This document shows positions 1 through 64,000 of a stretch of 64,000 nt of DNA, piece after piece. This DNA comes from an uncultured Verrucomicrobiales bacterium (lineage in GTDB: Bacteria > Verrucomicrobiota > Verrucomicrobiia > Verrucomicrobiales > DEV007). The position numbers and the translations under genes were made by a program. Location: the NCBI GenBank assembly GCA_937891465.1, contig CALAHF010000018.1, positions 1 through 64,000 on the forward strand, in the 5' to 3' direction. The first letter of the stretch is position 1. Each line of letters begins with the position of its first letter. The notes beneath the pieces were generated by a model, which saw only the letters and a program-made list of their open reading frames with translations, was not told the origin of the DNA and did not search any database.

Positions 1-110
1 CTTCAACTGCTCTTCACAAAACAATCTCGGGTGTCATCCATTTTGGCTCAATTCGGGGAGTAACTCGAACGTGGGCTTCTTTTTTTGTCCCGAGACGCTA
101 TAAATTATTA

Positions 111-695
111 ATTAAAAAAACCCTTATTGCGCTCGCTTTCGTTTTTGCTGCATCTTCAGTATTCGCCGATCCCGTCGCGAGCGATGATTTCTCAGCTGCG
201 GAACTTTCGAAAAACTGGAAGGCGGCCAAAGGAACGTGGAAGGTTGTTGATGGAAAATTAAGCGGCGCAGAAATCACAGCTGACAAGCATGCGGCTGTTC
301 TCACCTACACGTCTAAGCACACGGATTCAAAATCAAAGATCTCGTTTCAACTCAACGGCAGTAGAGGGTTCCACCTCAGCTTTAATCATCCTAAAGGTCA
401 TCTGTATCGGGTTGTGGTTTCTGAAACAGGAGTTCAGGTCAATCTTGATAAAGACAAAAAAAATCCCGCGTCGAAAGCAATGGTATTGGGCAAGGCTGAA
501 GGAAAATTCGAGGAGGGAAAAACTTACACGATGACGACCGAAAACGTCGGCGATACGGTGAAAGTCGAATTCGATAATGGCGTAAAGCTTGAAGCCAAGA
601 ACGAAAAACTCACCAAACCAAAAACCGGTTACCGCCTTATCATCAGGGGCGAGGGCGTGCTTTTCGACGATTTTTCGATTCTGTCGTCGAAGTGA
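111..695 (+). CDS. Secreted DUF1080-like (concanavalin fold) protein with degenerate start codon
   Basis: The frame encodes about 194 residues. It opens with a textbook signal peptide (KKTLIALAFVFAASSVFA, then DPVASDDF) followed by a beta-rich domain rich in GTWKVVDGKL- and FDDFSIL-type strands, as in small DUF1080/GH16-like secreted proteins of PVC bacteria. The position where ATG is expected, at the head of the signal peptide, reads ATT (111-113). No ATG, GTG or TTG lies in a better place, and the frame stays open to the window edge. Either an AUU start is used or the start codon was lost by one substitution. The protein would act outside the cytoplasm, possibly in sugar binding or hydrolysis. 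It converges on the FecR-LamG gene. The family assignment is tentative; that it codes is clear from the signal peptide and the continuous frame. Confidence 0.6.
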   Translation: MKKTLIALAFVFAASSVFADPVASDDFSAAELSKNWKAAKGTWKVVDGKLSGAEITADKHAAVLTYTSKHTDSKSKISFQLNGSRGFHLSFNHPKGHLYRVVVSETGVQVNLDKDKKNPASKAMVLGKAEGKFEEGKTYTMTTENVGDTVKVEFDNGVKLEAKNEKLTKPKTGYRLIIRGEGVLFDDFSILSSK

Positions 696-714
696 TTCTG
701 GTCGGCGAAATACC

Positions 715-2163
715 TCAAGGTTTGCCCGTTTCGTAGATTTCCGCGATTTCCGCAGCCGTCAACGGCTCGGAAAAAATCGCAAATTCGTCGATCGTGCCGT
801 TCAGATTTCGCACCGCAAAATGCGGATTGTCGCCACGCGTTGGATCGCTCCAGTTCCCAATGGAAGCGGCTCCGATTCGCACTTTCTCCGGTTGCAACGA
901 CTTGGGGGTTTCGTCTCTACTGACCATTTCGCCGTTCGCGTAGTGGGTGGTCGTCATTGCATTTCCGTCGAAAACGGTGGCGAGATGCATCCATCTCCCA
1001 CTGTCAGCAGGCGTCCAGATGGGAGGTGAATAAGCAATGTGTTTATCCTTCCCCTTTTTTCCGGCTTCGTTTGCTTTCACGGAAAAGAAGAGGCGGCCGT
1101 CGTCCATAATCTGCCAATGCGGTTCGTGAAGTTCATGTCCGTCGGTTAGGAAAAGGGAGTTATACCACCGATCCAAACTATCGATTTTCACCCAGCACAT
1201 CAAGGTGAGTGACTGGTGATCGCCGGGGATTTCGACACGCACTCGACTCCCTGTTGGTGTGAAATCCAGTCCGCCCGAGGGATGCCCCCAACGGTTTGCA
1301 ACTCGCGTCGCCCGGACAATCGTTCCATCACGCTTCTCAGTGGAGTGATCAATTAACTGACGGCTCCAGCCTCGTTCATTGGTGATCGGAAAATAAGCGA
1401 TGAGCCGTTGATCATTTTCTAAATCAGAAACGCTGGTGAGCCACTTCTGTTCTTGATCCGCCCGACGCGACGCCATCTGCTGCCTTATATCATCGCCACC
1501 GGGTAGAACCGATCCTTTTCCGGCTTCATCAATTTCAAGGGCCAATTGTTGGTCGATATCGAAAATTTCCCCTGCTGCAGTTTTTAGTCGAAAATCACCG
1601 ACCATGCGTGGCTTCTGGATGAAAAAAATCCCTGATGTTGTATGAATCAAATTGGCCGAAACGATCTCAAATTCGGCAGGCCCCTCGACGGTGATTGTGA
1701 CCCCGCTGAACAATTCGAGTTCGGCCATGCCTGCCTCCAACGAAACGGTTCCCTGCGGCAAAAGATCGCCTCGTTTTAAATTCCATGACGCACCGGTCTG
1801 CTCGGCGATGACTCCAAAACCGCTCGCGATCACTTCGTTGTTTTCACCTGAGATCTCCTGATTGGTCCGGTGGATCTCCATTCCCAAAACAAGAGCGAGA
1901 AGCCCCAAAACCACAGAGGCGGCCCATCCCAGCCAACCCACCGAGGTTGAGTTTTGTGAAATCGCACTCGCCAATTCTGAGTCTGCTTCGCCCTCTGATT
2001 CAGCCGCGATTTGTAAATTGGTATCGAGTTTCAGTCGCTCGTAGTAGGCTTGGCGAACCGCGGGATCGATATGCATTTCGGCTTCGAGCCGGAGAAAGTC
2101 CGCCTCCGAAATCGCGTCATCGAGGAGCGAATCGATCAGTTCATCGCGTTCTTCTGGCTTCAT
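715..2163 (-). CDS. FecR-like membrane protein with C-terminal LamG domain (putative anti-sigma regulator)
   Basis: This 482-residue protein has an acidic helical N-terminus (residues 1-70, LLDDAISEADFLRLEAEM) typical of the cytoplasmic part of PVC FecR-type proteins. One membrane segment follows at about 75-97, then a FecR-like region to about 230 (RGDLLPQGTVSLEAGMAELE, GVTITVEGPAEFE) and a LamG/concanavalin domain at about 260-480 (SLTLMCWVKIDS, NGTIDEFAIFSEPLTAAEI). It overlaps the upstream sigma gene by 4 nt (ATGA), so the two are translationally coupled. By family knowledge such proteins hold or release the partner ECF sigma factor in response to an external ligand. The LamG part could sense or bind glycan. 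The ligand is unknown. Confidence 0.85.
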   Translation of the reverse strand: MKPEERDELIDSLLDDAISEADFLRLEAEMHIDPAVRQAYYERLKLDTNLQIAAESEGEADSELASAISQNSTSVGWLGWAASVVLGLLALVLGMEIHRTNQEISGENNEVIASGFGVIAEQTGASWNLKRGDLLPQGTVSLEAGMAELELFSGVTITVEGPAEFEIVSANLIHTTSGIFFIQKPRMVGDFRLKTAAGEIFDIDQQLALEIDEAGKGSVLPGGDDIRQQMASRRADQEQKWLTSVSDLENDQRLIAYFPITNERGWSRQLIDHSTEKRDGTIVRATRVANRWGHPSGGLDFTPTGSRVRVEIPGDHQSLTLMCWVKIDSLDRWYNSLFLTDGHELHEPHWQIMDDGRLFFSVKANEAGKKGKDKHIAYSPPIWTPADSGRWMHLATVFDGNAMTTTHYANGEMVSRDETPKSLQPEKVRIGAASIGNWSDPTRGDNPHFAVRNLNGTIDEFAIFSEPLTAAEIAEIYETGKP

Positions 2164-2726
2164 GCGCGCGCCTCCTTTACCGCCATCTTACTACCGATGC
2201 ACTTGGCTAATTTTCCACGAATCCGATGAAGCGTTACTTTAAGTGAACCCACGGGACGACCGATTTCCTTCGAATAATCTGCCAATGGCGTACGATGAAA
2301 ATAGCGGTGCAAAATCAACTCGCGCTCTGCGGTTTTTAAATTCTCCATGCAATCACGCAAGGCTGTTTGGCGAATGTCCAGATCGTTGGCAAGTTGTGGC
2401 AGCTCCTCTGCCATCATGTCTTCCAGTTCTTCGCTGAAGACCAAACGGCGGGAGTCTTTGGCTTGTTTTTTGCGGAAATTCAGAACTTCAAATCGGGCGA
2501 TCGCAAAAATCCACGCTTTAAAATTCGTGCCGATTTCAAAATCGTCGCGCTTCTTCCAAATCGTAGTGTTGGCTTGTTGGGCAACGTCGACGGCTCGCGA
2601 TTCTCCCGGCAAAAGCGAGGCCACATACAGTCGCAAGGCGGATTGATGGGCAGTCAGCAAAGTGATGAATTCTGAATCAGGATCTGGATTTTCTCCTCCC
2701 ATTGAATAAGGCTTCTTGCTCTCCAA
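2160..2726 (-). CDS. ECF RNA polymerase sigma factor (Rhodopirellula/Verrucomicrobium type)
   Basis: Sigma-70 family protein of up to 188 residues. Region 2 is visible as FKAWIFAIARFEVLNFRKKQ near residues 70-90, and region 4 as LILHRYFHRTPLADYSKEIG then GSLKVTLHRIRGKLAKCI at the C-terminus. Length and motifs fit the PVC-specific ECF group that sits beside FecR-like genes, and the next gene is such a partner with a 4-nt overlap. Two starts are possible: TTG at 2726, or ATG at 2702. The ATG is preceded by GGAGAG, which also precedes the sigma gene near 40 kb, so I slightly favour 2702. Its targets are not visible here. Confidence 0.9.
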   Translation of the reverse strand: MESKKPYSMGGENPDPDSEFITLLTAHQSALRLYVASLLPGESRAVDVAQQANTTIWKKRDDFEIGTNFKAWIFAIARFEVLNFRKKQAKDSRRLVFSEELEDMMAEELPQLANDLDIRQTALRDCMENLKTAERELILHRYFHRTPLADYSKEIGRPVGSLKVTLHRIRGKLAKCIGSKMAVKEARA

Positions 2727-2834
2727 ATGCTTCTGCGCCCCAAAAGGATAACATAATACTTCTAAAGTTTCGGCGACGATCGATCATCGATGAATTTGAA
2801 GAAAATTGACGCAGGTGCTAACACGCGGCGTTTT

Positions 2835-2880
2835 ACGAATCAACAGGGTATGATCGATGAACCAACCCTGTTGGATCGTG
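2835..2880. repeat. Palindromic dispersed element, copy 1
   Basis: Imperfect inverted repeat with arms around CAACAGGGT and ACCCTGTTG, a centre with GATGAACC, and an outer flank ending ATCGTG. It begins 16 nt after the glutaredoxin stop codon (minus strand) and lies upstream of the sigma gene. It belongs to the family seen near 6.0, 11.5, 14.4, 22.3, 28.2, 39.0, 51.7 and 59.2 kb. Confidence 0.85.
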
Positions 2881-2896
2881 GAAAATTAAACTGCGC

Positions 2897-3175
2897 TCAC
2901 GCCTGAATCTTATGTTCGGCGAGGAACGCTTTCAATTCATCAACCCCAAAATCAGCGAGGATCTTTTCGTTGTTTGTCCCAACTCGAAGAGTGGGAGCAA
3001 AGGTTTGCCCGGAAATTTCTTCCATCTCCGCAAATTTTTCATCATTGGCCAAGACGTCGATTTCTTTGAACTCGTATTCCTCTTCCTTCAGGAATTGAAC
3101 GACATTAATGCACCACGGGCACCCGGGTTTTACGTAAACATTGAGGATATCCGGGGAGTCTAGCGGGTTTGTCAT
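2897..3175 (-). CDS. Glutaredoxin-family protein
   Basis: Small cytoplasmic thiol-redox protein of 92 residues. The active site CPWC lies after an initial beta strand (LNVYVKPGCPWC, residues about 11-22). The rest matches the short thioredoxin fold of glutaredoxins: FKEIDVL as the second strand and the TFAPTLRVG loop, whose Pro would be the cis-proline beside the active site. It would reduce disulfides or mixed glutathione-type disulfides. The C-x-x-C form with Trp in third place is slightly unusual compared with CPYC. It is followed 16 nt after the stop by a palindromic element. It is divergent from nothing and probably stands alone or shares transcription with the SulP gene upstream, 84 nt away on the same strand. 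Confidence 0.85.
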   Translation of the reverse strand: MTNPLDSPDILNVYVKPGCPWCINVVQFLKEEEYEFKEIDVLANDEKFAEMEEISGQTFAPTLRVGTNNEKILADFGVDELKAFLAEHKIQA

Positions 3176-3259
3176 TGTATAAAAGTTAGGCAGGGTGAAT
3201 GCATAAAAGAAAAGGGGAGCGCAATGAATTGCAAACCGTTCTCGAAACGATTTGTGGGC

Positions 3260-5086
3260 TTATTTCTTGTCTTTCGTGGGATCATAGAAAATCCGCACTT
3301 CGGCTTCTTTAGTTCCAAGCAATTCCTGAGCCCGAAGCAATGCGTAGCGAGTGGAAAGGTTGGGGTTTTTGGGGGAATTGAGAAATACGTTTTTCCGGCC
3401 GACAGTCTCGATAATTCCCGAGTTTTTGAGGACGCGATAGACGTTTTTTGAAGCTCCGGAGACGATGATCTCGCGGTCGTGAGTGCGGACAAACTGAATC
3501 AAATCCTCCAGCGCAATCACGCTGGTGGCATCGAGGTAGCGCGAGTTTTTCAGGCGTAAAATGACGATTTTTAGATCCTCATCGAGCGCGAGTTTTTGAA
3601 TCTGAGTTCGGAAAAGCTCGGCGGCGCCAAAGAATAAATCTCCCTCGACGTGAACGATCGAAATCGCCGGAGTGGGGCGTTCGCGTTTCTCGCCTGCTTC
3701 GCGAAGTTCGCCACCTTTATCGAACTCGTATTCAGTCAGATACGGCTTCGAAGCGGTCCGTAGATAAATCATGATCGAAACTCCCACGCCGAGGAAAATT
3801 GCGACGTTCAATGGCATGATGAGTGTGGAAACCAGCGTGGTAATGAGCACGAGAGCGTCACCCGGTGTTGAATAAAGGGAGATGCGAATTTGCCGGCGGT
3901 TGATAAACGATCCGGCGATGCAGACCACTAATACGGCGAGGACGCACTTGGGAACTTCGGCCATGTAAGGCCCGAGAGTGAGAGCGCCGATAACGCAGAG
4001 GATTCCGGAGAAAATACTCGAAAGCCGACTGGCGGCTCCGCTGGAAAAATTGAGCGCTGAACGAGTCAATGAACCGGATGCGGGCATGCCGCCGGCAAAG
4101 GCGTTGGTGAGGTTGGCAAGTCCAACGCTGAGCATGTCCTGGTTCATTTCAGGCCGATCACCACTTCGGCTGGCGAGGGTTTTCGACATGACGGAGTTCT
4201 CAAGCGCCGCAAGAAATGCAACTGAGAAGGCGATTCCGATGAGCTGGCTGATATCGTAGAAAAGTCCCCGGTTCGATATGGTGGGAAGCTGAGGTTTTAG
4301 ATCTGAGATCGAAAATGGATCAAACGTTTTTACCACCCAGCCGAATTGATGGTGAAGAAGTGCGTAGACCCCGGACATCGCCACCAATGTGATGGCGAAA
4401 ACGGGTAATTTTTTGAAACGGAGCGACATCAACCCCCACACCGCGAACGTGATGATCCCGAGGACCAGTGGTTGCCATTGCGTGTCTTTCACATGGTCGG
4501 CCAAGCCCAAAATAATCGTGAAAAATGTGGGTGGGCCGGTATCCGAAGCCGTGTTCCCGATCTCGATCCCAAGAATGTGGCGGGTTTGGTTGGCTATGAT
4601 GAGAATCGCTGCGCCCGTGATGTAGCCAACGACCACGCTTCGGGAAATATACTGAATCAGATCAGCCACTCGAAAAAGCGCCCCGAGGACTAACAAAATT
4701 CCCACAAAGAGAACGAGCAATGGCAGCCACGCTTCGCGCTGTGCGAGATTGAATGCGGCGAAACTGGAGAAAATCATGAACGCCGTGGCATTGGTCGGAC
4801 CTAAAATGGTGTGACGTGATCCCGCAAAAAGTGGTGCGACGAGGGCAGAAATCGCTCCCGAAACGATGCCGTATTTGATCGGAAGCTCGGCGATGACCGC
4901 ATACGCCATGCCCTGGGGGAAGGCGAGCAGGGCGACATTGATTCCCGCGCGGATGTCGGCACGCGTGTCAGCCCAAGTGTGTCCCGCGAATTTGTTGCGA
5001 ATTGGAAATGGGTCCAGCGGAGATGTCCGGACGAAATCGACCAGACCATCTCTTAATTTCCTGAATAACCAGCGGGCTTTTCTCAT
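3260..5086 (-). CDS. SulP-family inorganic anion transporter with STAS domain
   Basis: Integral membrane protein of 608 residues. The N-terminal SulP signature is clear (GINVALLAFPQGMAYA, residues about 45-60), followed by repeated hydrophobic helices to about residue 430. The C-terminal cytoplasmic STAS domain runs from about 455 to 555 and contains VEGDLFFGAAELF and the conserved SRYLDATSV segment. By family the substrate is an inorganic anion such as sulfate or bicarbonate, but the sequence alone does not tell which. Length is normal and no inactivating change is visible. In a cell with several sulfatases, sulfate movement is an attractive guess only. Confidence 0.9.
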   Translation of the reverse strand: MRKARWLFRKLRDGLVDFVRTSPLDPFPIRNKFAGHTWADTRADIRAGINVALLAFPQGMAYAVIAELPIKYGIVSGAISALVAPLFAGSRHTILGPTNATAFMIFSSFAAFNLAQREAWLPLLVLFVGILLVLGALFRVADLIQYISRSVVVGYITGAAILIIANQTRHILGIEIGNTASDTGPPTFFTIILGLADHVKDTQWQPLVLGIITFAVWGLMSLRFKKLPVFAITLVAMSGVYALLHHQFGWVVKTFDPFSISDLKPQLPTISNRGLFYDISQLIGIAFSVAFLAALENSVMSKTLASRSGDRPEMNQDMLSVGLANLTNAFAGGMPASGSLTRSALNFSSGAASRLSSIFSGILCVIGALTLGPYMAEVPKCVLAVLVVCIAGSFINRRQIRISLYSTPGDALVLITTLVSTLIMPLNVAIFLGVGVSIMIYLRTASKPYLTEYEFDKGGELREAGEKRERPTPAISIVHVEGDLFFGAAELFRTQIQKLALDEDLKIVILRLKNSRYLDATSVIALEDLIQFVRTHDREIIVSGASKNVYRVLKNSGIIETVGRKNVFLNSPKNPNLSTRYALLRAQELLGTKEAEVRIFYDPTKDKK

Positions 5087-5136
5087 TCAAACGGGCAGGT
5101 CGAAGTATCGCCGCCCCGCTTTTTGACACAACCTGT

Positions 5137-6015
5137 TTATGCCTGTGCGATCCACTTTTCGAGATTTTCCCGCATCCAGATCAATTCCGCTTTAGCCTTG
5201 GAAAATTCGCGATGGCCATGTTCGAGGCACCAGGGGCCGGGAAAACCTGCACCCCAGCCAGTATCGAAGCATCGTTTCAGGTCGTAGGCGGCGTGCTCAA
5301 AGTTGGGACCCAATGTTTCTGCTTTAAAATCACAGGTCACCGCGAGTGGGAACGTCTTTTGCAGAGCAGGATAGCGGACTTCGTTGTTGCTCCAGTTGCC
5401 AGTGTCGATACCGACTCCGACGCTGTTCGGGCCGGGGGTTTTTACCAAATCGACTACTGAGTTTTCATCATTCATCATCCAGCCAAAATTCTCGATCAGG
5501 ATGGTGATGTCGCGCTCCCCTGCATATTCGATCAGTTCGTCAAAAGCCGTTTTTAATAGTGCTGAATCAGGTGTTTCGGAACGGGGGAGAGGCTGCACCC
5601 AGCGGATTCCGAGCAAGGCAGCCGCATCAATTGATGCCTTGTAAACCCGCATCGCTTCGTTGCGCTCGGCCTAATCCTCCGAAGCCATGTCGACTTTCTG
5701 GTTCATCTTCAAATTCATTGCCTTCCATCCGAATTTTTCGATGTTGGCTCGGAGTTTCTCTAAATACGCGGGCTCGTAGGTGTGAAAATTCATCGTGTTG
5801 AAATCGATGATTTCGAGCCCGAGTTCTTCCTGCGTGAATTGCGGGAAATCGAGCAGCGTGATTTTTCCCGCGGCTCGTTCTTTCGAAAAATGCGGCGACA
5901 GCGAGGCAGTAACGAGCCCGAGTTTTCCTGCGAGACTTTTAGGCTCAGCCCTCAAAGCATTCAGGCCAATGCCTGCGGTTGCGAGCAATCCGATTGTGAA
6001 CTGGCGGCCATTCAT
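5137..6015 (-). pseudogene. Secreted sugar phosphate isomerase/epimerase-like (TIM barrel) gene with in-frame TAG
   Basis: One continuous frame of 293 codons covers a signal sequence (MNGRQFTIGLLATAGIGLNALRA), an N-terminal barrel part (LEIIDFNTMNFHTYEP, GWKAMNLKMNQ) and a C-terminal barrel part (ILIENFGWMMND, VGVGIDTGNW, GPWCLEHGH). It is interrupted by a single TAG at 5671-5673, inside the usual DxAER segment (MASED-stop-AERNEAM). Both halves keep the same frame and family identity (AP endonuclease 2 / xylose isomerase-like TIM barrel), so this is one gene with a recent nonsense change, or one that depends on readthrough. An internal ATG at 5652 could restart only a headless barrel without a signal peptide. 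Confidence 0.85.
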
Positions 6016-6043
6016 CCCGCTGTTTTAGCAGAAAACCGATTTT

Positions 6044-6085
6044 CGATCAAACAGGGTATGTTCGACTATCTACTGTTGGAACGTG
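6044..6085. repeat. Palindromic dispersed element, copy 2
   Basis: Degenerate copy: left arm CGATCAAACAGGGTATGTTC, centre GAC, right arm with CTGTTGGAACGTG. It starts about 10 nt after the stop of the DUF971 gene (minus strand) and sits upstream of the isomerase pseudogene. Confidence 0.75.
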
Positions 6086-6095
6086 AAGCAATTGC

Positions 6096-6413
6096 TCACA
6101 CCTGCGCCATCGCTTTGCCGATTTCTCGCAGGTAATCGTAGGAATAAATCCCGGTGTTGTGGCCGTCGCTGAAGGTGAACAGGTAAGCGTAGCCTCCGAC
6201 GGGCTTCCATCCGGTTACAACAACGCCGGAGAAATCTTTTCCGAAATCACCACCACCTCCGATGAGATTGCCGAGCAAATCGTGTTCGCCTTGAGTTTCT
6301 GCGCTGGGTGATACCGCGCGGAGTTTGTCCATCGGGAGAAAATCCTCTTGGCCGTCGGCCCAGCGGATCGCGAGGATGTCGCCGATTGCCTGAATGTCTT
6401 CTGGTTTCTGCAT
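6096..6413 (-). CDS. DUF971 family protein
   Basis: A protein of 105 residues from the ATG at 6413; a longer frame to 6455 is open but adds residues foreign to the family. It matches DUF971 (gamma-butyrobetaine hydroxylase-like N-terminal domain): ILAIRWADGQEDFLPMDKLR near the start and the closing FSDGHNTGIYSYDYLREIG. In this family the fold is seen alone or fused to iron-sulfur and hydroxylase proteins. The central CxxC pair present in many members is absent here, so metal binding is doubtful. The precise function is unknown. Confidence 0.8.
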   Translation of the reverse strand: MQKPEDIQAIGDILAIRWADGQEDFLPMDKLRAVSPSAETQGEHDLLGNLIGGGGDFGKDFSGVVVTGWKPVGGYAYLFTFSDGHNTGIYSYDYLREIGKAMAQV

Positions 6414-6506
6414 TTTTTGAGAAAATAGCCGGAACCGTGCCGATTTCACGTTCAATTCACATTCGTTTCAAACTGTCTTCACATTCGGGACGCAGTCTTT
6501 GGCACG

Positions 6507-7211
6507 ATGCGAATTGCAGATGCTATAGCCCCCGATTGGAAAGCGCTGACCCGCGGTGAATCAAACCGTTTGTCGGGTTGGCTCACCGGAGTCGGCGCGG
6601 AAACTCGCCTGTTGCTGTGCGTTGTCACCATCTTTTGCGGCGTAGGGATTTACGGCGCGAGCGTCGGTCTGTGGCGTTCGCCACTGATGGCAAGCTATGT
6701 CGGGGTGAAGTTGCCGTGCATCATTTTTATCACGCTCGCAGTGAATGGGATGATCAACGGAATGCTGGCGCTGCTGCTTGGCACGGTGCTTTCGTTTCGG
6801 CAAACCTTGCAGGCAATCTTGATGTCGTTCACGGTTTTTGCGCTCATCGTCGGATCGCTCAGCCCGATCACGCTGGGGATGGCGCTAAATTTACCGGGAC
6901 CGGAATCATCGGAAGCGGAGTCGGCCCATCGCCAATTGCTGCTGACTCATACGGCGCTAATCGCGTTCGCGGGAATCATTTCGACGCAGAAATTGTTCGG
7001 CATTTTGGAGACCTTTTCCGGCAGTAAATCGATCGCGCTGCGGACGCTCATCGCCTGGCTGGCGGGGAATTTATTCGTCGGTGCACAGGTTGGCTACATT
7101 CTCCGCCCGATTTTCGGAAGCCCTGCGCTGACCATCGAATTTCTCCGGCCTGATGCGATGCAGGGCAATTTTTACGAAACGATCTGGTGGGCCATCAATC
7201 ACTCTTTCTAA
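6507..7211 (+). CDS. Hypothetical polytopic membrane protein (paralogue of the next gene)
   Basis: A 234-residue protein with about six hydrophobic segments, for example LLLCVVTIFCGVGIYGASVG, LPCIIFITLAVNGMINGMLA and LIAWLAGNLFVGAQVGYIL. It resembles the following gene in layout: a short soluble N-terminus, then helices, then a closing LRPIFGSP motif after the last helix followed by an aromatic tail. The neighbour has LRPIIGSA at the same place. The overall pattern recalls Yip1-like membrane proteins, but I cannot assign a function. The gap to the next gene is 33 nt, so the two are probably one operon. Confidence 0.7.
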   Translation: MRIADAIAPDWKALTRGESNRLSGWLTGVGAETRLLLCVVTIFCGVGIYGASVGLWRSPLMASYVGVKLPCIIFITLAVNGMINGMLALLLGTVLSFRQTLQAILMSFTVFALIVGSLSPITLGMALNLPGPESSEAESAHRQLLLTHTALIAFAGIISTQKLFGILETFSGSKSIALRTLIAWLAGNLFVGAQVGYILRPIFGSPALTIEFLRPDAMQGNFYETIWWAINHSF

Positions 7212-7244
7212 CACAATCTAAAATCAAACAACACCCTGAAGAAA

Positions 7245-8054
7245 ATGGAAAACGACAACAAACCTAATAACACCGCAGCCGAAACGACTCCTGAAAACGG
7301 ACCACCAAGCCCACCGCCGATTCCTGAAAAACGGCTCACGAAAACGGAGGAGCTGCAAGTGCAGTTCGTCGCGATGGACAAACCGGCGACATTGCCGAAT
7401 ACGATTGATGCGCTTTTGAAAAAGCCCGCCTCGGTTTTGCATGATTTGCAGAACGGCAATTTCGGTAAACTGAGTGCGAATTTGCTGATCACTGCGCTGA
7501 TTTGTCTCGGCGTGTTTGGCTTCATTCTCGGACTTTTTTCCGGCGATAAACAACTCTGGTCAGCTCCGGCGAAAGTAGTCCTCGGCGTGGGCATCAGCGG
7601 ATTGATCACCCTTCCGAGCCTTTATATTTTCAGTTGCTTGAACGGACTCGACGTGTCGATCAAATCCGTCGCCGGTGTTCTCGCATCGAGCCTCACGCTT
7701 GTCAGCTTGTTGTTGATCGGTCTAGCGCCCGTGTCATGGATTTTCACTCAATCGACCGATTCCAAAGTATTTGTCGGATTTCTGACCCTGGTTTTTTGGA
7801 CGATCGCACTGGGATTTGGACTGTCGCTGATTTTTAAAGCAGCACGGATCATGGGGGTGAAAAACCGCGCGCATCTCGCGATTTGGGCATTGATCTTCAC
7901 TGTGGTGACCTTGCAGATGTCGACTTCGCTTCGTCCGATCATTGGAAGCGCCGATACCTTTTTGCCAACCGAGAAAAAGTTCTTTCTGACGCATTGGTTT
8001 GATGAAATGAGCCAGATTGCTGAAGATGCAGAGAATGGGGTTTATCGCCGGTAA
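7245..8054 (+). CDS. Hypothetical polytopic membrane protein with proline-rich N-terminus
   Basis: A 269-residue protein. Residues 1-40 are a polar, Pro-rich leader (ENGPPSPPPIPEKRL), residues 45-85 are soluble (TIDALLKKPASVLHDLQNG), and then come about six hydrophobic helices. It ends with LRPIIGSADTFLP and the tail FFLTHWFDEM, parallel to the LRPIFGS ending of the preceding protein, which supports common ancestry. The repeated pair suggests a two-subunit membrane assembly or tandem duplication. No catalytic motif is visible. Confidence 0.7.
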   Translation: MENDNKPNNTAAETTPENGPPSPPPIPEKRLTKTEELQVQFVAMDKPATLPNTIDALLKKPASVLHDLQNGNFGKLSANLLITALICLGVFGFILGLFSGDKQLWSAPAKVVLGVGISGLITLPSLYIFSCLNGLDVSIKSVAGVLASSLTLVSLLLIGLAPVSWIFTQSTDSKVFVGFLTLVFWTIALGFGLSLIFKAARIMGVKNRAHLAIWALIFTVVTLQMSTSLRPIIGSADTFLPTEKKFFLTHWFDEMSQIAEDAENGVYRR

Positions 8055-8096
8055 AAGTTACGCGCGAATTCAGAAGTTCTGAGTTGTCAGGGAAAT

Positions 8097-8681
8097 TCAC
8101 CACGTTTTTACATTGTCTTTCCACGTGTCGAAATCGCCATTGGGACCGGCGGACCAGACGATGACCGTGGATTTAATTGGAACACCTGGCGTTTCCGGAG
8201 AATCGATTATGTTGTAATAATTTGTGTCGACTAGCACTTTGTAATAGTTGGAATACGGATCCCAAAGTTCGCTCGCTCCACCAGCTTCGAGTTTGACCCC
8301 TTTCCTGTATCTGCCGTTTTTTCCGGCCTTCGCAGTGTTAGCTCGCCTCCCGGCATAAAACGAAATTCTACGAGGATTCAAACCGCCGGGGACTGCTTGA
8401 TTGTCGGCAGCTAAAAGCACATCCATTAATGCATGATCGGTTTGGGCGATCGTGTCTTTGGTTTTGTCTGGTTTTTTGACGGGGAATGCGCGCTATTCGG
8501 TATTGTAGGCGGAGATGACATTTTTCAAATTGAAGGCTGTGTTTTCGGCATGTCCTGAGTAGGTGTTAACAAGGATTCTTGGCGGCGGAATCACCACCGA
8601 AAATAAAATCACCAGCGCCAATAAGATGCCGCCGACAACGAGAATGGTTTGGAGACGTTTTGTGAAGATTAAATCGCTCAT
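8097..8681 (-). pseudogene. Type II secretion pseudopilin-like gene with in-frame TAG
   Basis: One frame of 195 codons. It begins MSDLIFTKRLQTILVVGG with a single N-terminal membrane helix and continues through AFNLKNVISAYNTE, then TAG at 8493-8495, then RAFPVKKPDKTKD. It ends with a pseudopilin-like C-terminus (LWDPYSNYYKVLVDTNYY, VIVWSAGPNGDFDTW, DNVKTW). In related proteins the stop position, after AYNTE, usually holds Tyr, one base change from TAG. The C-terminal pattern is one I associate with small PulG-like proteins of Verrucomicrobiota. No classical prepilin peptidase site (G followed by FTLIE) is seen, so it may be a pilin-like membrane protein rather than a processed pilin. Confidence 0.75.
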
Positions 8682-8823
8682 TTGAATAGTGAAAAAATGT
8701 AAACACATTGTAAAACAAAAACGCATTAAGTTTTTAGGGGCGTTGTCACGAAATCCTCAATCCACCCTGAAATCGCACGATTCCAAGATTGAAACCGCTC
8801 GCCAAATCCGTCACGGTTTTGCC

Positions 8824-10185
8824 ATGACGCCGACTTCTGCTTCGACTCCTTTTGACCGCCGAAAATTTCTTCATACTTCCGCAGCGACTGCGGTTGCGGC
8901 TTCGTCCGTTTTTAGTGCGCCGCTGATTCGGGGGCAGGAAAAAAAGTCGGGGAAGAAATACCGAACCGCGCTGATTGGCTCAGGTTGGTGGGGGATGAAT
9001 ATTTTGCAGGTCGCAATCGAACACGGTCAGGCGGATGTCGTGGCGCTCTGCGATGTTGATACGGATGAGCTCGAAGTCGCGGCTGATCAGGTCGAAGGCA
9101 TGACGGGGAAAATGCCGAAGATGTATCGCGATTATCGCGAGCTTCTCGAAAAGGAAAATATCGAGATCGCGATCATTTCGACACCGGATCACTGGCATGC
9201 ACTTCAGGGCATCGCCTGCATCGAAGCGGGGGCGCATGTCTTTGTCGAAAAACCGACTGGCCACACGATTCAGGAAAGCGCGGCGATGGTGAAATCGGCG
9301 CGCGCGGAAGATCGAATCGTGCAAGTGGGGATGCATCGGCGGATCGGGCCGCATCATGTTAGCGGGATGAAATTTCTGAAAGAAGGCAATGTCGGTGACA
9401 TCGGAATGGTGCGGATGTTTGCCCACGGCGGGGGAGGGAAGGAAGCTCCGCGTCCGAATGAAGAGGTGCCTGAAAATCTCGATTGGGATATGTATTGCGG
9501 GCCGGCTCCGCTACGGCCTTATGCAAAAGGGATTCATCCCGGCGGCTTTCGGAATTATCTCGATTTTGCAAATGGAACTCTCGGCGATTGGGGCGTGCAT
9601 TGGCTGGATCAGCTGCTGTGGTGGTCAGATGAAAAATGGCCGAAAACGATTTATTCAACGGGCGGTCGTCCGGTTCGAGGCGAGGCGATTTTGAATGACA
9701 AAGAGCAGACCTCGGATGCGCCCGATCATCAGGTTGCGACTTACGAGTTCGAGAAATTCACAGCCGTATGGGAGCACCGCCGTTTTGGTGGAAACGCGAC
9801 CGAGAAGTCGAAAGTCGGCTGCTATTTTTACGGCTCGAAAGGCATCTTCCACATGGGCTGGCGGGATGGTTGGACATTTTATCCCACCAAGGGCGAGACC
9901 GTTCATCAGGATCCTCAGTTTGATCATGAAAAAGACGGTCACAACGTTCCGCCGCTCTGGGTGGATTTTATCGAGAGCATCGAAAGTGGAGGAAAACGTC
10001 TTCCCGTTGCCGACGTAGAAATAGGCCATCGCGCGACAAATATGAGTCTTCTCGGAATGCTGAGTTACAAGCTCGGCCGCAGCGTGAAGTGGGATGGCGA
10101 GAACGAAAAAATCATCGGTGACGAAGAAGGAAACAAACTGCTGCGCCGCGATTATCGTGGCCCGTGGGAATACCCGACTGCGTGA
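8824..10185 (+). CDS. Tat-exported Gfo/Idh/MocA family oxidoreductase
   Basis: A protein of 453 residues from the ATG at 8824. A twin-arginine signal is present (DRRKFLHTSAATAVAASSVF), then the NAD(P)-binding Rossmann domain (YRTALIGSGWWGMNILQ; VALCDVD; STPDHWHALQGIACIEAG; VFVEKPTGH, in which EKP is the family hallmark). The C-terminal substrate-binding domain contains GTLGDWGVHWLDQLLW. In PVC bacteria many such exported oxidoreductases act on sugars or polyols. The substrate cannot be read from sequence. An in-frame upstream extension to 8689 is open but lacks family residues, so the start at 8824 is preferred. Confidence 0.9.
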   Translation: MTPTSASTPFDRRKFLHTSAATAVAASSVFSAPLIRGQEKKSGKKYRTALIGSGWWGMNILQVAIEHGQADVVALCDVDTDELEVAADQVEGMTGKMPKMYRDYRELLEKENIEIAIISTPDHWHALQGIACIEAGAHVFVEKPTGHTIQESAAMVKSARAEDRIVQVGMHRRIGPHHVSGMKFLKEGNVGDIGMVRMFAHGGGGKEAPRPNEEVPENLDWDMYCGPAPLRPYAKGIHPGGFRNYLDFANGTLGDWGVHWLDQLLWWSDEKWPKTIYSTGGRPVRGEAILNDKEQTSDAPDHQVATYEFEKFTAVWEHRRFGGNATEKSKVGCYFYGSKGIFHMGWRDGWTFYPTKGETVHQDPQFDHEKDGHNVPPLWVDFIESIESGGKRLPVADVEIGHRATNMSLLGMLSYKLGRSVKWDGENEKIIGDEEGNKLLRRDYRGPWEYPTA

Positions 10186-10201
10186 ATTTTTCTGTAGATA
10201 A

Positions 10202-10648
10202 ATGGCAGAAGAAAAAGTCAGCTGCATGGACTGTGGTGCAAAATTCCTGAAGACGACAGCTGATTGCACGGATGGAAAATGCATGCCGTGTTACACCGGC
10301 GAACCACGCAAGGATCAGACTGGCTTATCTTCTGGCATCAACGAAAGAGGCACTGATGAAAAGATGACCGCTGGGACATGGTCGGTGGAAGGAAGAGGGG
10401 TTTGTTTTATGCTGGCTCTCTATCCGATTATTGGAATCGTCGCGGCATTAATTGCCCGGTTTGGTTTCAACGCTTCATTGAACACAGCTTGTACTATCGG
10501 TGGGGGCACCCTCATCGTATTGGGAGTGTTAGGGTCGCTTGGAGGCATTTCACGAGGCACCGCAGATCGCAAATCGGCGAAAACCCGAAACGCATTCTCC
10601 AAAAAATGGACCGAAAAACACGGCACAAAAGACGACGAATGGTTATGA
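10202..10648 (+). CDS. Small membrane protein with N-terminal zinc-ribbon-like motif
   Basis: A 148-residue protein. The N-terminus holds two Cys pairs (CMDCGAKF and DGKCMPCY, residues about 8-29), a likely zinc-binding finger. Two hydrophobic helices follow (FMLALYPIIGIVAALIA and IGGGTLIVLGVLGSLGGI), then a basic tail (RKSAKTRNAFSKKWTEKHG). It starts 16 nt after the oxidoreductase stop and could be co-transcribed with it. I do not recognise a named family; the metal finger would face the cytoplasm if the N-terminus is inside. Confidence 0.7.
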   Translation: MAEEKVSCMDCGAKFLKTTADCTDGKCMPCYTGEPRKDQTGLSSGINERGTDEKMTAGTWSVEGRGVCFMLALYPIIGIVAALIARFGFNASLNTACTIGGGTLIVLGVLGSLGGISRGTADRKSAKTRNAFSKKWTEKHGTKDDEWL

Positions 10649-10706
10649 CCCACTTCACGCTTTCCCAATATCGACAAGCTGAATACAGGTTACTGACTTC
10701 AAAACC

Positions 10707-11429
10707 ATGATTCTCAATCTCATCTCCGGTCCTCGCAATGTCTCCACTGCGCTGATGTATTCCTTCGCGCAGCGCAGTGACACCAAGATCGTCGACGAGC
10801 CTCTTTACGGGCATTATTTGAAGCTGACGGAAGCCGCGCAGCCTGAGTGGCAGCAGATGATCGATGTCCTCGAAAACGATGGCGAGAAAGCCGTTCGCGA
10901 AACCATTCTGTCGCCGCCGGCAGGAGCTGATATTTGGTTCATTAAAAACATGGCGCATCATTTTATCGAACTGGATGACGCGTGGTTATCGGAGGTGACG
11001 AACGTCTTTCTGATTCGTGATCCCGAACAAATGTTGCCGTCGCTGGTGAATCAAATCGCCGAGCCGATTCAACGCGATGTCGCACTGCAAGCTCAGGCCG
11101 AGTGGTTTGATGGTCTCGTCGCTGAGGGACAGAATCCACTCGTTCTCGATTCGAAAGAACTTCTGCTCGATCCGGATGGGGTGCTTCGCGAGTTGTGCGA
11201 ACGACTCGAAATTACGTTCGACGACTCGATGCTGCATTGGTCTGCGGGCAGGCGCGAGGAAGACGGACCATGGGCTCCGTATTGGTATCACAATTTGCAC
11301 AAATCGACCGGCTTCGGTCCCTATCGTGAAAAGACCGAATCCTTCCCCGAAAAGCTCCGCGATCTGCTGGATGAAAGCCGTCCGTTTTACGATCGGCTTT
11401 ATGAAAAAGCGATCAAGGCGAAGACGTAG
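10707..11429 (+). CDS. Sulfotransferase-like P-loop protein
   Basis: A 240-residue cytoplasmic protein. The N-terminus MILNLISGPRNVSTALMYSF carries the SGPRN loop found in sulfotransferase-like proteins that bind the phosphosulfate of PAPS, and VFLIRDPEQMLPS is the second nucleotide-contact segment (RDP). LLDPDGVLRELCERLEI matches the usual helix before the C-terminal part, which ends WAPYWYHNLHKSTGF. The family is often annotated as branched-chain aminotransferase-associated or HAD-like, without firm activity. It ends at TAG, which shows TAG works as a normal stop here. Confidence 0.8.
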   Translation: MILNLISGPRNVSTALMYSFAQRSDTKIVDEPLYGHYLKLTEAAQPEWQQMIDVLENDGEKAVRETILSPPAGADIWFIKNMAHHFIELDDAWLSEVTNVFLIRDPEQMLPSLVNQIAEPIQRDVALQAQAEWFDGLVAEGQNPLVLDSKELLLDPDGVLRELCERLEITFDDSMLHWSAGRREEDGPWAPYWYHNLHKSTGFGPYREKTESFPEKLRDLLDESRPFYDRLYEKAIKAKT

Positions 11430-11456
11430 CGGCTGAGGTGGGCTGAGGTTGTGGAT

Positions 11457-11483
11457 TTTTAACCATGCAATCCATGGTTAAAA
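11457..11483 (+). terminator. Hairpin after the sulfotransferase-like gene
   Basis: A perfect 11-bp stem (TTTTAACCATG / CATGGTTAAAA) with a 5-nt loop CAATC, 27 nt after the stop codon. The stem base is A/T-rich but no clear T run follows, so terminator function is plausible rather than shown. Confidence 0.45.
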
Positions 11484-11505
11484 TTAACAACCCCCGCGCG
11501 ATTCT

Positions 11506-11550
11506 ACGATCGAACAGGGTTGATTCGATGAACAGACTCTGTTGATTCGT
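11506..11550. repeat. Palindromic dispersed element, copy 3
   Basis: Arms ACGATCGAACAGGGTTGATTC and GAACAGACTCTGTTGATTCGT around a GAT centre. Unlike most copies it lies 4 nt before a start codon (11555), where its hairpin would occupy the ribosome-binding region of the beta-helix gene. Confidence 0.85.
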
Positions 11551-11554
11551 TGGG

Positions 11555-12682
11555 ATGAAAATCCGTTTTTTCGCCGCGCTTCTTGGTTCTGTTATTGCAT
11601 GCATCGGTCATGCTGCGGATTGGCATGTGAATGTCGAGTCCGGGAATGACGAAAACACCGGCGCGGCGCCAAAATCTGCGTTCATCACGATTCAGCGTGC
11701 CGTAAATTTGTGTGGCGAGGGCGACACGATTTATCTCCATCCTGAAAATGCGGTGGCACGTCAGATGGTGAAGATCTCGGGGAAATCGAAGTTCACGATC
11801 GAAGGCAATGGTGTCACCTTGGAGGCGGCGGATCCGCTTCCTGAAGACGGGTGGGAAATGCTGGGCGATAATTTGTTCCGCCGAAAATTACCCCAAACGA
11901 GATGGGATAGGCATTTGCTGATCGTTGATGGCACAATGCAGCGAATGAACCGAACGCAGAGTTCGAATTCGCCGAATTTTCCCAAAATAAATGATCTGAA
12001 GACCGGGGAATTTCGGTTTGATAATATCGAAGGCACCAAAGAAGGCTGGTTGACCGTATGTGGTTCCACGAAAAACCTGGAATGGTCGGTTCGGCCGAAT
12101 GGCGTGGCGACGAGCGGGAAATGCGAAAACGTCATGATTTTGAAATTGAACGCGCGTCACGCCTTGAACGACGGTTTTAACGTTCACGGCGAGTGCGTCG
12201 GTTTTCTTTTCGAATATGTGAAGGGCTACGATTGTTTTGACGAGGGTTTTTCAGCTCATGACGATTGCGAGATCAGAATCACCGAGGGAGAATTTTGGGG
12301 AAATGAAAATGGCGTGGCCGATGTGAATCGGGCGATCACTCAATATGAGAGGTGCATTTTTCGCGACAATGTAAATACCGATGTTTTGCTCTGGGGCAAG
12401 GGGCATATACTGAAATCTTGCACCATAAAAAATACAACGACGGCCGCCGCGCTGGTTGGTGGTCCACGGACGGAAGGACAGAAAGGTTTTATAATTCAAG
12501 CCGTTGACTTGCAAATCATCGGTGACAAGCCGGATGGTGGAAAAGCGCGAGTTCGAGTAAATGGGGGTAAATTACACATATTTATTTCAAAATTCGAGAA
12601 CGTAGATTTTGTTCCCGACGGCACTGAAGTAGAGGTCCAGGGTTCCACACTGAACGGCGAACCGCTGAAAGCTTCACTGTGA
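11555..12682 (+). CDS. Secreted right-handed beta-helix (pectate lyase-like) protein
   Basis: A 375-residue protein with signal peptide MKIRFFAALLGSVIACIGHA. It has the DUF1565/parallel beta-helix opening WHVNVESGNDENTGAAPKSA-type (AFITIQRAVNLCGEGDTIYL) and then repeated short strand turns (FTIEGNGVTLEA, RITEGEFWGNENGVADV, ILKSCTIKNTTTAAALVGG). Such proteins bind or cleave polysaccharides or act as adhesins. Catalytic residues of pectate lyases cannot be identified. The start is crowded by a palindromic element only 4 nt upstream, so no standard ribosome-binding site is present. Confidence 0.8.
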   Translation: MKIRFFAALLGSVIACIGHAADWHVNVESGNDENTGAAPKSAFITIQRAVNLCGEGDTIYLHPENAVARQMVKISGKSKFTIEGNGVTLEAADPLPEDGWEMLGDNLFRRKLPQTRWDRHLLIVDGTMQRMNRTQSSNSPNFPKINDLKTGEFRFDNIEGTKEGWLTVCGSTKNLEWSVRPNGVATSGKCENVMILKLNARHALNDGFNVHGECVGFLFEYVKGYDCFDEGFSAHDDCEIRITEGEFWGNENGVADVNRAITQYERCIFRDNVNTDVLLWGKGHILKSCTIKNTTTAAALVGGPRTEGQKGFIIQAVDLQIIGDKPDGGKARVRVNGGKLHIFISKFENVDFVPDGTEVEVQGSTLNGEPLKASL

Positions 12683-12799
12683 TTTTGAATTGAATTGAAT
12701 TGAGCCAATCGTGAATCTGCCGCAGAAAATCAAACGAGATCGTGTGATTGCAATCGGCACGTATTTTCAATAGCGTTATTATTAGTTCAATTTCTTCTC

Positions 12800-13828
12800 A
12801 TGAAGCGTAGCGCCCTAACTTTACTCTCACTTTTTGCCGCGAGCGGCATCGGAATCCCACAGGAAAACTTGGAGGCATTTCAGCTGAAGTCCGATGATTC
12901 AATCATTTTTGTGGGGAACACGTTTTTCGAGCGCTCTCAGCGCTACGGACAAATTGAAACCGCGATCGAACTCGCGGCTGGGCCTGAAATCACGGGTCTG
13001 AAGTTTCGCAATCTGGGTTGGAGTGGTGATTCAGTTTTCGGCGACGCACGATCGTATTTTGGCGCGCCAAAAGAGGGGCGTGATCGTTTGGATAAAGGGA
13101 TGACTGAACTGAAGCCGAATGTCTTATTTTTCTGCTACGGCACCGGAGCGGCGATGAGTCAGGGAACCGACTGGACGTATGAAAAAACAGCTCAGAATCG
13201 GGCCGCGCCAACTTCATTCGAAGCAGGGCTGGCCTCATTTTTGGAAGGCTACGGTCAGTTGATTGATCGTTCGAAAGCTGCGGCTGGCACTCAGTTGCGC
13301 GAAGTTGTTTTGATTTCACCACCGCCGCTGGAAAATCTTGGAGCACCGCTTCCGGACCAATTCACGAACAACAAAAACATCGCAAAATACCGCGATGCGA
13401 TTCGTGATCTCGCGAAGGAAAAAGGCGCAAAATTTGTAGATCTATTTGCTGCGATGGGCGGCGATGATTTTTCAGGCGACACCGCGAATCCACCGCTGAC
13501 CGATAACGGGATTCACTATGGCAATGCTGGCTATGAGAAAATTGGTTCAGCCTTGGTGACTGGACTCGGCATGAAACTTCCCGAAGGGCTCGTTGATGAC
13601 ACGGTTCAGGGAAAAGTCGCTGAGCTCCGCGATGCAGTGGTGAAGAAAAACCGCACATTTTTCCACCGCTGGCGCCCGGCGAACGAGACCTATCTGTTTC
13701 TCTTCCGAAAGCATGAGCAAGGTAACAACGCTAAAGAAATCCCGATGTTCGATCCGATTGTGAAGGAGCAAGAATCGAAGATCGGTGAACTGCGGACGGC
13801 GGTTTTTGAAGCGGCACGGAAAGGGTGA
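12800..13828 (+). CDS. Secreted SGNH/GDSL-like protein with altered nucleophile motif
   Basis: A 342-residue protein with an N-terminal signal (MKRSALTLLSLFAASGIG). The SGNH fold is visible: block I reads IIFVGNTFFERSQ where GDS is expected, block II is NLGWSGDSVFGDAR, block III is LFFCYGTGAAMSQG and block V is DNGIHYGNAGYEKIG. The change of GDS to GNT removes the canonical serine nucleophile. I have seen this GNT form as typical of one PVC sub-family, so it may use another mechanism or serve for binding only. A basic C-terminal extension (KKNRTFFHRWRPANETYLF) is characteristic of that sub-family. Confidence 0.8.
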   Translation: MKRSALTLLSLFAASGIGIPQENLEAFQLKSDDSIIFVGNTFFERSQRYGQIETAIELAAGPEITGLKFRNLGWSGDSVFGDARSYFGAPKEGRDRLDKGMTELKPNVLFFCYGTGAAMSQGTDWTYEKTAQNRAAPTSFEAGLASFLEGYGQLIDRSKAAAGTQLREVVLISPPPLENLGAPLPDQFTNNKNIAKYRDAIRDLAKEKGAKFVDLFAAMGGDDFSGDTANPPLTDNGIHYGNAGYEKIGSALVTGLGMKLPEGLVDDTVQGKVAELRDAVVKKNRTFFHRWRPANETYLFLFRKHEQGNNAKEIPMFDPIVKEQESKIGELRTAVFEAARKG

Positions 13829-13868
13829 TTGGTGTCGTGGTATTTGAATTTCTTTAATTTTTTAAAAC

Positions 13869-14324
13869 GTGAAATTGTTCTTCCAGCGAAGCGGATTATT
13901 GCTGATTTTATTAAGCACCTTGTTTCTGAACACAGGTTGTTCGGAAAAGGTTGAAGGGGTTACTGCTGATGAGGCTGCTAATTTTGTGATGACGGTTCTT
14001 GAGCCGAAGCACCGGCATCAAAAAAATTGGAATAGAACGGGGAAAGCGTTGATGAATTTGAAGCGTGGTAAAACCGAGAAAGGACTCGGTCAAATTTGGT
14101 TCATCGGGGGAGTTGATAAGGGAAACATGCTGGAAGGTCCTAACGTGAAAATCACCTTCATCCCAATTGATGAGGGGCGCAGCACGAAGGTGATGATTCG
14201 CGCAACCTCGGGTTTTTTCATGCCCCGGCGTGATCGAGAAGCTGAAAAGAAATGGGGTAAAATTTTAGCGGATGCAGCGCCGGTCAAGCCGGTCCGGAAA
14301 ATTAAAAAAGGAAGTGATGAATAG
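13869..14324 (+). CDS. Small secreted lipoprotein, unknown function
   Basis: A 151-residue product with GTG start. Its signal peptide ends in a lipobox (LFLNTGCSEK), so it is probably membrane-anchored through Cys24. The mature part is basic with no recognised domain; GLGQIWFIGGVDKGNMLEG and VMIRATSGFFMPRRD are its most distinctive segments. The stop (TAG) lies inside the start region of the next gene: the following ATG at 14317 overlaps by 8 nt, which suggests translational coupling. Confidence 0.7.
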   Translation: MKLFFQRSGLLLILLSTLFLNTGCSEKVEGVTADEAANFVMTVLEPKHRHQKNWNRTGKALMNLKRGKTEKGLGQIWFIGGVDKGNMLEGPNVKITFIPIDEGRSTKVMIRATSGFFMPRRDREAEKKWGKILADAAPVKPVRKIKKGSDE

Positions 14325-17300
14325 AAATTTTCAGAAAATGAGAAAACACAAATTTTCGATCAAACAGGGTTGGTTCATCGAACGGTTAGGGTTGGTTCGT
14401 GGAGCGGCTCTCGCTACTGCAGCGCTCCTTCTGCTCCCATTCGCCGCCACCGCGCAGAACGGTCTTCGCGACATTCCTGACACTGCGGTCGAGGCACAAC
14501 TGAAGTCGTTTAAGCTTCCCGAAGGCGCGAAAATTAATCTGTTTGCCTCTGAGCCGCTTATTGAAAAGCCGTTGCACATGAATTGGGATGCGAAAGGTCG
14601 GCTCTGGGTGGTTGGGTCGTCGATGTATCCGCAAATCGAGCCGGGTGCGGAGGAAAATGATAAGCTTTTCGTGATCGAAGATACCGATGGTGATGGGGTG
14701 GCGGACAAATCGACGGTATTCGCTAATGATCTTTATATTCCGTCCAGTGTGCTTCCCGGAGATGGTGGCGTTTACATCGCGAACTCGACCGAGATCCTTT
14801 TTCTGAAAGACACGGACGGCGACGGAAAAGCGGATTTACGGAAAGTCGTGCTGGCTGGCTTCGGCACGGAAGATACGCATCACCTCGTCCACACGTTGCG
14901 TTGGGGACCGGAAGGTATGATGTGGATCAACCAATCGATTTACATTCACACTCACATCGAAACGCCGTATGGCATTCGTCGTTTGATGGGTGGCGGCATG
15001 TGGCATTTCCGACCTGAAACGGGCAAAGCTGAAGTTTTCATGCGCGGGTTGGTGAATCCGTGGGGCCATGCCTTTGATGAGTGGGGCCAGAGTTTCATGA
15101 CGGATGGTGCCGGTGGAAACGGGATCAACTGGGTGTTTCCGCGCGGAACGTGGGCGGCGACTCCGGGCTCAGCACGAACGTTGCCGGGTCTCAATCCAGG
15201 TCAGCCGAAACACTGTGGGCTCGAGATTTTGAGCGGCAAACAGGTGCCGGAAGATTACGTCGGCACAATGATCGCTCCGGATTTTCGCGGGCATCGGGTT
15301 AACCGATTTAAAGTCACCGAAAACGGAACGAGCGCTTACAACTCAACCCAGGTCGAAGACTTGGTGAGTTCGAGCCACCGCGCGTTTCGTCCGATCGATG
15401 CGAAAATGGGGCCTGATGGCGCGATTTACATTGCTGATTGGTATAACCCGATCATTCAGCACGGCGAGGTTGACTTCCGCGATCCGCGCCGCGATCACAA
15501 ACACGGCCGGATCTGGCGGGTGAGTTTTCCGGGGCGGGATTTGGAGGAGAAGCCTGAAATCGAAAAAGCAGATGAAGCAGAATTGGTGAGGCTTCTCAAT
15601 TCCAATGTGGGGTGGGTCAGGGAACAAGTCATCGTGGAAATTCGAAACCGCGACCCTGACAAGATGGAGACTCAACTGAGTTCCTTCGGGTGGGCTGGGA
15701 ACGCAAAAGGGTACAGTAAATTCCTGATCCGCCGACTTGGAGCGCTCCAGGCGATTGGGAAGCCAACAGATGGTTTAATGGAACAGCTTCTCTCCGCAGA
15801 AGGGATTGATCCAGATCCAAAAGCTCGGGCTGCCGCTCTTCGCGCTCTCTACTACGCCGCAGATTCTCACGAGGAATCCAAAGCAATTGCAGAAAAAGCA
15901 ATCGCAGACGATCATCCCCGTGTTCGCCTCTGGGCCGTCAGTGTCCTTGCGCAGCTCGACGATCCAGACACCGTGAAAATTGCGCTTCGTGCCTTCGACG
16001 GTATCGAAAAGCCAGACGTGTATCTCGATTTTGTGGTCTGGAATATTTGTCGCGAACACAAAGATAAATGGCTCTCGCAAGCGGAGAAAACGAATCCGTT
16101 TGAAAGCGCGAAAGATCTGCTGTTTGCGCTCCGCGCGGTAAATTCTTCGATTGGTGGCCACCAAATTTTCTCGGCTCTCGAAAAGGGTGAATTCAAGAGT
16201 GATCAGGAAATTGCGGATGTCGCGGACTGGGCTGCACGGACTGGGACTTCGTTGGACCCGCTCTTTGAATTTGCGCTCGCAGACGGGCGTTCGCCGGAGC
16301 AGCAGATTACCGTTTTGAATGCGCTGAACGATGCGGCGAAATTGAAGAAGGCGGTTCCGCAAGGCGACAAAACACGTCTCGCTAACTTTTTGAAGTCAGA
16401 GAACAACGGGCTTTTTTCTGCGGCTGCCAATCTCGCGGGCCCATGGAAAATCGAAGCGGCGCGGCCGGATTTGGAAGCTGCATTTCTTGCCGCAGAAAAA
16501 TTACCTGCGCGTGCGGATGCTGCGTTGAATGGATTGCGTGCGCTCGGTGGACCGAAGACAGCACAGTTTCTCCGCAAGATCGCGTCAGATGACGCGGCAA
16601 GTTTTCAACTGCGTTCGCTCGCGGTTACGGGCATGATTCGGATGAACCCGAAAGTCGGTGCTGAACTGGCTATTCCGGTTTTGAAATCCGCGCCGAATGG
16701 AAAAGATCCACACGGAATTTTCGATGCAATTCTCGCAAACAAACAGGGACCGCCTGCGCTTGTTGCTGAATTGAACAAACCCGAAAACGCGTTGCCGCAG
16801 GAAATTGCGCTGGTCGGTTTGCAGAAAGCGAGCTCGGCCGCGACAAAGCCACAGGGATTGATCAATGCGATTCAGAAAGCAGGTAATCTTAAGCCCATGA
16901 AAATGGCGCTGACTCCGCCAGAGATGGAAGCGATGATGACTCTGGTAGCTGAAAAAGGCGATCCGCATCGCGGGGAAAAAATCTATCGTCGCGCTGCCTT
17001 GGTCTGCACAGCTTGCCACGCAATCGGCGGGGCGGGCGGTGTGATCGGGCCGGACCTAGTTTCGATTGGGTCGAGTGCGCCGGTTGATTACCTGATCGAT
17101 TCGCTGCTGCAGCCTTCGGTGAAGATTAAAGAGGGCTATCACACCGTGTTGGTGACGTTGAAAAATGGAGATGCTTTTGCTGGTGCGATTGCCAGCGAGA
17201 CGGGCGACGAAATCGTGATCCGCGATGCTACGGGCAATGAAAATCGAATTCCGAAAAGCGAGGTCGCGAAAAAAGAGATCAGTCCCGTTTCTCTTATGCC

Positions 17301-17850
17301 GCCGGGTTTGACGGCTCAGCTTCGTGAAGACGAGTTTGTTGATCTGGTTCGATTCATGTCGGAGCTCGGCAAGGAAGGAGATTTTTCGACCAAGCCAAAT
17401 CGATACGTTCGCCACTGGAAAGTGTTGCAGCCGCATGAGCGTATTCGCGACGAAATCGGGCATTACAGCGAAAAGATTTTTGCTGAAAACGACAAAACCT
17501 ACGTGTGGACGCTGCTATATTCCAGGGTCGACGGCAGTCTCCCAATGGATGATTTGCCTCAGCAAATCGGACGTGGAAAAAATCGTTACGGCGTTGCCAG
17601 TTTCGAAATTGAAGTCGCCGCTGCTGGGAAAGTCCCACTGAAGATCGACGCAAAGCTTGCTGATACGCATCTGTTCATCGGCGAAGATAAAATCGAGCTG
17701 CCAAAAGAAGGCAGTCAGGCCTCAATCGAGATCGACGTGAAAAAGCCGGGTAAACACAAAATCACCATGGCGGGTTTGCTGAACTGGGGCTGGGATTCCG
17801 TGCGTGTGGAAATCCCAAGCGATGCGACGGGCGTGGAATTGGTGAAGTAA
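14317..17850 (+). CDS. Large PVC-type haem-binding, membrane-bound dehydrogenase-like protein
   Basis: About 1177 residues from the ATG at 14317 (another ATG at 14338). After a signal peptide (ALATAALLLLPFAATAQ) comes a beta-propeller of the PVC dehydrogenase type (GAKINLFASEPLIEKPLHMNWD; LFVIEDTDGDGVADKS; MGPDGAIYIADWYNPI), then HEAT-like helical repeats. A cytochrome c domain follows with VCTACHAIGG (haem Cys at about residue 897) and the closing LREDEFVDLVRFMSELG. A C-terminal beta domain ends the protein. By family it is an exported electron-transfer dehydrogenase, possibly for sugars. The n-region of the signal peptide is encoded by a palindromic repeat (14353-14402), an uncommon origin for coding sequence. 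Confidence 0.85.
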   Translation: MNRNFQKMRKHKFSIKQGWFIERLGLVRGAALATAALLLLPFAATAQNGLRDIPDTAVEAQLKSFKLPEGAKINLFASEPLIEKPLHMNWDAKGRLWVVGSSMYPQIEPGAEENDKLFVIEDTDGDGVADKSTVFANDLYIPSSVLPGDGGVYIANSTEILFLKDTDGDGKADLRKVVLAGFGTEDTHHLVHTLRWGPEGMMWINQSIYIHTHIETPYGIRRLMGGGMWHFRPETGKAEVFMRGLVNPWGHAFDEWGQSFMTDGAGGNGINWVFPRGTWAATPGSARTLPGLNPGQPKHCGLEILSGKQVPEDYVGTMIAPDFRGHRVNRFKVTENGTSAYNSTQVEDLVSSSHRAFRPIDAKMGPDGAIYIADWYNPIIQHGEVDFRDPRRDHKHGRIWRVSFPGRDLEEKPEIEKADEAELVRLLNSNVGWVREQVIVEIRNRDPDKMETQLSSFGWAGNAKGYSKFLIRRLGALQAIGKPTDGLMEQLLSAEGIDPDPKARAAALRALYYAADSHEESKAIAEKAIADDHPRVRLWAVSVLAQLDDPDTVKIALRAFDGIEKPDVYLDFVVWNICREHKDKWLSQAEKTNPFESAKDLLFALRAVNSSIGGHQIFSALEKGEFKSDQEIADVADWAARTGTSLDPLFEFALADGRSPEQQITVLNALNDAAKLKKAVPQGDKTRLANFLKSENNGLFSAAANLAGPWKIEAARPDLEAAFLAAEKLPARADAALNGLRALGGPKTAQFLRKIASDDAASFQLRSLAVTGMIRMNPKVGAELAIPVLKSAPNGKDPHGIFDAILANKQGPPALVAELNKPENALPQEIALVGLQKASSAATKPQGLINAIQKAGNLKPMKMALTPPEMEAMMTLVAEKGDPHRGEKIYRRAALVCTACHAIGGAGGVIGPDLVSIGSSAPVDYLIDSLLQPSVKIKEGYHTVLVTLKNGDAFAGAIASETGDEIVIRDATGNENRIPKSEVAKKEISPVSLMPPGLTAQLREDEFVDLVRFMSELGKEGDFSTKPNRYVRHWKVLQPHERIRDEIGHYSEKIFAENDKTYVWTLLYSRVDGSLPMDDLPQQIGRGKNRYGVASFEIEVAAAGKVPLKIDAKLADTHLFIGEDKIELPKEGSQASIEIDVKKPGKHKITMAGLLNWGWDSVRVEIPSDATGVELVK
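14353..14402 (+). repeat. Palindromic dispersed element, copy 4, inside a coding region
   Basis: Sequence with left arm CGATCAAACAGGGTTGGTTC, centre ATC, and a diverged right arm GAACGG...GGGTTGGTTCGTG. It is translated as part of the dehydrogenase signal peptide (SIKQGWFIERLGLVRG). The outer flanks (CGAT, TTCGTG) match other copies. Confidence 0.75.
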
Positions 17851-17929
17851 TGGCGTGCGAAAGCTGAAACAGGCAGAGATACGCGCATACGGACTTGGGC
17901 GATATTTCCTGTAACCCTACTGTTTACGG

Positions 17930-18405
17930 GTGATCACTCGATATGTATGTGCGGCGTTCGCCGGCGGGTATTTGTGGGTCGGAATTGGATTTTCCGGCGA
18001 AGGATCTTTGTACGATAAAATCGACGCGCTGATCGACGCAGCGAACGGTAAAGTAGGTCAACCCGTTGCAGGCCTGGCGGATGATGCCGAATTTTTCCGG
18101 CGGGTGAATCTCGACTTCGCAGGGGTGATACCAACGGTCGGTGAGACTCAGGCCTTCCTTGCTGGTAAATCCCGGACAAACGGGTAAAAGCGATCGATCA
18201 CCTTCTTGGCGACACAAAAACGTACGCGCGACGAATGCGGGAGGCCTTTCACGTGCACCTGATGGAACGTCGCGGCGAAAATGATCTGTGGCAATCCTGG
18301 TTGGAAAATTCGTTCACTGAAAACAAGCCGTGGGATCAGATGACACGCGAAATCATTCGTGCTGATTTCCGCGATGAACCGAATCGAGGAGCAGCCTTTT
18401 TCCTG
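17930..18405 (+). pseudogene. 5' remnant of a DUF1549 secreted protein gene
   Basis: Starting from GTG at 17930, the frame gives a weak signal sequence and then DUF1549 features (LYDKIDALIDAANGK, FFRRVNLDFAGVIPT, AFLAGKS). Near 18163-18170 one base is missing: the family sequence continues in another frame as PDKRVKAIDHLLGDTKTYARR, and then WQSWLENSFTENKPWDQ and REIIRADFRDEPNRGAAFF. Homology ends at about 18405, where a P-type ATPase remnant on the other strand begins. The remaining DUF1549 domain, the DUF1553 domain and the usual DUF1501 partner gene are missing here. Confidence 0.8.
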
Positions 18406-19613
18406 AAGCGCTTGAGCGTGAATAGCGAGTTGATCAACACCGCCTGCGCCGATTTTACGAATCCAGCGTTCGCTGCCGATTAAATAGTCTTCCCCTTCGC
18501 CCGTTGCCTGAGCCCCTTTTCCTGTGGTTGCTTGAAATTGGGTCGCTTCCGGAGTGGAAATCCCAAGTTTATCCGCAGCCGAAATGATGGCGTGAGCGAG
18601 GGGATGCTCAGATCGGGCTTCGAGCGCCGAGGCTAGGCGCAGATAGCTTTTGGCCTCCTCTGAGAGTGTTTCATCAATCGGAAAAGAACCTTCAGCGGTC
18701 ACAATTTCAGTGAGAGAAGGTTTGCCGACTGTCAGGGTCCCTGTTTTGTCGACCGCGACGATATCGATGGTCGCGGCACGTTCCAGATGTGAACCTCCTT
18801 TTATCAAAATACCACGTCTCGCCACTCCACCAATTGCGGATAGAACAGTGGCTGGAGTGCTGATGACCAGCGCACAGGGCGAAGCAACGACCATCACTGT
18901 CATGGCCCGATAGAAAGCAGCTGCGATATCTTCTCCCATTGCGAGCCAGGGAATGAGAAAGACCGCGAGAGTAACGAGAATGACGCCGAGTGCGTAATTG
19001 CGTTCTGCGTTTTCGAGAAAACTTTGCGTCTTGGATTTTTCCTCTTTTGCTTCCGCCACCAGCTTGATCATCCGGGCGAGAGCGGAATCCCCGGAGCGTT
19101 TTGTTACCGTAAGTTCGATGCTGCCGGTTTGACAATGACTATTTCGCCGGGAGCTAACTCCTCAACTGGGACTTGCTTGACTTCGCCATCGCGTTTCACG
19201 AAAGCGAGGTCAGGGCTGAGGTCGAGAAGCGCTTCGATTGCCATGTTGGTTCGCTCCATTGCATAGCGCTGGAGGACGTTTGAGAAACTAAACAGAAAGA
19301 GCAATAGTGCTCCCTCAAAAGGGGCACCAACCAACGCCGCACCGAGAGCAGCAAGAACCATGAGGACATCGATATCGAGAACCTTTTTGCGAAGAGATGA
19401 GATCGCCGATTTAAAACCTTCCTAGCCAGCGAAAAGATAGGCCCCTAGGTAAAGCAGATTGGTTTTCCAGCCGGGGCCGATCGTTTTTCCGACAACAAGC
19501 GCGGTGATGAGGAAGATGAGTCCCAACGAGCAGGAAATTTCTTCGTTGTAATCGCCGGACTTTAATTTCGCGATGAAAGGGCGATTTTTGGCAGCTCTAA
19601 GGTCTTCTCTCAT
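18394..19613 (-). pseudogene. Remnant of a P1B-type heavy-metal-translocating ATPase
   Basis: Three pieces of one ATPase are present. Residues from MREDLRAAKNRPF through membrane helices end at TAG 19422-19424 (AYLFAG-stop-EGFKSAI, where Trp is expected). The frame continues through DIDVLMVLAALGAALVG and VPVEELAPGEIVIVKP. Then a segment of roughly 45-50 codons is missing, including the TGE actuator motif. The sequence resumes in another frame at GSIELTVTKRSGDSALARMIK. It keeps the SPC metal site (ASPCALVISTPA), DKTGT phosphorylation motif and the HP motif (EHPLAHAI) but stops after ALQEKG at 18394, losing the P-domain end and last helices. It cannot be functional. The SPC motif suggests the Co/Zn-type P1B-4 group. 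Confidence 0.85.
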
Positions 19614-19682
19614 GTCAGCGGTGGTCGTATCCCTACTATGACCCCAATGCCGGATGACTGGCAAATTGGGGTGAGCGTTGCT

Positions 19683-21239
19683 TTATCCCTTTGACTCATC
19701 GTCACATTCACCTGCTAAAATCCTGGCCTGAGCAATCGCGCGCATCATGCCGCGGGCTTTGTTGACGGTTTCGTTGTATTCGTTTTCCGGAATAGAATCA
19801 GCGACAACGCCTGCGCCTGCTTGAACGTAGGCTTTCTTGTCTTTCAAAACGACAGTCCGCAATGCAATGCAGCTGTCATGATTCCCGTCGAATCCAAAAT
19901 AGCCCACTGCCCCTGAATAGGCGCAGCGCTTGGCTTTTTCCATTTCGTCGATGATCTGCATCGCGCGGACTTTGGGACTGCCGCTGACGGTTCCCGCAGG
20001 GAAAGTCGCGCGCATCACATCATAGGCAGAAAACTCGGGGCGAAGCTGGCCTTCGACATCCGTCACAATATGCATCACGTGGCTGTAGCGTTCGATTCGC
20101 TGAAAATCTTTCACGGCAACAGAGGTGTATTCAGCGACGCGGCCAACATCATTTCTTGCCAAATCGACGAGCATGAGGTGCTCGGCACATTCTTTCGGAT
20201 CGCTCAGCAAATCCTGCGCAAGGGCTTCGTCCTCTTCGGGAGTCTTTCCCCTCCAGCGAGTTCCGGCGATCGGGCGAATTTCGATTTTTTCATCAATCGC
20301 GCGGACATGAACTTCCGGCGAGCTGCCCACCAGTGAAAATTCATCGCCAAACTGAAGGCAAAACATGTAGGGCGAAGGGTTCACGTGACGAAGTGCGCGA
20401 TACAAATCGATCGGAGCGCCGCCATAATCGGCTTCAAAGCGTTGACTCGGCACGACCTGAAAAATATCGCCCGCGAGGATGTATTCCTTAGCCTTATTGA
20501 CCATCGCTTCGTATTCTTCTTTGGTCGTATTGCTCTGCGGCTCCGGCACATCCGGCTCAGTCATCAGCGAAAACGGTGCAAAACTGAGCGGCTTCGCCAA
20601 TTTCTGAACGGTCGCTTCAATTCGCTGACGCGCCGCTTCGTAGCCTGCTTCGGCTGTTTCGTGATCGTCGCGAAAAATATTGCTCACGACCTGGATTTTG
20701 CGGAAACGGTGATCAAAAATCACGATTGTATCGGTGATCATGAAAATCATATCCGGAAGTCCCAGCGGATCCGGTTTTGTCTGCGGAACCGTCGTTTCGA
20801 AAAACTCCACCATGTCGTAGCCGAGAAATCCCACGGCTCCGCCGGCAAAAACGGGAAGCCCTTCGACCTCGACCGGTTCGAATTTTGCCATGTGGCGCTG
20901 GACTTCGTGAAGTGGATCACCGTCTTCTTCAGCGAGCGTGAATTTTTGGATGTCTCCGCCGGCACCTTCGCGAACTTCAATCTCTCGACCATGGGCCCGC
21001 ACAATCATTCGTGGATCCGTTCCGAGAAACGAATAGCGCCCGATTTGGTCGCTGCTTTCCGCTGACTCCAAAAGGAAACACGGCGTGCTGCCATCGTTCA
21101 GCTTCTGGAAAGCCGAGACCGGCGTTTCATAGTCCGCGGCCAACTCGGTCCAAACCGGAATGAGATTTCCGGATTTGGCCAGTTTAGAAAAGTCGTCGAA
21201 TGATGGTTTGAGTGCAGTCACAGCGCGGCAAAGATGCAC
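19683..21239 (-). CDS. trpE: Anthranilate synthase component I
   Basis: A 518-residue cytoplasmic enzyme that converts chorismate plus an amino donor to anthranilate in tryptophan synthesis, together with a TrpG glutaminase subunit (not in this window). The tryptophan feedback motif is visible (CFLLESAESS, residues about 54-63). The chorismate-binding core is complete: IEIRPIAGTRWRGKTPEEDE, LMLVDLARNDVGRV, FPAGTVSGSPKVRAMQIIDE and YSGAVGYFGFDGN. Length is normal. The start is ATG at 21239; a GTG at 21221 is an alternative. It is divergent from the following gene on the plus strand. Confidence 0.95.
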   Translation of the reverse strand: MHLCRAVTALKPSFDDFSKLAKSGNLIPVWTELAADYETPVSAFQKLNDGSTPCFLLESAESSDQIGRYSFLGTDPRMIVRAHGREIEVREGAGGDIQKFTLAEEDGDPLHEVQRHMAKFEPVEVEGLPVFAGGAVGFLGYDMVEFFETTVPQTKPDPLGLPDMIFMITDTIVIFDHRFRKIQVVSNIFRDDHETAEAGYEAARQRIEATVQKLAKPLSFAPFSLMTEPDVPEPQSNTTKEEYEAMVNKAKEYILAGDIFQVVPSQRFEADYGGAPIDLYRALRHVNPSPYMFCLQFGDEFSLVGSSPEVHVRAIDEKIEIRPIAGTRWRGKTPEEDEALAQDLLSDPKECAEHLMLVDLARNDVGRVAEYTSVAVKDFQRIERYSHVMHIVTDVEGQLRPEFSAYDVMRATFPAGTVSGSPKVRAMQIIDEMEKAKRCAYSGAVGYFGFDGNHDSCIALRTVVLKDKKAYVQAGAGVVADSIPENEYNETVNKARGMMRAIAQARILAGECDDESKG

Positions 21240-21290
21240 TCCTGTTTCCAGATTGCAAAGCGGGCTTTTTGCGCGGAAATCTAACTCCCA

Positions 21291-21716
21291 ATGAAACGAA
21301 ATCTTTTCGCCTACGGCACGCTCTTGGTTCCTGATATCTGGGATTTAGTGGTCGGGGAATCTTTCCGAAGCGAACCGGCTGTATTACCAGAATTCGAGGT
21401 TTTTCGTGTGATCGGTGGTGATTTTCCGGGAATTACGAAATCTGAACGGGCAGATGCGAAAGTCCCCGGGCGTGTGTATTTCGATCTCGACGAGATTACC
21501 ATTGCGCGACTGGATGCCTACGAGGGCACATTTTACGAACGTCTCAAAGTAGAATGTAATCACAAAGAATCTGACGAACAGATTCATTGCGATACTTACA
21601 TTGTCCCGAAACCTGCCGCGGAGGGAGTTTTGAGCGTCGAAGTTTGGACACTGGAGTGGTTTCAGGCTGAGGCTCAGGAATCGTACATCGAAAGAATGCA
21701 GGGAGCAGGTTTCTGA
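21291..21716 (+). CDS. Gamma-glutamylcyclotransferase-like (AIG2 family) protein
   Basis: A 141-residue cytoplasmic protein. It begins with the family signature MKRNLFAYGTLLVPDIW (YGTL loop binding the gamma-glutamyl group) and carries VPGRVYFDLDEITIARLDAYEG, where the last Glu is the expected catalytic acid. The C-terminal half is FYERLKVEC and VEVWTLEWF. The family releases 5-oxoproline from gamma-glutamyl compounds; the exact substrate in bacteria is often unknown. Length is typical. Confidence 0.85.
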   Translation: MKRNLFAYGTLLVPDIWDLVVGESFRSEPAVLPEFEVFRVIGGDFPGITKSERADAKVPGRVYFDLDEITIARLDAYEGTFYERLKVECNHKESDEQIHCDTYIVPKPAAEGVLSVEVWTLEWFQAEAQESYIERMQGAGF

Positions 21717-21736
21717 TTCAGCCTCCCCGCTGCCCT

Positions 21737-22243
21737 CTATTCGAAGCGATAAACGATCACTTCTCCCGAGTTCAATTTGCGAAGATCGAACTCGACTTCA
21801 CCAACCGATTTGTTTCGTGATCAATTTTGATGGTAGACCGTCATGATTGACCGTCGGGTTCCTTTTTTCATGACCACTGCGGTGTGGTTTGGACCGGTTG
21901 TTGCATTGGGAAACTTGGCATCACACATTTCGACGACATCACCCGGTTCTAATTTCTCTTTCGATCAATCAACGACGCGCCCCCAAACCCGCAGTCCTTT
22001 TCCGGCGGGGCGTTTGGCTTCTGCTGCTTTGAACACTTCGTTCGCCAGAGTCCAGCATTCTCCGTTTCCCACTTGCTTGCCTTTGTTGGTTTTAACAAAG
22101 GCCACGATTTTTTCGATCGTGTCTTTAGCTGAGTTGGCCTCCGTTTTCTCACTAAGTTCCTTCCGGATAGCCTCCATCCTGGAGGTTCGTTCTTTTGCGA
22201 TGTAATCCTGATCTTCTTTTGAAAGTGTAGACTCATTTTCCAT
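21737..22243 (-). pseudogene. Cysteine-hydrolase-like (NlpC/CHAP-type) gene with two in-frame TGA codons
   Basis: One frame of 169 codons. The N-terminal half has a helical leader, then QVGNGECWTLANEVFKAAEA (candidate catalytic Cys in GECW) and GKGLRVWGRVVD. TGA follows at 21965-21967. The frame continues SKEKLEPGDVVEM, then GPNHTAVVMKKG (candidate catalytic His) and TVYHQN, a second TGA at 21821-21823, and finally VEFDLRKLNSGEVIVYRFE. All parts fit one papain-like hydrolase family common in planctomycetes and relatives. Both TGAs are one base from Arg or Gly codons. The truncated product would lack the His and be inactive. Confidence 0.75.
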
Positions 22244-22263
22244 TGCAGCTTAGCGGGGCTTCG

Positions 22264-23457
22264 TCAAACCAACCCTGTTCGATCGAATTCGGCGAGGCAG
22301 TATTCGTATTCTTTCGCGAGCTGATCGACGACGTCGCCGGAGCGCATGGCTTTGGGCATGACTTCCCACGTGTAGGTTTCCATTTCGAAATGCTGACACC
22401 AACCAGGATCAGCCCCGAGAAGATCGAGCGTATCGCTGATGTGATCGCGGGTGTCTCCGAAAATGGCTTCAGGCTGGGCGTGAATCGGAACGTGAAAATG
22501 AACCCGCCATTCGTCGCCGGCGTCACCTTTATTTTCATCTGCCCACGCCAAGGCGTCAGGCAAATCGCGGAATCGCTCGATGATGTCGTCGCCTTTGCGG
22601 ACGATGACTTGATGCAAATAAACGTCATCTTGAAATTCGGAAAGTCGCGAACGCGAAGCTTTGTCAGGCGTCAGTTTTAACGCTGAGCTGAGGTGGATTT
22701 TGCTGATTCGCAATCCGGCTCCGCGCAAATTGGCGAAAGCGTCAGCGGCGTTTTCGTATTCCACGGCAAGGTGGCAGGTATCGTAATTGATTCCGATGTT
22801 TTGAAGGATTGACGCTTTTTCGTTTTCGGAAACGCCATTGGTCAGCTGATCAAAAAACGCGACGCTTTCGAAGCTATTCTCAAAAAGTCCCAGCGGTTCA
22901 GGCTCAAGCCCAAGGTGCAAATCGCGTCCGGTTTTTTCGCGGAGAGCTTCGAGATGACGATTGCAGTCACGAAGATTTGAAATGATTGCGCTGATCTTTT
23001 TGTTCTCGTCGGGCTGTCCGATGACGAATTCTTTGAACGATCCGGGCAAGGTGCTGACGCTGCCGCTTTGGCCTTCAGGTGCGATTCTGCAAAGCAGGTC
23101 GAAAAGCTGATTGGTATAAGTCAGCCGCGCTTGGTGCGACCAATCCGGTGCGTAGACTTGTTCTTTCACCCGGTTTCCGTGAAACGTGCCGTAGGGAAAT
23201 CCGTTGATTGTAAAAACGTAGGCATGGTTTTTGTCGAGCCACCGACGGAAATCATCGACAAGGGAAGCATCGGCGGTCAACTCTGCCGAGGCGTCTGCAG
23301 AGAGGCGCAATCCGATACCGTAGGGTTCGGAATTAGGACAAACCTGATCTTTTACTTTGAGCGTGTATTGATCGAGTCCCGCGAAAGTCTCGGCCCACGT
23401 TTCGCCGCGATGAATATTGGTGCAATAACCGAGATGGATGCCGTGTTTGAGCTGCAT
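22264..23457 (-). CDS. eboE: EboE, metabolite traffic protein
   Basis: A 397-residue TIM-barrel protein of the xylose-isomerase-like superfamily. The opening MQLKHGIHLGYCTNIHRGETW and the segments VFTINGFPYGTFHG, LHLGLEPEPLGLFEN and INYDTCHLAVEYE are those of EboE from the eustigmatophyte/bacterial ebo cluster, linked to export or trafficking of secondary metabolite precursors such as scytonemin monomer in cyanobacteria. Other ebo genes (eboA-D, F) are not adjacent. The last residues (DRTGLV) are encoded by a half palindromic element, so the C-terminus was probably altered by that sequence. Confidence 0.85.
   Translation of the reverse strand: MQLKHGIHLGYCTNIHRGETWAETFAGLDQYTLKVKDQVCPNSEPYGIGLRLSADASAELTADASLVDDFRRWLDKNHAYVFTINGFPYGTFHGNRVKEQVYAPDWSHQARLTYTNQLFDLLCRIAPEGQSGSVSTLPGSFKEFVIGQPDENKKISAIISNLRDCNRHLEALREKTGRDLHLGLEPEPLGLFENSFESVAFFDQLTNGVSENEKASILQNIGINYDTCHLAVEYENAADAFANLRGAGLRISKIHLSSALKLTPDKASRSRLSEFQDDVYLHQVIVRKGDDIIERFRDLPDALAWADENKGDAGDEWRVHFHVPIHAQPEAIFGDTRDHISDTLDLLGADPGWCQHFEMETYTWEVMPKAMRSGDVVDQLAKEYEYCLAEFDRTGLV
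22266..22286. repeat. Palindromic dispersed element, half copy 5
   Basis: One arm only (AACCAACCCTGTTCGATCG). It overlaps the 3' end and stop codon region of eboE; the second arm is not recognisable. Confidence 0.6.
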
Positions 23458-23573
23458 TGTTCTGTAAGTTGTCTCTAATCCCCCGTGTTATGGGGAGCAA
23501 GAACGGATTTGGGTGGGATTAAAGAAGTTTTTATTTTACCCAAATGCTAAGATTGGACTTGCGTTTTCCATTA

Positions 23574-23594
23574 GTTAGCGAAAAATTTCCTAAC
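23574..23594. promoter_or_regulatory. Candidate MarR operator
   Basis: An inverted repeat GTTAG-c-GAAA / TTTC-CTAAC with a 2-nt AA centre ends 6 nt before the ATG of the MarR gene. Size and position suit autoregulation by a MarR dimer. Inference from symmetry only. Confidence 0.45.
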
Positions 23595-23600
23595 CAAATA

Positions 23601-24080
23601 ATGCCCGATTCTAACACCGATACCAAAAAAAGTCCGAACGCCGTTTAGGTATCCTGCCTTCTAGGACGGGCTTATTACCTCCATTTGGGAGTGTTAGAGC
23701 GGATCTTAAAAAAAGAGGGGTTGGACAAAAAATTGCGCCCGGGGATGTGCAATGTTCTGCTTGCTCTGTTGGATGAGGATGGTCAAAGGATCAGCACCAT
23801 TGCAAGCCGAATTCGCGTCGCAAAGAGCACGATGACGGGAACGGTTGATCGCCTGAAAGCCAGTGGATTAGTGAGAGTGAAAGTCGATTCTAAAGATCGC
23901 CGTGCGCAGCGGCTTTCACTGACGGCTAAAGGAAAATCGCTTGAGCCGGCGCTAAGAACAGCATTGGCGCAATTGGGGAGCACGCTTGGAGAAACGATGT
24001 CGGCTGCTGAGAAAAAAGAGTTCTCCCGGCTTCTTGAAGTAGTTATCGACTCGATGGAGTCAAAGCCTGATTCGGTCTGA
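23601..24080 (+). pseudogene. MarR-family regulator gene with early in-frame TAG
   Basis: The frame starts MPDSNTDTKKSPNAV and meets TAG at 23646-23648. It continues VSCLLGRAYYLHLGVLERIL, the conserved first helix of a MarR dimer domain, and then the winged helix (RISTIASRIRVAKSTMTGTVDRL, VDSKDRRAQRLSLTAKGK) and the C-terminal dimer helix. Total would be 159 codons. A TTG at 23685 could restart translation but would lose part of the first dimerisation helix. An inverted repeat just upstream looks like its own operator. The divergent neighbour is eboE, a possible target. Confidence 0.75.
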
Positions 24081-24176
24081 CTGCAAAGGACGTTGCGGTG
24101 CAAAGTCGACTTCGTTTTATAGCGGGAGAATGATGAGAATGAGGTAGGTTTGTGATGAACCTGTTTTTCTTTGACC

Positions 24177-27100
24177 GTGAAATTTCTGCTATCTGCTTCT
24201 TTCGTTTTCTCAATTCTCGCCAGTGTATTGCAGCCGATTGCGTCGGCTCAGTCGGTTTCGCCAAGGCCTTTCTCAGACACCGCGCAAATTGTAGATAACT
24301 GGTCTGCGGATCAACATTTGTGGACGAATGGAACGCTACCGGTGTCTTCCCGGAATCTGGCTGATTTAGAGAAGTGGCTCGACGAGAACGCGCCGAACTG
24401 GACGGTTGTTTTGATGCAAAATGCACGGCAGCAACGTTATCAGGGGAGATCGGGGATGAATGCCGTGGAATATTCGCTGGGGGAAAAATTGCCGAACCAA
24501 ACAGGGTTCAGCAAGATGCTCGACTCACGAGTGGCTCAGAAAAACGGGGCGATCTTTGTTCTGTTTTTGGAAGAGAGAAAATTTTCTTATTTCAGTTCTG
24601 ATGCGATGGACTTTCGCCGATTGGGCCATCGTCGCTGGGTGGGTGATTTGGACAAACCTGCGATCCGGGCGATGCGGAACGGAGGTCGAATCGTCGATGC
24701 GGTGAAAGACACGATTTCCAATATTGAGACAAAGCTCACCAAAGCGATTGCGGGCGAAATTGCAGCGAAGAAACGCGCCGAAATTGAGCGAAAACGCGCC
24801 TTGGAGGAGGTGAAATTGCTTTCAGGGAAAGTGATGGGAGAGATCGACGAAGCTCTGGCATTTGCAGATGAGTTTCGGAGCCGGTTTCCTAAACTCGAAG
24901 GCGATTTGCTTGAAGACAACGCGCCATCATGGCGGGCGAATGCAAAAGCGGTTGCAGATTTTGCCGTGGCGAACCAAGTGAAGGAGGCCCATGAATTGGC
25001 CGGCCAAACGCGAAGCCAGTTACTCGATTTTCGAAGGAATCTTCAATTGTGGGAAAAGAACGCGGAAGCGATTGCTCGATTAGAAAAACGAATTGAGGGG
25101 ATGCGCGGGAATTATGGGGTCGCAAGCGTTGATGGGCTTGCTGCGCAGGCACGGGATGCGTTTCGCTCTGCGTCGGAAAATTATCTTCACGGCGATTCAA
25201 TTTATCGGCAGCAGCTTGAAACGGGCAATCGGCTCGTTTCGCAAACGGAGTCGGAATTTCAATCCTGGCAAGCGGCGGTTGCGGCTGAGAAAAAACAGCA
25301 GGAGGCTCGGGAATTGACGAACAAAATTGCGCTGATTGTGGCGGGTATTTTGTTCATCGTCGCTTTGATTGTCGCGAACCGAATGCGTCGTCCAGCCAAA
25401 TTAGAGGCGGAGGATTTGCTCAAATCCTGGAAGCGTCAGCTGAAAGGAAAATTCGATCGGCTGTTTGAATTGATGGATCGGACTACGATTCTTGTGGGGT
25501 CGTCTTCGGAGGGCGAGAATCGAGAGTTTTCAGGAACCACCGAAGAACTTCGGAAGAAGGCGATCCGTGAGGTTGATGAGCTTTTCATCATGTCGTCAGC
25601 GACGGATCAGGTCATGGATGATGTCGAAAAATCGGTCGAACCGGGCAGTTTTTGGGGCGGCTTGGTGAATCTTTTTTCATGGACTCGGTACCAACGGGCC
25701 ACTGAATTACTGACTTCTAAAGCGATTGGATTTGATAGGGATCAGGGGCTGGCACCGATCATTTCGCCGAAGAACCGCGAGTTGCTTGGTTCCGAAGGCG
25801 ATTACAAACCATTCAAAATGTCGTTCAAAAGGTTGATCGAAATTTACGACGATAAACAAACGACGGCTCGTGAAACGGTTGAACGCCTCGGGGCGGGGAT
25901 TGATGGATTGCCATTGAAGGCTGAAGAATTGACGCAGAAACTTTCTGAAATCTCCGAAGGCCAACTTCAAACTAGCGAGCGGGCGGCGAAAGATCACTTT
26001 TTTCATCTGACGAATCTCGGGATCAAGCTCATCCCGGCGATTGAATCAAATTTGAAATCAGCTCGCAAAATAGGCAAGAAAGATCCTGTGGCGGCGCTGG
26101 AAGGGCCCATAAATATCGCTATACGGCAGCTGAAAAATGGTAATTGGCTTGCGGCGAGGATTGGAATGGCACGGCACAAGTTCCGTGAAAATGTGGAAGA
26201 AAAAGTCGCGACTTTGGAGAGCCACGGTCGCCGGATTCGTTGGGTTGATGAGTTGCTGAATTCGCTCACTGCAAAATCGGAGGCTCTCGCTGAGTTAGCG
26301 GTGGAGCGAGATGCGGATCAGGATTTAAACGAATTTGGTGATTCGCTCATTAAGGCATGGGGGCGAATAGCGTCGTGTGCACTCATTTCGAAGGGGGCCG
26401 AAAATGAAATTCCAGAAATGATCGAAAAGGCCCGACGCAAGGTGAGCGGTGCCCGAATTTCACTTTCAGAAAAGCTGAATATGCCTATTAAAAAAATATT
26501 GGTGGAAGAAAATCTAAATCCCGATGATCGACTCGCTGCTGCGGGCGTTGAATTGGAAGCGGCTCGATCTGCCTTGAATCTTGGCAACAATGCAGTCGCT
26601 CTTGGTGACGTTGAAGACATTGAAGGTCTCATCGACGAGGTGGCTGATCTCATTTTACAAAGCCGATCAACTGCTGATCACTTCAAATCCTGGAAAACTG
26701 AACTCACGGATCGAGGTGAAACTCAGAAAAGCAAAGTTCAACCAACTGCGACTTTGTTGGAAGATTTGATTCAAAATTATGATTCGGAAGTGCTTCGTTT
26801 CAGTGTCCGGTTTGGAACAGAGCCGCTGGGGCAGGATTCAGTTCGGGATTCGATTAAAGCGGCTGAAGGGCATCTCCAAAACTTTGATGAAGCGCTTTCG
26901 AATGCCGCTTCTGCATTTGCCGATGGGCGATTGATCGAAGCCAGCGGCCGATCCGAGCGAGCGGGAAATGAACTGGATTTTGCGACTCACCAAATCGCAT
27001 TAATCGAAGATCAACATGCGGCGTTGAAAGCGGCTGAGGCTACCAATCAATCCCGTCATTCTGAGTATTTGGAAAAAGTGAAGGCGTTGGAATCGCAAAT

Positions 27101-28007
27101 TTCTGATTTTCGAACGATGACAAAGACGGTGGAAAGTCATCTCGTTTTGAGCAAATACCTCGGAGTTGTTGCGAAAAAGTTTGAAGTGGCGAGTCCGAAC
27201 CCATTCGAAATCAACCATGACTTGGATACCTCGCAGCGGAATCTGGAAGCGGTTGAGCAAAGTATTGCAACAGATTGGGAGTGCTTCGATTCTGCAGAAA
27301 ATGCAATTCGTAAAGCGCGACGAGTTCTCAAGCAATCGGACAGCCTGATACAAACTGCTAAGACTGATAATATCACCGACAGCGTCGATTTAACCAAAGC
27401 GATTCAGCATCATAAAAATCTCACGGAGTTCGTGGAAAAAGCGGATGCCTATCTAAAAACTGAGCATGGAAATTGGCCGGGGGTAGAGAAAGAGGCGGCA
27501 GATGTCGCTGCCGATGCGCTGGTTGTTCGAGGTGCGATTGATCACGAATTACAACGGGCCAATCTCGCCGTGGTTAAAATCCATGAGGCGACTAATGCCA
27601 TTTCGCATTTGCGTGGATGGCGCAGTTCCCACGGGATTCGGCGCGATAAATCGGCTGGGTCATTCGAGTTTACGGAAGCTCAAAACGCTCTCGCTTCGGG
27701 GCAGTACGAACAGGCTCGGCAATTTGCGGAAAACAGTCGAGCTCATGCTGATAGAGCGCTGAAGCTCGCAGAGGCGCGCGAACGCGAGGCTGAAGCACAG
27801 AACGCCGCAGAGCTGCTGCGGCTGCCGCTGCAGCCCGTCGTCGAGCCGCGCGGGCGGCATCGTTTTCAAGTAGTAGTGGAAGCAGTTTTGGGTCGTCGAG
27901 TGGAGGCAGCGGCTTTTCAAGCAGCAGTTTCTCTTCGGGGTCGTCTGGTTCCAGTTCAGGATTTTCCAGATCAGGCTGGTAAGGAAGATCCAGTTTTACG
28001 ATCATAG
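24177..28007 (+). CDS. Giant TPM-domain membrane protein with long coiled-coil region; C-terminal frameshift
   Basis: About 1276 residues from GTG 24177. It has a signal peptide (VKFLLSASFVFSILASVLQPIASA), then a TPM domain (ADLEKWLDENAPNWTVVLM; GAIFVLFLEERKFSYFSSDAM; RNGGRIVDAV) and a helical stretch. One membrane helix lies at about 385-405 (IALIVAGILFIVALIVANRM). A very long, charged, mostly helical cytoplasmic region follows. Near 27795-27806 one base is missing: the alternative frame continues as an Ala/Arg stretch and a Ser/Gly-rich tail ending SGFSRSGW-stop at 27980-27982, the usual TPM tail. In the actual frame the tail is an unrelated Pro/Val sequence. Known TPM proteins are far shorter; function is unknown, with membrane protein repair suggested for some members. 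Confidence 0.75.
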   Translation: MKFLLSASFVFSILASVLQPIASAQSVSPRPFSDTAQIVDNWSADQHLWTNGTLPVSSRNLADLEKWLDENAPNWTVVLMQNARQQRYQGRSGMNAVEYSLGEKLPNQTGFSKMLDSRVAQKNGAIFVLFLEERKFSYFSSDAMDFRRLGHRRWVGDLDKPAIRAMRNGGRIVDAVKDTISNIETKLTKAIAGEIAAKKRAEIERKRALEEVKLLSGKVMGEIDEALAFADEFRSRFPKLEGDLLEDNAPSWRANAKAVADFAVANQVKEAHELAGQTRSQLLDFRRNLQLWEKNAEAIARLEKRIEGMRGNYGVASVDGLAAQARDAFRSASENYLHGDSIYRQQLETGNRLVSQTESEFQSWQAAVAAEKKQQEARELTNKIALIVAGILFIVALIVANRMRRPAKLEAEDLLKSWKRQLKGKFDRLFELMDRTTILVGSSSEGENREFSGTTEELRKKAIREVDELFIMSSATDQVMDDVEKSVEPGSFWGGLVNLFSWTRYQRATELLTSKAIGFDRDQGLAPIISPKNRELLGSEGDYKPFKMSFKRLIEIYDDKQTTARETVERLGAGIDGLPLKAEELTQKLSEISEGQLQTSERAAKDHFFHLTNLGIKLIPAIESNLKSARKIGKKDPVAALEGPINIAIRQLKNGNWLAARIGMARHKFRENVEEKVATLESHGRRIRWVDELLNSLTAKSEALAELAVERDADQDLNEFGDSLIKAWGRIASCALISKGAENEIPEMIEKARRKVSGARISLSEKLNMPIKKILVEENLNPDDRLAAAGVELEAARSALNLGNNAVALGDVEDIEGLIDEVADLILQSRSTADHFKSWKTELTDRGETQKSKVQPTATLLEDLIQNYDSEVLRFSVRFGTEPLGQDSVRDSIKAAEGHLQNFDEALSNAASAFADGRLIEASGRSERAGNELDFATHQIALIEDQHAALKAAEATNQSRHSEYLEKVKALESQISDFRTMTKTVESHLVLSKYLGVVAKKFEVASPNPFEINHDLDTSQRNLEAVEQSIATDWECFDSAENAIRKARRVLKQSDSLIQTAKTDNITDSVDLTKAIQHHKNLTEFVEKADAYLKTEHGNWPGVEKEAADVAADALVVRGAIDHELQRANLAVVKIHEATNAISHLRGWRSSHGIRRDKSAGSFEFTEAQNALASGQYEQARQFAENSRAHADRALKLAEAREREAEAQNAAELLRLPLQPVVEPRGRHRFQVVVEAVLGRRVEAAAFQAAVSLRGRLVPVQDFPDQAGKEDPVLRS

Positions 28008-28008
28008 G

Positions 28009-28209
28009 CTATTGGCGGGCCTGAAGCTGCTGCAATACCTGTTCCCAATGATCCGAGTTCTCCCCAATTTCTAAATCCAGAATGGTATCCAAATTCAAAC
28101 CGCCTTTCTGAGACTCGCCATCATGGCATTCGAGGCAATGTTGTGAAACGATGGCCTTCCATGTTTCTGCTGAAGTAGAGACCCGCTCAAAATTAAAATT
28201 ACGAACCAA
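28009..28209 (-). pseudogene. Fragment of a planctomycete-type cytochrome c domain gene
   Basis: 66 codons, with no signal peptide, read VSQHCLECHDGESQKGGLNLD and then NSDHWEQVLQQLQARQ, the start of the haem domain found at the head of DUF1592 and DUF1549 proteins (CLECH haem site). The expected MPP segment and everything after it are missing. The fragment begins at TTG inside a palindromic element (28201-28269) and ends 2 nt from the end of the TPM gene, so it is cut at both sides. Confidence 0.75.
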
Positions 28210-28269
28210 TAGGGAATCTTCATCGAACCAATAGGGTAAGTTCGTTGAGCCAACCCTATTGGTTCGTGG
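28201..28269. repeat. Palindromic dispersed element, copy 6 (extended)
   Basis: Two left arms in tandem (both CGAACCAATAGGG) and one right arm. CGAACCAATAGGGT (28224-28237) pairs perfectly with ACCCTATTGGTTCG (28253-28266). Compared with the CAACAGGGT form, C to T in one arm is matched by G to A in the other. The element ends about 14 nt after the stop of the double hydrolase gene (minus strand). Confidence 0.85.
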
Positions 28270-28283
28270 ATCGTGGGGAAATG

Positions 28284-30653
28284 TCAGGGTTTTGGCCAGT
28301 TTAAATGTTTGTGGAGAAAGTTGAACGAGGCTTGTCCGTTGATGGAATGACCGCCTTGAAAAAATTCAATTTCAGTTTTGTCAGCGAGGCCAAATTGAGC
28401 GTAAAGCCACCGAACTTTTGCGTATTCGTGAGCAACCCACTCGTCTCGTGAAACACGGTCGTGATGGCCGCGCTCGACCATAAAGGGGCGAGGGAAAATC
28501 AGGCCTGCCATTTCAGCATAATCGAAGGTATGACCAAGGTTCCAATACGGCATTTCCCATTCGATCGAGCCCATAAAACCGTTTTCGAAATCCGTCGCCG
28601 CGACTTTTCGCGTCCACTGGTTGAAGTCGCCGGAGCAGATTGATAGAGCGTAGTCTTCGATCAACGCAGGAAGCCGGACGGCGGATTCGCCACCGTAGCT
28701 GAGGCCGTAGAATCCGATCCGTTTTGGGTCCACGTTTGGCTGCGTTTTTAACCAACTGATAATTTGTTCGTGGGACGCAGTGATGAGCGAAAACATGGAG
28801 CAACCGAGAGCGTTGGATTTTCGATCGAGCCATCGGTAACGTTCTTCGCCGCGGTAGAGGTTGTGGGGTGAGAAAACGATGAAGCCGCGTTCTGCCAGTT
28901 TCGCTGCGTATCCGCCGTAAGCGGTCTTCTTTCCGTCAATGGTATCGATCGGCAATCCGTTTCGACCATGTTGGCAAACGACGACGGGCCGTTTTTCATT
29001 GGGTTTCAAATCGTTCGGCAAAATGAGTGCACCCCACGCGAAAAACTCGGGATAGACGTCGAGCGTGACATCCCAGGCGGTCCACTTTTCGGTTTTCAAA
29101 ATCTGTCGGGAGCGCGGGTTTAAAGGCGATCGCACTTCGTCGAATTCGCCAATTAATTCTTTGCGAAATTCATCGCGAAAAGGCCGGGCGTTTTGAATGA
29201 AATTTGCGGGATCGAGAATGGGGAACTCGCGCTCGGTCGTCCATTTTTTCTGATTAAGCTGTGGCTCGGCGGTGTGGAAAAACCTTTCCCGACGAACGAC
29301 GTCGGCTTTTCTAATCAGTGACTGAACATGATTTTCCATCTGTTGAAAAATTCGCTGATGCCTTTCCTCATTTTTAAAATTGGGGCGGGCATCAAACAAA
29401 AATGTCATCGGCGGTATTCTCGCGATTTCGGTTTGAAATCCGATTTCCTGAGCAAAGACAGCGACCGCGGGAAAGTCTCCGCGGGAGTTTCCGTTTGCTT
29501 CCGCGAGAAGAATTTGCGGAGGGGTTTTCTCCATTCTAAGCAGCGGGCCGATTCGATCAACTTCGGCCGAAAGAGCTTCGGGAGTCGGTTGTGTGATTTC
29601 GCCTTTTTGATCGGTGACGTTTGGCATCATCGAGTTTTCAATCACAAGCGTTCGGGGCCAAATGAGCGTCGCAATTTCGGCGTCCCCGAATTCGCGGAGC
29701 AGTCCAAAAACATTCCGATAAATTGGCTCGGCGGCGATGTTGTGACGAGGTCCAAAATAACCGCTAACGAGTGCGTTATCGATTCGGGGATCGGCCGCGG
29801 CGGAATAGAATGCGACGAGTCCGCCTTCGCCGTAGCCAGCAACATTGATGGTGTCGGCCAGTTGATTTTCGCGGAGCCAATCGACTAGTGCGAGAACCGA
29901 TTGAACTTCGTAGCCAATCACATGCCGCCCCATCTGAAACGCCTGCCGATAAATCCATTCGCGGTGAGTTTGATCTGATTTCTCTATTCGTGCGTCGTCT
30001 CCATCAGGCCCGGCGTAAATCTTCCGGTTGATCGTCGCGGGGATGATGACGCGAAATCCTGCATCTGCGAAACGAAGCGCCATTTGTTTTTCAGGGAGCA
30101 GTTTTCCACCGATACCGAGCATGTCTTCCGGCGTTTCATCCGCGTCAGGAATCAGGATGACTGCGGGAGGAACGACGGTTGATGAGTCATCGGTTGCTTT
30201 TGGATTTACATAAAGTCCTTCAGCAGATAAACCATCGAGGACTGACCAACGAATTTGGTGGACGGTGAATTTTGGAGTCTCAGCAACGACCGAACTGGCT
30301 GGATTGCCTGAACCATCAACTGATTCAGCCGTTACGAATTCCATTCGCGGGGAAAGCCGCGTGTCGGAGAGCCCGATTATTTCACGGAAACGCAGCCGGT
30401 TTTTCTCAATTGATTTTGCGTAATCGGCGGTGGGATTTCGATTCCAATATTGGAATCGCATGCCCTCCGATTCGGAGATTTTCCGATCCACGAAAGCGTG
30501 GGCGCCGTCCATCAAACGCCCGGAAAGGTCCGCTTCTTCCCATGTGATTGACTTGGTGTTCGGCAGTGGTTCGGCGGTCGCCCCAATCGCACCTGCGAGC
30601 ATTGTGAAGGCCGAAAAATAAAGTCGACACATGATTGAGGGGTTACGCTGCAT
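28284..30653 (-). CDS. Secreted protein with two alpha/beta-hydrolase (acetyl xylan esterase / dienelactone hydrolase-like) domains
   Basis: A 789-residue protein with signal sequence (CRLYFSAFTMLAGAIGATA; an internal ATG at 30632 is an equally good start). The first hydrolase-like domain, about 110-430, has the nucleophile elbow as NVAGYGEGGLVAF, where Gly replaces the catalytic Ser. The second domain, about 500-789, has the canonical elbow GFYGLSYGGESAV (Ser652) and a late His in FFQGGHSINGQ. Only the second domain should be catalytic. Related proteins in PVC bacteria remove acetyl or other esters from plant or algal polysaccharide. The N-terminal domain may be structural. No neighbour is clearly in the same operon. 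Confidence 0.8.
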   Translation of the reverse strand: MQRNPSIMCRLYFSAFTMLAGAIGATAEPLPNTKSITWEEADLSGRLMDGAHAFVDRKISESEGMRFQYWNRNPTADYAKSIEKNRLRFREIIGLSDTRLSPRMEFVTAESVDGSGNPASSVVAETPKFTVHQIRWSVLDGLSAEGLYVNPKATDDSSTVVPPAVILIPDADETPEDMLGIGGKLLPEKQMALRFADAGFRVIIPATINRKIYAGPDGDDARIEKSDQTHREWIYRQAFQMGRHVIGYEVQSVLALVDWLRENQLADTINVAGYGEGGLVAFYSAAADPRIDNALVSGYFGPRHNIAAEPIYRNVFGLLREFGDAEIATLIWPRTLVIENSMMPNVTDQKGEITQPTPEALSAEVDRIGPLLRMEKTPPQILLAEANGNSRGDFPAVAVFAQEIGFQTEIARIPPMTFLFDARPNFKNEERHQRIFQQMENHVQSLIRKADVVRRERFFHTAEPQLNQKKWTTEREFPILDPANFIQNARPFRDEFRKELIGEFDEVRSPLNPRSRQILKTEKWTAWDVTLDVYPEFFAWGALILPNDLKPNEKRPVVVCQHGRNGLPIDTIDGKKTAYGGYAAKLAERGFIVFSPHNLYRGEERYRWLDRKSNALGCSMFSLITASHEQIISWLKTQPNVDPKRIGFYGLSYGGESAVRLPALIEDYALSICSGDFNQWTRKVAATDFENGFMGSIEWEMPYWNLGHTFDYAEMAGLIFPRPFMVERGHHDRVSRDEWVAHEYAKVRWLYAQFGLADKTEIEFFQGGHSINGQASFNFLHKHLNWPKP

Positions 30654-30713
30654 TCTTGAAGTCTGATTGAAAAAACAAGACTGTCATGCTGTAACTTTGC
30701 CGTATTTATAGGA

Positions 30714-31676
30714 ATGCGATTAATTTCAATGGTGGCCTGTTTTTTCTGTTTTTGGTTTTCGGCATCGATTTTTGCTGCGGATCCCATTGACGCAGCGCGG
30801 GATTTTCTTGAGCAAAACCGTGCGTTTCGAGGAACCATTGAGCCTTCCGCCGATTTTGATACGGTCCGCGAAAAAATTGCGTCAATGAATGATCCTAAGA
30901 CAAAGTTTGGGTATGTTGTTTTCAGTGTGGCGCGTCATAGCAAAAAGTTGCTGTCAGATGAACAAGCTGAGGCGATCAGCAAGATTATCGAAGCTCGCAA
31001 GAACGCCGAGGTGAATTGGCACGATATTCGGAATGTAGTGAGGGTTCATGCTCAAATTCGACTGTGGAAATACGCAGCTAAATCGGATGCCGCAGAAGCA
31101 AAGAAATTGAGAGCAGACTGGAAGGCATGGAACGATTTGCGGATTGCCTTCATGTTCGAAGAATTTGTTGCTCAGGAAAGATTCCAGCGAGCTGCTTGGG
31201 ATGTTCTGACTGTTGAACAGAGAAAAGCGTTGCTATCCAGTGAGTGGGATCCGTTTCTGAAAAAGAGCATGGGCCACGGCCGGCTATTCAGCGCGAATAA
31301 GCAGGTCCAACGAGTTTTTGGGAAAGCTGATGACGAAAACAAATTCGACGCAGCTGTCGATCATTGGGAAAAAGCGTGGGAGCCAGTTTTTGAGTACTAC
31401 CAAGCGGCCTCCGAGTTTCAGCGAAAGCGAGAGTTCTCGATGGATGATGCGGGTGAAAATTTCGCCGCTGCTTCGTGGAAAGAATACGCATCTGCCTTTC
31501 GAGGATTTTCAGAAACTGAATGCGATGCGATTCGGGGACTCGTTCAGGCAGGCTACGAAAAAGATGCGGAATTTCTTAATAAGATCACAAACTTTCAGAC
31601 CAAGCTGAGAGCAGACATGGTGAAGAAATATGAATCAAATGCCGCAGAATTCCTTCGGCGGCTCGGAGTCATGTGA
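30714..31676 (+). CDS. Secreted helical protein, unknown
   Basis: A 320-residue protein with signal peptide MRLISMVACFFCFWFSASIFAADP. The mature part is strongly helical and charged (LLSDEQAEAISKIIEARKN; WHDIRNVVRVHAQIRLWKY; FSMDDAGENFAAASWKEYA) and lacks cysteines or recognisable catalytic motifs. I do not recognise the family. It is divergent from the double hydrolase (61 nt between starts) and converges with the SGNH gene with only 2 nt between stop codons. Confidence 0.65.
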   Translation: MRLISMVACFFCFWFSASIFAADPIDAARDFLEQNRAFRGTIEPSADFDTVREKIASMNDPKTKFGYVVFSVARHSKKLLSDEQAEAISKIIEARKNAEVNWHDIRNVVRVHAQIRLWKYAAKSDAAEAKKLRADWKAWNDLRIAFMFEEFVAQERFQRAAWDVLTVEQRKALLSSEWDPFLKKSMGHGRLFSANKQVQRVFGKADDENKFDAAVDHWEKAWEPVFEYYQAASEFQRKREFSMDDAGENFAAASWKEYASAFRGFSETECDAIRGLVQAGYEKDAEFLNKITNFQTKLRADMVKKYESNAAEFLRRLGVM

Positions 31677-31678
31677 TG

Positions 31679-32638
31679 CTACCGAAGCGACTTGGACTCG
31701 TTGTAGGCCTCCCAGGCGAAACGCTGTAAATCAGCACGGTCTTTTTCTGAAAAGGTGCGCTTAATTGGATTTCCGTCGCGGTCCTTTTGTTTGTTTTTGG
31801 GTTCTTTTTCGTAAAAGCGAATATCGGTGATCGAATCGGTTTTTAAACCAACGGGGCTTTTGTCGAAGGCAGCGGAATAAATTGCGCATGCCGTCATGTA
31901 AGCCATCGTGTGATTGAGGTGGGCGTCATTCACAAAACGAAGCGTCAAATCCGGACGTTCGGTTTGGCAACGCAATCCGGCGAGGGACATGGGGGCGACC
32001 GCGGCATCGATTTCTTTCGCGAGCTTTGCGATGGCGGCAGCCTTTTTCTTCACAGGTAATGGATCGGGCGCGGCTGTGAGGGGCTCGGCATTCTGGGTTG
32101 TTGGTGAGGATACGTAGAGGATTACTTTGGCTCCTTGTGCCTTCGCCAGGTCTGCGAATTTGGGAGCAAACTGAGCGTATTTTGTGGGCGCGTCGCCGAT
32201 GTCATCTCGATAGGATTGGAGGACGACGATATCCCATTTCGGATGCGGTTTTCCAATTTCACCGAGCAGCTTCGTTTGCCGCGCTTTGGCAGATTTGATA
32301 TATCCGTTCAGTTTTTTATTTTTGAATCCAGCGTCCAAAATCGCCAGGGAAGCATTCACGTCTTCGGAGGTGAGCGTTGGCAAATTGACGACATTCTGAG
32401 TGCCCAAATTCCAGTGATCAGAAAGCGTCCGGCCTCCATAAATGACGGTCGTTGGTTTAAAGTTGAGCCCTGGATTGCCTTCTTCCGCCATGGTCTTTAC
32501 CACCTTCGCGAGATTGTGGCGTGCTGTGTAGCTATTCCCGACGAAGAGGACGTTGAGCGTCTTTTTTTCCTGAGAAATTCCGATAGCAGTGGTGAATAAA
32601 AGGAGTGCTAGAAGACTGAATTTTCTATATGTAGTCAT
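31679..32638 (-). CDS. Secreted SGNH-hydrolase-type protein
   Basis: A 319-residue protein with signal peptide (KFSLLALLLFTTAIGISQ). The SGNH block I is NVLFVGNSYTARHNL (Ser in GNSYT). LSDHWNLG follows, then WDIVVLQSYRDDIGDAP, which is in the place of block III, and NDAHLNHTMAYMTACAIYSA near the end carries the D/H pair. The GNSYT form is common in PVC SGNH proteins. The likely activity is deacetylation or another ester hydrolysis of carbohydrate outside the cytoplasm. It ends with TAG. Confidence 0.8.
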   Translation of the reverse strand: MTTYRKFSLLALLLFTTAIGISQEKKTLNVLFVGNSYTARHNLAKVVKTMAEEGNPGLNFKPTTVIYGGRTLSDHWNLGTQNVVNLPTLTSEDVNASLAILDAGFKNKKLNGYIKSAKARQTKLLGEIGKPHPKWDIVVLQSYRDDIGDAPTKYAQFAPKFADLAKAQGAKVILYVSSPTTQNAEPLTAAPDPLPVKKKAAAIAKLAKEIDAAVAPMSLAGLRCQTERPDLTLRFVNDAHLNHTMAYMTACAIYSAAFDKSPVGLKTDSITDIRFYEKEPKNKQKDRDGNPIKRTFSEKDRADLQRFAWEAYNESKSLR

Positions 32639-32901
32639 CGGTTTTGGAAGTTGATTACAAGGATGTTGAGTCGTCGGTATGATGGCCGAATGAAAAGAAA
32701 TGCGCCAGAAATTTTCTGTAAGCTTCTGAGATCAAGTGTGAAAAAATTGCTTCGAATTTTGATCCTGTTTTGTTTCAACGGGTTAGCTAGAGACAAGTCT
32801 GTCCGTGCGAGTGGGAAAAGATTAACACTCCTTAAACATCAATAGGGTCGATTCTTTGTTCTCGTTGACATGGCAGGGATAAAGCTGGTCATTTCGTCCC
32901 C
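32639..32901. other. Intergenic region before the RND operon, with a short signal-peptide-like frame and half repeat
   Basis: From 32691 a frame of 51 codons starts MKRNAPEIF and contains KKLLRILILFCFNGLA, which looks like a signal peptide with no mature protein after it. This may be the 5' stump of a lost secreted gene or chance. At about 32840-32857 there is CAATAGGGTCGATTC, one half of the palindromic element. The promoter of the efflux operon should also lie here but I cannot place it. Confidence 0.35.
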
Positions 32902-34146
32902 ATGTCAGCAGCTAATCAATCATCAAAACGGTCGTCTCGCGGCTGGATTTTGATCGTCGTTATCGGACTTCTGCTTCTCGCAGTTGTATTCGGTATCGTT
33001 AGATTGATCCAGGCTGCTCCGAATGCTGGAGCGGGTGCTGGTGCTGGCGATGCTCCTCAAGGGCCTCCTCCTGCATCGGTTTATGTGGAGGCGGTGAATT
33101 TTGGGAGTGCGCAAAATGCGTCGCTCGCGACCGGGACACTTCGGGCTAAGTCGCGTTCCGAAGTGGCAGCACGCGAAGCGGAATCCGTTGCTGAAGTGCT
33201 GGTCGATGATGGCGATCAAGTAAAGGCTGGTGACGTGTTGGTTCGTCTGTACGGAGATCGGCTCGATGCTCAGATTGTAGAGGTGGAGGCGCAGATGCGG
33301 ACGGCTGAAAAGATGGTGAATCAGCGCCAAGTGGAGCAGGAAAGAGCGGACACGGATTTCGAGATGAAGGAGGGGTTGCTGAAAGATCTGGCGATTTCGC
33401 GAAGTGAGTTTTTAGATGCACAGAGCAAGGCAACGATCGCCAAAGCCCAATCAGAAGCAGCTGCAGAAGTAGTGAATGAAGCGAAAAGCAGAATCGATTT
33501 GCTGAAAATTCGTCGAAAGGATTTGGAGGTTCGAGCACCGTTTGCAGGATTGATTGCGGAGCGTCATGTCGAGCCGGGCGAGTGGTTGGCGGCAGGTACG
33601 TCGGTGGTGACTCTGGTGACGGTGGATCCTGTGGAAGCTTGGATGAGTGTGCCGGAACGCTATTTGCGGGATGTGAATGAGCAGCCGATGGACATTCGCG
33701 TGCGCCTTTCATCTACGGGCGAAATTTTTGCCCCGAAGGCCGTTAAAATCGTTCCAGATGTCGAACGTCGCAGCCAGTTGTTTACGGTCGTGGCCACGTT
33801 GGATAATTCGAGTGGTCAGCTGGCTCCCGGTCAGTCAATTACGGGAGCTGTTCCGATTGGGAAAGATGAAGAACATTTTCAATTTCCGGTGGATGCGTTG
33901 TTGCGGTCTCGTTTAGGAGATTTCGTTTATGTGGTCGATGCCAGTGGCGAAGGGCCAATGCCTGTAGGCCGAAAGGTGCTGGTGGATATTGCCTTCGAGC
34001 GAGATGAAACGATTTTTGTAAACGCCAATGGAGCTGGTCTTAAAAAAGGCGATCGGGTTGTAACAGAAGGAAATGATCGGCTTTTGCCCGGGCAAATGCT
34101 GGTAGTTCGGGAAGAAGGCGAAGGAGCGCCGCAGGTGAAACCGTAG
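32902..34146 (+). CDS. RND efflux periplasmic adaptor (membrane fusion protein)
   Basis: A 414-residue protein. One N-terminal membrane helix (WILIVVIGLLLLAVVFGIV, residues 15-33) is followed by an Ala/Gly linker and then the adaptor fold: a lipoyl half (LRAKSRSEVAAREAESVAEV; GDQVKAGDVLVRL), a long coiled coil (residues about 120-200), the second lipoyl half (LEVRAPFAGLIAERHVEPGEW) and beta-barrel domains (AWMSVPERYLRDV; LAPGQSITGAVPI). It links the inner-membrane pump to the outer-membrane channel. It is the first gene of an operon with the pump (10-nt gap) and channel genes. It ends with TAG. Confidence 0.92.
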   Translation: MSAANQSSKRSSRGWILIVVIGLLLLAVVFGIVRLIQAAPNAGAGAGAGDAPQGPPPASVYVEAVNFGSAQNASLATGTLRAKSRSEVAAREAESVAEVLVDDGDQVKAGDVLVRLYGDRLDAQIVEVEAQMRTAEKMVNQRQVEQERADTDFEMKEGLLKDLAISRSEFLDAQSKATIAKAQSEAAAEVVNEAKSRIDLLKIRRKDLEVRAPFAGLIAERHVEPGEWLAAGTSVVTLVTVDPVEAWMSVPERYLRDVNEQPMDIRVRLSSTGEIFAPKAVKIVPDVERRSQLFTVVATLDNSSGQLAPGQSITGAVPIGKDEEHFQFPVDALLRSRLGDFVYVVDASGEGPMPVGRKVLVDIAFERDETIFVNANGAGLKKGDRVVTEGNDRLLPGQMLVVREEGEGAPQVKP

Positions 34147-34156
34147 TTCTTGCACG

Positions 34157-37100
34157 ATGAATATCGTTGATTATTGCATTCGCCAACCGGTCACTGTTGC
34201 CGTGGGAATCGGACTTTCGCTCCTTGCGGGTGTGCTGGCATTTACCAGTGTGCCAGTGCAGATGAAGCCGGAAGTGGATTCCGTCGTGGTCTCAGTGAGC
34301 ACGAACTGGGAAGGTGCTTCGGCGGAAGAAATTGAGAGTGATATCATCGAAGAACAGGAAAAAGTTCTCGGGGATATTTCCGGGCTAGCCTCGATGACGA
34401 GTAACAGCAAGGCTGGCCAGGGGACGATTCGATTGGAGTTTTTGACCGGTAATGACATCGACGAAGCGATGACCGAAGTCTTGCAAAAGCTGGATGAAGT
34501 GCCGGGATATCCGCCCAATGTGTTGCGACCAGTCGCCGAAGATATTGATCCTGAATCGGTCGACTACATCGCGTGGATTGGTCTTTCGTCGACCGACCCT
34601 GATTTTGACACAACAACGCTCTACGATTTTATGGAGCGTCGGTTGAAGCCGCGTTTTGATCGCATTCCGGGGATTTCCCAAGTTGGAATTCGGGGTGCTC
34701 GCCAATCCGAACTGCAGATACGCGTTGACCCTCGCGCCTTGGCCAATCGTGGCGTCACGTGGCAGCAGTTCATCACTTCGGTTCAGGTTTCGAACGTGAA
34801 TTTCTCGGCGGGATTGATCACGGAAGGAAAGCGGGATGTGAGGATTCGGGCAACGGGGCGTTTTCAAAGTACGGAAGAAGTCTTGAACATGATCATTCGT
34901 CGAGATGAAGCGGGGCCGGTTTACGTTCGCGATGTCGCGACTGTTAAGAGCGCTTTTAAAGAAAAAACAAACTGGGCGCGAGCGCGGGGGCATCAGATGC
35001 CGTTCATGAACTTTCAGCTGCGGCGTGGAGCGAATTTGATCGGAACGATGAATGAAATTCAGGACATCGTTGCCGACATGAACAGCCCGGAAGGCATTCT
35101 GCCGGAGCATGCGCGTTCTCTTGGAATGAACGGGACGCTGGAGCTGGTTCAAACATACGACTCAACGGCATACGTCCGTGACGCTATCGATCTCGTCCAG
35201 AGCAACATTTTGGTCGGTGGAATTCTCGCGACCATAACATTGTTGCTGTTTTTGCGTTCACTTCGCACCATTGGTATCATCGCTATTGCGATTCCGATTT
35301 CAGTTATTGGAGCGATCGTAGTTCTTGTTGCGATGGGACGTTCGGTGAACATCATCTCACTCGCAGGAATGGCTTTCGCCGTTGGGATGGTGGTCGACAA
35401 CGCCATTGTGGTGATCGAAAATATTTTCCGCCATCTTGAAATGGGCAAAGGACCGCGTCGTGCGGCTTCCGAAGGTGCCAAAGAAGTCGCTGGTGCGGTG
35501 CTTGCTTCAACCGTCACGACGATGGTTGTATTCTTCCCGATTTTGTTGATTCAAGAAACGGCTGGTCAGCTTTTTAAAGACATCGCTTATGCCATAATGG
35601 CGGCGGTTGGGCTCAGTTTTATAATTTCTCTGACGGTCATTCCAACCGCTGCGGCAAGAATCTTGAGTCGTGGTGATTCGCTTCATGAAGAGGATACTGA
35701 TTCAGCTAAAAAATCTAAAAAGGGCAGTCGCTGGAACCCGATCACCTGGTTCCGTGTGACCATCGACACGTTGCCGGATATGGTCGCCAACTTGCTTGGG
35801 CGGATCAACAAGTCGTGGTTCGGACGAATCGCGGTCGTGCTTTTGTTCACTGCCGGGACATTGATTGGAATTAAAATTCTGATCCCGCCGTTGGATTATT
35901 TGCCGCGAGGAAACCGTAATATCGTTTTTGGAATTCTGATTCCTCCACCGGGCTACAATCTGGATCAGCTTTCGAAAATCGGCGACCGAATCGAAGAAAA
36001 AATGGAGCCGGCGTGGGCAGTTGTTGAAGATCGCTTTACGGTTGAAAGCGTCGTTCGGAATGGTCAGCCGCGTGACACGACGGACCGGCGCGAGTTGGTT
36101 CCCGATTCTCCAGGCGGCGAACCGACGGTGATGCCGCCGCCTTTGGATAATTACTTTTTAGTCAGCTTCGATGGCCGGATGTTTCATGGTGCAATCTCGG
36201 ATGACAAAAAACGAGTCAGCGATGCCAAGCAGCTGATGAATTACGCAACCGGAGGCCACAGTGCTCCTGATACCATAGCATTCGCTTTTCAAATGCCGCT
36301 GTTTCGAGTTGGGGGAAATACCGGGTCTGCCATTAAGATCGATCTCATGGGGCGCGATCTCGATGAGGTCACCAGTGCATCGACTTCGATGATGATGGCG
36401 CTTTTCGGCGAGTTTGGCCCTTACACCGTGAATCCCGACCCCGCGAATTTCTCCTATCCATCGACCGAACTGCGAGTGGTTCCTTTGGATAAAAACCTCC
36501 GGAAAATGGGCATGACGCGAACCGACGCAGGTCTTGCCGCACAGGCGAGTGGTGACGGTATTCTCCTCTTCCGGCAATACGAACAGGATGGTGAGTTGCG
36601 TGATTTGAAAATTATCAGCGAAAACGCATCCGGTGAGAATCCGATCGATGCTTTGCTCAACGCTCCCATTGCCACAAACACAGGTGAGATTGTTGATCTG
36701 CGAACTCTTGCTGATGTCGAGCGAGTCGAAGGTCCCAATGAAATTCGTCACGTGGATCGAAACCGCGCCGTGACATTACAACTGACTCCACCGGAAGGAA
36801 TGCCGCTGGAACTCGCGATCGACAAGGTCAATGAACTGGTAAGTGGCTTGAAGAAGGCTGGGAAAATTCCGCCAGGGGTCGATGTTAAGTTGGCGGGATC
36901 GGCTGGTAAGCTTAATGAAATTAAGGCTGCGCTGCTTGGCGATGGCTCTCTGATGGGCACATTCACCAGTTCACTTGTCCTCGCATTTTTGGTCGTTTAT
37001 CTGGTGATGGTGGTGCTGTTCCAAAGCTGGACTTATCCGCTGGTGATCATGCTTTCCGTGCCGCTCGCGACTTTTGGTGGATTCCTTGGGCTGGCGCTCG

Positions 37101-37549
37101 TTCACAAATGGAGCCTGATTGATCGCTACATGCCGACGCAGAACCTCGACATGCTCAGCATCCTCGGGTTCATCATTTTGGCGGGAGTCGTGGTGAATAA
37201 CTCGATCCTCATTGTCCACCAAACCTTGAATTTTTTGAAAGATCCTGAGCGTGATCTCGAAACTCCGAACGAAGCGATTGTCGCCTCCGTGAAAAGCCGA
37301 GTTCGTCCAATTTTGATGAGCGCTCTCACATCAGTTGGCGGAATGATTCCACTCGTAATACTTCCCGGGTCTGGTTCAGAATTGTATCGTGGTCTTGGCG
37401 CAGTGGTCGTGGGAGGCCTGCTCGTTTCGACCATATTCACCCTGGTTCTCACGCCATGTTTGTTGAGTATTATCTTCGCCTTTGTGGATCCGAAGAAAAA
37501 GTTCGAAAACACCGAAGCCGAAGCCAAACCCACTCCTGTTGCTGCATGA
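34157..37549 (+). CDS. RND multidrug/solute efflux pump, AcrB family
   Basis: A 1130-residue inner-membrane protein starting MNIVDYCIRQPVTVAVGIGL, with the usual large periplasmic loops after helices 1 and 7. Conserved pump features include NWEGASAEEIESDI in the pore domain, and GMAFAVGMVVDNAIVVIENI in helix 4, which holds the Asp of the proton relay. The C-terminal helices contain ILGFIILAGVVVNNSILIVHQ and PILMSALTSVGGMIPLVI. Drug or metal specificity is not visible; the proton-relay region is of the HAE1 drug type. Its stop overlaps the channel gene start by 4 nt. Confidence 0.93.
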   Translation: MNIVDYCIRQPVTVAVGIGLSLLAGVLAFTSVPVQMKPEVDSVVVSVSTNWEGASAEEIESDIIEEQEKVLGDISGLASMTSNSKAGQGTIRLEFLTGNDIDEAMTEVLQKLDEVPGYPPNVLRPVAEDIDPESVDYIAWIGLSSTDPDFDTTTLYDFMERRLKPRFDRIPGISQVGIRGARQSELQIRVDPRALANRGVTWQQFITSVQVSNVNFSAGLITEGKRDVRIRATGRFQSTEEVLNMIIRRDEAGPVYVRDVATVKSAFKEKTNWARARGHQMPFMNFQLRRGANLIGTMNEIQDIVADMNSPEGILPEHARSLGMNGTLELVQTYDSTAYVRDAIDLVQSNILVGGILATITLLLFLRSLRTIGIIAIAIPISVIGAIVVLVAMGRSVNIISLAGMAFAVGMVVDNAIVVIENIFRHLEMGKGPRRAASEGAKEVAGAVLASTVTTMVVFFPILLIQETAGQLFKDIAYAIMAAVGLSFIISLTVIPTAAARILSRGDSLHEEDTDSAKKSKKGSRWNPITWFRVTIDTLPDMVANLLGRINKSWFGRIAVVLLFTAGTLIGIKILIPPLDYLPRGNRNIVFGILIPPPGYNLDQLSKIGDRIEEKMEPAWAVVEDRFTVESVVRNGQPRDTTDRRELVPDSPGGEPTVMPPPLDNYFLVSFDGRMFHGAISDDKKRVSDAKQLMNYATGGHSAPDTIAFAFQMPLFRVGGNTGSAIKIDLMGRDLDEVTSASTSMMMALFGEFGPYTVNPDPANFSYPSTELRVVPLDKNLRKMGMTRTDAGLAAQASGDGILLFRQYEQDGELRDLKIISENASGENPIDALLNAPIATNTGEIVDLRTLADVERVEGPNEIRHVDRNRAVTLQLTPPEGMPLELAIDKVNELVSGLKKAGKIPPGVDVKLAGSAGKLNEIKAALLGDGSLMGTFTSSLVLAFLVVYLVMVVLFQSWTYPLVIMLSVPLATFGGFLGLALVHKWSLIDRYMPTQNLDMLSILGFIILAGVVVNNSILIVHQTLNFLKDPERDLETPNEAIVASVKSRVRPILMSALTSVGGMIPLVILPGSGSELYRGLGAVVVGGLLVSTIFTLVLTPCLLSIIFAFVDPKKKFENTEAEAKPTPVAA

Positions 37550-38946
37550 AACACGTTCAACTTTGCTTTCTTACTTTTACGTTTGTCACTCTGTTCAGCT
37601 CCTGCAAAACAGTGGTCGAAAAGTGGTCTCCCGCTGGCGGAACACCTTCCGCACCAACCAATTTCAAAAATGGTGGCGACAAGAAGACGGCGTCGAAATC
37701 ATCAGGGAAATGGTGGAAGCATTTCAGCGATCCGATTCTGAATGATTTGATGGATCGCGTTGAAACGTCAAATCCAGATGTGGGCGCTGCCCTCGCCCGG
37801 GTTGATCAGGCCAACGCATTTTTAGGGCTTGCCGGGGCACAACGATTTCCTTCCATCACCGGTTCAGGAAACTACAGCACCGATCGTGATTCCCCCAACA
37901 CATTGCGATTTCCCCTCGATGCTGTCGAATTTGACCGATATCGCGTCGCCGTCAATGCATCCTGGGAAGTTGATTTGTGGGGACGGGTTCGAGGAGCTTA
38001 CCAGCGGGAGAAATACAATGCCGAGGCTGCTGAGAGCGATTATCAAAATATTCTCCTGTCTTTGAGAGCGAGTTTGGCCCGGCAGTATTTTGCGCTTCGT
38101 TATGCCGAACGGGATGCTGCGATTTTGCAGGATGCCGTCGATGTTCGGGCGGAGGCATTCCGTCTCCAAAATTCGTTGGCCGAGCGTGGTGCCGGAACCA
38201 GTGTCGATGTTGCCCGTGCTCAGACCGAGCTCGATTCAACCCGTGTTGAACTTCAAGGGTTGCAACGGACTGTCGGAAAGCTTGAAAACTCAATTGCGAC
38301 ACTCACGGGCTCCGCGCCATCCGAATTCAGTTTGTCAAAGAAGTCGAAAACGATACGGATTCCGGCAATTCCAGCAGGCGTTCCATCGGAACTCCTCGAA
38401 CGTCGGCCTGATCTTTTAGTAGCTGAAAATGCGCTGCTTGCGGCGTCACGCGATGTTGGAATCACCAAAGCAAATTTCCTTCCTCGTATCACCCTGAACG
38501 GAACCGGGGGGCAAGCCAGCTTGCGAGCCAGCAATTTGTTCGCTGGAAAACAGAGCTTCTTCTATAGTTTAGGGCCGCAGCTCGACGTGCCACTTTTTCA
38601 GGGCGGAAACAAGAAATCAACCGTCGCCCAGTCCGTCGCAAAATGGGACGAAGCAGCTGAGAAATATCGCAGTGCCCTGCTAACAGCAGTTCAGGAAGTG
38701 GATGATTCGCTTCTCGATGTAAAGGTGCTTAAGCAGCAGGCAACCACTCAGCAGCGAGCACTGGATTCAGCAGCAAAGGCAACTTCACTTGCGACAAAGC
38801 GTTTTGATCAGGGAGCCGCCAGTTATTTTGAAGTTGTCGATGCTCAGCGCACTGAACTCGATGTTCGTCGCAGTGCGAATGCGCTCGCAAGCGAGCAAGC
38901 TGCGGCCACCGTCCAACTCATTCAGGCGTTGGGTGGCGAATGGTGA
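37546..38946 (+). CDS. RND efflux outer-membrane lipoprotein channel (TolC/NodT type)
   Basis: A 466-residue protein from the ATG at 37546, which overlaps the pump stop codon (ATGA). It is a lipoprotein: LFSSCKTVVEKWSP gives the lipidated Cys at about residue 18. The two outer-membrane efflux repeats are visible (DVGAALARVDQANAFLGLAGAQ; VNASWEVDLWGRVRGAYQ; PSELLERRPDLLVAENALLAA; FKSF-free C-terminal repeat with ALLTAVQEVDDSLLDVKV). With the two upstream genes it forms a full tripartite pump. Confidence 0.92.
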   Translation: MKHVQLCFLTFTFVTLFSSCKTVVEKWSPAGGTPSAPTNFKNGGDKKTASKSSGKWWKHFSDPILNDLMDRVETSNPDVGAALARVDQANAFLGLAGAQRFPSITGSGNYSTDRDSPNTLRFPLDAVEFDRYRVAVNASWEVDLWGRVRGAYQREKYNAEAAESDYQNILLSLRASLARQYFALRYAERDAAILQDAVDVRAEAFRLQNSLAERGAGTSVDVARAQTELDSTRVELQGLQRTVGKLENSIATLTGSAPSEFSLSKKSKTIRIPAIPAGVPSELLERRPDLLVAENALLAASRDVGITKANFLPRITLNGTGGQASLRASNLFAGKQSFFYSLGPQLDVPLFQGGNKKSTVAQSVAKWDEAAEKYRSALLTAVQEVDDSLLDVKVLKQQATTQQRALDSAAKATSLATKRFDQGAASYFEVVDAQRTELDVRRSANALASEQAAATVQLIQALGGEW

Positions 38947-39028
38947 TGTGACGATCCAATAGGGACAAAAGCGGGCTTGCCCCGTGGTCTGAAGATGGAC
39001 GGAATGGTCATCGCGAGATGGTCCTGTT

Positions 39029-39074
39029 ACTAATCAACAGGGTTGATTCGTCGAACCGACCCTGTTGCTTCGTG
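39029..39074. repeat. Palindromic dispersed element, copy 7
   Basis: Arms around CAACAGGGTTGATTC and GAACCGACCCTGTTG with GTC as centre, outer end TTCGTG. It lies 15 nt past the stop of the FKBP remnant (minus strand). A separate half arm ACGATCCAATAGGGAC is found at 38951-38966, just after the channel gene stop. Confidence 0.85.
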
Positions 39075-39089
39075 AAATCCTTGCGCGCT

Positions 39090-39292
39090 TATTCGCCGCC
39101 AGCGTCGATCAATTCGATATCGAAAATCAGCGTGGAGAATCCTGGGATTTTTGGAGGGCTTCCATTTGCGCTATAGGCGAGATAGTATGGAATGTAAAAT
39201 TTGTAGAGTCTGCCTTCTTCCATCAATTGAACGCCCTCCGTCCACCCGGGAATGACATAGCTGAGCGGAAAACTACTCGGCTCACCGCGGTC
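39090..39292 (-). pseudogene. 3' remnant of an FKBP-type peptidyl-prolyl isomerase gene
   Basis: The minus-strand frame ends at TAA (39090-39092) and reads DRGEPSSFPLSYVIPGWTEG, then VQLMEEGRLYKFYIPYYLAY and PGFSTLIFDIELIDAGGE, the C-terminal two thirds of an FKBP domain. Upstream of about 39292 the family homology stops and the frame becomes unrelated. No signal peptide or N-terminus remains. It is followed by a palindromic element. Confidence 0.8.
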
Positions 39293-39400
39293 GTTGGGGC
39301 AAATGGCTGGGCACTTAATGCTCCGAACGTCTTGGCAATTCTGGAGTCACAATAGGTTTCGAAAACTGAAAGTCGCAAACGTGTTTTTACTCTGCTGGGG

Positions 39401-39772
39401 ATGGATGAGGATGCCCGGACTCTCGCCTATGTCAGCAAAAACATTAATAATTTTGTCAGAAATTGCCTTTTTAGAATCCCTGAATCGGTCGATGAAGATC
39501 AGGAAATCATTGAGGCATTATTCAGCTTTGACAGGCTCGACGAAAATTTGGTCCCGGAGATTATCGAACGCCAAAATGCCCGGCTACGGTTTGATTTTTC
39601 ACTAGAGTCTGATTCATCAAATCTATGGCGTTCCATGGCGTTCCATGGCGTTCCATGGCGTTCCATGGCGTTCCATGGCGTTCCATGGCGTTCCATAGCG
39701 TTCCATAGCGTTCCATGGCGGAGCCTGATTCGAGCATGTCCCGATGAGCTATTCATTTCGGATATTCTTTGA
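39401..39772 (+). CDS. Unrecognised reading frame whose 3' part is a 10-bp tandem repeat
   Basis: A 123-codon frame. Residues 1-72 (MDEDARTLAYVSKNINNFVR, EIIEALFSFDRLDENLVPEI) look protein-like, acidic and helical. The frame is open further upstream to a TAG at 39353. Residues 75-117 are produced by the tandem repeat and read MAFHGVPWRS again and again. I do not recognise it. It may be a fragment whose end was overwritten by repeat growth. Confidence 0.35.
   Translation: MDEDARTLAYVSKNINNFVRNCLFRIPESVDEDQEIIEALFSFDRLDENLVPEIIERQNARLRFDFSLESDSSNLWRSMAFHGVPWRSMAFHGVPWRSIAFHSVPWRSLIRACPDELFISDIL
39621..39720. repeat. Tandem array of a 10-bp unit (TTCCATGGCG)
   Basis: Nine full units from 39631 to 39720 (six exact, two with CCATAG, one exact), preceded by one degenerate unit (ATCTATGGCG). 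Each exact unit has an NcoI-like CCATGG palindrome. The period equals about one DNA turn and all reading frames stay open through it. Confidence 0.95.
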
Positions 39773-39891
39773 GTATCTGCCCCACAACCGCTGCCACTTT
39801 TTCACAGAGAATACTGAAGAGGCAGGAAAAACAGAAGAGAAAGAAAAAGTGGTTTGATGTTCATTTTCTAAATTGGCTGGGATTTTTTAAA

Positions 39892-39940
39892 GTAATTTAA
39901 CATTTTTTGGCAAATGGCGGCCGCGGATGGAGAGTTCTTT
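39892..39940 (+). promoter_or_regulatory. Conserved upstream module A, before the sigma gene
   Basis: GTAATTT, 10 nt, GGCAAA (39909-39914), 14 nt, GGAGAGTTCTTT (39929-39940), then ATG at 39946. The same parts with identical spacing occur at 46636-46684, and the GGCAAA-GGAGAGTT pair with identical spacing at 49800-49827. GGAGAG may serve as ribosome-binding site, and the upstream parts as promoter. Confidence 0.6.
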
Positions 39941-39945
39941 GTGTA

Positions 39946-40482
39946 ATGACCCCGTCCGACCGCGATAAGCACGATCAATTCATTCGTCTCTATGTTGAGA
40001 ACGAAGAGTCGCTTCGCGGGTTTGTGCGCTCTCTGGTTCCAACGTTGGAAGATGCCCGTGAGGTGATGCAGGAGACCGCTGCAGTGTTGTGGCGAAAGTT
40101 TGATGAACTGCATTCGTTAGAGGATTTCCGGCGCTGGGCATTTGGTGTGGCCCGCTTCGAGGCCTTGGCGTTTCGACGTGATCGAGCGCGTGATCGCCAC
40201 GTTTTTAGCGAGGATTTGATCGCCATGCTGGAGTCTGAAGCCGAAGAGGCGGGGGAACAAAGCAATCGCGAAGAAGAAGCTTTAAAAAACTGCCTGAGGA
40301 AACTGCCAGGGAAACAGAGAGCTCTCGTTGAATCAGCATACGACAAGGGAGTTCGGATCGATCAGATGGCGGAGGAAATCGGCCGAACGCCGATGTCTCT
40401 CTACAAGGCGCTGCACCGGATTCGCATGAGCCTTGCGGATTGTATTGAGCAATTTTTACAAAAAGAAGAACAACCGGGATGA
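39946..40482 (+). CDS. ECF RNA polymerase sigma factor
   Basis: A 178-residue protein. Region 2 spans about residues 15-75 (FIRLYVENEESLRGFVRSLV; DAREVMQETAAVLWRKFDEL; FRRWAFGVARFEALAFRRDR). Region 4 reads CLRKLPGKQRALVESAYDKG, then IDQMAEEIGRTPMSLYKALH and RIRMSLADCI. The start ATG 39946 has GGAGAG 12 nt upstream. It overlaps the FecR gene by 4 nt, and so forms a sigma/anti-sigma pair. It probably reads its own promoter and those of downstream genes bearing the same upstream module; that is inference. Confidence 0.9.
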   Translation: MTPSDRDKHDQFIRLYVENEESLRGFVRSLVPTLEDAREVMQETAAVLWRKFDELHSLEDFRRWAFGVARFEALAFRRDRARDRHVFSEDLIAMLESEAEEAGEQSNREEEALKNCLRKLPGKQRALVESAYDKGVRIDQMAEEIGRTPMSLYKALHRIRMSLADCIEQFLQKEEQPG

Positions 40483-41846
40483 AATCTAAAGATGTCCATA
40501 TGGAGTTGGTGGATCGCTATTTGAGCGGTCAAGCCACTTCCGAAGAAGGCGAACAACTGGAACAGTTGATGTTGGAAAATCCTCAACTTCGTTCTGACTT
40601 TTTAGCCTATGCGAGAATTGACGCGGCGCTGCCGGGAGCAGTTGGCGGCGATGCTGAATTGATTGAGTTTAATCCGAATCCCGTTGGTATTTCCAAAAAA
40701 GGGAATTGGCTGGTTTGGGGACCGATCGCAGCAGCGGCTGTGTTGTTGATCGGTTTGTTTCTTGGCAGCGGTTTGTTGCAAAACGGCTCGAGCGACTCAT
40801 CGCAAGTGGTCGCCCGTTTTGGTGGATTGAGTGACTGCCGATGGGTGGATGCCGCAAAACAAATTGAGTCGGGACAGCGGATCAAAGTTGGAGAGCGTTT
40901 GGAGTTGTCTTCGGGAATTGCGGAAGTGATTTTTGACACCGGTGCCCGCCTCGAGTTGACCGGGCCCACCATCATTGAAATTCGGTCGAGCAACGGCGGG
41001 TTTCTCACCATGGGTGAAGTTCATCTAGTCGCCGAAACACCGGAGTCGAAAGGATTCACTTTAGAGACACCAATTTCAAAGTTCATCGATATTGGAACGG
41101 CCTTTACTGCTACCGTTTCGCCAGATGGTCTGAGTCGACTGGATGTGACGGAGGGTGAGGTCGATGTGATTGTTGATGAGAATGTTGGTCCGCGACGGAT
41201 CACTGCCGGGCAAACTATGTACGTCGAGCCGGGAGAGAGAAAAATCGTCACTCGTCTCGAAGCGGGTGACGAAACTCCCGCTTTCATATTTCCAACGATC
41301 AGTCCGCCGAGCAACAGCGACTATGCGGATGTGGCGAACGGGAAGGCAAGTATCAGAGCAATTCATAGGGAGCTTGAGGGAAGTTCGCTGGGAGGTGGCC
41401 CTGTATCCGTCCTGATCGATGGAGAGGGGCAGTCCAAACAGGATTCGCCTCGCCAGTCAGCTTTTTTTTCCAGCCATTGGAAGGGTAATTATTTCTTGAT
41501 GGATCTGGGGAAGCCCATTTCAATTTCACGAATCAATTCCTATTCGTGGCATCAGCACAACGATATCGAAGAGCACCGTGAGCGAGCTCGACAGCGATTC
41601 ACACTCTACGGATTTGCAGGAGATGAACCGCCAGCTGTCGGCAATCACGGAAAAACCGGATGGACAAGAATCGCACGGGTCAACAGCGATAAGCTATTTC
41701 ACGTCAATGAAAGGTTGGATCGCCCGGCTCAGCAGGGTTGCGAAATATCAGCGACCAGCGGGGACCTCGGACGCTTCCGCTATCTTTTGTGGCACGTGAA
41801 AGGAAGCACCTTCTTCGGGGAGTTCGATGTGCATGGGGCACCTTAA
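40479..41846 (+). CDS. FecR-domain membrane protein, putative sigma regulator with C-terminal discoidin-like domain
   Basis: A 455-residue protein. The cytoplasmic part (residues 1-75) has LVDRYLSGQATSEEGEQLEQ, an anti-sigma-type helix. A membrane helix follows at about 80-102 (WGPIAAAAVLLIGLFLGSGLL) and then the FecR domain (ELSSGIAEVIFDTGARLELT; FTLETPISKFIDIGTAFTAT; LDVTEGEVDVIV). The C-terminal 150 residues resemble a discoidin/F5-F8 fold (GNYFLMDLGKPISISRINSY; RFRYLLWHVKG), likely sugar-binding. Translational coupling to the sigma gene supports a signalling pair. Confidence 0.85.
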   Translation: MKSKDVHMELVDRYLSGQATSEEGEQLEQLMLENPQLRSDFLAYARIDAALPGAVGGDAELIEFNPNPVGISKKGNWLVWGPIAAAAVLLIGLFLGSGLLQNGSSDSSQVVARFGGLSDCRWVDAAKQIESGQRIKVGERLELSSGIAEVIFDTGARLELTGPTIIEIRSSNGGFLTMGEVHLVAETPESKGFTLETPISKFIDIGTAFTATVSPDGLSRLDVTEGEVDVIVDENVGPRRITAGQTMYVEPGERKIVTRLEAGDETPAFIFPTISPPSNSDYADVANGKASIRAIHRELEGSSLGGGPVSVLIDGEGQSKQDSPRQSAFFSSHWKGNYFLMDLGKPISISRINSYSWHQHNDIEEHRERARQRFTLYGFAGDEPPAVGNHGKTGWTRIARVNSDKLFHVNERLDRPAQQGCEISATSGDLGRFRYLLWHVKGSTFFGEFDVHGAP

Positions 41847-41883
41847 AACGACCCACTTCCAAATCTGTTTTCTTATTCAATAC

Positions 41884-43281
41884 ATGAAATATTTCCTGTC
41901 CAAATCGACGCTCGCTTGTCTGTCTTTGATTATGCTGCCGCAAGGCATGGCATCCGCGACTGAGGAAGAGTCCATTGCGAGCTTTCTTCAAAATCACTGC
42001 GTGAAATGCCATGGTGAAGAGAAACAAAAAGGCGACCTCCGCCTCGATCAACTGGATGTTCAAATCAGCGAGCACGCGTCAGTTTCGGCATGGCAGGACG
42101 TTCTTGATATGCTGAACACGGGCGAAATGCCGCCGGAAGACGAAACTCAACCACCAAAAGAGGAACTGACTTCTTTTATTGGAGCCATCACCGATAACAT
42201 CACGTCGGCTCATAAAAGGCTAGCGGATACCGGCGGCAAGATTTCGATGCGTCACCTGACGAAACGAGAATACCTCGGCAGCATGGAAGATCTTTTCGGT
42301 ATCGAACTTCCGCGGAACCTTTTGCCGGACGATGTCAGCGGTGAGTTTGATACGATCGGTTCTGATCAGTTTTTCTCTCTAAAGCAGTATGAGAATTTCT
42401 ACAAAGCAGGCAAAGCAGTCGTTGGGAAAAACCTGCTGGCAATCACGTCGCCCCTTCTAGAGCAGAAGACCCTGCGGCACGATCCTGAAATCGCTCCTGC
42501 GGAAGCAGCCAAGGCGGCTTATGAAAAAATGATAACAGTGAAGGAAATGCTCGAGGCTGGAGCCCCATATTCCGAAATTGCCAAGATTGATCCCAAAGTA
42601 GCTGACGAAGGTCAGGGTAAATTGTTCATCAGTCGATACCCCAAGCGCAGCGTAAAGCCGATAGCCAACTACGAAAAGACCAAGGGTAAAAAGGGCGTGA
42701 CTGGGAGTTTCAATTATTCCACCGAATCCAGACCTCGCAGTGTCTATAAACTCAAACTCTTCGCCCTCGAAGCATCGGAAGGAGGCCTGAAAATTCGAGT
42801 TAACGGCAAGGCCGCAGGCGAGGTGAAGTTCCAGTCAGATCAGACACGCGTTTCATCCTATATGATGCCGTCGCAGTCCGTTCTCAGCAGCATGGGAATC
42901 ACCATCCCGGTTCATGCCCTGTCTCATTACAACATCTCCGAAGAGAGAACCGTCAATGCCGGCCTCCGCGACCAAAAGTGCATGGAACTGTTTGGATACT
43001 TGCTCGATCGCTTGAAAGAGAAAAAAGACCTCAGTGGCCAGAGCCTCTACGACAGCTGCCTCGTGAGTTACGGGAGCAACATCCGCACTGGCCACATGTT
43101 AAAAAACGTACCCGCCTTCGTAACCGGAAATTCGAAAGGCCGCATCCGCCACGGACAACACATTGTCACGCCTGAGGACACCGCGCTCTGCGACTTGTGG
43201 CTGACCTTGCTGCAAACTTGCGACGTGCCGGCGGAATCATTCGGCGACAGCGGTGGGACAATTTCCCAAATGCTCGCGTAA
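41884..43281 (+). CDS. In-frame chimera: DUF1592-type N-terminus joined to DUF1552 C-terminus
   Basis: 465 residues from ATG 41884. The first part is the start of a DUF1592-type protein: signal peptide, haem domain (SFLQNHCVKCHGEEKQKGDL, VLDMLNTGEMPPEDE), DUF1587 (MRHLTKREYLGSMEDLFGIE) and a following beta domain. From about 42845 (residue 320) the sequence becomes the end of a DUF1552 protein (RVSSYMMPSQSVLSSMGITI; LYDSCLVSYGSNIRTGHM; NSKGRIRHGQHIV). This aligns with the intact DUF1552 protein encoded at 54351-55646. The DUF1592 core and DUF1588/DUF1585 parts and the DUF1552 start are absent. The simplest origin is an in-frame deletion between adjacent DUF1592 and DUF1552 genes. Function of the product is doubtful. 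Confidence 0.85.
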   Translation: MKYFLSKSTLACLSLIMLPQGMASATEEESIASFLQNHCVKCHGEEKQKGDLRLDQLDVQISEHASVSAWQDVLDMLNTGEMPPEDETQPPKEELTSFIGAITDNITSAHKRLADTGGKISMRHLTKREYLGSMEDLFGIELPRNLLPDDVSGEFDTIGSDQFFSLKQYENFYKAGKAVVGKNLLAITSPLLEQKTLRHDPEIAPAEAAKAAYEKMITVKEMLEAGAPYSEIAKIDPKVADEGQGKLFISRYPKRSVKPIANYEKTKGKKGVTGSFNYSTESRPRSVYKLKLFALEASEGGLKIRVNGKAAGEVKFQSDQTRVSSYMMPSQSVLSSMGITIPVHALSHYNISEERTVNAGLRDQKCMELFGYLLDRLKEKKDLSGQSLYDSCLVSYGSNIRTGHMLKNVPAFVTGNSKGRIRHGQHIVTPEDTALCDLWLTLLQTCDVPAESFGDSGGTISQMLA

Positions 43282-43300
43282 GCTGCCTAGATCAAAATCA

Positions 43301-43681
43301 ATGAAAAATAGACAACTTATCTATTGGATCCTTTGCATGGGGCTCGCAACCGCCGCGGACGGTGCCGACATCGAACGCGGCAAGGCTCTCTACGCTCAAC
43401 TCTGCTTCAACTGCCATGGTCCGAAACTGGAGGGAGGTCAGGGCCCGTCGCTGATCGACAGCTACTGGCAACACGGCTCGTCTCCCGACGCGAGTCTTCG
43501 AGTGATCGACAAGGGCGTCCCTGGATCACCGATGATCCCTTACGAAAACGTTTTCCCCGAAGCCGACCGACTGGCCTTGCGTGACTTCATTCTCTCCGAG
43601 CAGGTGGGATTACGGGAAGTCGTCCGCTCGGTTTATCCCCGCAGTCATTTCACTACGAAACGAAGGGTGACTCAGTCTTGA
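43301..43681 (+). CDS. Short secreted cytochrome c protein, deletion derivative of an SGNH-cytochrome gene
   Basis: A 126-residue protein with signal peptide MKNRQLIYWILCMGLATAAD and one haem c domain (ALYAQLCFNCHGPKLEGGQG; SMIP-like ligand region GSPMIPYENVFPEADRLALR). The domain is very close to that in the 601-residue SGNH-cytochrome protein at 49860-51665. Here the SGNH domain is absent, and after VYPR the sequence jumps to the DNA of that protein's last residues in a shifted frame, giving the odd tail HFTTKRRVTQS. It should still bind haem and export. Confidence 0.75.
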   Translation: MKNRQLIYWILCMGLATAADGADIERGKALYAQLCFNCHGPKLEGGQGPSLIDSYWQHGSSPDASLRVIDKGVPGSPMIPYENVFPEADRLALRDFILSEQVGLREVVRSVYPRSHFTTKRRVTQS

Positions 43682-43735
43682 TTGCTACTTAAATTGATGG
43701 CGAAAAAGCCACCATCAAAATTCCCTCCCGAATCG
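43645..43735 (+). pseudogene. Remnant of the 3' end of an SGNH-cytochrome gene
   Basis: Read in the second frame, this stretch gives FHYETKGDSVLIAT, a TAA (43690-43692), then IDGEKATIKI. The intact paralogue ends FLHYETQGDSVLIATQIDGE, so the TAA replaces CAA. It shows that the short cytochrome gene arose by internal deletion of a longer one. Confidence 0.7.
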
Positions 43736-44014
43736 ATGTCTCAGGAATCGGTAAGTCGCCGTTCGCTTAATCTCGGTCTCATCATTAGCATGGCGGTCGC
43801 TGTCCTATTCGTGACATATTGTGCATCTTACCTGTATCTGCGGCTGTTCAAAGTAGGCGCTAGTGGTGATGGGATTGTGATCATCAATGTGGATTCCGAC
43901 TCCGACTACCCACTTGAGCTGCCGTCGAAAACGGAAGTCTTCGCCCATGAAGTTTTTTCTCCAATCGTTTGGCTGGAGCAGAAAATCTCGGGGCGCATTA
44001 TCCATATCGAATAG
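43736..44014 (+). CDS. Small single-pass membrane protein, unknown
   Basis: A 92-residue protein from ATG 43736. It has a short polar N-terminus, one membrane helix (LGLIISMAVAVLFVTYCASY, about residues 13-32) and a small external domain ending FSPIVWLEQKISGRIIHIE. Nothing catalytic is visible. Its start lies just past the SGNH-cytochrome remnant and it precedes the second sigma system by 223 nt, in which I see no further feature. Confidence 0.55.
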   Translation: MSQESVSRRSLNLGLIISMAVAVLFVTYCASYLYLRLFKVGASGDGIVIINVDSDSDYPLELPSKTEVFAHEVFSPIVWLEQKISGRIIHIE

Positions 44015-44237
44015 AGGGAAGAGCCGAGAGATCTCTAAACTCAAATCAACGGACTGCCGCAATTACCGAGTGGCAGGCCTTAGATGCTTTATGGCTCCCA
44101 TAAGCTTCACCGATTGCAATTTGTCCTTAATCAATGCCACCTTCTGGAGGGAGCTTGCAAAATATTCTGAACTTTTTTCCACGAATCGGACACGTATGGA
44201 GTGAAGCACTTGATTTAATTCCTGAATCTCCCGCGTT

Positions 44238-44720
44238 ATGTCCCAATCATCACTCATAATTGAACAGCTCTTCGAGGCCAACTCGGCCTCGTTGATGCGG
44301 TTCTTTTCGCGCTGGCATCTGGGTGGCGTGACTCAGGAAGATCTCCTTCAGGACACTTTTCGCGAAGTTCTTCGGAACCCCGAAAACATGCTCGGGGCTC
44401 GTTCGGCGAAAGCCTACCTTTTCGGCATCGCCCGCAATATGGCACGCAAGGCGACAAGGAATCAGCTTTCCACGATACCGCTCGAAGGGGATGTCGCGGC
44501 CACCGAAAATCGCGAAGATCCAAGGCTGGAAGTGCTGCGACTTGAACTCACCAAACTTCCAGCGGCCCAGCGCCAAGTCCTTGAAATGCGCACCCGCCTG
44601 TCTCTTTCCTATGCCGAAATTGCCTCCGAACTTGACCTCCCGATAGGAACTGTTCGTTCGCGGATTCACAACGCTATTGCCAAACTTAAAACAGCCGTCA
44701 TCAAACATGAAAATCTCTGA
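44238..44720 (+). CDS. ECF RNA polymerase sigma factor
   Basis: A 160-residue protein with region 2 (LMRFFSRWHLGGVTQEDLLQ; RSAKAYLFGIARNMARKATR) and region 4 (LTKLPAAQRQVLEMRTRLSL; YAEIASELDLPIGTVRSRIH). It is closer to classical RpoE/SigW-type ECF factors than the two FecR-linked ones. It overlaps the next gene by 14 nt, a membrane anti-sigma-like protein, which indicates a second independent sigma system inside the island. Confidence 0.9.
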   Translation: MSQSSLIIEQLFEANSASLMRFFSRWHLGGVTQEDLLQDTFREVLRNPENMLGARSAKAYLFGIARNMARKATRNQLSTIPLEGDVAATENREDPRLEVLRLELTKLPAAQRQVLEMRTRLSLSYAEIASELDLPIGTVRSRIHNAIAKLKTAVIKHENL

Positions 44721-45177
44721 TCAGGAAAAAATCATCGAGGGACTTCTCACCGACTACGCGATGGGAGAGCTTCACGACGCGTCGTCGATTGTATTGATTG
44801 AAGCGCTGCTTCAGCAAGAAGGAATCTACGAACAAAAGTTTTTCGACATCCAGGAAACACTCGCGCTGTTGGACGAAGTTGAACCTGACGCCGAAGCGCA
44901 AATATTGGACGAACCTCGGACTCGATCACGAGGACTTCCACTTGCAGCACTCGGGCTCGCAGGAGCCTTGGTTGTAGGATTTTTCTTGATAGGACCTTCA
45001 GAAGATCCGGCACCAGCGACTGGTGGTCTTGAACTCGCCGCGCTGGCAGAGAGGTTCGCTACGCAGCCGATCACGGAGAGCCGGGTAACTAGCAACGTGC
45101 GTCGCGGAGGCGACGTGCCATGGAAAGATTCCGACAAAGAATTTTACACTTATATCCAATCAAAAAAATCTAACTAG
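44707..45177 (+). CDS. Putative membrane anti-sigma factor
   Basis: A 156-residue protein from ATG 44707. The N-terminal cytoplasmic part (IIEGLLTDYAMGELHDASSI; ALLQQEGIYEQKFFDIQETL) has the helical character of an anti-sigma domain. One membrane helix lies at about 78-96 (LPLAALGLAGALVVGFFLIG). A short periplasmic tail ends FYTYIQSKKSN. No zinc-finger HxxxCxxC motif is present. The 14-nt overlap with the sigma gene argues for partnership. Confidence 0.7.
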   Translation: MKISDQEKIIEGLLTDYAMGELHDASSIVLIEALLQQEGIYEQKFFDIQETLALLDEVEPDAEAQILDEPRTRSRGLPLAALGLAGALVVGFFLIGPSEDPAPATGGLELAALAERFATQPITESRVTSNVRRGGDVPWKDSDKEFYTYIQSKKSN

Positions 45178-45201
45178 CATCATTTCAATTTCTAAAAAAT
45201 T

Positions 45202-46572
45202 ATGAAAACACCATCGTTTATCTATCTGATCGGCTTACTTCTTAGCTGCTTTTTCCTGACTTCATGCAAAGACGAAACGCGCCGAATCGTTTGGTCTCCC
45301 AACGGTGAATCCGCAACTCTTCTCGCAGGGAATTCGCTTCACCTTATGGACTCCAAAGGCAACGCGACGGACCTGCTTACCGACGGTATTATCGCTGCAG
45401 AATGGGTCAACGACGAGAAGCTGCTCGTCATCCGCAAAGAAACGGTTTCCTGGGAAGAAGCCCAAACTATTCTCGGAAAGGAGCGAAGCGAAAAACTGGT
45501 TTCAGATGCTGAGACGCTGCTCGCCGAGGCCGCTTCCGCCAACCCTGAGGAATTGGAAGATTTGGTCGGGGTGCACTCCGTTTTTTATCTCCTACCTTAT
45601 CTGCTGAACGAACGACGAGAGGAGACACTGGCTCTTTTCAAGAAAGCGGGCGGTGGCGAAACTGATGAAGTAGACGAGCAGGAAATCGAGGAAGCCTCGA
45701 TGTTGCACTTTCTTCAATCAGAAACTCACTCGTGGAATGGCACTGAGCTCGGCGAGCCTATCAAGGTAGACGCGTCCATATTGGTAAATTTCCTTACGGA
45801 AAACGGCCACGTCAGTCTGCGAATGCACCCGGATGGGACACACTCGCTGTTATCTATCGAGGAGGCCTATTCCCCGGGCATCTGGCTGCTCGACCTGGAG
45901 AATGGCAAGAAGGCGACCCGAATTGCGGGTGGGGAAACTGCCCTATTTCCTGATTGGACGCCCAATGGAAAAAATATCGTCTATACACGAGGCGTTCCTG
46001 ATTCCCGGTTTGGCGAGATAGTTGCGCAAAAGATCTTCGATGATTCAGGCGCCCTTGTTGTTGAACAGGCAGAGGTGCTGGTCTACACACCATTCCATAT
46101 GGCGATGCGAACCCGCTGCCTGGAGAATGGCAATGTTCTATTTGCGGCACCAGAGTGGAACTTGCCTTCTCCGCCGGCGGACGGACCAATTTCGGATCAG
46201 CTTTTCGAACTCGACATGCAGCGCCCTGGGGTGGTTAATCGAGTGCTTTCCTCTTCCGCTTTGGTCGGCCTTCCCGATAGCATCAGCTTCTTTGAACTGA
46301 GTCCTGACAAAATGAAGATGCTTGTAGCTTCGACGGGGGATTCGAAAGTCTTTACTCTCTCGCTCAACGGCGAACCTAAGGCACTTCAGGAACATGATTT
46401 AGGCAAGCTTCGCTGGATGCCGACCTGGCGGAATACGGAGGAAATCTGCCTTCTCGTGAAGGATGAATCCGGCAGCCTTCAGGCGGCTATTCGGAACGGA
46501 GACGAAACACAAATCATCAGTGGGAACTGGTCTCCCGCTATTCGAAAAGAACTACTTTCCGAAACTGAGTGA
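45202..46572 (+). CDS. Lipoprotein with TolB/WD40-like beta-propeller
   Basis: A 456-residue protein. Its signal peptide ends in a lipobox (CFFLTSCKDETRR, Cys22). Repeated propeller blades are suggested by RRIVWSPNGESATLLAGNSL, ALFPDWTPNGKNIVYTRGVP and SFFELSPDKMKMLVASTGDS, a PD40-type repeat as in TolB. An acidic helical insertion lies at about 95-175. It follows the anti-sigma gene by 24 nt, so it may be the main cargo of that sigma system. Ligand unknown. Confidence 0.75.
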   Translation: MKTPSFIYLIGLLLSCFFLTSCKDETRRIVWSPNGESATLLAGNSLHLMDSKGNATDLLTDGIIAAEWVNDEKLLVIRKETVSWEEAQTILGKERSEKLVSDAETLLAEAASANPEELEDLVGVHSVFYLLPYLLNERREETLALFKKAGGGETDEVDEQEIEEASMLHFLQSETHSWNGTELGEPIKVDASILVNFLTENGHVSLRMHPDGTHSLLSIEEAYSPGIWLLDLENGKKATRIAGGETALFPDWTPNGKNIVYTRGVPDSRFGEIVAQKIFDDSGALVVEQAEVLVYTPFHMAMRTRCLENGNVLFAAPEWNLPSPPADGPISDQLFELDMQRPGVVNRVLSSSALVGLPDSISFFELSPDKMKMLVASTGDSKVFTLSLNGEPKALQEHDLGKLRWMPTWRNTEEICLLVKDESGSLQAAIRNGDETQIISGNWSPAIRKELLSETE

Positions 46573-46635
46573 TTTTCGATTCTGTGGCGAGCCCTCCCTG
46601 GTCGAAGAGTGTGCCCGCTTGTCGTATGAAATGAA

Positions 46636-46718
46636 GTAATTTCATATTTTTCGGCAAATGGCGGCTTCTGCTGGAGAGTTCTTTCTGAATGGACGGCTCC
46701 GACCGCGGAATGCAATGA
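46636..46718 (+). promoter_or_regulatory. Conserved upstream module B, with a 9-codon frame, before the double sulfatase
   Basis: GTAATTT (46636), GGCAAA (46653-46658), GGAGAGTTCTTT (46673-46684), with the same spacings as module A. A short frame follows (46689-46718) reading MDGSDRGMQ; module A leads into the sigma protein start MTPSDRDKH, and the DNA TCCGACCGCG is shared. The sulfatase ATG is 48 nt further on. Confidence 0.6.
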
Positions 46719-46766
46719 GACGAAGCCGAACTGCGAAATTTCAAGTGGATCCAACCCTGAATCCTG

Positions 46767-49661
46767 ATGAAACTGACAATTAGATTAACTTCCTTACTCA
46801 TCGCTTTGGCGGTTGCCCTTCCTTTACGGGCAGCTGACAAACCTAACATCATCTTCATCCTCGCCGATGATATGGGCTACGGGGATTGTTCAATCAACAA
46901 CCCTGAGTCAAAGATCCTGACGCCCAATATTGACCAACTGGCAAAGATGGGTGTGCGGTTCACGGATGCGCATTCGGCAGCCGCGGTCTGCACCCCTTCT
47001 CGCTATGGCTTGCTCTCCGGCACCTGCCCGGCACGGACGGATATCAACAATTTCACAGCCGGCCGAGGACCTGTCATCGATCCTGATGAAATCACGATAG
47101 CCGATCTGCTCAAAGAGCAGGGCTATGCCACGCATATGATCGGAAAATGGCATCTTGGCTTTGAAGGAGGACGCGCCTTCGATTTTTCGAAGCCGCTGAC
47201 AGGTGGCCCCCTGGATTGCGGTTTTGATTCGTATTTTGGCGTGAACAAAGCCCCGAGCAGTCCTCCTTATTTTTATATTAGGGACCGGGAGCCTGTCGCC
47301 AAGCCGGAAGGGTCGATCGACGGTAATGAAGGAAAAGGCATGGACAGGCGGGAGATTTACCGCAAAGGCGAAGCCGCACCGGGTTTCAAGCCCGAAGAAA
47401 TCACTGAAGTGATGTGCCATGAAGCGGTCAAGGTGATCCGCGACTACGGAGAGTCGGATAAGAAGCAGCCGTTCTTTCTATACTACGCACTGACGTCACC
47501 ACATTCCCCCTGGCTGCCATCGGAAAAATTCAAAGGCAAAAGTGAAGCGGGGAACTACGGCGATTTCATTGTGCAGCTCGACGACGAAGTCGGCAGAGTC
47601 GCAAAAGCCTTAAAAGAAACCGGACTAGAGAAGGACACGTTGATTATCTTCTCCAGTGACAACGGCCCCATGTGGATGAACGGGGACAAGGAAAAGTTCG
47701 GTCACCACGCTTGCGGTGTTCTGAAAGGACACAAGGCCTCACCGAACGAAGGCGGACACCGCGTTCCATTCATCGCGAGATGGCCGGGCAAAATTGCGCC
47801 GGGAACGGTCTCCGGATCGACCATCAATTTCACCGACTTCTTTGCCACACTGGCGGAGATGTTTGAGGTGAATTCCCAAAAGAAATACCCGGGTATGGCC
47901 AGGGACAGTTTCAGTTTTTACCCAGCTCTGTTTGAACCGGAGAAAAGAATTCCCCGGCCGCCGATGATCGTCGGCAACTACAGCTTGAGGATGGACGACT
48001 GGAAACTCGTCGCCCGCAAGGCGGGAAAAAAGGGAGGGATTCCTGCCATCACAGATGTCAAAACCTACAACCTCGCAGAAGATATCTCCGAACAGAATGA
48101 TCTCGCGACATCCAGCCCCGAACGGCTACAGGAGATGTACGATCACTATAAAAGCTTTCTGGAAAATCGGAAATTAACTCCGGACGCCCCAGAGAAGAAA
48201 ACGGGGAAACAGGGCAGGTCTAAATCACAACGCAAATCAACAAAGCCAACTGCGAAAGTCGTTGGCGCCGCTAAACTTCCAAACATCGTTCTCATGATGT
48301 CCGATGATCAGGGCTGGGGCGAGACGAGCTACAACGGTCACCCGCAACTGAAAACACCTATCCTCGATGAGATGGCAGCCACTGGTTTGCGGTTCGATCG
48401 CTTCTACGCCGCCTCGCCGGTGTGCACCCCAACCCGCGCCAGTGTGTTGACCGGGCGTCACGCCAATCGGATGGGCGCCTTCGGGGCAAACTGGTCGATT
48501 CGTCCCGAAGAAGTCACCCTGGGGCCACTTCTGAAAGCCGCCGGTTACCGAACTGCCCACTACGGCAAGTGGCATGTCGGCGCGGTAAAGAAAGACTCGC
48601 CACTCTCACCGAAGGCGCTGGGCTTCGATGAATCGCTCTCGCACGATAACTTTTTCGAGATGAACCCGGCTCTGAGCCGAAATGGAAATTCGCCCGAGCG
48701 GATCAACGGGGAAGGTTCCGAAATTTTGGTAAAAGAGGCCCTGGATTTCGTGCGTCGATCATCCAGCGAGGACGCACCGTTCTTCGTCGTGATCTGGTTT
48801 GGCTCTCCCCACTCCCCTTACGAGTGCTCCGAGGAAGACAGCGCACCCTACCGCGATCTCGGTGAAGACCTGAGCCGCCGCTACGGCGAGATCGTCGCCA
48901 TGGACCGCGCCATCGGACAATTTCGCGACGGCCTCGATCGTATCGGTGAGCGCGCTAACACGCTAATCTGGTTCAACTCAGACAACGGGATGACCACCGA
49001 GATGATTCCCAGGGAGCAGCAGGCGAACATGTTCAACGGCGGCCTGCGCGGAACCAAATCGCATATGAACGAGGGCGGCCTGCGCGTTCCGGCCCTGATC
49101 GAGTGGCCCGCGATGATCACTGATGCGAGGAACAGTTCCGTTCCCTGCGTTACCTCCGATATTCTGCCGACCCTGTTGAATATCTTACAAATCGCTCACC
49201 CAAATCCGGAGCGTCCGCTCGACGGTATCAGCCTGAAAACTTTGGTCGTAGATGGGACGATGAAAGAACGCCCAAAGCCGATCGGATTTTCCGGATACGA
49301 CTGGAAGGCCGAGCAGGAAAACGAACCGTGGTTGGCAGATCGAAGCCTCAACGAATTCATCACCGAGACAGCGAAGAAGAATCCGACGCAAACAAAGCGA
49401 ATGACCTCCTTCAAGAATCATCGGCATCCGGTGGTGAAAACTGAGTTCGATAAATCGAGGGCGTGGATCGACAATCGATACAAGTTGTTGTTTCCGAGGG
49501 GTGGGAACGCCAGTTTCGAACTCTACGACATCGTCGCCGACAAGGAGGAGAGCCATGACCTCGCCTCCGGGAATCCTGAGATCGTGGAGCGCATGGCGGC
49601 CGAATTGAGAGCGTGGCAACTGTCAGTGGAAAAGAGCCTCACCGGTGCCGATTACCGGTAG
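46767..49661 (+). CDS. Secreted double sulfatase (two fused sulfatase domains)
   Basis: A 964-residue protein with signal peptide MKLTIRLTSLLIALAVALPLRA. The first sulfatase domain, about 24-465, has metal ligands in IIFILADDMGYGD, the formylglycine motif VCTPSRYGLLSG (Cys75) and GKWHLGF. A basic linker follows (TGKQGRSKSQRKSTKPT). The second sulfatase domain, about 505-950, has IVLMMSDDQGWGE, VCTPTRASVLTG (Cys553) and YGKWHVG. Both sites look complete, given maturation by a sulfatase-modifying enzyme not seen here. It would cleave sulfate esters from polysaccharides such as algal glycans. The linker before the second domain, VVGAAKLPN, looks like the remains of a signal peptide, suggesting fusion of two neighbouring genes. 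Confidence 0.9.
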   Translation: MKLTIRLTSLLIALAVALPLRAADKPNIIFILADDMGYGDCSINNPESKILTPNIDQLAKMGVRFTDAHSAAAVCTPSRYGLLSGTCPARTDINNFTAGRGPVIDPDEITIADLLKEQGYATHMIGKWHLGFEGGRAFDFSKPLTGGPLDCGFDSYFGVNKAPSSPPYFYIRDREPVAKPEGSIDGNEGKGMDRREIYRKGEAAPGFKPEEITEVMCHEAVKVIRDYGESDKKQPFFLYYALTSPHSPWLPSEKFKGKSEAGNYGDFIVQLDDEVGRVAKALKETGLEKDTLIIFSSDNGPMWMNGDKEKFGHHACGVLKGHKASPNEGGHRVPFIARWPGKIAPGTVSGSTINFTDFFATLAEMFEVNSQKKYPGMARDSFSFYPALFEPEKRIPRPPMIVGNYSLRMDDWKLVARKAGKKGGIPAITDVKTYNLAEDISEQNDLATSSPERLQEMYDHYKSFLENRKLTPDAPEKKTGKQGRSKSQRKSTKPTAKVVGAAKLPNIVLMMSDDQGWGETSYNGHPQLKTPILDEMAATGLRFDRFYAASPVCTPTRASVLTGRHANRMGAFGANWSIRPEEVTLGPLLKAAGYRTAHYGKWHVGAVKKDSPLSPKALGFDESLSHDNFFEMNPALSRNGNSPERINGEGSEILVKEALDFVRRSSSEDAPFFVVIWFGSPHSPYECSEEDSAPYRDLGEDLSRRYGEIVAMDRAIGQFRDGLDRIGERANTLIWFNSDNGMTTEMIPREQQANMFNGGLRGTKSHMNEGGLRVPALIEWPAMITDARNSSVPCVTSDILPTLLNILQIAHPNPERPLDGISLKTLVVDGTMKERPKPIGFSGYDWKAEQENEPWLADRSLNEFITETAKKNPTQTKRMTSFKNHRHPVVKTEFDKSRAWIDNRYKLLFPRGGNASFELYDIVADKEESHDLASGNPEIVERMAAELRAWQLSVEKSLTGADYR

Positions 49662-49782
49662 GCAGGCCGGTGCCCGATAGTCGGGAAAACCCTGATCTAA
49701 GAAAGTGACGAAAACTAAGAAATAAATCGTCCCAACATCGTCCTCAATTGAGGCGGTAACCCGTTTCCCGACAATCACGTCA

Positions 49783-49858
49783 TTTAGAAGAAATATTTCG
49801 GCAAACCATCCTTCCCTGTGGAGAGTTTGATGTGACGAAGTCCGAATTTAATCGATAA
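49783..49858 (+). promoter_or_regulatory. Conserved upstream module C, with a short frame, before the SGNH-cytochrome gene
   Basis: GGCAAA (49800-49805) and GGAGAGTT (49820-49827) with the same 20-nt step as modules A and B; the upstream GTAATTT is diverged to GTCATTT and 4 nt further away. A short frame GTG 49832 to TAA 49858 (MTKSEFNR) ends 1 nt before the next start codon. Confidence 0.5.
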
Positions 49859-49859
49859 A

Positions 49860-51665
49860 ATGAAAATCCTAGTCTGCCTGTTTGCCGTATGCGCGATCTC
49901 AACTTCTTTGATTTCGGCCGAAGAGAGTCTGAAAAAGAACGATCGCATTGTTTTCCTTGGCGATTCCATCACGGCTGCAGGAGTTCGCCCGACGGGTTAC
50001 ATCACCCTGGCATCGAAGCAAATCGAACTGGCTTATCCCAATCTTGATGTGGAGTTAATCGGTGCGGGCAAAGGCGGTCACAAGGTCCCCGACTGCCAGG
50101 CACGCCTGCAAACCGATGTGCTCGACCACAAACCCACCATCGTTTTTATCTACATTGGTATCAATGATGTCTGGCATTGGACTCACCCGAAGGTGGTCGC
50201 CAGAGGTAAAAAAGGCACGACCCCGGAAACCTTCGAAAACGGTCTGCGAGATATGATCGAAAAGATCAACGGTGCCGGCGCCCGGGTCATTTTGTGCACC
50301 CCGACTGTTATTGGCGAAAAACCTGACGGCACCAATCCCGAGGATGCCAGACTCGACCAGTATGCCGACATCAGTCGCAGGGTCGCTACAGAGACCAAAT
50401 CTCAGTTACTCGACCTTCGAAAAGTTTTTATTTCGAATCTAAAGCAGAACAACACGGAGAACCTGACGCAAGGCATTCTCACCAGCGACAGCGTGCACAT
50501 GAACGATGCTGGCAACAAACTGATTTCCCAACTCGTTCTCGAAGCCCTCGAGGTTCCGTCGATTAAATCTCAGGAACCGACGCATGTTGCAACAGCCGAA
50601 TTCGAGCGCGGCAAAACCATTTATTCCCAGCTCTGCTTCAACTGTCACGGTCCGAAATTGGAGGGTGGTCAGGGGCCATCCCTCATCGACAGCTATTGGC
50701 AGCACGGTTCCTCGCCGGAGGCGATTCTGAAGGTGATCAACAAGGGGGTTCCCGGATCGCCGATGATTCCGTATGAAGCTGTTTTCCCGGAAGCAGATCG
50801 AATTGCCCTGCGTGATTTCATTCTTTCCGAGCAGGCGGGATTGCGGGAAACGGTGCGATCCATCTACCCGCGCGATTACTTCAAGGGCAAGCGATTCACG
50901 CCTGAGTTGTTTGATTCGGTCGAATCGGAGTCGCAAACAACGCTGCCTGAAAATCATTATTATTTCCCGCGAAGCGCAGAAGGGGTCCTTCGTGGGAAAT
51001 CGAAACTCTATATCAAAGAAGCGGGGAGTTACCGCTTCAACATTCGACTTCTCGGGCGCACCTCCATTTTTCTGAATGGGGACGAAGTTCACTATTCGGA
51101 TGAAAAGGCAGATAAGGCAACGCACCTCAACAAGACCGTCGACCTAAAGCCGGGCGTGCATGAATTGGAAATCCTGCATGAAGAGAAGCCGAGCCACAGC
51201 TATCGGTTTTCTGGCTTCTTCGAAAAGGTCGGGGGGGAGCGGATCGCGCTCAATGGCCGCAGCCTGCAGGGGAATATTCCGAAGATCATCAAAGCCAGGC
51301 CTGATGAGGCTCTGGTAGTTCGCAAATGGATCGATGGTTTGCCGCCAAGGGCGTTGCTTTGCCTGCTTCCGAATCAGGTGATTGTCGCCTACAACCCGGT
51401 TGACGGAAAAGTGCTCAATGCCTGGCATTCGGCAGTAATCAATCAAACGCCTTCGTTGCCCGATCGAAGTGCGAAGCCATCCGAAATAAACGGCACCCTT
51501 ATTCCCGATGGAGGAACTGATCCATCCAGTGGAAAAACACACCGGTTTCTTCACTACGAAACGCAAGGGGACTCAGTCCTGATCGCAACCCAAATTGATG
51601 GCGAGAAAACCACCATCAAGATCACTCCTAAAGGTAAGCAGTCTTTCTCTGTTTCCAAAAGCTAA
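49860..51665 (+). CDS. Secreted SGNH hydrolase fused to a cytochrome c domain and a C-terminal beta domain
   Basis: A 601-residue protein with signal peptide. The SGNH hydrolase, about 25-235, is complete: GDSITAAG (Ser36), IYIGINDVWHW, and SDSVHMNDAGN with the catalytic D and H. The cytochrome c domain, about 245-345, has YSQLCFNCHGPKLEGGQG (haem Cys259) and GSPMIPYEAVFPEAD. The remaining part, about 355-470, resembles PA14-like beta sandwiches (YFPRSAEGVLRGKSKLYIKE; YRFSGFFEKVGG), and a C-terminal propeller-like segment closes the protein. Linking an esterase to haem suggests the product of deacetylation is passed to, or anchored near, an electron-transfer chain; this is inference. Confidence 0.85.
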   Translation: MKILVCLFAVCAISTSLISAEESLKKNDRIVFLGDSITAAGVRPTGYITLASKQIELAYPNLDVELIGAGKGGHKVPDCQARLQTDVLDHKPTIVFIYIGINDVWHWTHPKVVARGKKGTTPETFENGLRDMIEKINGAGARVILCTPTVIGEKPDGTNPEDARLDQYADISRRVATETKSQLLDLRKVFISNLKQNNTENLTQGILTSDSVHMNDAGNKLISQLVLEALEVPSIKSQEPTHVATAEFERGKTIYSQLCFNCHGPKLEGGQGPSLIDSYWQHGSSPEAILKVINKGVPGSPMIPYEAVFPEADRIALRDFILSEQAGLRETVRSIYPRDYFKGKRFTPELFDSVESESQTTLPENHYYFPRSAEGVLRGKSKLYIKEAGSYRFNIRLLGRTSIFLNGDEVHYSDEKADKATHLNKTVDLKPGVHELEILHEEKPSHSYRFSGFFEKVGGERIALNGRSLQGNIPKIIKARPDEALVVRKWIDGLPPRALLCLLPNQVIVAYNPVDGKVLNAWHSAVINQTPSLPDRSAKPSEINGTLIPDGGTDPSSGKTHRFLHYETQGDSVLIATQIDGEKTTIKITPKGKQSFSVSKS

Positions 51666-51672
51666 CCATCAC

Positions 51673-51718
51673 CACGAAGCAACAGGGTGCGTTCGATGAA
51701 CCAACCCTATTGCTTCGT
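51673..51718. repeat. Palindromic dispersed element, copy 8
   Basis: ACGAAGCAA (51674-51682) pairs perfectly with TTGCTTCGT (51710-51718), with CAGGGT opposite ACCCTA and centre GAT. It starts 8 nt after the SGNH-cytochrome stop and precedes the next gene. Confidence 0.9.
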
Positions 51719-51734
51719 AAACCACTTTTTTGAA

Positions 51735-54269
51735 ATGAACCAATCATCCCTATTGAATCGATTCCCGATTTTCCTTCTGGCTCTGTTTTTCAGCAGCATC
51801 GCCTCCGCTCAACTTCCGGCGGGTTACCGTATTGAAACCGTCCCGCTCCCCAAAGGTGCTGTCACGATTCTCGGCCTCTGTCACAAGCCGGACGGCACGC
51901 TCGCCGTCGTGAGTTGGGAAGGTGAAGTTTGGGAATACAAAGACAAGGCCTGGACTCGCTTCGCCGAAAATTTGATGGAGCCGAACGGCATCTATTATGA
52001 CGTGAAAGAAAAGGCCTACTACGTCGCCCAGAAGCCGGAGTTGACGCGACTGGTTGATGCGAATGGCGATGGCGTTTGCGATCGATACGAATGCGTCACG
52101 GACGATTTTGGTGTTTCAGGCGAATACCATGAGTATCACTATGGGCCGGTTGTCGATTCACTCGGTCGAAAATATGCCTCGCTCAATCTTGCGGCCCGGG
52201 GTGAATTCACTGTGCCGGATGGCAAGCCGGTCGGAAAAGGCGGCGGCAACATGTCCTACAACGCACCGTGGCGTGGCTGGGTTTACCGGTCGGACCGTCC
52301 CGGGCATTTCCAACCCATCGCGAATGGCTTTCGTTCGCCCTGCGGCATCGGCATCAGTCCGAATGACGAGCTCTTCATCACCGATAACCAAGGAGACTGG
52401 GTTGCGGACTGTTGTCTCTATCACGTTCGAGAAGGAAATTTCTACGGCCATCCCGCCTCGCTTCCCGCGCGACCGGATTTCACAAAAGAGAAAGTTCTGT
52501 CGATGACAGCCGGGGACTTTGCAAAACTTCGCACGCCCCCAGCCGTTTGGTTTCCCCGTGAGATTATTGCCAACACACCCGGCAGTCCGACCTGGGATAC
52601 GACTGGTGGAAAATTCGGCCCGTTTGAAAACCAAATGTTTATCGGCGATCAACGGCAATCAAATTACTTCCGCTGTGGTGTGGAAAAGGTAGATGGCGAT
52701 CTCCAGGGCTGGTGCGTTGATTTCCTTCGCGGCCTCGAATCAGGCCCGGTGAAAATGTCTTTCGATGGAGCCGGACGATTGTGGTCCGCTCAGGTCGGTC
52801 GTGGTTGGTTCAGTGTCGGGGGGAAACGCACGGCCTTGCAATACGCGGAGTGGGATGGCAAGACGATCCCGTTTGCGATTCATTCGTCTTCGTTAACCAG
52901 GACGGGGTTTGAGGTCACCTTTACGCAATCGATCGGAGAGGAAATTAGTCCGGCGGTGAAATCCTGGCATTACCACTACTACAGCACCTACGGATCGCCT
53001 CCAGTAGATGAAACACCGCTTAAGGTCACGAACTACAAGCTCTCGAAAGATCGCAAAACGGTTTCCTTTGATGTGCCGCTGGTAGAAGGCAAAGTCTATG
53101 AATTGCAGTTTCCCGGGCAGAAGAATTCGGAGGACGTCCCGCTGGATTTCGACGCCATTTATTACACGGTGAATAAACTTCGACCCGCCAAAGAACCGGG
53201 CGCAGGCCGGAACGTTGGATGGACTCTCGCAGGTTCCAGCTGGAATCGGAATGACAAGCGACGTCCTGCACCCGGAATTGTTGAACCACTCCCTGAAAAA
53301 GACTGTAAGCTTCAGGCACCGGAGAACGCCACGGTTCTCGACGCCGATCAGTGGAGCAATGCATCGTGGAAGATCGATGAGGCAGGCGTCATGATTCGAG
53401 GAGAGGGCAACAATTCGACCACGAAATCCTATGGCAACGCCCGCATCCACTTGGAGTTTCGCTTCGATCCTTCCGATGATCCTGAGTGGGTCGGACAGCT
53501 TTACGGAAACTCAGGAGTTTTCCTAATGTCCGGTTACGAGTTGCAGGTCGTGAACAGTTTTGAAAATCCCACCTTCGCCGACGGCACTTGTGGTTCGATT
53601 TATGGGCAGCATCCGCCCCGGGTGAATGCGAGCCGTAAGCCCGGTGAGTGGCAGGCTTATGACATTCTCATGAAAGCGCCTGTCTTCGGTAAAGACGGAT
53701 CGGTCGAAGAGCCTTTGCGCGCCACCATCTTTCATAACGGCATTCTCATCCACGACGATGTCTGGGTGTATGGAGAAGTCGGCGGCCCCTACAAAGCCCA
53801 TGGAAAGCGTCCATTGATGTTGCAGGATCACAAAGGAACCGACGTTTCTTTTCGCAATGGGTGGATTATCCCTGACGTCGATTACGATCAGTCTCTGGAA
53901 TCATTTCGCAGTAACTTTGGAAACACGCCGAATCATTTTGTGGAAGCGACCCCTGATGTAAAGCCCATCACCATTCTCAATGCGGGAATGGTGAGGGACA
54001 TGGACAAGAATGCGGATGCCATCATCACCGTCGATGAATTTGTCGCTTACCGTGCTGCACAGTTTGATCCCCAGGACCTGGATGGAAATAAATTTCTCGA
54101 TGCCGCGGAGTTTCCTCATCCCGGATCCTTTCGAGGAGGAGATAAAAACAAGGACGGAAAGCTCTCACGCGAGGAGCACCTTGATATCTTTCGAGGGCAA
54201 TTCCCGAATGTCGATGTGAACGGCGACGGTAAAATCACCGCCGCGGACAAACGAAAGAAACAAAAATGA
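51735..54269 (+). CDS. Secreted beta-propeller / DUF1080 / EF-hand protein
   Basis: 844 residues from ATG 51735 (longer in-frame starts lie inside the repeat). It has a signal peptide (FPIFLLALFFSSIASAQ), then a PVC-type glucose/sorbosone dehydrogenase-like propeller at about 20-470 (ILGLCHKPDGTLAVVSWEGE; FRSPCGIGISPNDELFITDN; PGSPTWDTTGGKFGPF). A DUF1080 concanavalin domain at about 545-735 has WKIDEAGVMIRGEGN and GNSGVFLMSGYELQVVNSF. Four EF-hand-like calcium loops follow (DKNADAIITVDE, DLDGNKFLDAAE, DKNKDGKLSREE, DVNGDGKITAAD). It probably binds and processes glycan in a calcium-dependent way. The island on the plus strand ends here. Confidence 0.88.
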   Translation: MNQSSLLNRFPIFLLALFFSSIASAQLPAGYRIETVPLPKGAVTILGLCHKPDGTLAVVSWEGEVWEYKDKAWTRFAENLMEPNGIYYDVKEKAYYVAQKPELTRLVDANGDGVCDRYECVTDDFGVSGEYHEYHYGPVVDSLGRKYASLNLAARGEFTVPDGKPVGKGGGNMSYNAPWRGWVYRSDRPGHFQPIANGFRSPCGIGISPNDELFITDNQGDWVADCCLYHVREGNFYGHPASLPARPDFTKEKVLSMTAGDFAKLRTPPAVWFPREIIANTPGSPTWDTTGGKFGPFENQMFIGDQRQSNYFRCGVEKVDGDLQGWCVDFLRGLESGPVKMSFDGAGRLWSAQVGRGWFSVGGKRTALQYAEWDGKTIPFAIHSSSLTRTGFEVTFTQSIGEEISPAVKSWHYHYYSTYGSPPVDETPLKVTNYKLSKDRKTVSFDVPLVEGKVYELQFPGQKNSEDVPLDFDAIYYTVNKLRPAKEPGAGRNVGWTLAGSSWNRNDKRRPAPGIVEPLPEKDCKLQAPENATVLDADQWSNASWKIDEAGVMIRGEGNNSTTKSYGNARIHLEFRFDPSDDPEWVGQLYGNSGVFLMSGYELQVVNSFENPTFADGTCGSIYGQHPPRVNASRKPGEWQAYDILMKAPVFGKDGSVEEPLRATIFHNGILIHDDVWVYGEVGGPYKAHGKRPLMLQDHKGTDVSFRNGWIIPDVDYDQSLESFRSNFGNTPNHFVEATPDVKPITILNAGMVRDMDKNADAIITVDEFVAYRAAQFDPQDLDGNKFLDAAEFPHPGSFRGGDKNKDGKLSREEHLDIFRGQFPNVDVNGDGKITAADKRKKQK

Positions 54270-54350
54270 TTTTATGAAAAAATGGATAATCGGGTAGCTC
54301 CTCCACTCAGCTTCATTCTGGCGGAGAAAAAACCTCATCCGATTCGAAAA

Positions 54351-55646
54351 TCAAGCAAACAGTGAGTCGATTTGGCCCGTTGAATCCCCGTGCGACTCGA
54401 CCTCAATTCCAGAGCCTTTCAATTGGCTGAGCCACAAATTGCAGAGCGGCGTCTTCGGATCGACGACATGTTGGCTGCCGTGTTTGAATCCGGATCCCCC
54501 ACCGGTCACGACGGTTGGGCAATTCGTCAGGTAGTGAATCGAATTGATATTACTGCCGAGCGTCAGGGTGGTGTTGTCAAACAGCGTGGTGCCGTTTGTT
54601 TCTTTAATGCTCTTCAGTCGATCGATGAAATGAGCAAACAATTCGGACTGCTTTGCATCACGATTTTTCGAAACGACTTTGCGAGCGCCATCGCTGTAGT
54701 GGCTCATGTTATGCGAGGTGATCGTCGCGCCCATGCTGCGGATAAATGAATCAAGCGGTTGGCGATAGGTGAAGACACGTGAGGCATCGACCTGCATGGC
54801 CGCAACCATCAAATCATACATCATCTTCACCTCTTCAACGCCTTTGAGACCTTCGCCTGGTTCTTCTGGTAAATCCGTGGGTTTGGATTTTGGAACATCC
54901 AGCCAAGCTTCTTCTTTTGAGAGCCGAGTTTCAATGTCGCGAATGGATTGGAAATATTCGTCCAGCTTGTCTGTGTCAGTTTTTGTCAATCCGCGCTTGG
55001 CCGACTTCGCATCTTCCAAAACGGTATCGAGGACACTTCGTTGTTTTAAAAGAGCCGCCTGCCGCTCTGCCAATGGGGTTTGGTCGTCTGAAAAGAGACG
55101 GTGAAATGCGGCAACGGGCGTGTTCAATCCAGAAACAGGTTTGCCCTGTCGATTCCACGCGAGCGAAAGCCCCGGGCCGTGACCGTTGTCGCCCCCTTTG
55201 TATCCGAGTTGTATCGAGGTGAAGCGCGTGTCTTTTCCGAGAGTCTCGGCGGCGACCTGATCTACTGAAATTGTGTTGTTAAAGCTTTGGCCGGGTTCGG
55301 CGTAGCGGTTCGCGCCGGTTAGCCAGAACGTGCTTCCCCAGTGAGCTTCATTGTTGAACTGGTTGGTGAGATTCTGGATGACGGTAATGTCGTCCTTGTG
55401 ACGTTCGAGAGGTGAAAGTCCCTCGGAAAGCTCCCAAGCGTCACCTGTCTTTTTAGCATCTGGATACCAAGTGTCTCGCGTGAACCCGAATCCTACGCCG
55501 AGATAAGCCAGTCGTTTGGGTGGTTCCGCTTCGGCTGCAGCAGATGCAAATTTTCTAAAACCTGAAGATTCCAAGAAAGGCAATGCAATCAGCGATGAAC
55601 TGCTGCGGAGGAAAGAACGGCGATGGATGTTCGATGTCATTTTCAA
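54351..55646 (-). CDS. DUF1552 secreted protein
   Basis: A 431-residue protein with export signal (HRRSFLRSSSSLIALPFLES; a twin-Arg-like pair). DUF1552 features include PPKRLAYLGVGFGFTRDTWY, GGDNGHGPGLSLAWNRQGKP and the C-terminal LFDNTTLTLGSNINSIHYLT and GFKHGSQHV. Such proteins are always found beside DUF1592 genes, as here (gap 15 nt). Their role is unknown; the fold is alkaline-phosphatase/sulfatase-like by published family clan. Its C-terminal third is the reference for the chimera near 42.8 kb. Confidence 0.88.
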   Translation of the reverse strand: MKMTSNIHRRSFLRSSSSLIALPFLESSGFRKFASAAAEAEPPKRLAYLGVGFGFTRDTWYPDAKKTGDAWELSEGLSPLERHKDDITVIQNLTNQFNNEAHWGSTFWLTGANRYAEPGQSFNNTISVDQVAAETLGKDTRFTSIQLGYKGGDNGHGPGLSLAWNRQGKPVSGLNTPVAAFHRLFSDDQTPLAERQAALLKQRSVLDTVLEDAKSAKRGLTKTDTDKLDEYFQSIRDIETRLSKEEAWLDVPKSKPTDLPEEPGEGLKGVEEVKMMYDLMVAAMQVDASRVFTYRQPLDSFIRSMGATITSHNMSHYSDGARKVVSKNRDAKQSELFAHFIDRLKSIKETNGTTLFDNTTLTLGSNINSIHYLTNCPTVVTGGGSGFKHGSQHVVDPKTPLCNLWLSQLKGSGIEVESHGDSTGQIDSLFA

Positions 55647-55661
55647 CTTGGTTTGATAAAG

Positions 55662-58226
55662 TTACTTCTTGGTTCGGAAAGGTTTTGACTGAATCAGCGC
55701 AATCACAAACTCGCGGATTTCGCCATTCTTTGCATCGGCTCGTTTTATCAAGCGTTCGCGGAGGCTCTCATCCGAAAATCCATAGGGCCGACCGAGCGCG
55801 TATTCGATCAGTGATTCAGCAAAGCCGCGCTCAAACGCATCGTCTTGTTTCGCAATTGCGTCCCGCATTTCAAAGTAGTCAGTAAAGACCGCTCCGTTGG
55901 GAAGGGTGCCGCTCGCGTCGATTTGAATCACTTTTTTCTTCTTCCCTTTTTTCTTTTCCACCTGAGTCAATGTCATGCTTTCGCGCCATGATCCTGCTGC
56001 ATCGAAATTCTCTAAACCGAAACCAATCGGATCAATTTTACGGTGACACTGAGCGCATTGTGCTTCTTCCATGTGAGCGTTGATGATTTCCCGAGGTCCA
56101 AGTAGCTTGCCTTCGAGCCTTGAAAGCTGAGGAACATTTGGCGGAGCAGGAGGAGGGGCATCGTCCAATAGATAACGTAGCACCCAGGTACCTCGTTCAA
56201 CAGGAGACGAACGCGTTCCGTCTGACCCCATCGCATGAATTGCCGCCATCCCCAGCAACCCACCTCGCGGAGAATTCGCGGGCAGATTTACTTTTTGAAA
56301 CCCTTCGTGGTTCACGTCCGCAAGAGCGTAGTAGTTCGCGAGCAAATTATCGACAACCACATGATCTGCATTCAACAAATCGGCGAGAGGCCGTTTTTCG
56401 GTGATGATTGAGCGAATCGTTTCGTAGACTTCTTTTCGGGCGGAGGCTTTCACACTTTCATCAAATTCAGGATACTTGCGGAAGTCGAACTGGAAGAAGT
56501 CGAGCCGATCCATGTGCAACCATTGGTGGGCGAAACTCGCGATGAATTCGTCGGCGCGAGGGTCGTCGAGCATTCGGTTCGCGTGCCAACCGAGTTTGGC
56601 GGGCTTGGCCAATTCTCCCGAGCGCGCAGCTTCGTAAAGTTTTTCATCGGGCGGAGAACTCCACAAAAAATAGGACAACCGAACCGCAGTTTCCATCGGG
56701 GAGAGTTCGCGTTTTTCCTGCCCGGGAGCGGGTTCGAGCAAATATAAGAATCCCGGAGATGCCATCACGACTGCAAGCGGTTCCTTGATCGCTTCATGAA
56801 ATTTTTTACCGGTGTCCCGTTCAGTTTTGTAAAGCGTGAACAATTTCTCCAAAAAAGTTTCACTCGGTTTTTTGATTCGAAAGGCCCGCGTTGCAAAGCG
56901 CTCAATTATTTCGCGAGCGTATTGATCTTGATCCGGCAGTTTCCACCATTCGCGGCCTTTGAAGAACAATTCGGAAACTCCTTGTGGGGGCCACTCCTCG
57001 TAAACGGGGCCCTCGATTTCGATCCAATCCACCCAAAGAGAAGGTGGGGGGCCGACCTTGTTTCTGACCTGCGATTGCAGGAATTCCGCACGCGTGGCAT
57101 CGCGATTATTATGCTGACGCGATCTGAGTCCAAATGATCGTCCGCCCGTTTTTGCCACACGAACTCGAAATTCAATTACCTGAGGCTGGTCCACTGAACC
57201 TGTGATGTGACGATACCCTAACACCTTCATTTCGCCGCCTCGCGCGCCGTTTCCGGTCTGCCCAAATTCGATGAATTTTTGATGGGCATCTGCGTCTTTC
57301 AATGCCCCAACGTTCGCGCGAATGATGTATTCGCCTACAGGCCACTTGCCTGGAATATCGATGGGATCGACCACGGCACCGTTAAAGTGTTTTTCAAGAA
57401 GGACTCCACTGTTGGATAATTCGTTATCAAGGTATCTCCGAAACGTTTTGTATTGCTGATTGTAAAGCCGTTCGTGAAATCTCACATCGGACTCGTCGAT
57501 AAATCCAAACTCCTTCGGTTCTTTGGCACCTTTGGTAGCGCGCCATTCCTGAGCTTTGTCAAAGTCCAGTTTGATTTTCGATGACGTCCGTTCGAAAAAT
57601 TTGTTCTTCTTATCCTCCGACTCTCTTTTTATTACCAACTTCTTTGGAGGCGCCTTTCCAAAAAGAAACGCTTCATCCAGAGCTCCACGAGCCAGATTTA
57701 GATATTGTTCAAATTGATCGCTGGAGAAGAATAGCGCATTGCCAGCGGTATCGAAGCCACCGGAATTCGCGTCGTCCGGCAAATCAGCCGTGTCAATTCG
57801 CACCCCGAGCAAATCGAAAACGGTATTCTCATACTCCCGACGATTGAGCCGGCGCATGGTCATCACACCACCGGAGTCACTCAACGCTTCGCGAGCGAGA
57901 ACGATCTGTTTCGATAAATCTTCGAGGAATGCCTCCTTTTCCTCATCAGAAACCTGTGGCTCATCCTCAGGAGGCATTTCGCCTGAGTTCATGGAGTTCA
58001 GCACTTTCTGCCACAATTCGGCAGATTCGATCGTGTCTAGGCCAAACCCCAAATCATCCAAATTGACGCCTCCTTCTTCTGTTAACGAATCATGACACTC
58101 GAAGCAGTATTTTTCAAAAACTGCAACGTGCTTATCCGGCATCGCAGCCTTCGGAGTATCGGCTGAGAAGCCGAACGAGGCTGTGAGTAAAAGTAGAGTG
58201 AGCAGGGTAGGGCGAAATGCCTTCAT
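55662..58226 (-). CDS. DUF1592-type secreted multi-domain haem protein
   Basis: About 854 residues from ATG 58226. It has a signal peptide (RPTLLTLLLLTASFGFSA), then the N-terminal haem domain (FEKYCFECHDSLTEEGGVNL; LNSMNSGEMPPEDE), DUF1587 (MRRLNRREYENTVFDLLGVR), and a beta domain to about 430. DUF1592 (AVRLSYFLWSSPPDEKLYEA), DUF1588 (RGGLLGMAAIHAMGSDGTRS) with a second haem motif (CAQCHRKIDPIGFGLENFD), and DUF1585 (YALGRPYGFSDE) follow. The domain set is complete. It forms an operon with the DUF1552 gene. Proposed roles centre on exported oxidative polysaccharide degradation, but no biochemistry is established. Confidence 0.9.
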   Translation of the reverse strand: MKAFRPTLLTLLLLTASFGFSADTPKAAMPDKHVAVFEKYCFECHDSLTEEGGVNLDDLGFGLDTIESAELWQKVLNSMNSGEMPPEDEPQVSDEEKEAFLEDLSKQIVLAREALSDSGGVMTMRRLNRREYENTVFDLLGVRIDTADLPDDANSGGFDTAGNALFFSSDQFEQYLNLARGALDEAFLFGKAPPKKLVIKRESEDKKNKFFERTSSKIKLDFDKAQEWRATKGAKEPKEFGFIDESDVRFHERLYNQQYKTFRRYLDNELSNSGVLLEKHFNGAVVDPIDIPGKWPVGEYIIRANVGALKDADAHQKFIEFGQTGNGARGGEMKVLGYRHITGSVDQPQVIEFRVRVAKTGGRSFGLRSRQHNNRDATRAEFLQSQVRNKVGPPPSLWVDWIEIEGPVYEEWPPQGVSELFFKGREWWKLPDQDQYAREIIERFATRAFRIKKPSETFLEKLFTLYKTERDTGKKFHEAIKEPLAVVMASPGFLYLLEPAPGQEKRELSPMETAVRLSYFLWSSPPDEKLYEAARSGELAKPAKLGWHANRMLDDPRADEFIASFAHQWLHMDRLDFFQFDFRKYPEFDESVKASARKEVYETIRSIITEKRPLADLLNADHVVVDNLLANYYALADVNHEGFQKVNLPANSPRGGLLGMAAIHAMGSDGTRSSPVERGTWVLRYLLDDAPPPAPPNVPQLSRLEGKLLGPREIINAHMEEAQCAQCHRKIDPIGFGLENFDAAGSWRESMTLTQVEKKKGKKKKVIQIDASGTLPNGAVFTDYFEMRDAIAKQDDAFERGFAESLIEYALGRPYGFSDESLRERLIKRADAKNGEIREFVIALIQSKPFRTKK

Positions 58227-58400
58227 TGTTCCAATTGGGTGAGGAAAGACGACGAAACCTGTCGCGAATTCTGTCAATTCGTAAACTCCCATCATTGAGT
58301 GGTAAACGAATTAGCTTGTGGGGAAAATGACGTTCAGATCACACAAAGAGGTGTGCGTTTCAGAATCGCTAATCGAAAGTTTTTCGTTCAGTCTTGGGCC

Positions 58401-59126
58401 ATGAGAAAACTTCGTTTTGCCGTCACGTTAATTGTTTTGCTGAGTTGCTCCATCGTGGGAGCTCAAGACAAGAAATCCAAAAAAGCCCGAAAACCGAACC
58501 CTGCAATGGCGAAGGTTGAAGATGTGGCGGGATTACCACGCGTGCTTATCGTTGGGGATTCCATTTCAATTGGTTACACCGTGGGAGTTCGCAAACTTCT
58601 CGAAGGAAAAGCGAATCTGCACCGTCCACTCGCCAACTGCGGCCCAACGCATACGGCTGTTAAAAAAATCGACGAGTGGCTGCAAACCGGCGGCGACGGA
58701 AAAAAGTGGGATGTGATCCACTTTAACTGGGGGCTTCACGATTTGAAATATATGGGAGCAGATGGCAGTAACCTGGCGGACCCAAAAAATGCAAAAAACC
58801 ACCAGCAGGTTCCTCCGGCTGAGTATGAGAAAAATCTCACTGCGCTCGTTGAAAAATTGAAAGCGACCGGAGCGAAATTGATCTGGAGAAACACTACGCC
58901 CGTTCCTCCCGGCACGAAAGGACGACTCCCCGGTGACTCAGTGATTTACAACAAAATCGCGACAAAAATTATGACCGCGAATGACATCCCGACTCATGAT
59001 TTGTACACCGTTTCCAAAGAGCGGATGGATGAATTGATGCTCCCGGCAAATGTTCACTTCAAGCCCGCGGGAAGCAAAGTGCTCGCCGAGCTTGTTACTG
59101 CGCGAATTCTTGAAGAGTTGAAATAA
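58401..59126 (+). CDS. Secreted SGNH hydrolase
   Basis: 241 residues from ATG 58401. It has a signal peptide (KLRFAVTLIVLLSCSIVGAQ), then a basic linker (KKSKKARKP) and the SGNH domain with LIVGDSISIGYT (Ser in GDSI), HFNWGLHDLKYM in the place of block III, and PANVHFKPAGSKVLAE with the catalytic His. Length and motif set match carbohydrate esterases of this superfamily. It is divergent from the DUF1592 gene and ends 8 nt before a double palindromic element. Confidence 0.85.
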   Translation: MRKLRFAVTLIVLLSCSIVGAQDKKSKKARKPNPAMAKVEDVAGLPRVLIVGDSISIGYTVGVRKLLEGKANLHRPLANCGPTHTAVKKIDEWLQTGGDGKKWDVIHFNWGLHDLKYMGADGSNLADPKNAKNHQQVPPAEYEKNLTALVEKLKATGAKLIWRNTTPVPPGTKGRLPGDSVIYNKIATKIMTANDIPTHDLYTVSKERMDELMLPANVHFKPAGSKVLAELVTARILEELK

Positions 59127-59133
59127 GCGATTT

Positions 59134-59233
59134 ACGAAGAGATAGGGTATGTTCGCTGAACCAACAGGGTTGGTTCGAAACGGCTTCACGAACGAAAAGG
59201 GTTGGTTCGTCGAACCGATAGAGTTGGATCGTG
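59134..59233. repeat. Palindromic dispersed elements, copies 9a and 9b in tandem
   Basis: Two neighbouring elements between convergent stop codons. 9a has GATAGGGTATGTTC-GCT-GAACC and CAACAGGGTTGGTTCG; 9b has AAGGGTTGGTTC-GTC-GAACC and GAGTTGGATCGTG. The first begins 8 nt after the SGNH stop and the last ends 6 nt after the stop of the opposite gene. Confidence 0.8.
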
Positions 59234-59238
59234 AAATC

Positions 59239-59967
59239 CTATTTTTTGGAAATAGGCGTGAGGACGATCGCTTTCAAATTCATGACGCCTCCGTTCACGA
59301 TTTTTATCACGCGAGTTTCGACGGATTGTGATCCGGTTTTTGGAATTGAGATTTCGCCGAGTTCAGCGATGCGATAGCGATACCAGCTTCCGGTAGTTTC
59401 GAGGATGAGCGGAAACGATATTTCACCGATGGAAATGGCGACTTCGGTTCCGGTTTTTGACGCGCGGGAATAAACCAACTCGACGCGATAATCACCTTCG
59501 GGAATAGCTCGGTCCCAACGAACGAAGTCATTCGCATTTCCCCAAAATCCAATGCGATGGCTTCCGGGGTGCGTTTCCAGTTTTGCCTGTTTCCCGACGA
59601 CCTCGGAATCCAGCGCACTGAAGACCACGCTTCCATCGGGATGAACGGCGGTTTTTTCGGTGATAAGGAAATTGAGAGTCGCACTTTTTTGGCCTTCTAG
59701 ATTTTTCTTCGGGAGATAAATCGAAATCTCGCTGGCATCCTTATTGAAGCTAAATTCAAGAGGTGACTGTTTTGGATCGTCTTCGAGCCAGACTTTTACA
59801 AAAGAGGGCAGGGGGCCAGTCAATTTCACTTCGCCACCTTCGAGCCAATCAATGATCCCCAAGCTTCGAATTTGCGGCTGTGTTTCATCGATGGTCTGGA
59901 GTTTCGTAGGCTCTTGTGCCGTAGCGAGCCCGGTGAGAAGCAAAAGAGTAACGATGTGTTTTCTCAT
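59239..59967 (-). CDS. Secreted carbohydrate-binding-like protein
   Basis: 242 residues from ATG 59967. After a signal peptide (MRKHIVTLLLLTGLATAQ) there is a beta-rich region (LPSFVKVWLEDDPKQSPLEF) and a C-terminal beta-sandwich domain (RIGFWGNANDFVRWDRAIPE; GDYRVELVYSRASKTGTEVA) of the type seen at the C-terminus of secreted alpha-L-fucosidases. The glycosidase catalytic domain is absent, so binding is the likely role. Its start overlaps the DUF2288 gene stop by 4 nt. Confidence 0.7.
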   Translation of the reverse strand: MRKHIVTLLLLTGLATAQEPTKLQTIDETQPQIRSLGIIDWLEGGEVKLTGPLPSFVKVWLEDDPKQSPLEFSFNKDASEISIYLPKKNLEGQKSATLNFLITEKTAVHPDGSVVFSALDSEVVGKQAKLETHPGSHRIGFWGNANDFVRWDRAIPEGDYRVELVYSRASKTGTEVAISIGEISFPLILETTGSWYRYRIAELGEISIPKTGSQSVETRVIKIVNGGVMNLKAIVLTPISKK

Positions 59968-60320
59968 GATTCGATCGGTTGAGCGAGGACAAATGGCGAA
60001 ACAACAAGTGCTAGAAATTTTGGGTTTGCGTCTTCCCAAAAAAGCGCGTGAGGAGCGGATGGTTGGACGAGGTCGCCTGATTTTTTCCATGCCGAAACCG
60101 CGTCAGCATCGTCTTCTGAAATTGCTTTTCCAACTTCGACAAGATCGAGCGAGGGATCGACATAGAGCATGGCTCCGGCTTCATAGTGTTTTTCCAAATA
60201 CTTCCAATCCACTTCGCCGGTGTATTTCTCCAGCTTATCAGAAGTGGTGCTGGTGTCTTCTCCAAGGAATCCGTAGGGCAACGGGTCATCGGAATCAGGC
60301 ATTTTTGATGAGTCAGACAT
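59964..60320 (-). CDS. DUF2288 family protein
   Basis: 118 residues from ATG 60320 (longer start possible at 60347). It matches DUF2288: YTGEVDWKYLEKHYEAGAML, YVDPSLDLVEVGKAI and the ending FLALVVSPFVLAQPIES. It is a small cytoplasmic protein of unknown function. It is translationally coupled to the secreted protein after it and lies 31 nt after the DUF1501 gene (starting from that gene's stop side). Confidence 0.85.
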   Translation of the reverse strand: MSDSSKMPDSDDPLPYGFLGEDTSTTSDKLEKYTGEVDWKYLEKHYEAGAMLYVDPSLDLVEVGKAISEDDADAVSAWKKSGDLVQPSAPHALFWEDANPKFLALVVSPFVLAQPIES

Positions 60321-60351
60321 GAGACTTCTGTTGCATGATTTTCGCACAAAA

Positions 60352-61818
60352 TCACGCTAAAAGCGCGTTGACGTGATTAACGTGTTCCACTCCGGTGAGC
60401 CGTTGTTCAAGACCCTGAAACGGGAACGAGAAGCGATTGTTGTCGATCCCCATGCAATGCATGATCGTTGCATTCAGTTCATTGAGGTGAACCGGATTTT
60501 CGACAATGTTGTAGCTGAAATCGTCGGTTTCACCATGAGTGATGCCGGCTTTGACGCCGCCGCCGGCCATCCACATGCAGAAGTTTCGGGGGTGATGATC
60601 GCGGCCGTAATTTTCTTTGGTCAGGGTGCCCTGCGAATAAACGGTGCGGCCAAATTCTCCGCCGAACACGACGAGTGTGTCCTCGAGCAAACCGCGTAGT
60701 TTCAAATCTTTTAATAAGGCAGCAGTAGGCTGATCAACATCCATGCACTGGCCTTTGATCAGCTTTGGCAAGCCGCCATGCTGATCCCATCCTCGGTGCA
60801 AAATCTGAACGACTCGCGTGCCGCGTTCAATCAGGCGTCGGGCAAGAATTGCGCTTTGAGCATACGTGCCGGGCTTCTCAACTTCGGGCCCATACATGTC
60901 AAGTGTGGCGCGGCTTTCACCTTTGAGATCGGTCAACTCCGGCACGCTGGATTGCATGCGGAACGCCATTTCGTATTGAGAAATCCGCGTCTGCGTTTCT
61001 GGATCACCGTAGCGTTCGAAGTTTTTTTGATTTAAACGATTCAAGGCGTCCAGCATGGTTCGCCGATCTCCGCTCGTTACTCCGGGTGGATTTTTTACAT
61101 ACAAAACGGGATCGCCCTGGCCTCGAAGTGCGACGCCGTCATATTTTGAAGCGAGGAATCCGCTGCTCCACATCCGGGTGAAAAGAGCCTGAGCCTGACT
61201 TGCCTTGGGGAAAGACGGGGTGAAAACGACAAACGATGGTAGGTCATTACTTTCTGAACCCAGTCCATAACTGAGCCATGATCCGAGACTTGGTTTCCCC
61301 GGAACCTCGCTACCGGTCATCACAAACGTGCAGGCCGGATCGTGATTGATCGCATCGGTGTGAACCGTTTTGATCATGGCGATATCATCAGCAATTTCGT
61401 GCATGTGAGGCACGAGTTCGCTCATCATGAGTCCGCTTTTGCCGCAGGGCTTGAACGCAAATTTACTCGGAGCGACCGGGAATCGCGCCTGACCACTTGT
61501 CATACCGGTGATTCGCTGATTGTTTCGGATCGAGTCAGGGAGGTCTTTGTCGAAGTAGTCTTGCAGCTGCGGCTTGTGATCGAAAAGATCGAGCTGCGAC
61601 GGCGCTCCGTTCATGTGGAGGTAGATCAAACGCTTCGCTTTGGGGGCGAAATGAGGAAAGCCCGAAAGCGGAGGCATCACTTGGCCACCTGTCGTTGGTG
61701 CTGCAAAAGCTGATTTACCCGTCATTGCCGCCAAGGCGAGTCCTCCGACTTTTAAGCCGGCGCCTTCGAAAAATCTGCGTCGCGTCAGTTGTCGGTGATA
61801 TTCGAGTGCAGGATTCAT
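60352..61818 (-). CDS. DUF1501 secreted protein
   Basis: A 488-residue protein with twin-arginine signal ([20 protein letters not shown]). The DUF1501 core is present: [60 protein letters not shown] and [20 protein letters not shown], with metal-site-like [10 protein letters not shown]. It is normally encoded next to a DUF1549/DUF1553 gene; here that partner is missing upstream, and only a DUF1549 fragment is found 42 kb away. Exported; activity unknown, with sulfatase-like fold in the clan. Confidence 0.88.
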
Positions 61819-61948
61819 TTCTATCTAAACAGTCGACTTGAGAAGCCGTAATATCAACGGCACTTCTGCGTTATTCCTTACGGTCGAATGACACAAATCT
61901 TCACGGTGTGTTGTTGTTGTCCGTGACGATTTCGGTAGCTTGCGGCCG

Positions 61949-63982
61949 ATGAAATCTTACTTTTCGATCCCGCTGCATTCGCTGGCGTTCATTTCACTGG
62001 TTTGTTCGAATCTTGCATCGCCGAAGCTCGAGGCGTCGGACGGATTTGGGCAATTGAAAAATGCGCCGATGATCATCCCGGGCGGCACCGACGAACTAGG
62101 ACGCGAATATTCTTATTTTGGGCAGGTTGCTACTGAGCAGAAAATCATCCTGACTGCCAGCAATGGATTTTTTACAAAGCGAACGTGCACTGCGGTCGGA
62201 GAATCATTGCTTCCTAAAGTGGGGGACGACGAATTAATTGTTCCAAATTTTGAGCATCTGAATTGGAAATCGGCGGAAGGCTCGTTGCGTTGGTATGTGT
62301 TGGTCAAAAATCCCGGTGTTGTCAAATTTCAGGTTCACATGGACGTGGCAGGCGGAGGTTCCGATATCGAAGTTCAATTTGCAGGCCAAACCAAAAGCGT
62401 CACAACGAAAGCGCTAGGGAGTGATCAGGCTCAGCCGTGGGATTTGGAATTTGAGGTCAAAGAGCCCGGTGAATATGAGATCAATTTCTCGGCTAAGAAA
62501 ATCGGTGGCGGCAATGGTGTTGGAAAGCTTTTCAGAATTGAGGCAGTTGGTCCAGCGATGGAGGATGCGAATTTGATTCGAGTGCGGTGGCGTCCTGCTG
62601 CGGTTCATGGTGGCTACGACACCAAAAAAGTCAGTGGCGTAAGGCTGCTGGTTTTTACGACGCGAAGCATCGCAAAGATTTCGAGTTATTCACCAATCAC
62701 GACACCGTTTGGCTACTACGGAACGACTTTCGACAATGACGGGCGGAGTGGGGGAGGTTTGAATTTCTCGATGTGGGGAAATGAAAAAGGAGCGACCGAT
62801 TTGAAAATCATGCCCCATCTTCTCGGTGTAGGATCTCCCATCGGAGAATTCAGTGGCTTTGGTCATGAGGGTTCCGGAGTGAAACCACGGGGCTGGGATC
62901 CGATGCCTGATAAACCGGAGTTGGTTGTGCAAGCACTGCGAGTTGTGTCCGGTGATGAATACGACGGTTATTTCGGGTATTACTTTGATCATCCTACAAA
63001 GACGTGGAAGCTTTTTGGGGCGGGGAATAAGTGGCATGGCGGAAAGCCGAAAGATCATTTGAAATTGGGGTCGTTTTGCGAAGTTCCCGGGCCGCCCCAG
63101 TCCGAGCGGACGGGTGACGTTTATCGTGAAGTTCAGCGCAATGGCTGGGCATACGATGAGGGGAAATGGGTTCCATTGGAAATCTTCAACGCCGGTGGAT
63201 CAGGGAGTAAAGGCGATCAGCCGGTGAACAAAAGCTGGTATACCACGAAGGACGGAGCCTACGCAATGGGATGCGGTGGAATTCGCTTATACACTCACAA
63301 GTCGGCTTATGTGACGTCCGGTGGAAGTGATGAGTTGCCGTATTTTCTGAAAATTCCAAGCATCGAAAATGTTTTCACGATGCCGATTTCATATGGCGAC
63401 ATTCAGGTTTCCGAAGTGGCGGCGGATCTGGCGACCATTGAATTTGATATTGCCAAAGGCGGTGACTTGAAGAGTGGGGCGATTTACTTTGGGACTTCTG
63501 ATTCGTTGACCTTTGCGCCTCGGGAATTGCACGGAACTGAAAAGAAATCGGAATTGAGTAAAGCGGTGAAGGACTCTTCGTGGCAGGAAATGGTTGAGCT
63601 GGACTCCGTTCAGCAAGGAGTGAATCAGATTGTGCTTAAAGATCTGAAGCCTGAAACCACCTATTACTATAGAATCCTAACCAACAACGCCGAAAGCCGG
63701 GTTTGGAGCGACAAAACTTTTCAATTCACCACGGAAAAAAGTGGGGCTGCTCTGGTAACGCAATCTCCGTTGGCCGCAGCCAATCAGAATCAGCTTACCG
63801 ATGAACCTGTTCGAAAATGGACCTATGCGGTCAACGGGAAACAACGGATCATCGAAGGGCGGCTAACCGAAATTTCTGCCGGGAGCGTTCAAATCGAACG
63901 TAGTTCCGATGGAAAAAGCGGTAAGATGAGCATCAGAATGCTCTCCGATGAAGACAAAAAATATGTCGAATCGAAACGTTGA
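61949..63982 (+). CDS. Secreted DUF3472-like protein with fibronectin III and SHD1-like domains
   Basis: 677 residues from ATG 61949. It has a signal peptide (IPLHSLAFISLVCSNLAS), then a DUF5077-like beta domain (LRWYVLVKNPGVVKFQVHMD) and a DUF3472 region at about 240-460 (TPFGYYGTTFDNDGRSGGGL; MPHLLGVGSPIGEFSGFGHE). A fibronectin type III-like segment follows (LKPETTYYYRILTNNAESRV), then a C-terminal SHD1-like domain (RKWTYAVNGKQRIIEGRLTE; MRMLS-type ending). PVC genomes have many such proteins. A binding or scaffold role is likely. Confidence 0.78.
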   Translation: MKSYFSIPLHSLAFISLVCSNLASPKLEASDGFGQLKNAPMIIPGGTDELGREYSYFGQVATEQKIILTASNGFFTKRTCTAVGESLLPKVGDDELIVPNFEHLNWKSAEGSLRWYVLVKNPGVVKFQVHMDVAGGGSDIEVQFAGQTKSVTTKALGSDQAQPWDLEFEVKEPGEYEINFSAKKIGGGNGVGKLFRIEAVGPAMEDANLIRVRWRPAAVHGGYDTKKVSGVRLLVFTTRSIAKISSYSPITTPFGYYGTTFDNDGRSGGGLNFSMWGNEKGATDLKIMPHLLGVGSPIGEFSGFGHEGSGVKPRGWDPMPDKPELVVQALRVVSGDEYDGYFGYYFDHPTKTWKLFGAGNKWHGGKPKDHLKLGSFCEVPGPPQSERTGDVYREVQRNGWAYDEGKWVPLEIFNAGGSGSKGDQPVNKSWYTTKDGAYAMGCGGIRLYTHKSAYVTSGGSDELPYFLKIPSIENVFTMPISYGDIQVSEVAADLATIEFDIAKGGDLKSGAIYFGTSDSLTFAPRELHGTEKKSELSKAVKDSSWQEMVELDSVQQGVNQIVLKDLKPETTYYYRILTNNAESRVWSDKTFQFTTEKSGAALVTQSPLAAANQNQLTDEPVRKWTYAVNGKQRIIEGRLTEISAGSVQIERSSDGKSGKMSIRMLSDEDKKYVESKR

Positions 63983-64000
63983 GATGCCTCAATTTTTATT

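Follow-up and report, generated by a model that had tools for sequence, protein, structure and literature searches.

A conserved upstream element as the putative promoter of a probably autoregulated, sulfatase-linked ECF sigma factor locus in a Verrucomicrobiales bacterium

Gene content of the cluster and the three shared sites

We analyzed a 64-kb stretch of a genome of an uncultured Verrucomicrobiales bacterium (hereafter, the window) and described in it a gene cluster that includes an ECF sigma factor, a double sulfatase and several PVC-type proteins (Table 1). The ECF protein (178 aa) carries PF04542 at residues 15-82 and PF08281 at residues 111-162; it consists of sigma2 and sigma4 only, with a short linker, and thus has the group IV architecture. 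It also scores above the cut-off of the TIGR02989 family, which 19 places in this genome exceed. The product of the adjoining gene is FecR-like, with an apparent single transmembrane segment (around residues 77-97), a FecR-like region at 145-228 and a weak discoidin-like (DUF5000) match at 337-405. The FecR match of this protein (E 0.0085) is below the Pfam cut-off, and that of its ortholog in locus L149 reaches 2e-7 (31.7 bits, cut-off 24). The 3-keto-disaccharide hydrolase gene, which begins after a gap of 21 nt, is probably co-transcribed with the SGNH gene from P3.

Table 1. Features of the cluster, in window coordinates; promoters are predicted.
Feature	Position	Strand	Details
Promoter P1	39902..39936	+	T-tract; -35 GGCAAA 39909-39914; -10 region GGAGAGTT 39929-39936; 5' of ECF sigma gene
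ECF sigma factor	39946..40482	+	TIGR02989 Sig-70_gvs1, 167 bits (cut-off 124.55)
FecR-like membrane protein	40479..41846	+	putative anti-sigma factor; adjoins ECF gene
Segment missing from the syntenic G027 operon (L122)	41827..46572	+	4.7 kb, between FecR and sulfatase genes
PSCyt1/DUF1587 gene			within the segment
Cytochrome fragment	43253-43681		within the segment
Second ECF	44238-44720		within the segment
TM protein accompanying the second ECF	44677-45177		within the segment
Lipoprotein-like protein	45202-46572		within the segment
Promoter P2	46646..46680	+	-35 46653-46658; -10 region 46673-46680; 5' of double sulfatase
Relic of ECF gene 5' end	46689..46718	+	in register with ECF start codons
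Double sulfatase	46767..49661	+	964 aa; two PF00884 domains; signal-peptide-like N-terminus
Promoter P3	49793..49827	+	-35 49800-49805; -10 region 49820-49827; 5' of SGNH-cytochrome gene
SGNH hydrolase fused to cytochrome c domain	49860..51665	+	601 aa
PVC-type protein with 3-keto-disaccharide hydrolase domain	51687..54269	+	syntenic in G027
DUF1592 gene	55662-58295		without promoter site

Exact matches to the pattern GGCAAA-N14-GGAGAGTT were found at three places in the window (39909-39936, 46653-46680 and 49800-49827), all on the plus strand. The same three sites are the only exact matches in the whole genome (5.97 Mb, 229 contigs), where by our own estimate ∼0.04 are expected by chance with 14 bases fixed and both strands counted; this count is not an independent test, since the pattern was derived from the same three sites. 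The reversed pattern gave no match in the whole genome. When two mismatches were allowed, the genome contained 69 matches versus 42 in the control, which is near background, and therefore only the full motif is informative.

These counts bear out the preliminary description, which had reported GGCAAA followed by a second box 20 nt later at three sites, limited to three genes of the island: essentially the same three promoters account for the whole genome, and instead of falling at random all three matches lie in this cluster. Among the gene types named there as expected targets, a sulfatase (P2) and the SGNH gene (P3) are preceded by matches, and the DUF1592 gene is not. The motif is also absent upstream of the second ECF gene of the island. 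The positions by which the sites had originally been named (39892, 46636 and 49783) lie 17 nt upstream of GGCAAA. The additional heptamer GTAATTT, claimed to precede GGCAAA by 17 nt at the first two sites, is indeed present there (39892 and 46636), and was rejected as part of the module because it is unconserved among 27 aligned sites upstream of ECF genes; a shared ancestry of P1 and P2 accounts for it better.

Conservation of the element upstream of ECF orthologs and other genes

Orthologs of the ECF sigma factor were collected from related genomes and named assemblies, nearly all of which are labelled as Verrucomicrobiota MAGs; a few named-assembly records are titled Phycisphaerales, Pirellula or Kuenenia. 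Of the 29 named ortholog loci, 26 have GGCAA 33-57 nt upstream of the sigma start codon (or of the start of the match), followed at constant spacing by a second box, GGAGAGTT, GGAATGTT, GGCAGTGTT or similar. Locus L145 possesses a GGCAAC-N13-GGAGTGAT version that was overlooked by the regular expression. The ECF ortholog of genome G027, which is 73% identical, has the exact motif upstream. Among 13 further orthologs with available upstream sequence, mostly outside the training set (two are near-copies of training loci), at least 11 have a GGCAA-type core 33-57 nt upstream; only 6 of the 13 reach a matrix score of 17 or more, as several spacers differ.

We built a position weight matrix from 27 sites that precede ECF genes in other loci; no window site was included. 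The conserved element reads (T-tract)-CGGCAAA-N14-GGA(G/A)(A/T)GT; in the aligned sites GGCAA never varies, a T-tract occupies -7 to -3 and a C position -1, and the second box is GG(A)(A/G)(T/A)GT. The matrix assigned scores of 39.7, 32.8 and 31.3 to the sites at 46653, 39909 and 49800, and the next best score in the window on either strand was 15.9. Sites were ranked genome-wide by patterns and by a sequence-only covariance model trained on 20 of the 27 sites. Three of the four best matches in the genome are those at 46646, 39902 and 49793 (E 2e-5 to 3e-3), P2 being the strongest site by both measures (E 2.4e-5 in the covariance model). The fourth belongs to an ECF paralog on contig C55 that is itself a member of the training set, and the next match has E 0.27. 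Cross-talk with this paralog might occur. On these grounds GGCAAA-N14-GGAGAGTT is a predicted promoter motif and not a coincidence. A more degenerate pattern, TNYBGGCAAA-N14-GGARA, was tried in 15 genomes and gave mostly background outside ECF starts.

A role of the element in RNA, either as a ribosome-binding site or as a structured leader, is extremely unlikely. GGAGAG does look like a Shine-Dalgarno sequence, and at several genes it stands ∼13-17 nt ahead of the start codon, but the sulfatase start is 86 nt away from P2, so that GGAGAG there is not a ribosome-binding site. Moreover, the spacer sequence is unconserved, no Rfam family was matched, and the conservation of the T-tract and GGCAAA at fixed spacing is promoter-like.

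The upstream box varies together with the sigma factor. Residue 154, which falls within the presumed recognition helix (region 4.2), is K in all ungapped ECFs with a GGCAAA- or GGCAAT-class site, whereas 9 of 9 ECFs of a class in which GTTAA replaces GGCAA upstream have Q. We matched this position by eye to Arg171 of E. coli sigma-E, presumably near the -35 contacts. The K/Q contrast probably represents a single clade event and is confounded by common descent. These data bear on the possibility that the motif serves a different regulator, such as a transcription factor, a housekeeping sigma factor or the second ECF, which we regard as very unlikely. The link between motif and protein is one of co-occurrence, and the second ECF gene is flanked by the sites; however, the element is tied to orthologs of the TIGR02989 gene in the 26 loci mentioned above, its -35 box changes between ECF subclades along with the recognition-helix residue, and the segment with the second ECF is missing in G027, yet the exact motif is there.

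Scanning the 29 named loci (407 kb), we found 7 non-ECF sites with scores of at least 19, compared with 0.15 expected from shuffled sequences. They precede sulfatases (L143 and L149), a PSCyt1/DUF1549 protein (L155), a glycosidase-like protein (L149) and another ECF (L135); for two sites no gene was identified behind them (L148, at a contig end, and L158). The strong site of L158 without a gene behind it is a point against the regulon reading. At lower scores, sites occur before sulfatases of L144 and L146, before the gene for a large PVC cytochrome-type protein in the latter locus, and in L138 before a GH59 gene that runs divergently from its ECF gene. The element is also present at a cytochrome gene in G089 and at a DUF7133 protein in G100. 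In genome G059 an exact pattern has 7 matches, 5 of them in one cluster that includes the ECF. As a spacing control, a near-identical GGCAGTG pattern with a spacer one base longer had no match in four genomes. The -10 variants of targets agree with those of the ECF of the same locus or genome at 8.1 of 10 bases, versus 5.3 for permuted loci (0 of 10,000 permutations), an agreement confounded by common descent, as duplicated promoter copies agree automatically.

Given that the same element stands before ECF and sulfatase genes in dozens of relatives, the regulator very probably turns on both itself and these enzymes. Two earlier proposals thus gain support from comparative data: that the ECF drives its own promoter, well supported by the element upstream of its orthologs, and that sigma gene, double sulfatase and SGNH-cytochrome form a regulon, supported by the element before sulfatases and related genes in relatives.

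Operon history and the origin of P2

In G027, the ECF, FecR, sulfatase, SGNH-cytochrome (75% identical to the window protein) and 3-keto genes are contiguous and form a single operon behind one ECF promoter; no site was found before its sulfatase, SGNH or 3-keto genes. Compared with this arrangement, the 4.7-kb segment of the window splits FecR from the sulfatase, and both the sulfatase and the SGNH gene have their own sites.

Downstream of P2 lies a short sequence, ATGGACGGCTCCGACCGCGGAATGCAATGA (MDGSDRGMQ*), which matches the start region of the G027 ECF gene (L062) at 27 of 36 bases. The intact ECF gene is the one other place among 127,930 positions of the window that reaches this value. 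P2 additionally has both GTAATTT and GGCGGC in common with P1. By these sequence matches, P2 is the remnant of a lost ECF gene copy of which the 5' relic is left. A similar origin was considered for P3 at 49800 (GTGACGAAGTCCGAATTTAATCGATAA, VTKSEFNR*; 19 of 36 bases) and rejected as not significant (p ∼0.1).

The relic and the sequences shared by P1 and P2 also speak for an explanation by descent only, in which the three copies are fragments of a duplicated ECF region, those before the sulfatase and SGNH genes no longer acting as promoters. We consider this unlikely. The coding part of the relic has decayed, yet the promoter part of P2 is the best-scoring site of the genome; the boxes of P3 are kept despite an unrelated spacer and unrelated downstream sequence; and in relatives the sites before sulfatases have unrelated spacers.

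Two draft assemblies contain comparable arrangements. In G070 (contig C25; the genome of the L133 ortholog), the exact motif is followed by an ECF gene truncated to ∼65 codons (68-residue match, 54% identity, E 1e-16) and then by a sulfatase start, with a short 3-keto-gene-like piece in between (38 residues, E 2e-4). In G056 (contig C19), GGTAAA-N14-GGAGATAT is followed by an ECF gene cut after sigma2 (104 codons) and then by a DUF1501 gene. A search of 75 family genomes with the N-terminal 74 residues gave almost only intact ECF genes among the matches listed. The two truncated genes and the 9-codon relic of the window are possible stages of one process. It can be tentatively speculated that the regulons of autoregulated ECFs in this group may grow by promoter donation, whereby a duplicated sigma gene, on decaying or being truncated, leaves its promoter to a catabolic gene and so brings that gene into the regulon, a proposal we hold to be plausible, with the balance slightly against it; three cases are no proof of a general mechanism.

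Proposed regulation and comparison with known ECF systems

Taken together, we consider it highly likely, on comparative sequence grounds, that the ECF encoded at 39946-40482 recognizes the shared module as a -35/-10 promoter and that this module defines an autoregulated, locus-sized regulon for sulfatase-linked catabolism. The motif, its conservation, the targets that make up the local regulon, the relic and the synteny are read from sequence; recognition by this ECF, the transcription starts, the anti-sigma role and the glycan signal we infer. The FecR-like protein would keep the sigma factor inactive and free it in response to an extracytoplasmic signal; this might be a glycan that the FecR-like protein senses through its C-terminal domain. 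With RNA polymerase, the sigma factor would then transcribe its own operon from P1, the double sulfatase from P2, and the SGNH-cytochrome and 3-keto-disaccharide hydrolase genes from P3, the output being the use of a sulfated glycan. The start codon of the ECF gene (ATG at 39946) lies 9 nt past the -10 box of P1; transcription may begin near or at the ATG and give a near-leaderless mRNA. The operon would have been split here by the 4.7-kb segment, its separated parts holding their own promoter copies.

This reading would provide a concrete promoter sequence for a large ECF family of Verrucomicrobiota and Planctomycetota, and would connect one TIGR02989 member with sulfatase-linked catabolism. 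A candidate specificity rule is that the -35 box and residue 154 change together, and the relics suggest a simple route into a sigma regulon without de novo promoter evolution.

The locus resembles canonical autoregulated ECF systems with positive autoregulation in having two boxes at fixed spacing before both the ECF gene and its targets, which is the pattern of autoregulation at the sequence level. Canonical ECF promoters have AAC at -35 and CGT at -10 (PMC8103513), whereas the boxes found here, CGGCAAA and GGAGAGTT/GGAATGTT/GGCAGTGTT, have neither AAC nor CGT where expected, so that the element of this ECF lacks the hallmark. However, the definition of ECFs was later restricted to the sigma2/sigma4 architecture (PMC8103513), and ECF membership therefore stands despite the missing AAC and CGT. 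The NCBIfam entry for TIGR02989 Sig-70_gvs1, a family of Rhodopirellula and Verrucomicrobium sigma factors, gives a protein family description only; no published promoter or regulon for it was found in the literature searched, and a predicted motif may exist in the main ECF classification.

Like FecI/FecR, the system has its ECF gene directly before the gene for a candidate FecR-like, apparently single-TM protein, and its predicted targets are local. FecI-like systems are exceptions to autoregulation (PMC8103513), whereas in the present case the sigma gene, too, has conserved sites upstream. The targets also differ, being sulfatases and PVC cytochrome-type proteins, and no TonB-dependent or iron-chelate receptor was named among the neighbouring proteins scanned.

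In the glycan utilization loci of B. thetaiotaomicron, pairs of ECF sigma and anti-sigma factors are encoded beside glycan-degrading genes. The locus studied here is organized alike, with a putative sigma/anti-sigma pair beside glycan-degrading genes. Unlike the Bacteroides systems, it involves another ECF subfamily, no SusC/SusD-type genes were identified, and one target promoter is a remnant copy of the promoter region of the sigma gene.

Second ECF gene and cytochrome-related genes in the window

The segment that splits the operon carries a second ECF sigma gene, which belongs to a subfamily other than that of the first, and the gene overlapping it encodes a protein with one apparent transmembrane helix, possibly an anti-sigma factor. 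The cytochrome c protein standing alone closely resembles the one that the SGNH-cytochrome protein (encoded at 49860) carries as a domain; the stand-alone form is probably a duplicate or remnant. The PSCyt1/DUF1587 protein (484 aa) has no match to the DUF1592/1588/1585 domains, which are present in the full-length protein encoded at 55662-58295.

Coordinates of the features described
Feature	Location	Strand
PSCyt1/DUF1587 gene	window 41827-43281	
Stand-alone cytochrome c gene	window 43253-43681	
Second ECF sigma gene and the gene overlapping it	window 44238-45177	
Full-length protein with DUF1592/1588/1585 domains	window 55662-58295	
Orphan site, candidate small RNA	L158:15302-15444	
ECF remnant	L198:1225-1332 (G000:C80:209724-209831)	
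Truncated ECF gene	L226 (G056:C19:55565-55849)	minus

Truncated ECF genes and an orphan site

The L198 sequence is what is left of the N-terminal part of another TIGR02989 ECF gene, in the same genome, and no target gene lies close downstream. The L226 gene, cut off after sigma2, is preceded by a GGTAAA-N14-GGAGATAT site and followed by a DUF1501 gene.

The very strong site in L158 (score 33.3) has no gene directly downstream. Two hairpin-like repeats lie within ~110 nt 3' of it, the second ending in a T-run; this locus may encode an ECF-driven small RNA.

Classes of the -35 element among TIGR02989 ECFs

One TIGR02989 subclade (L074-L078, L081, L084, L085 and L159) has a GTTAAA-like -35 element in place of GGCAAA, and Q, not K, at position 154 (putative recognition helix). 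GGGCAAT forms a third class.
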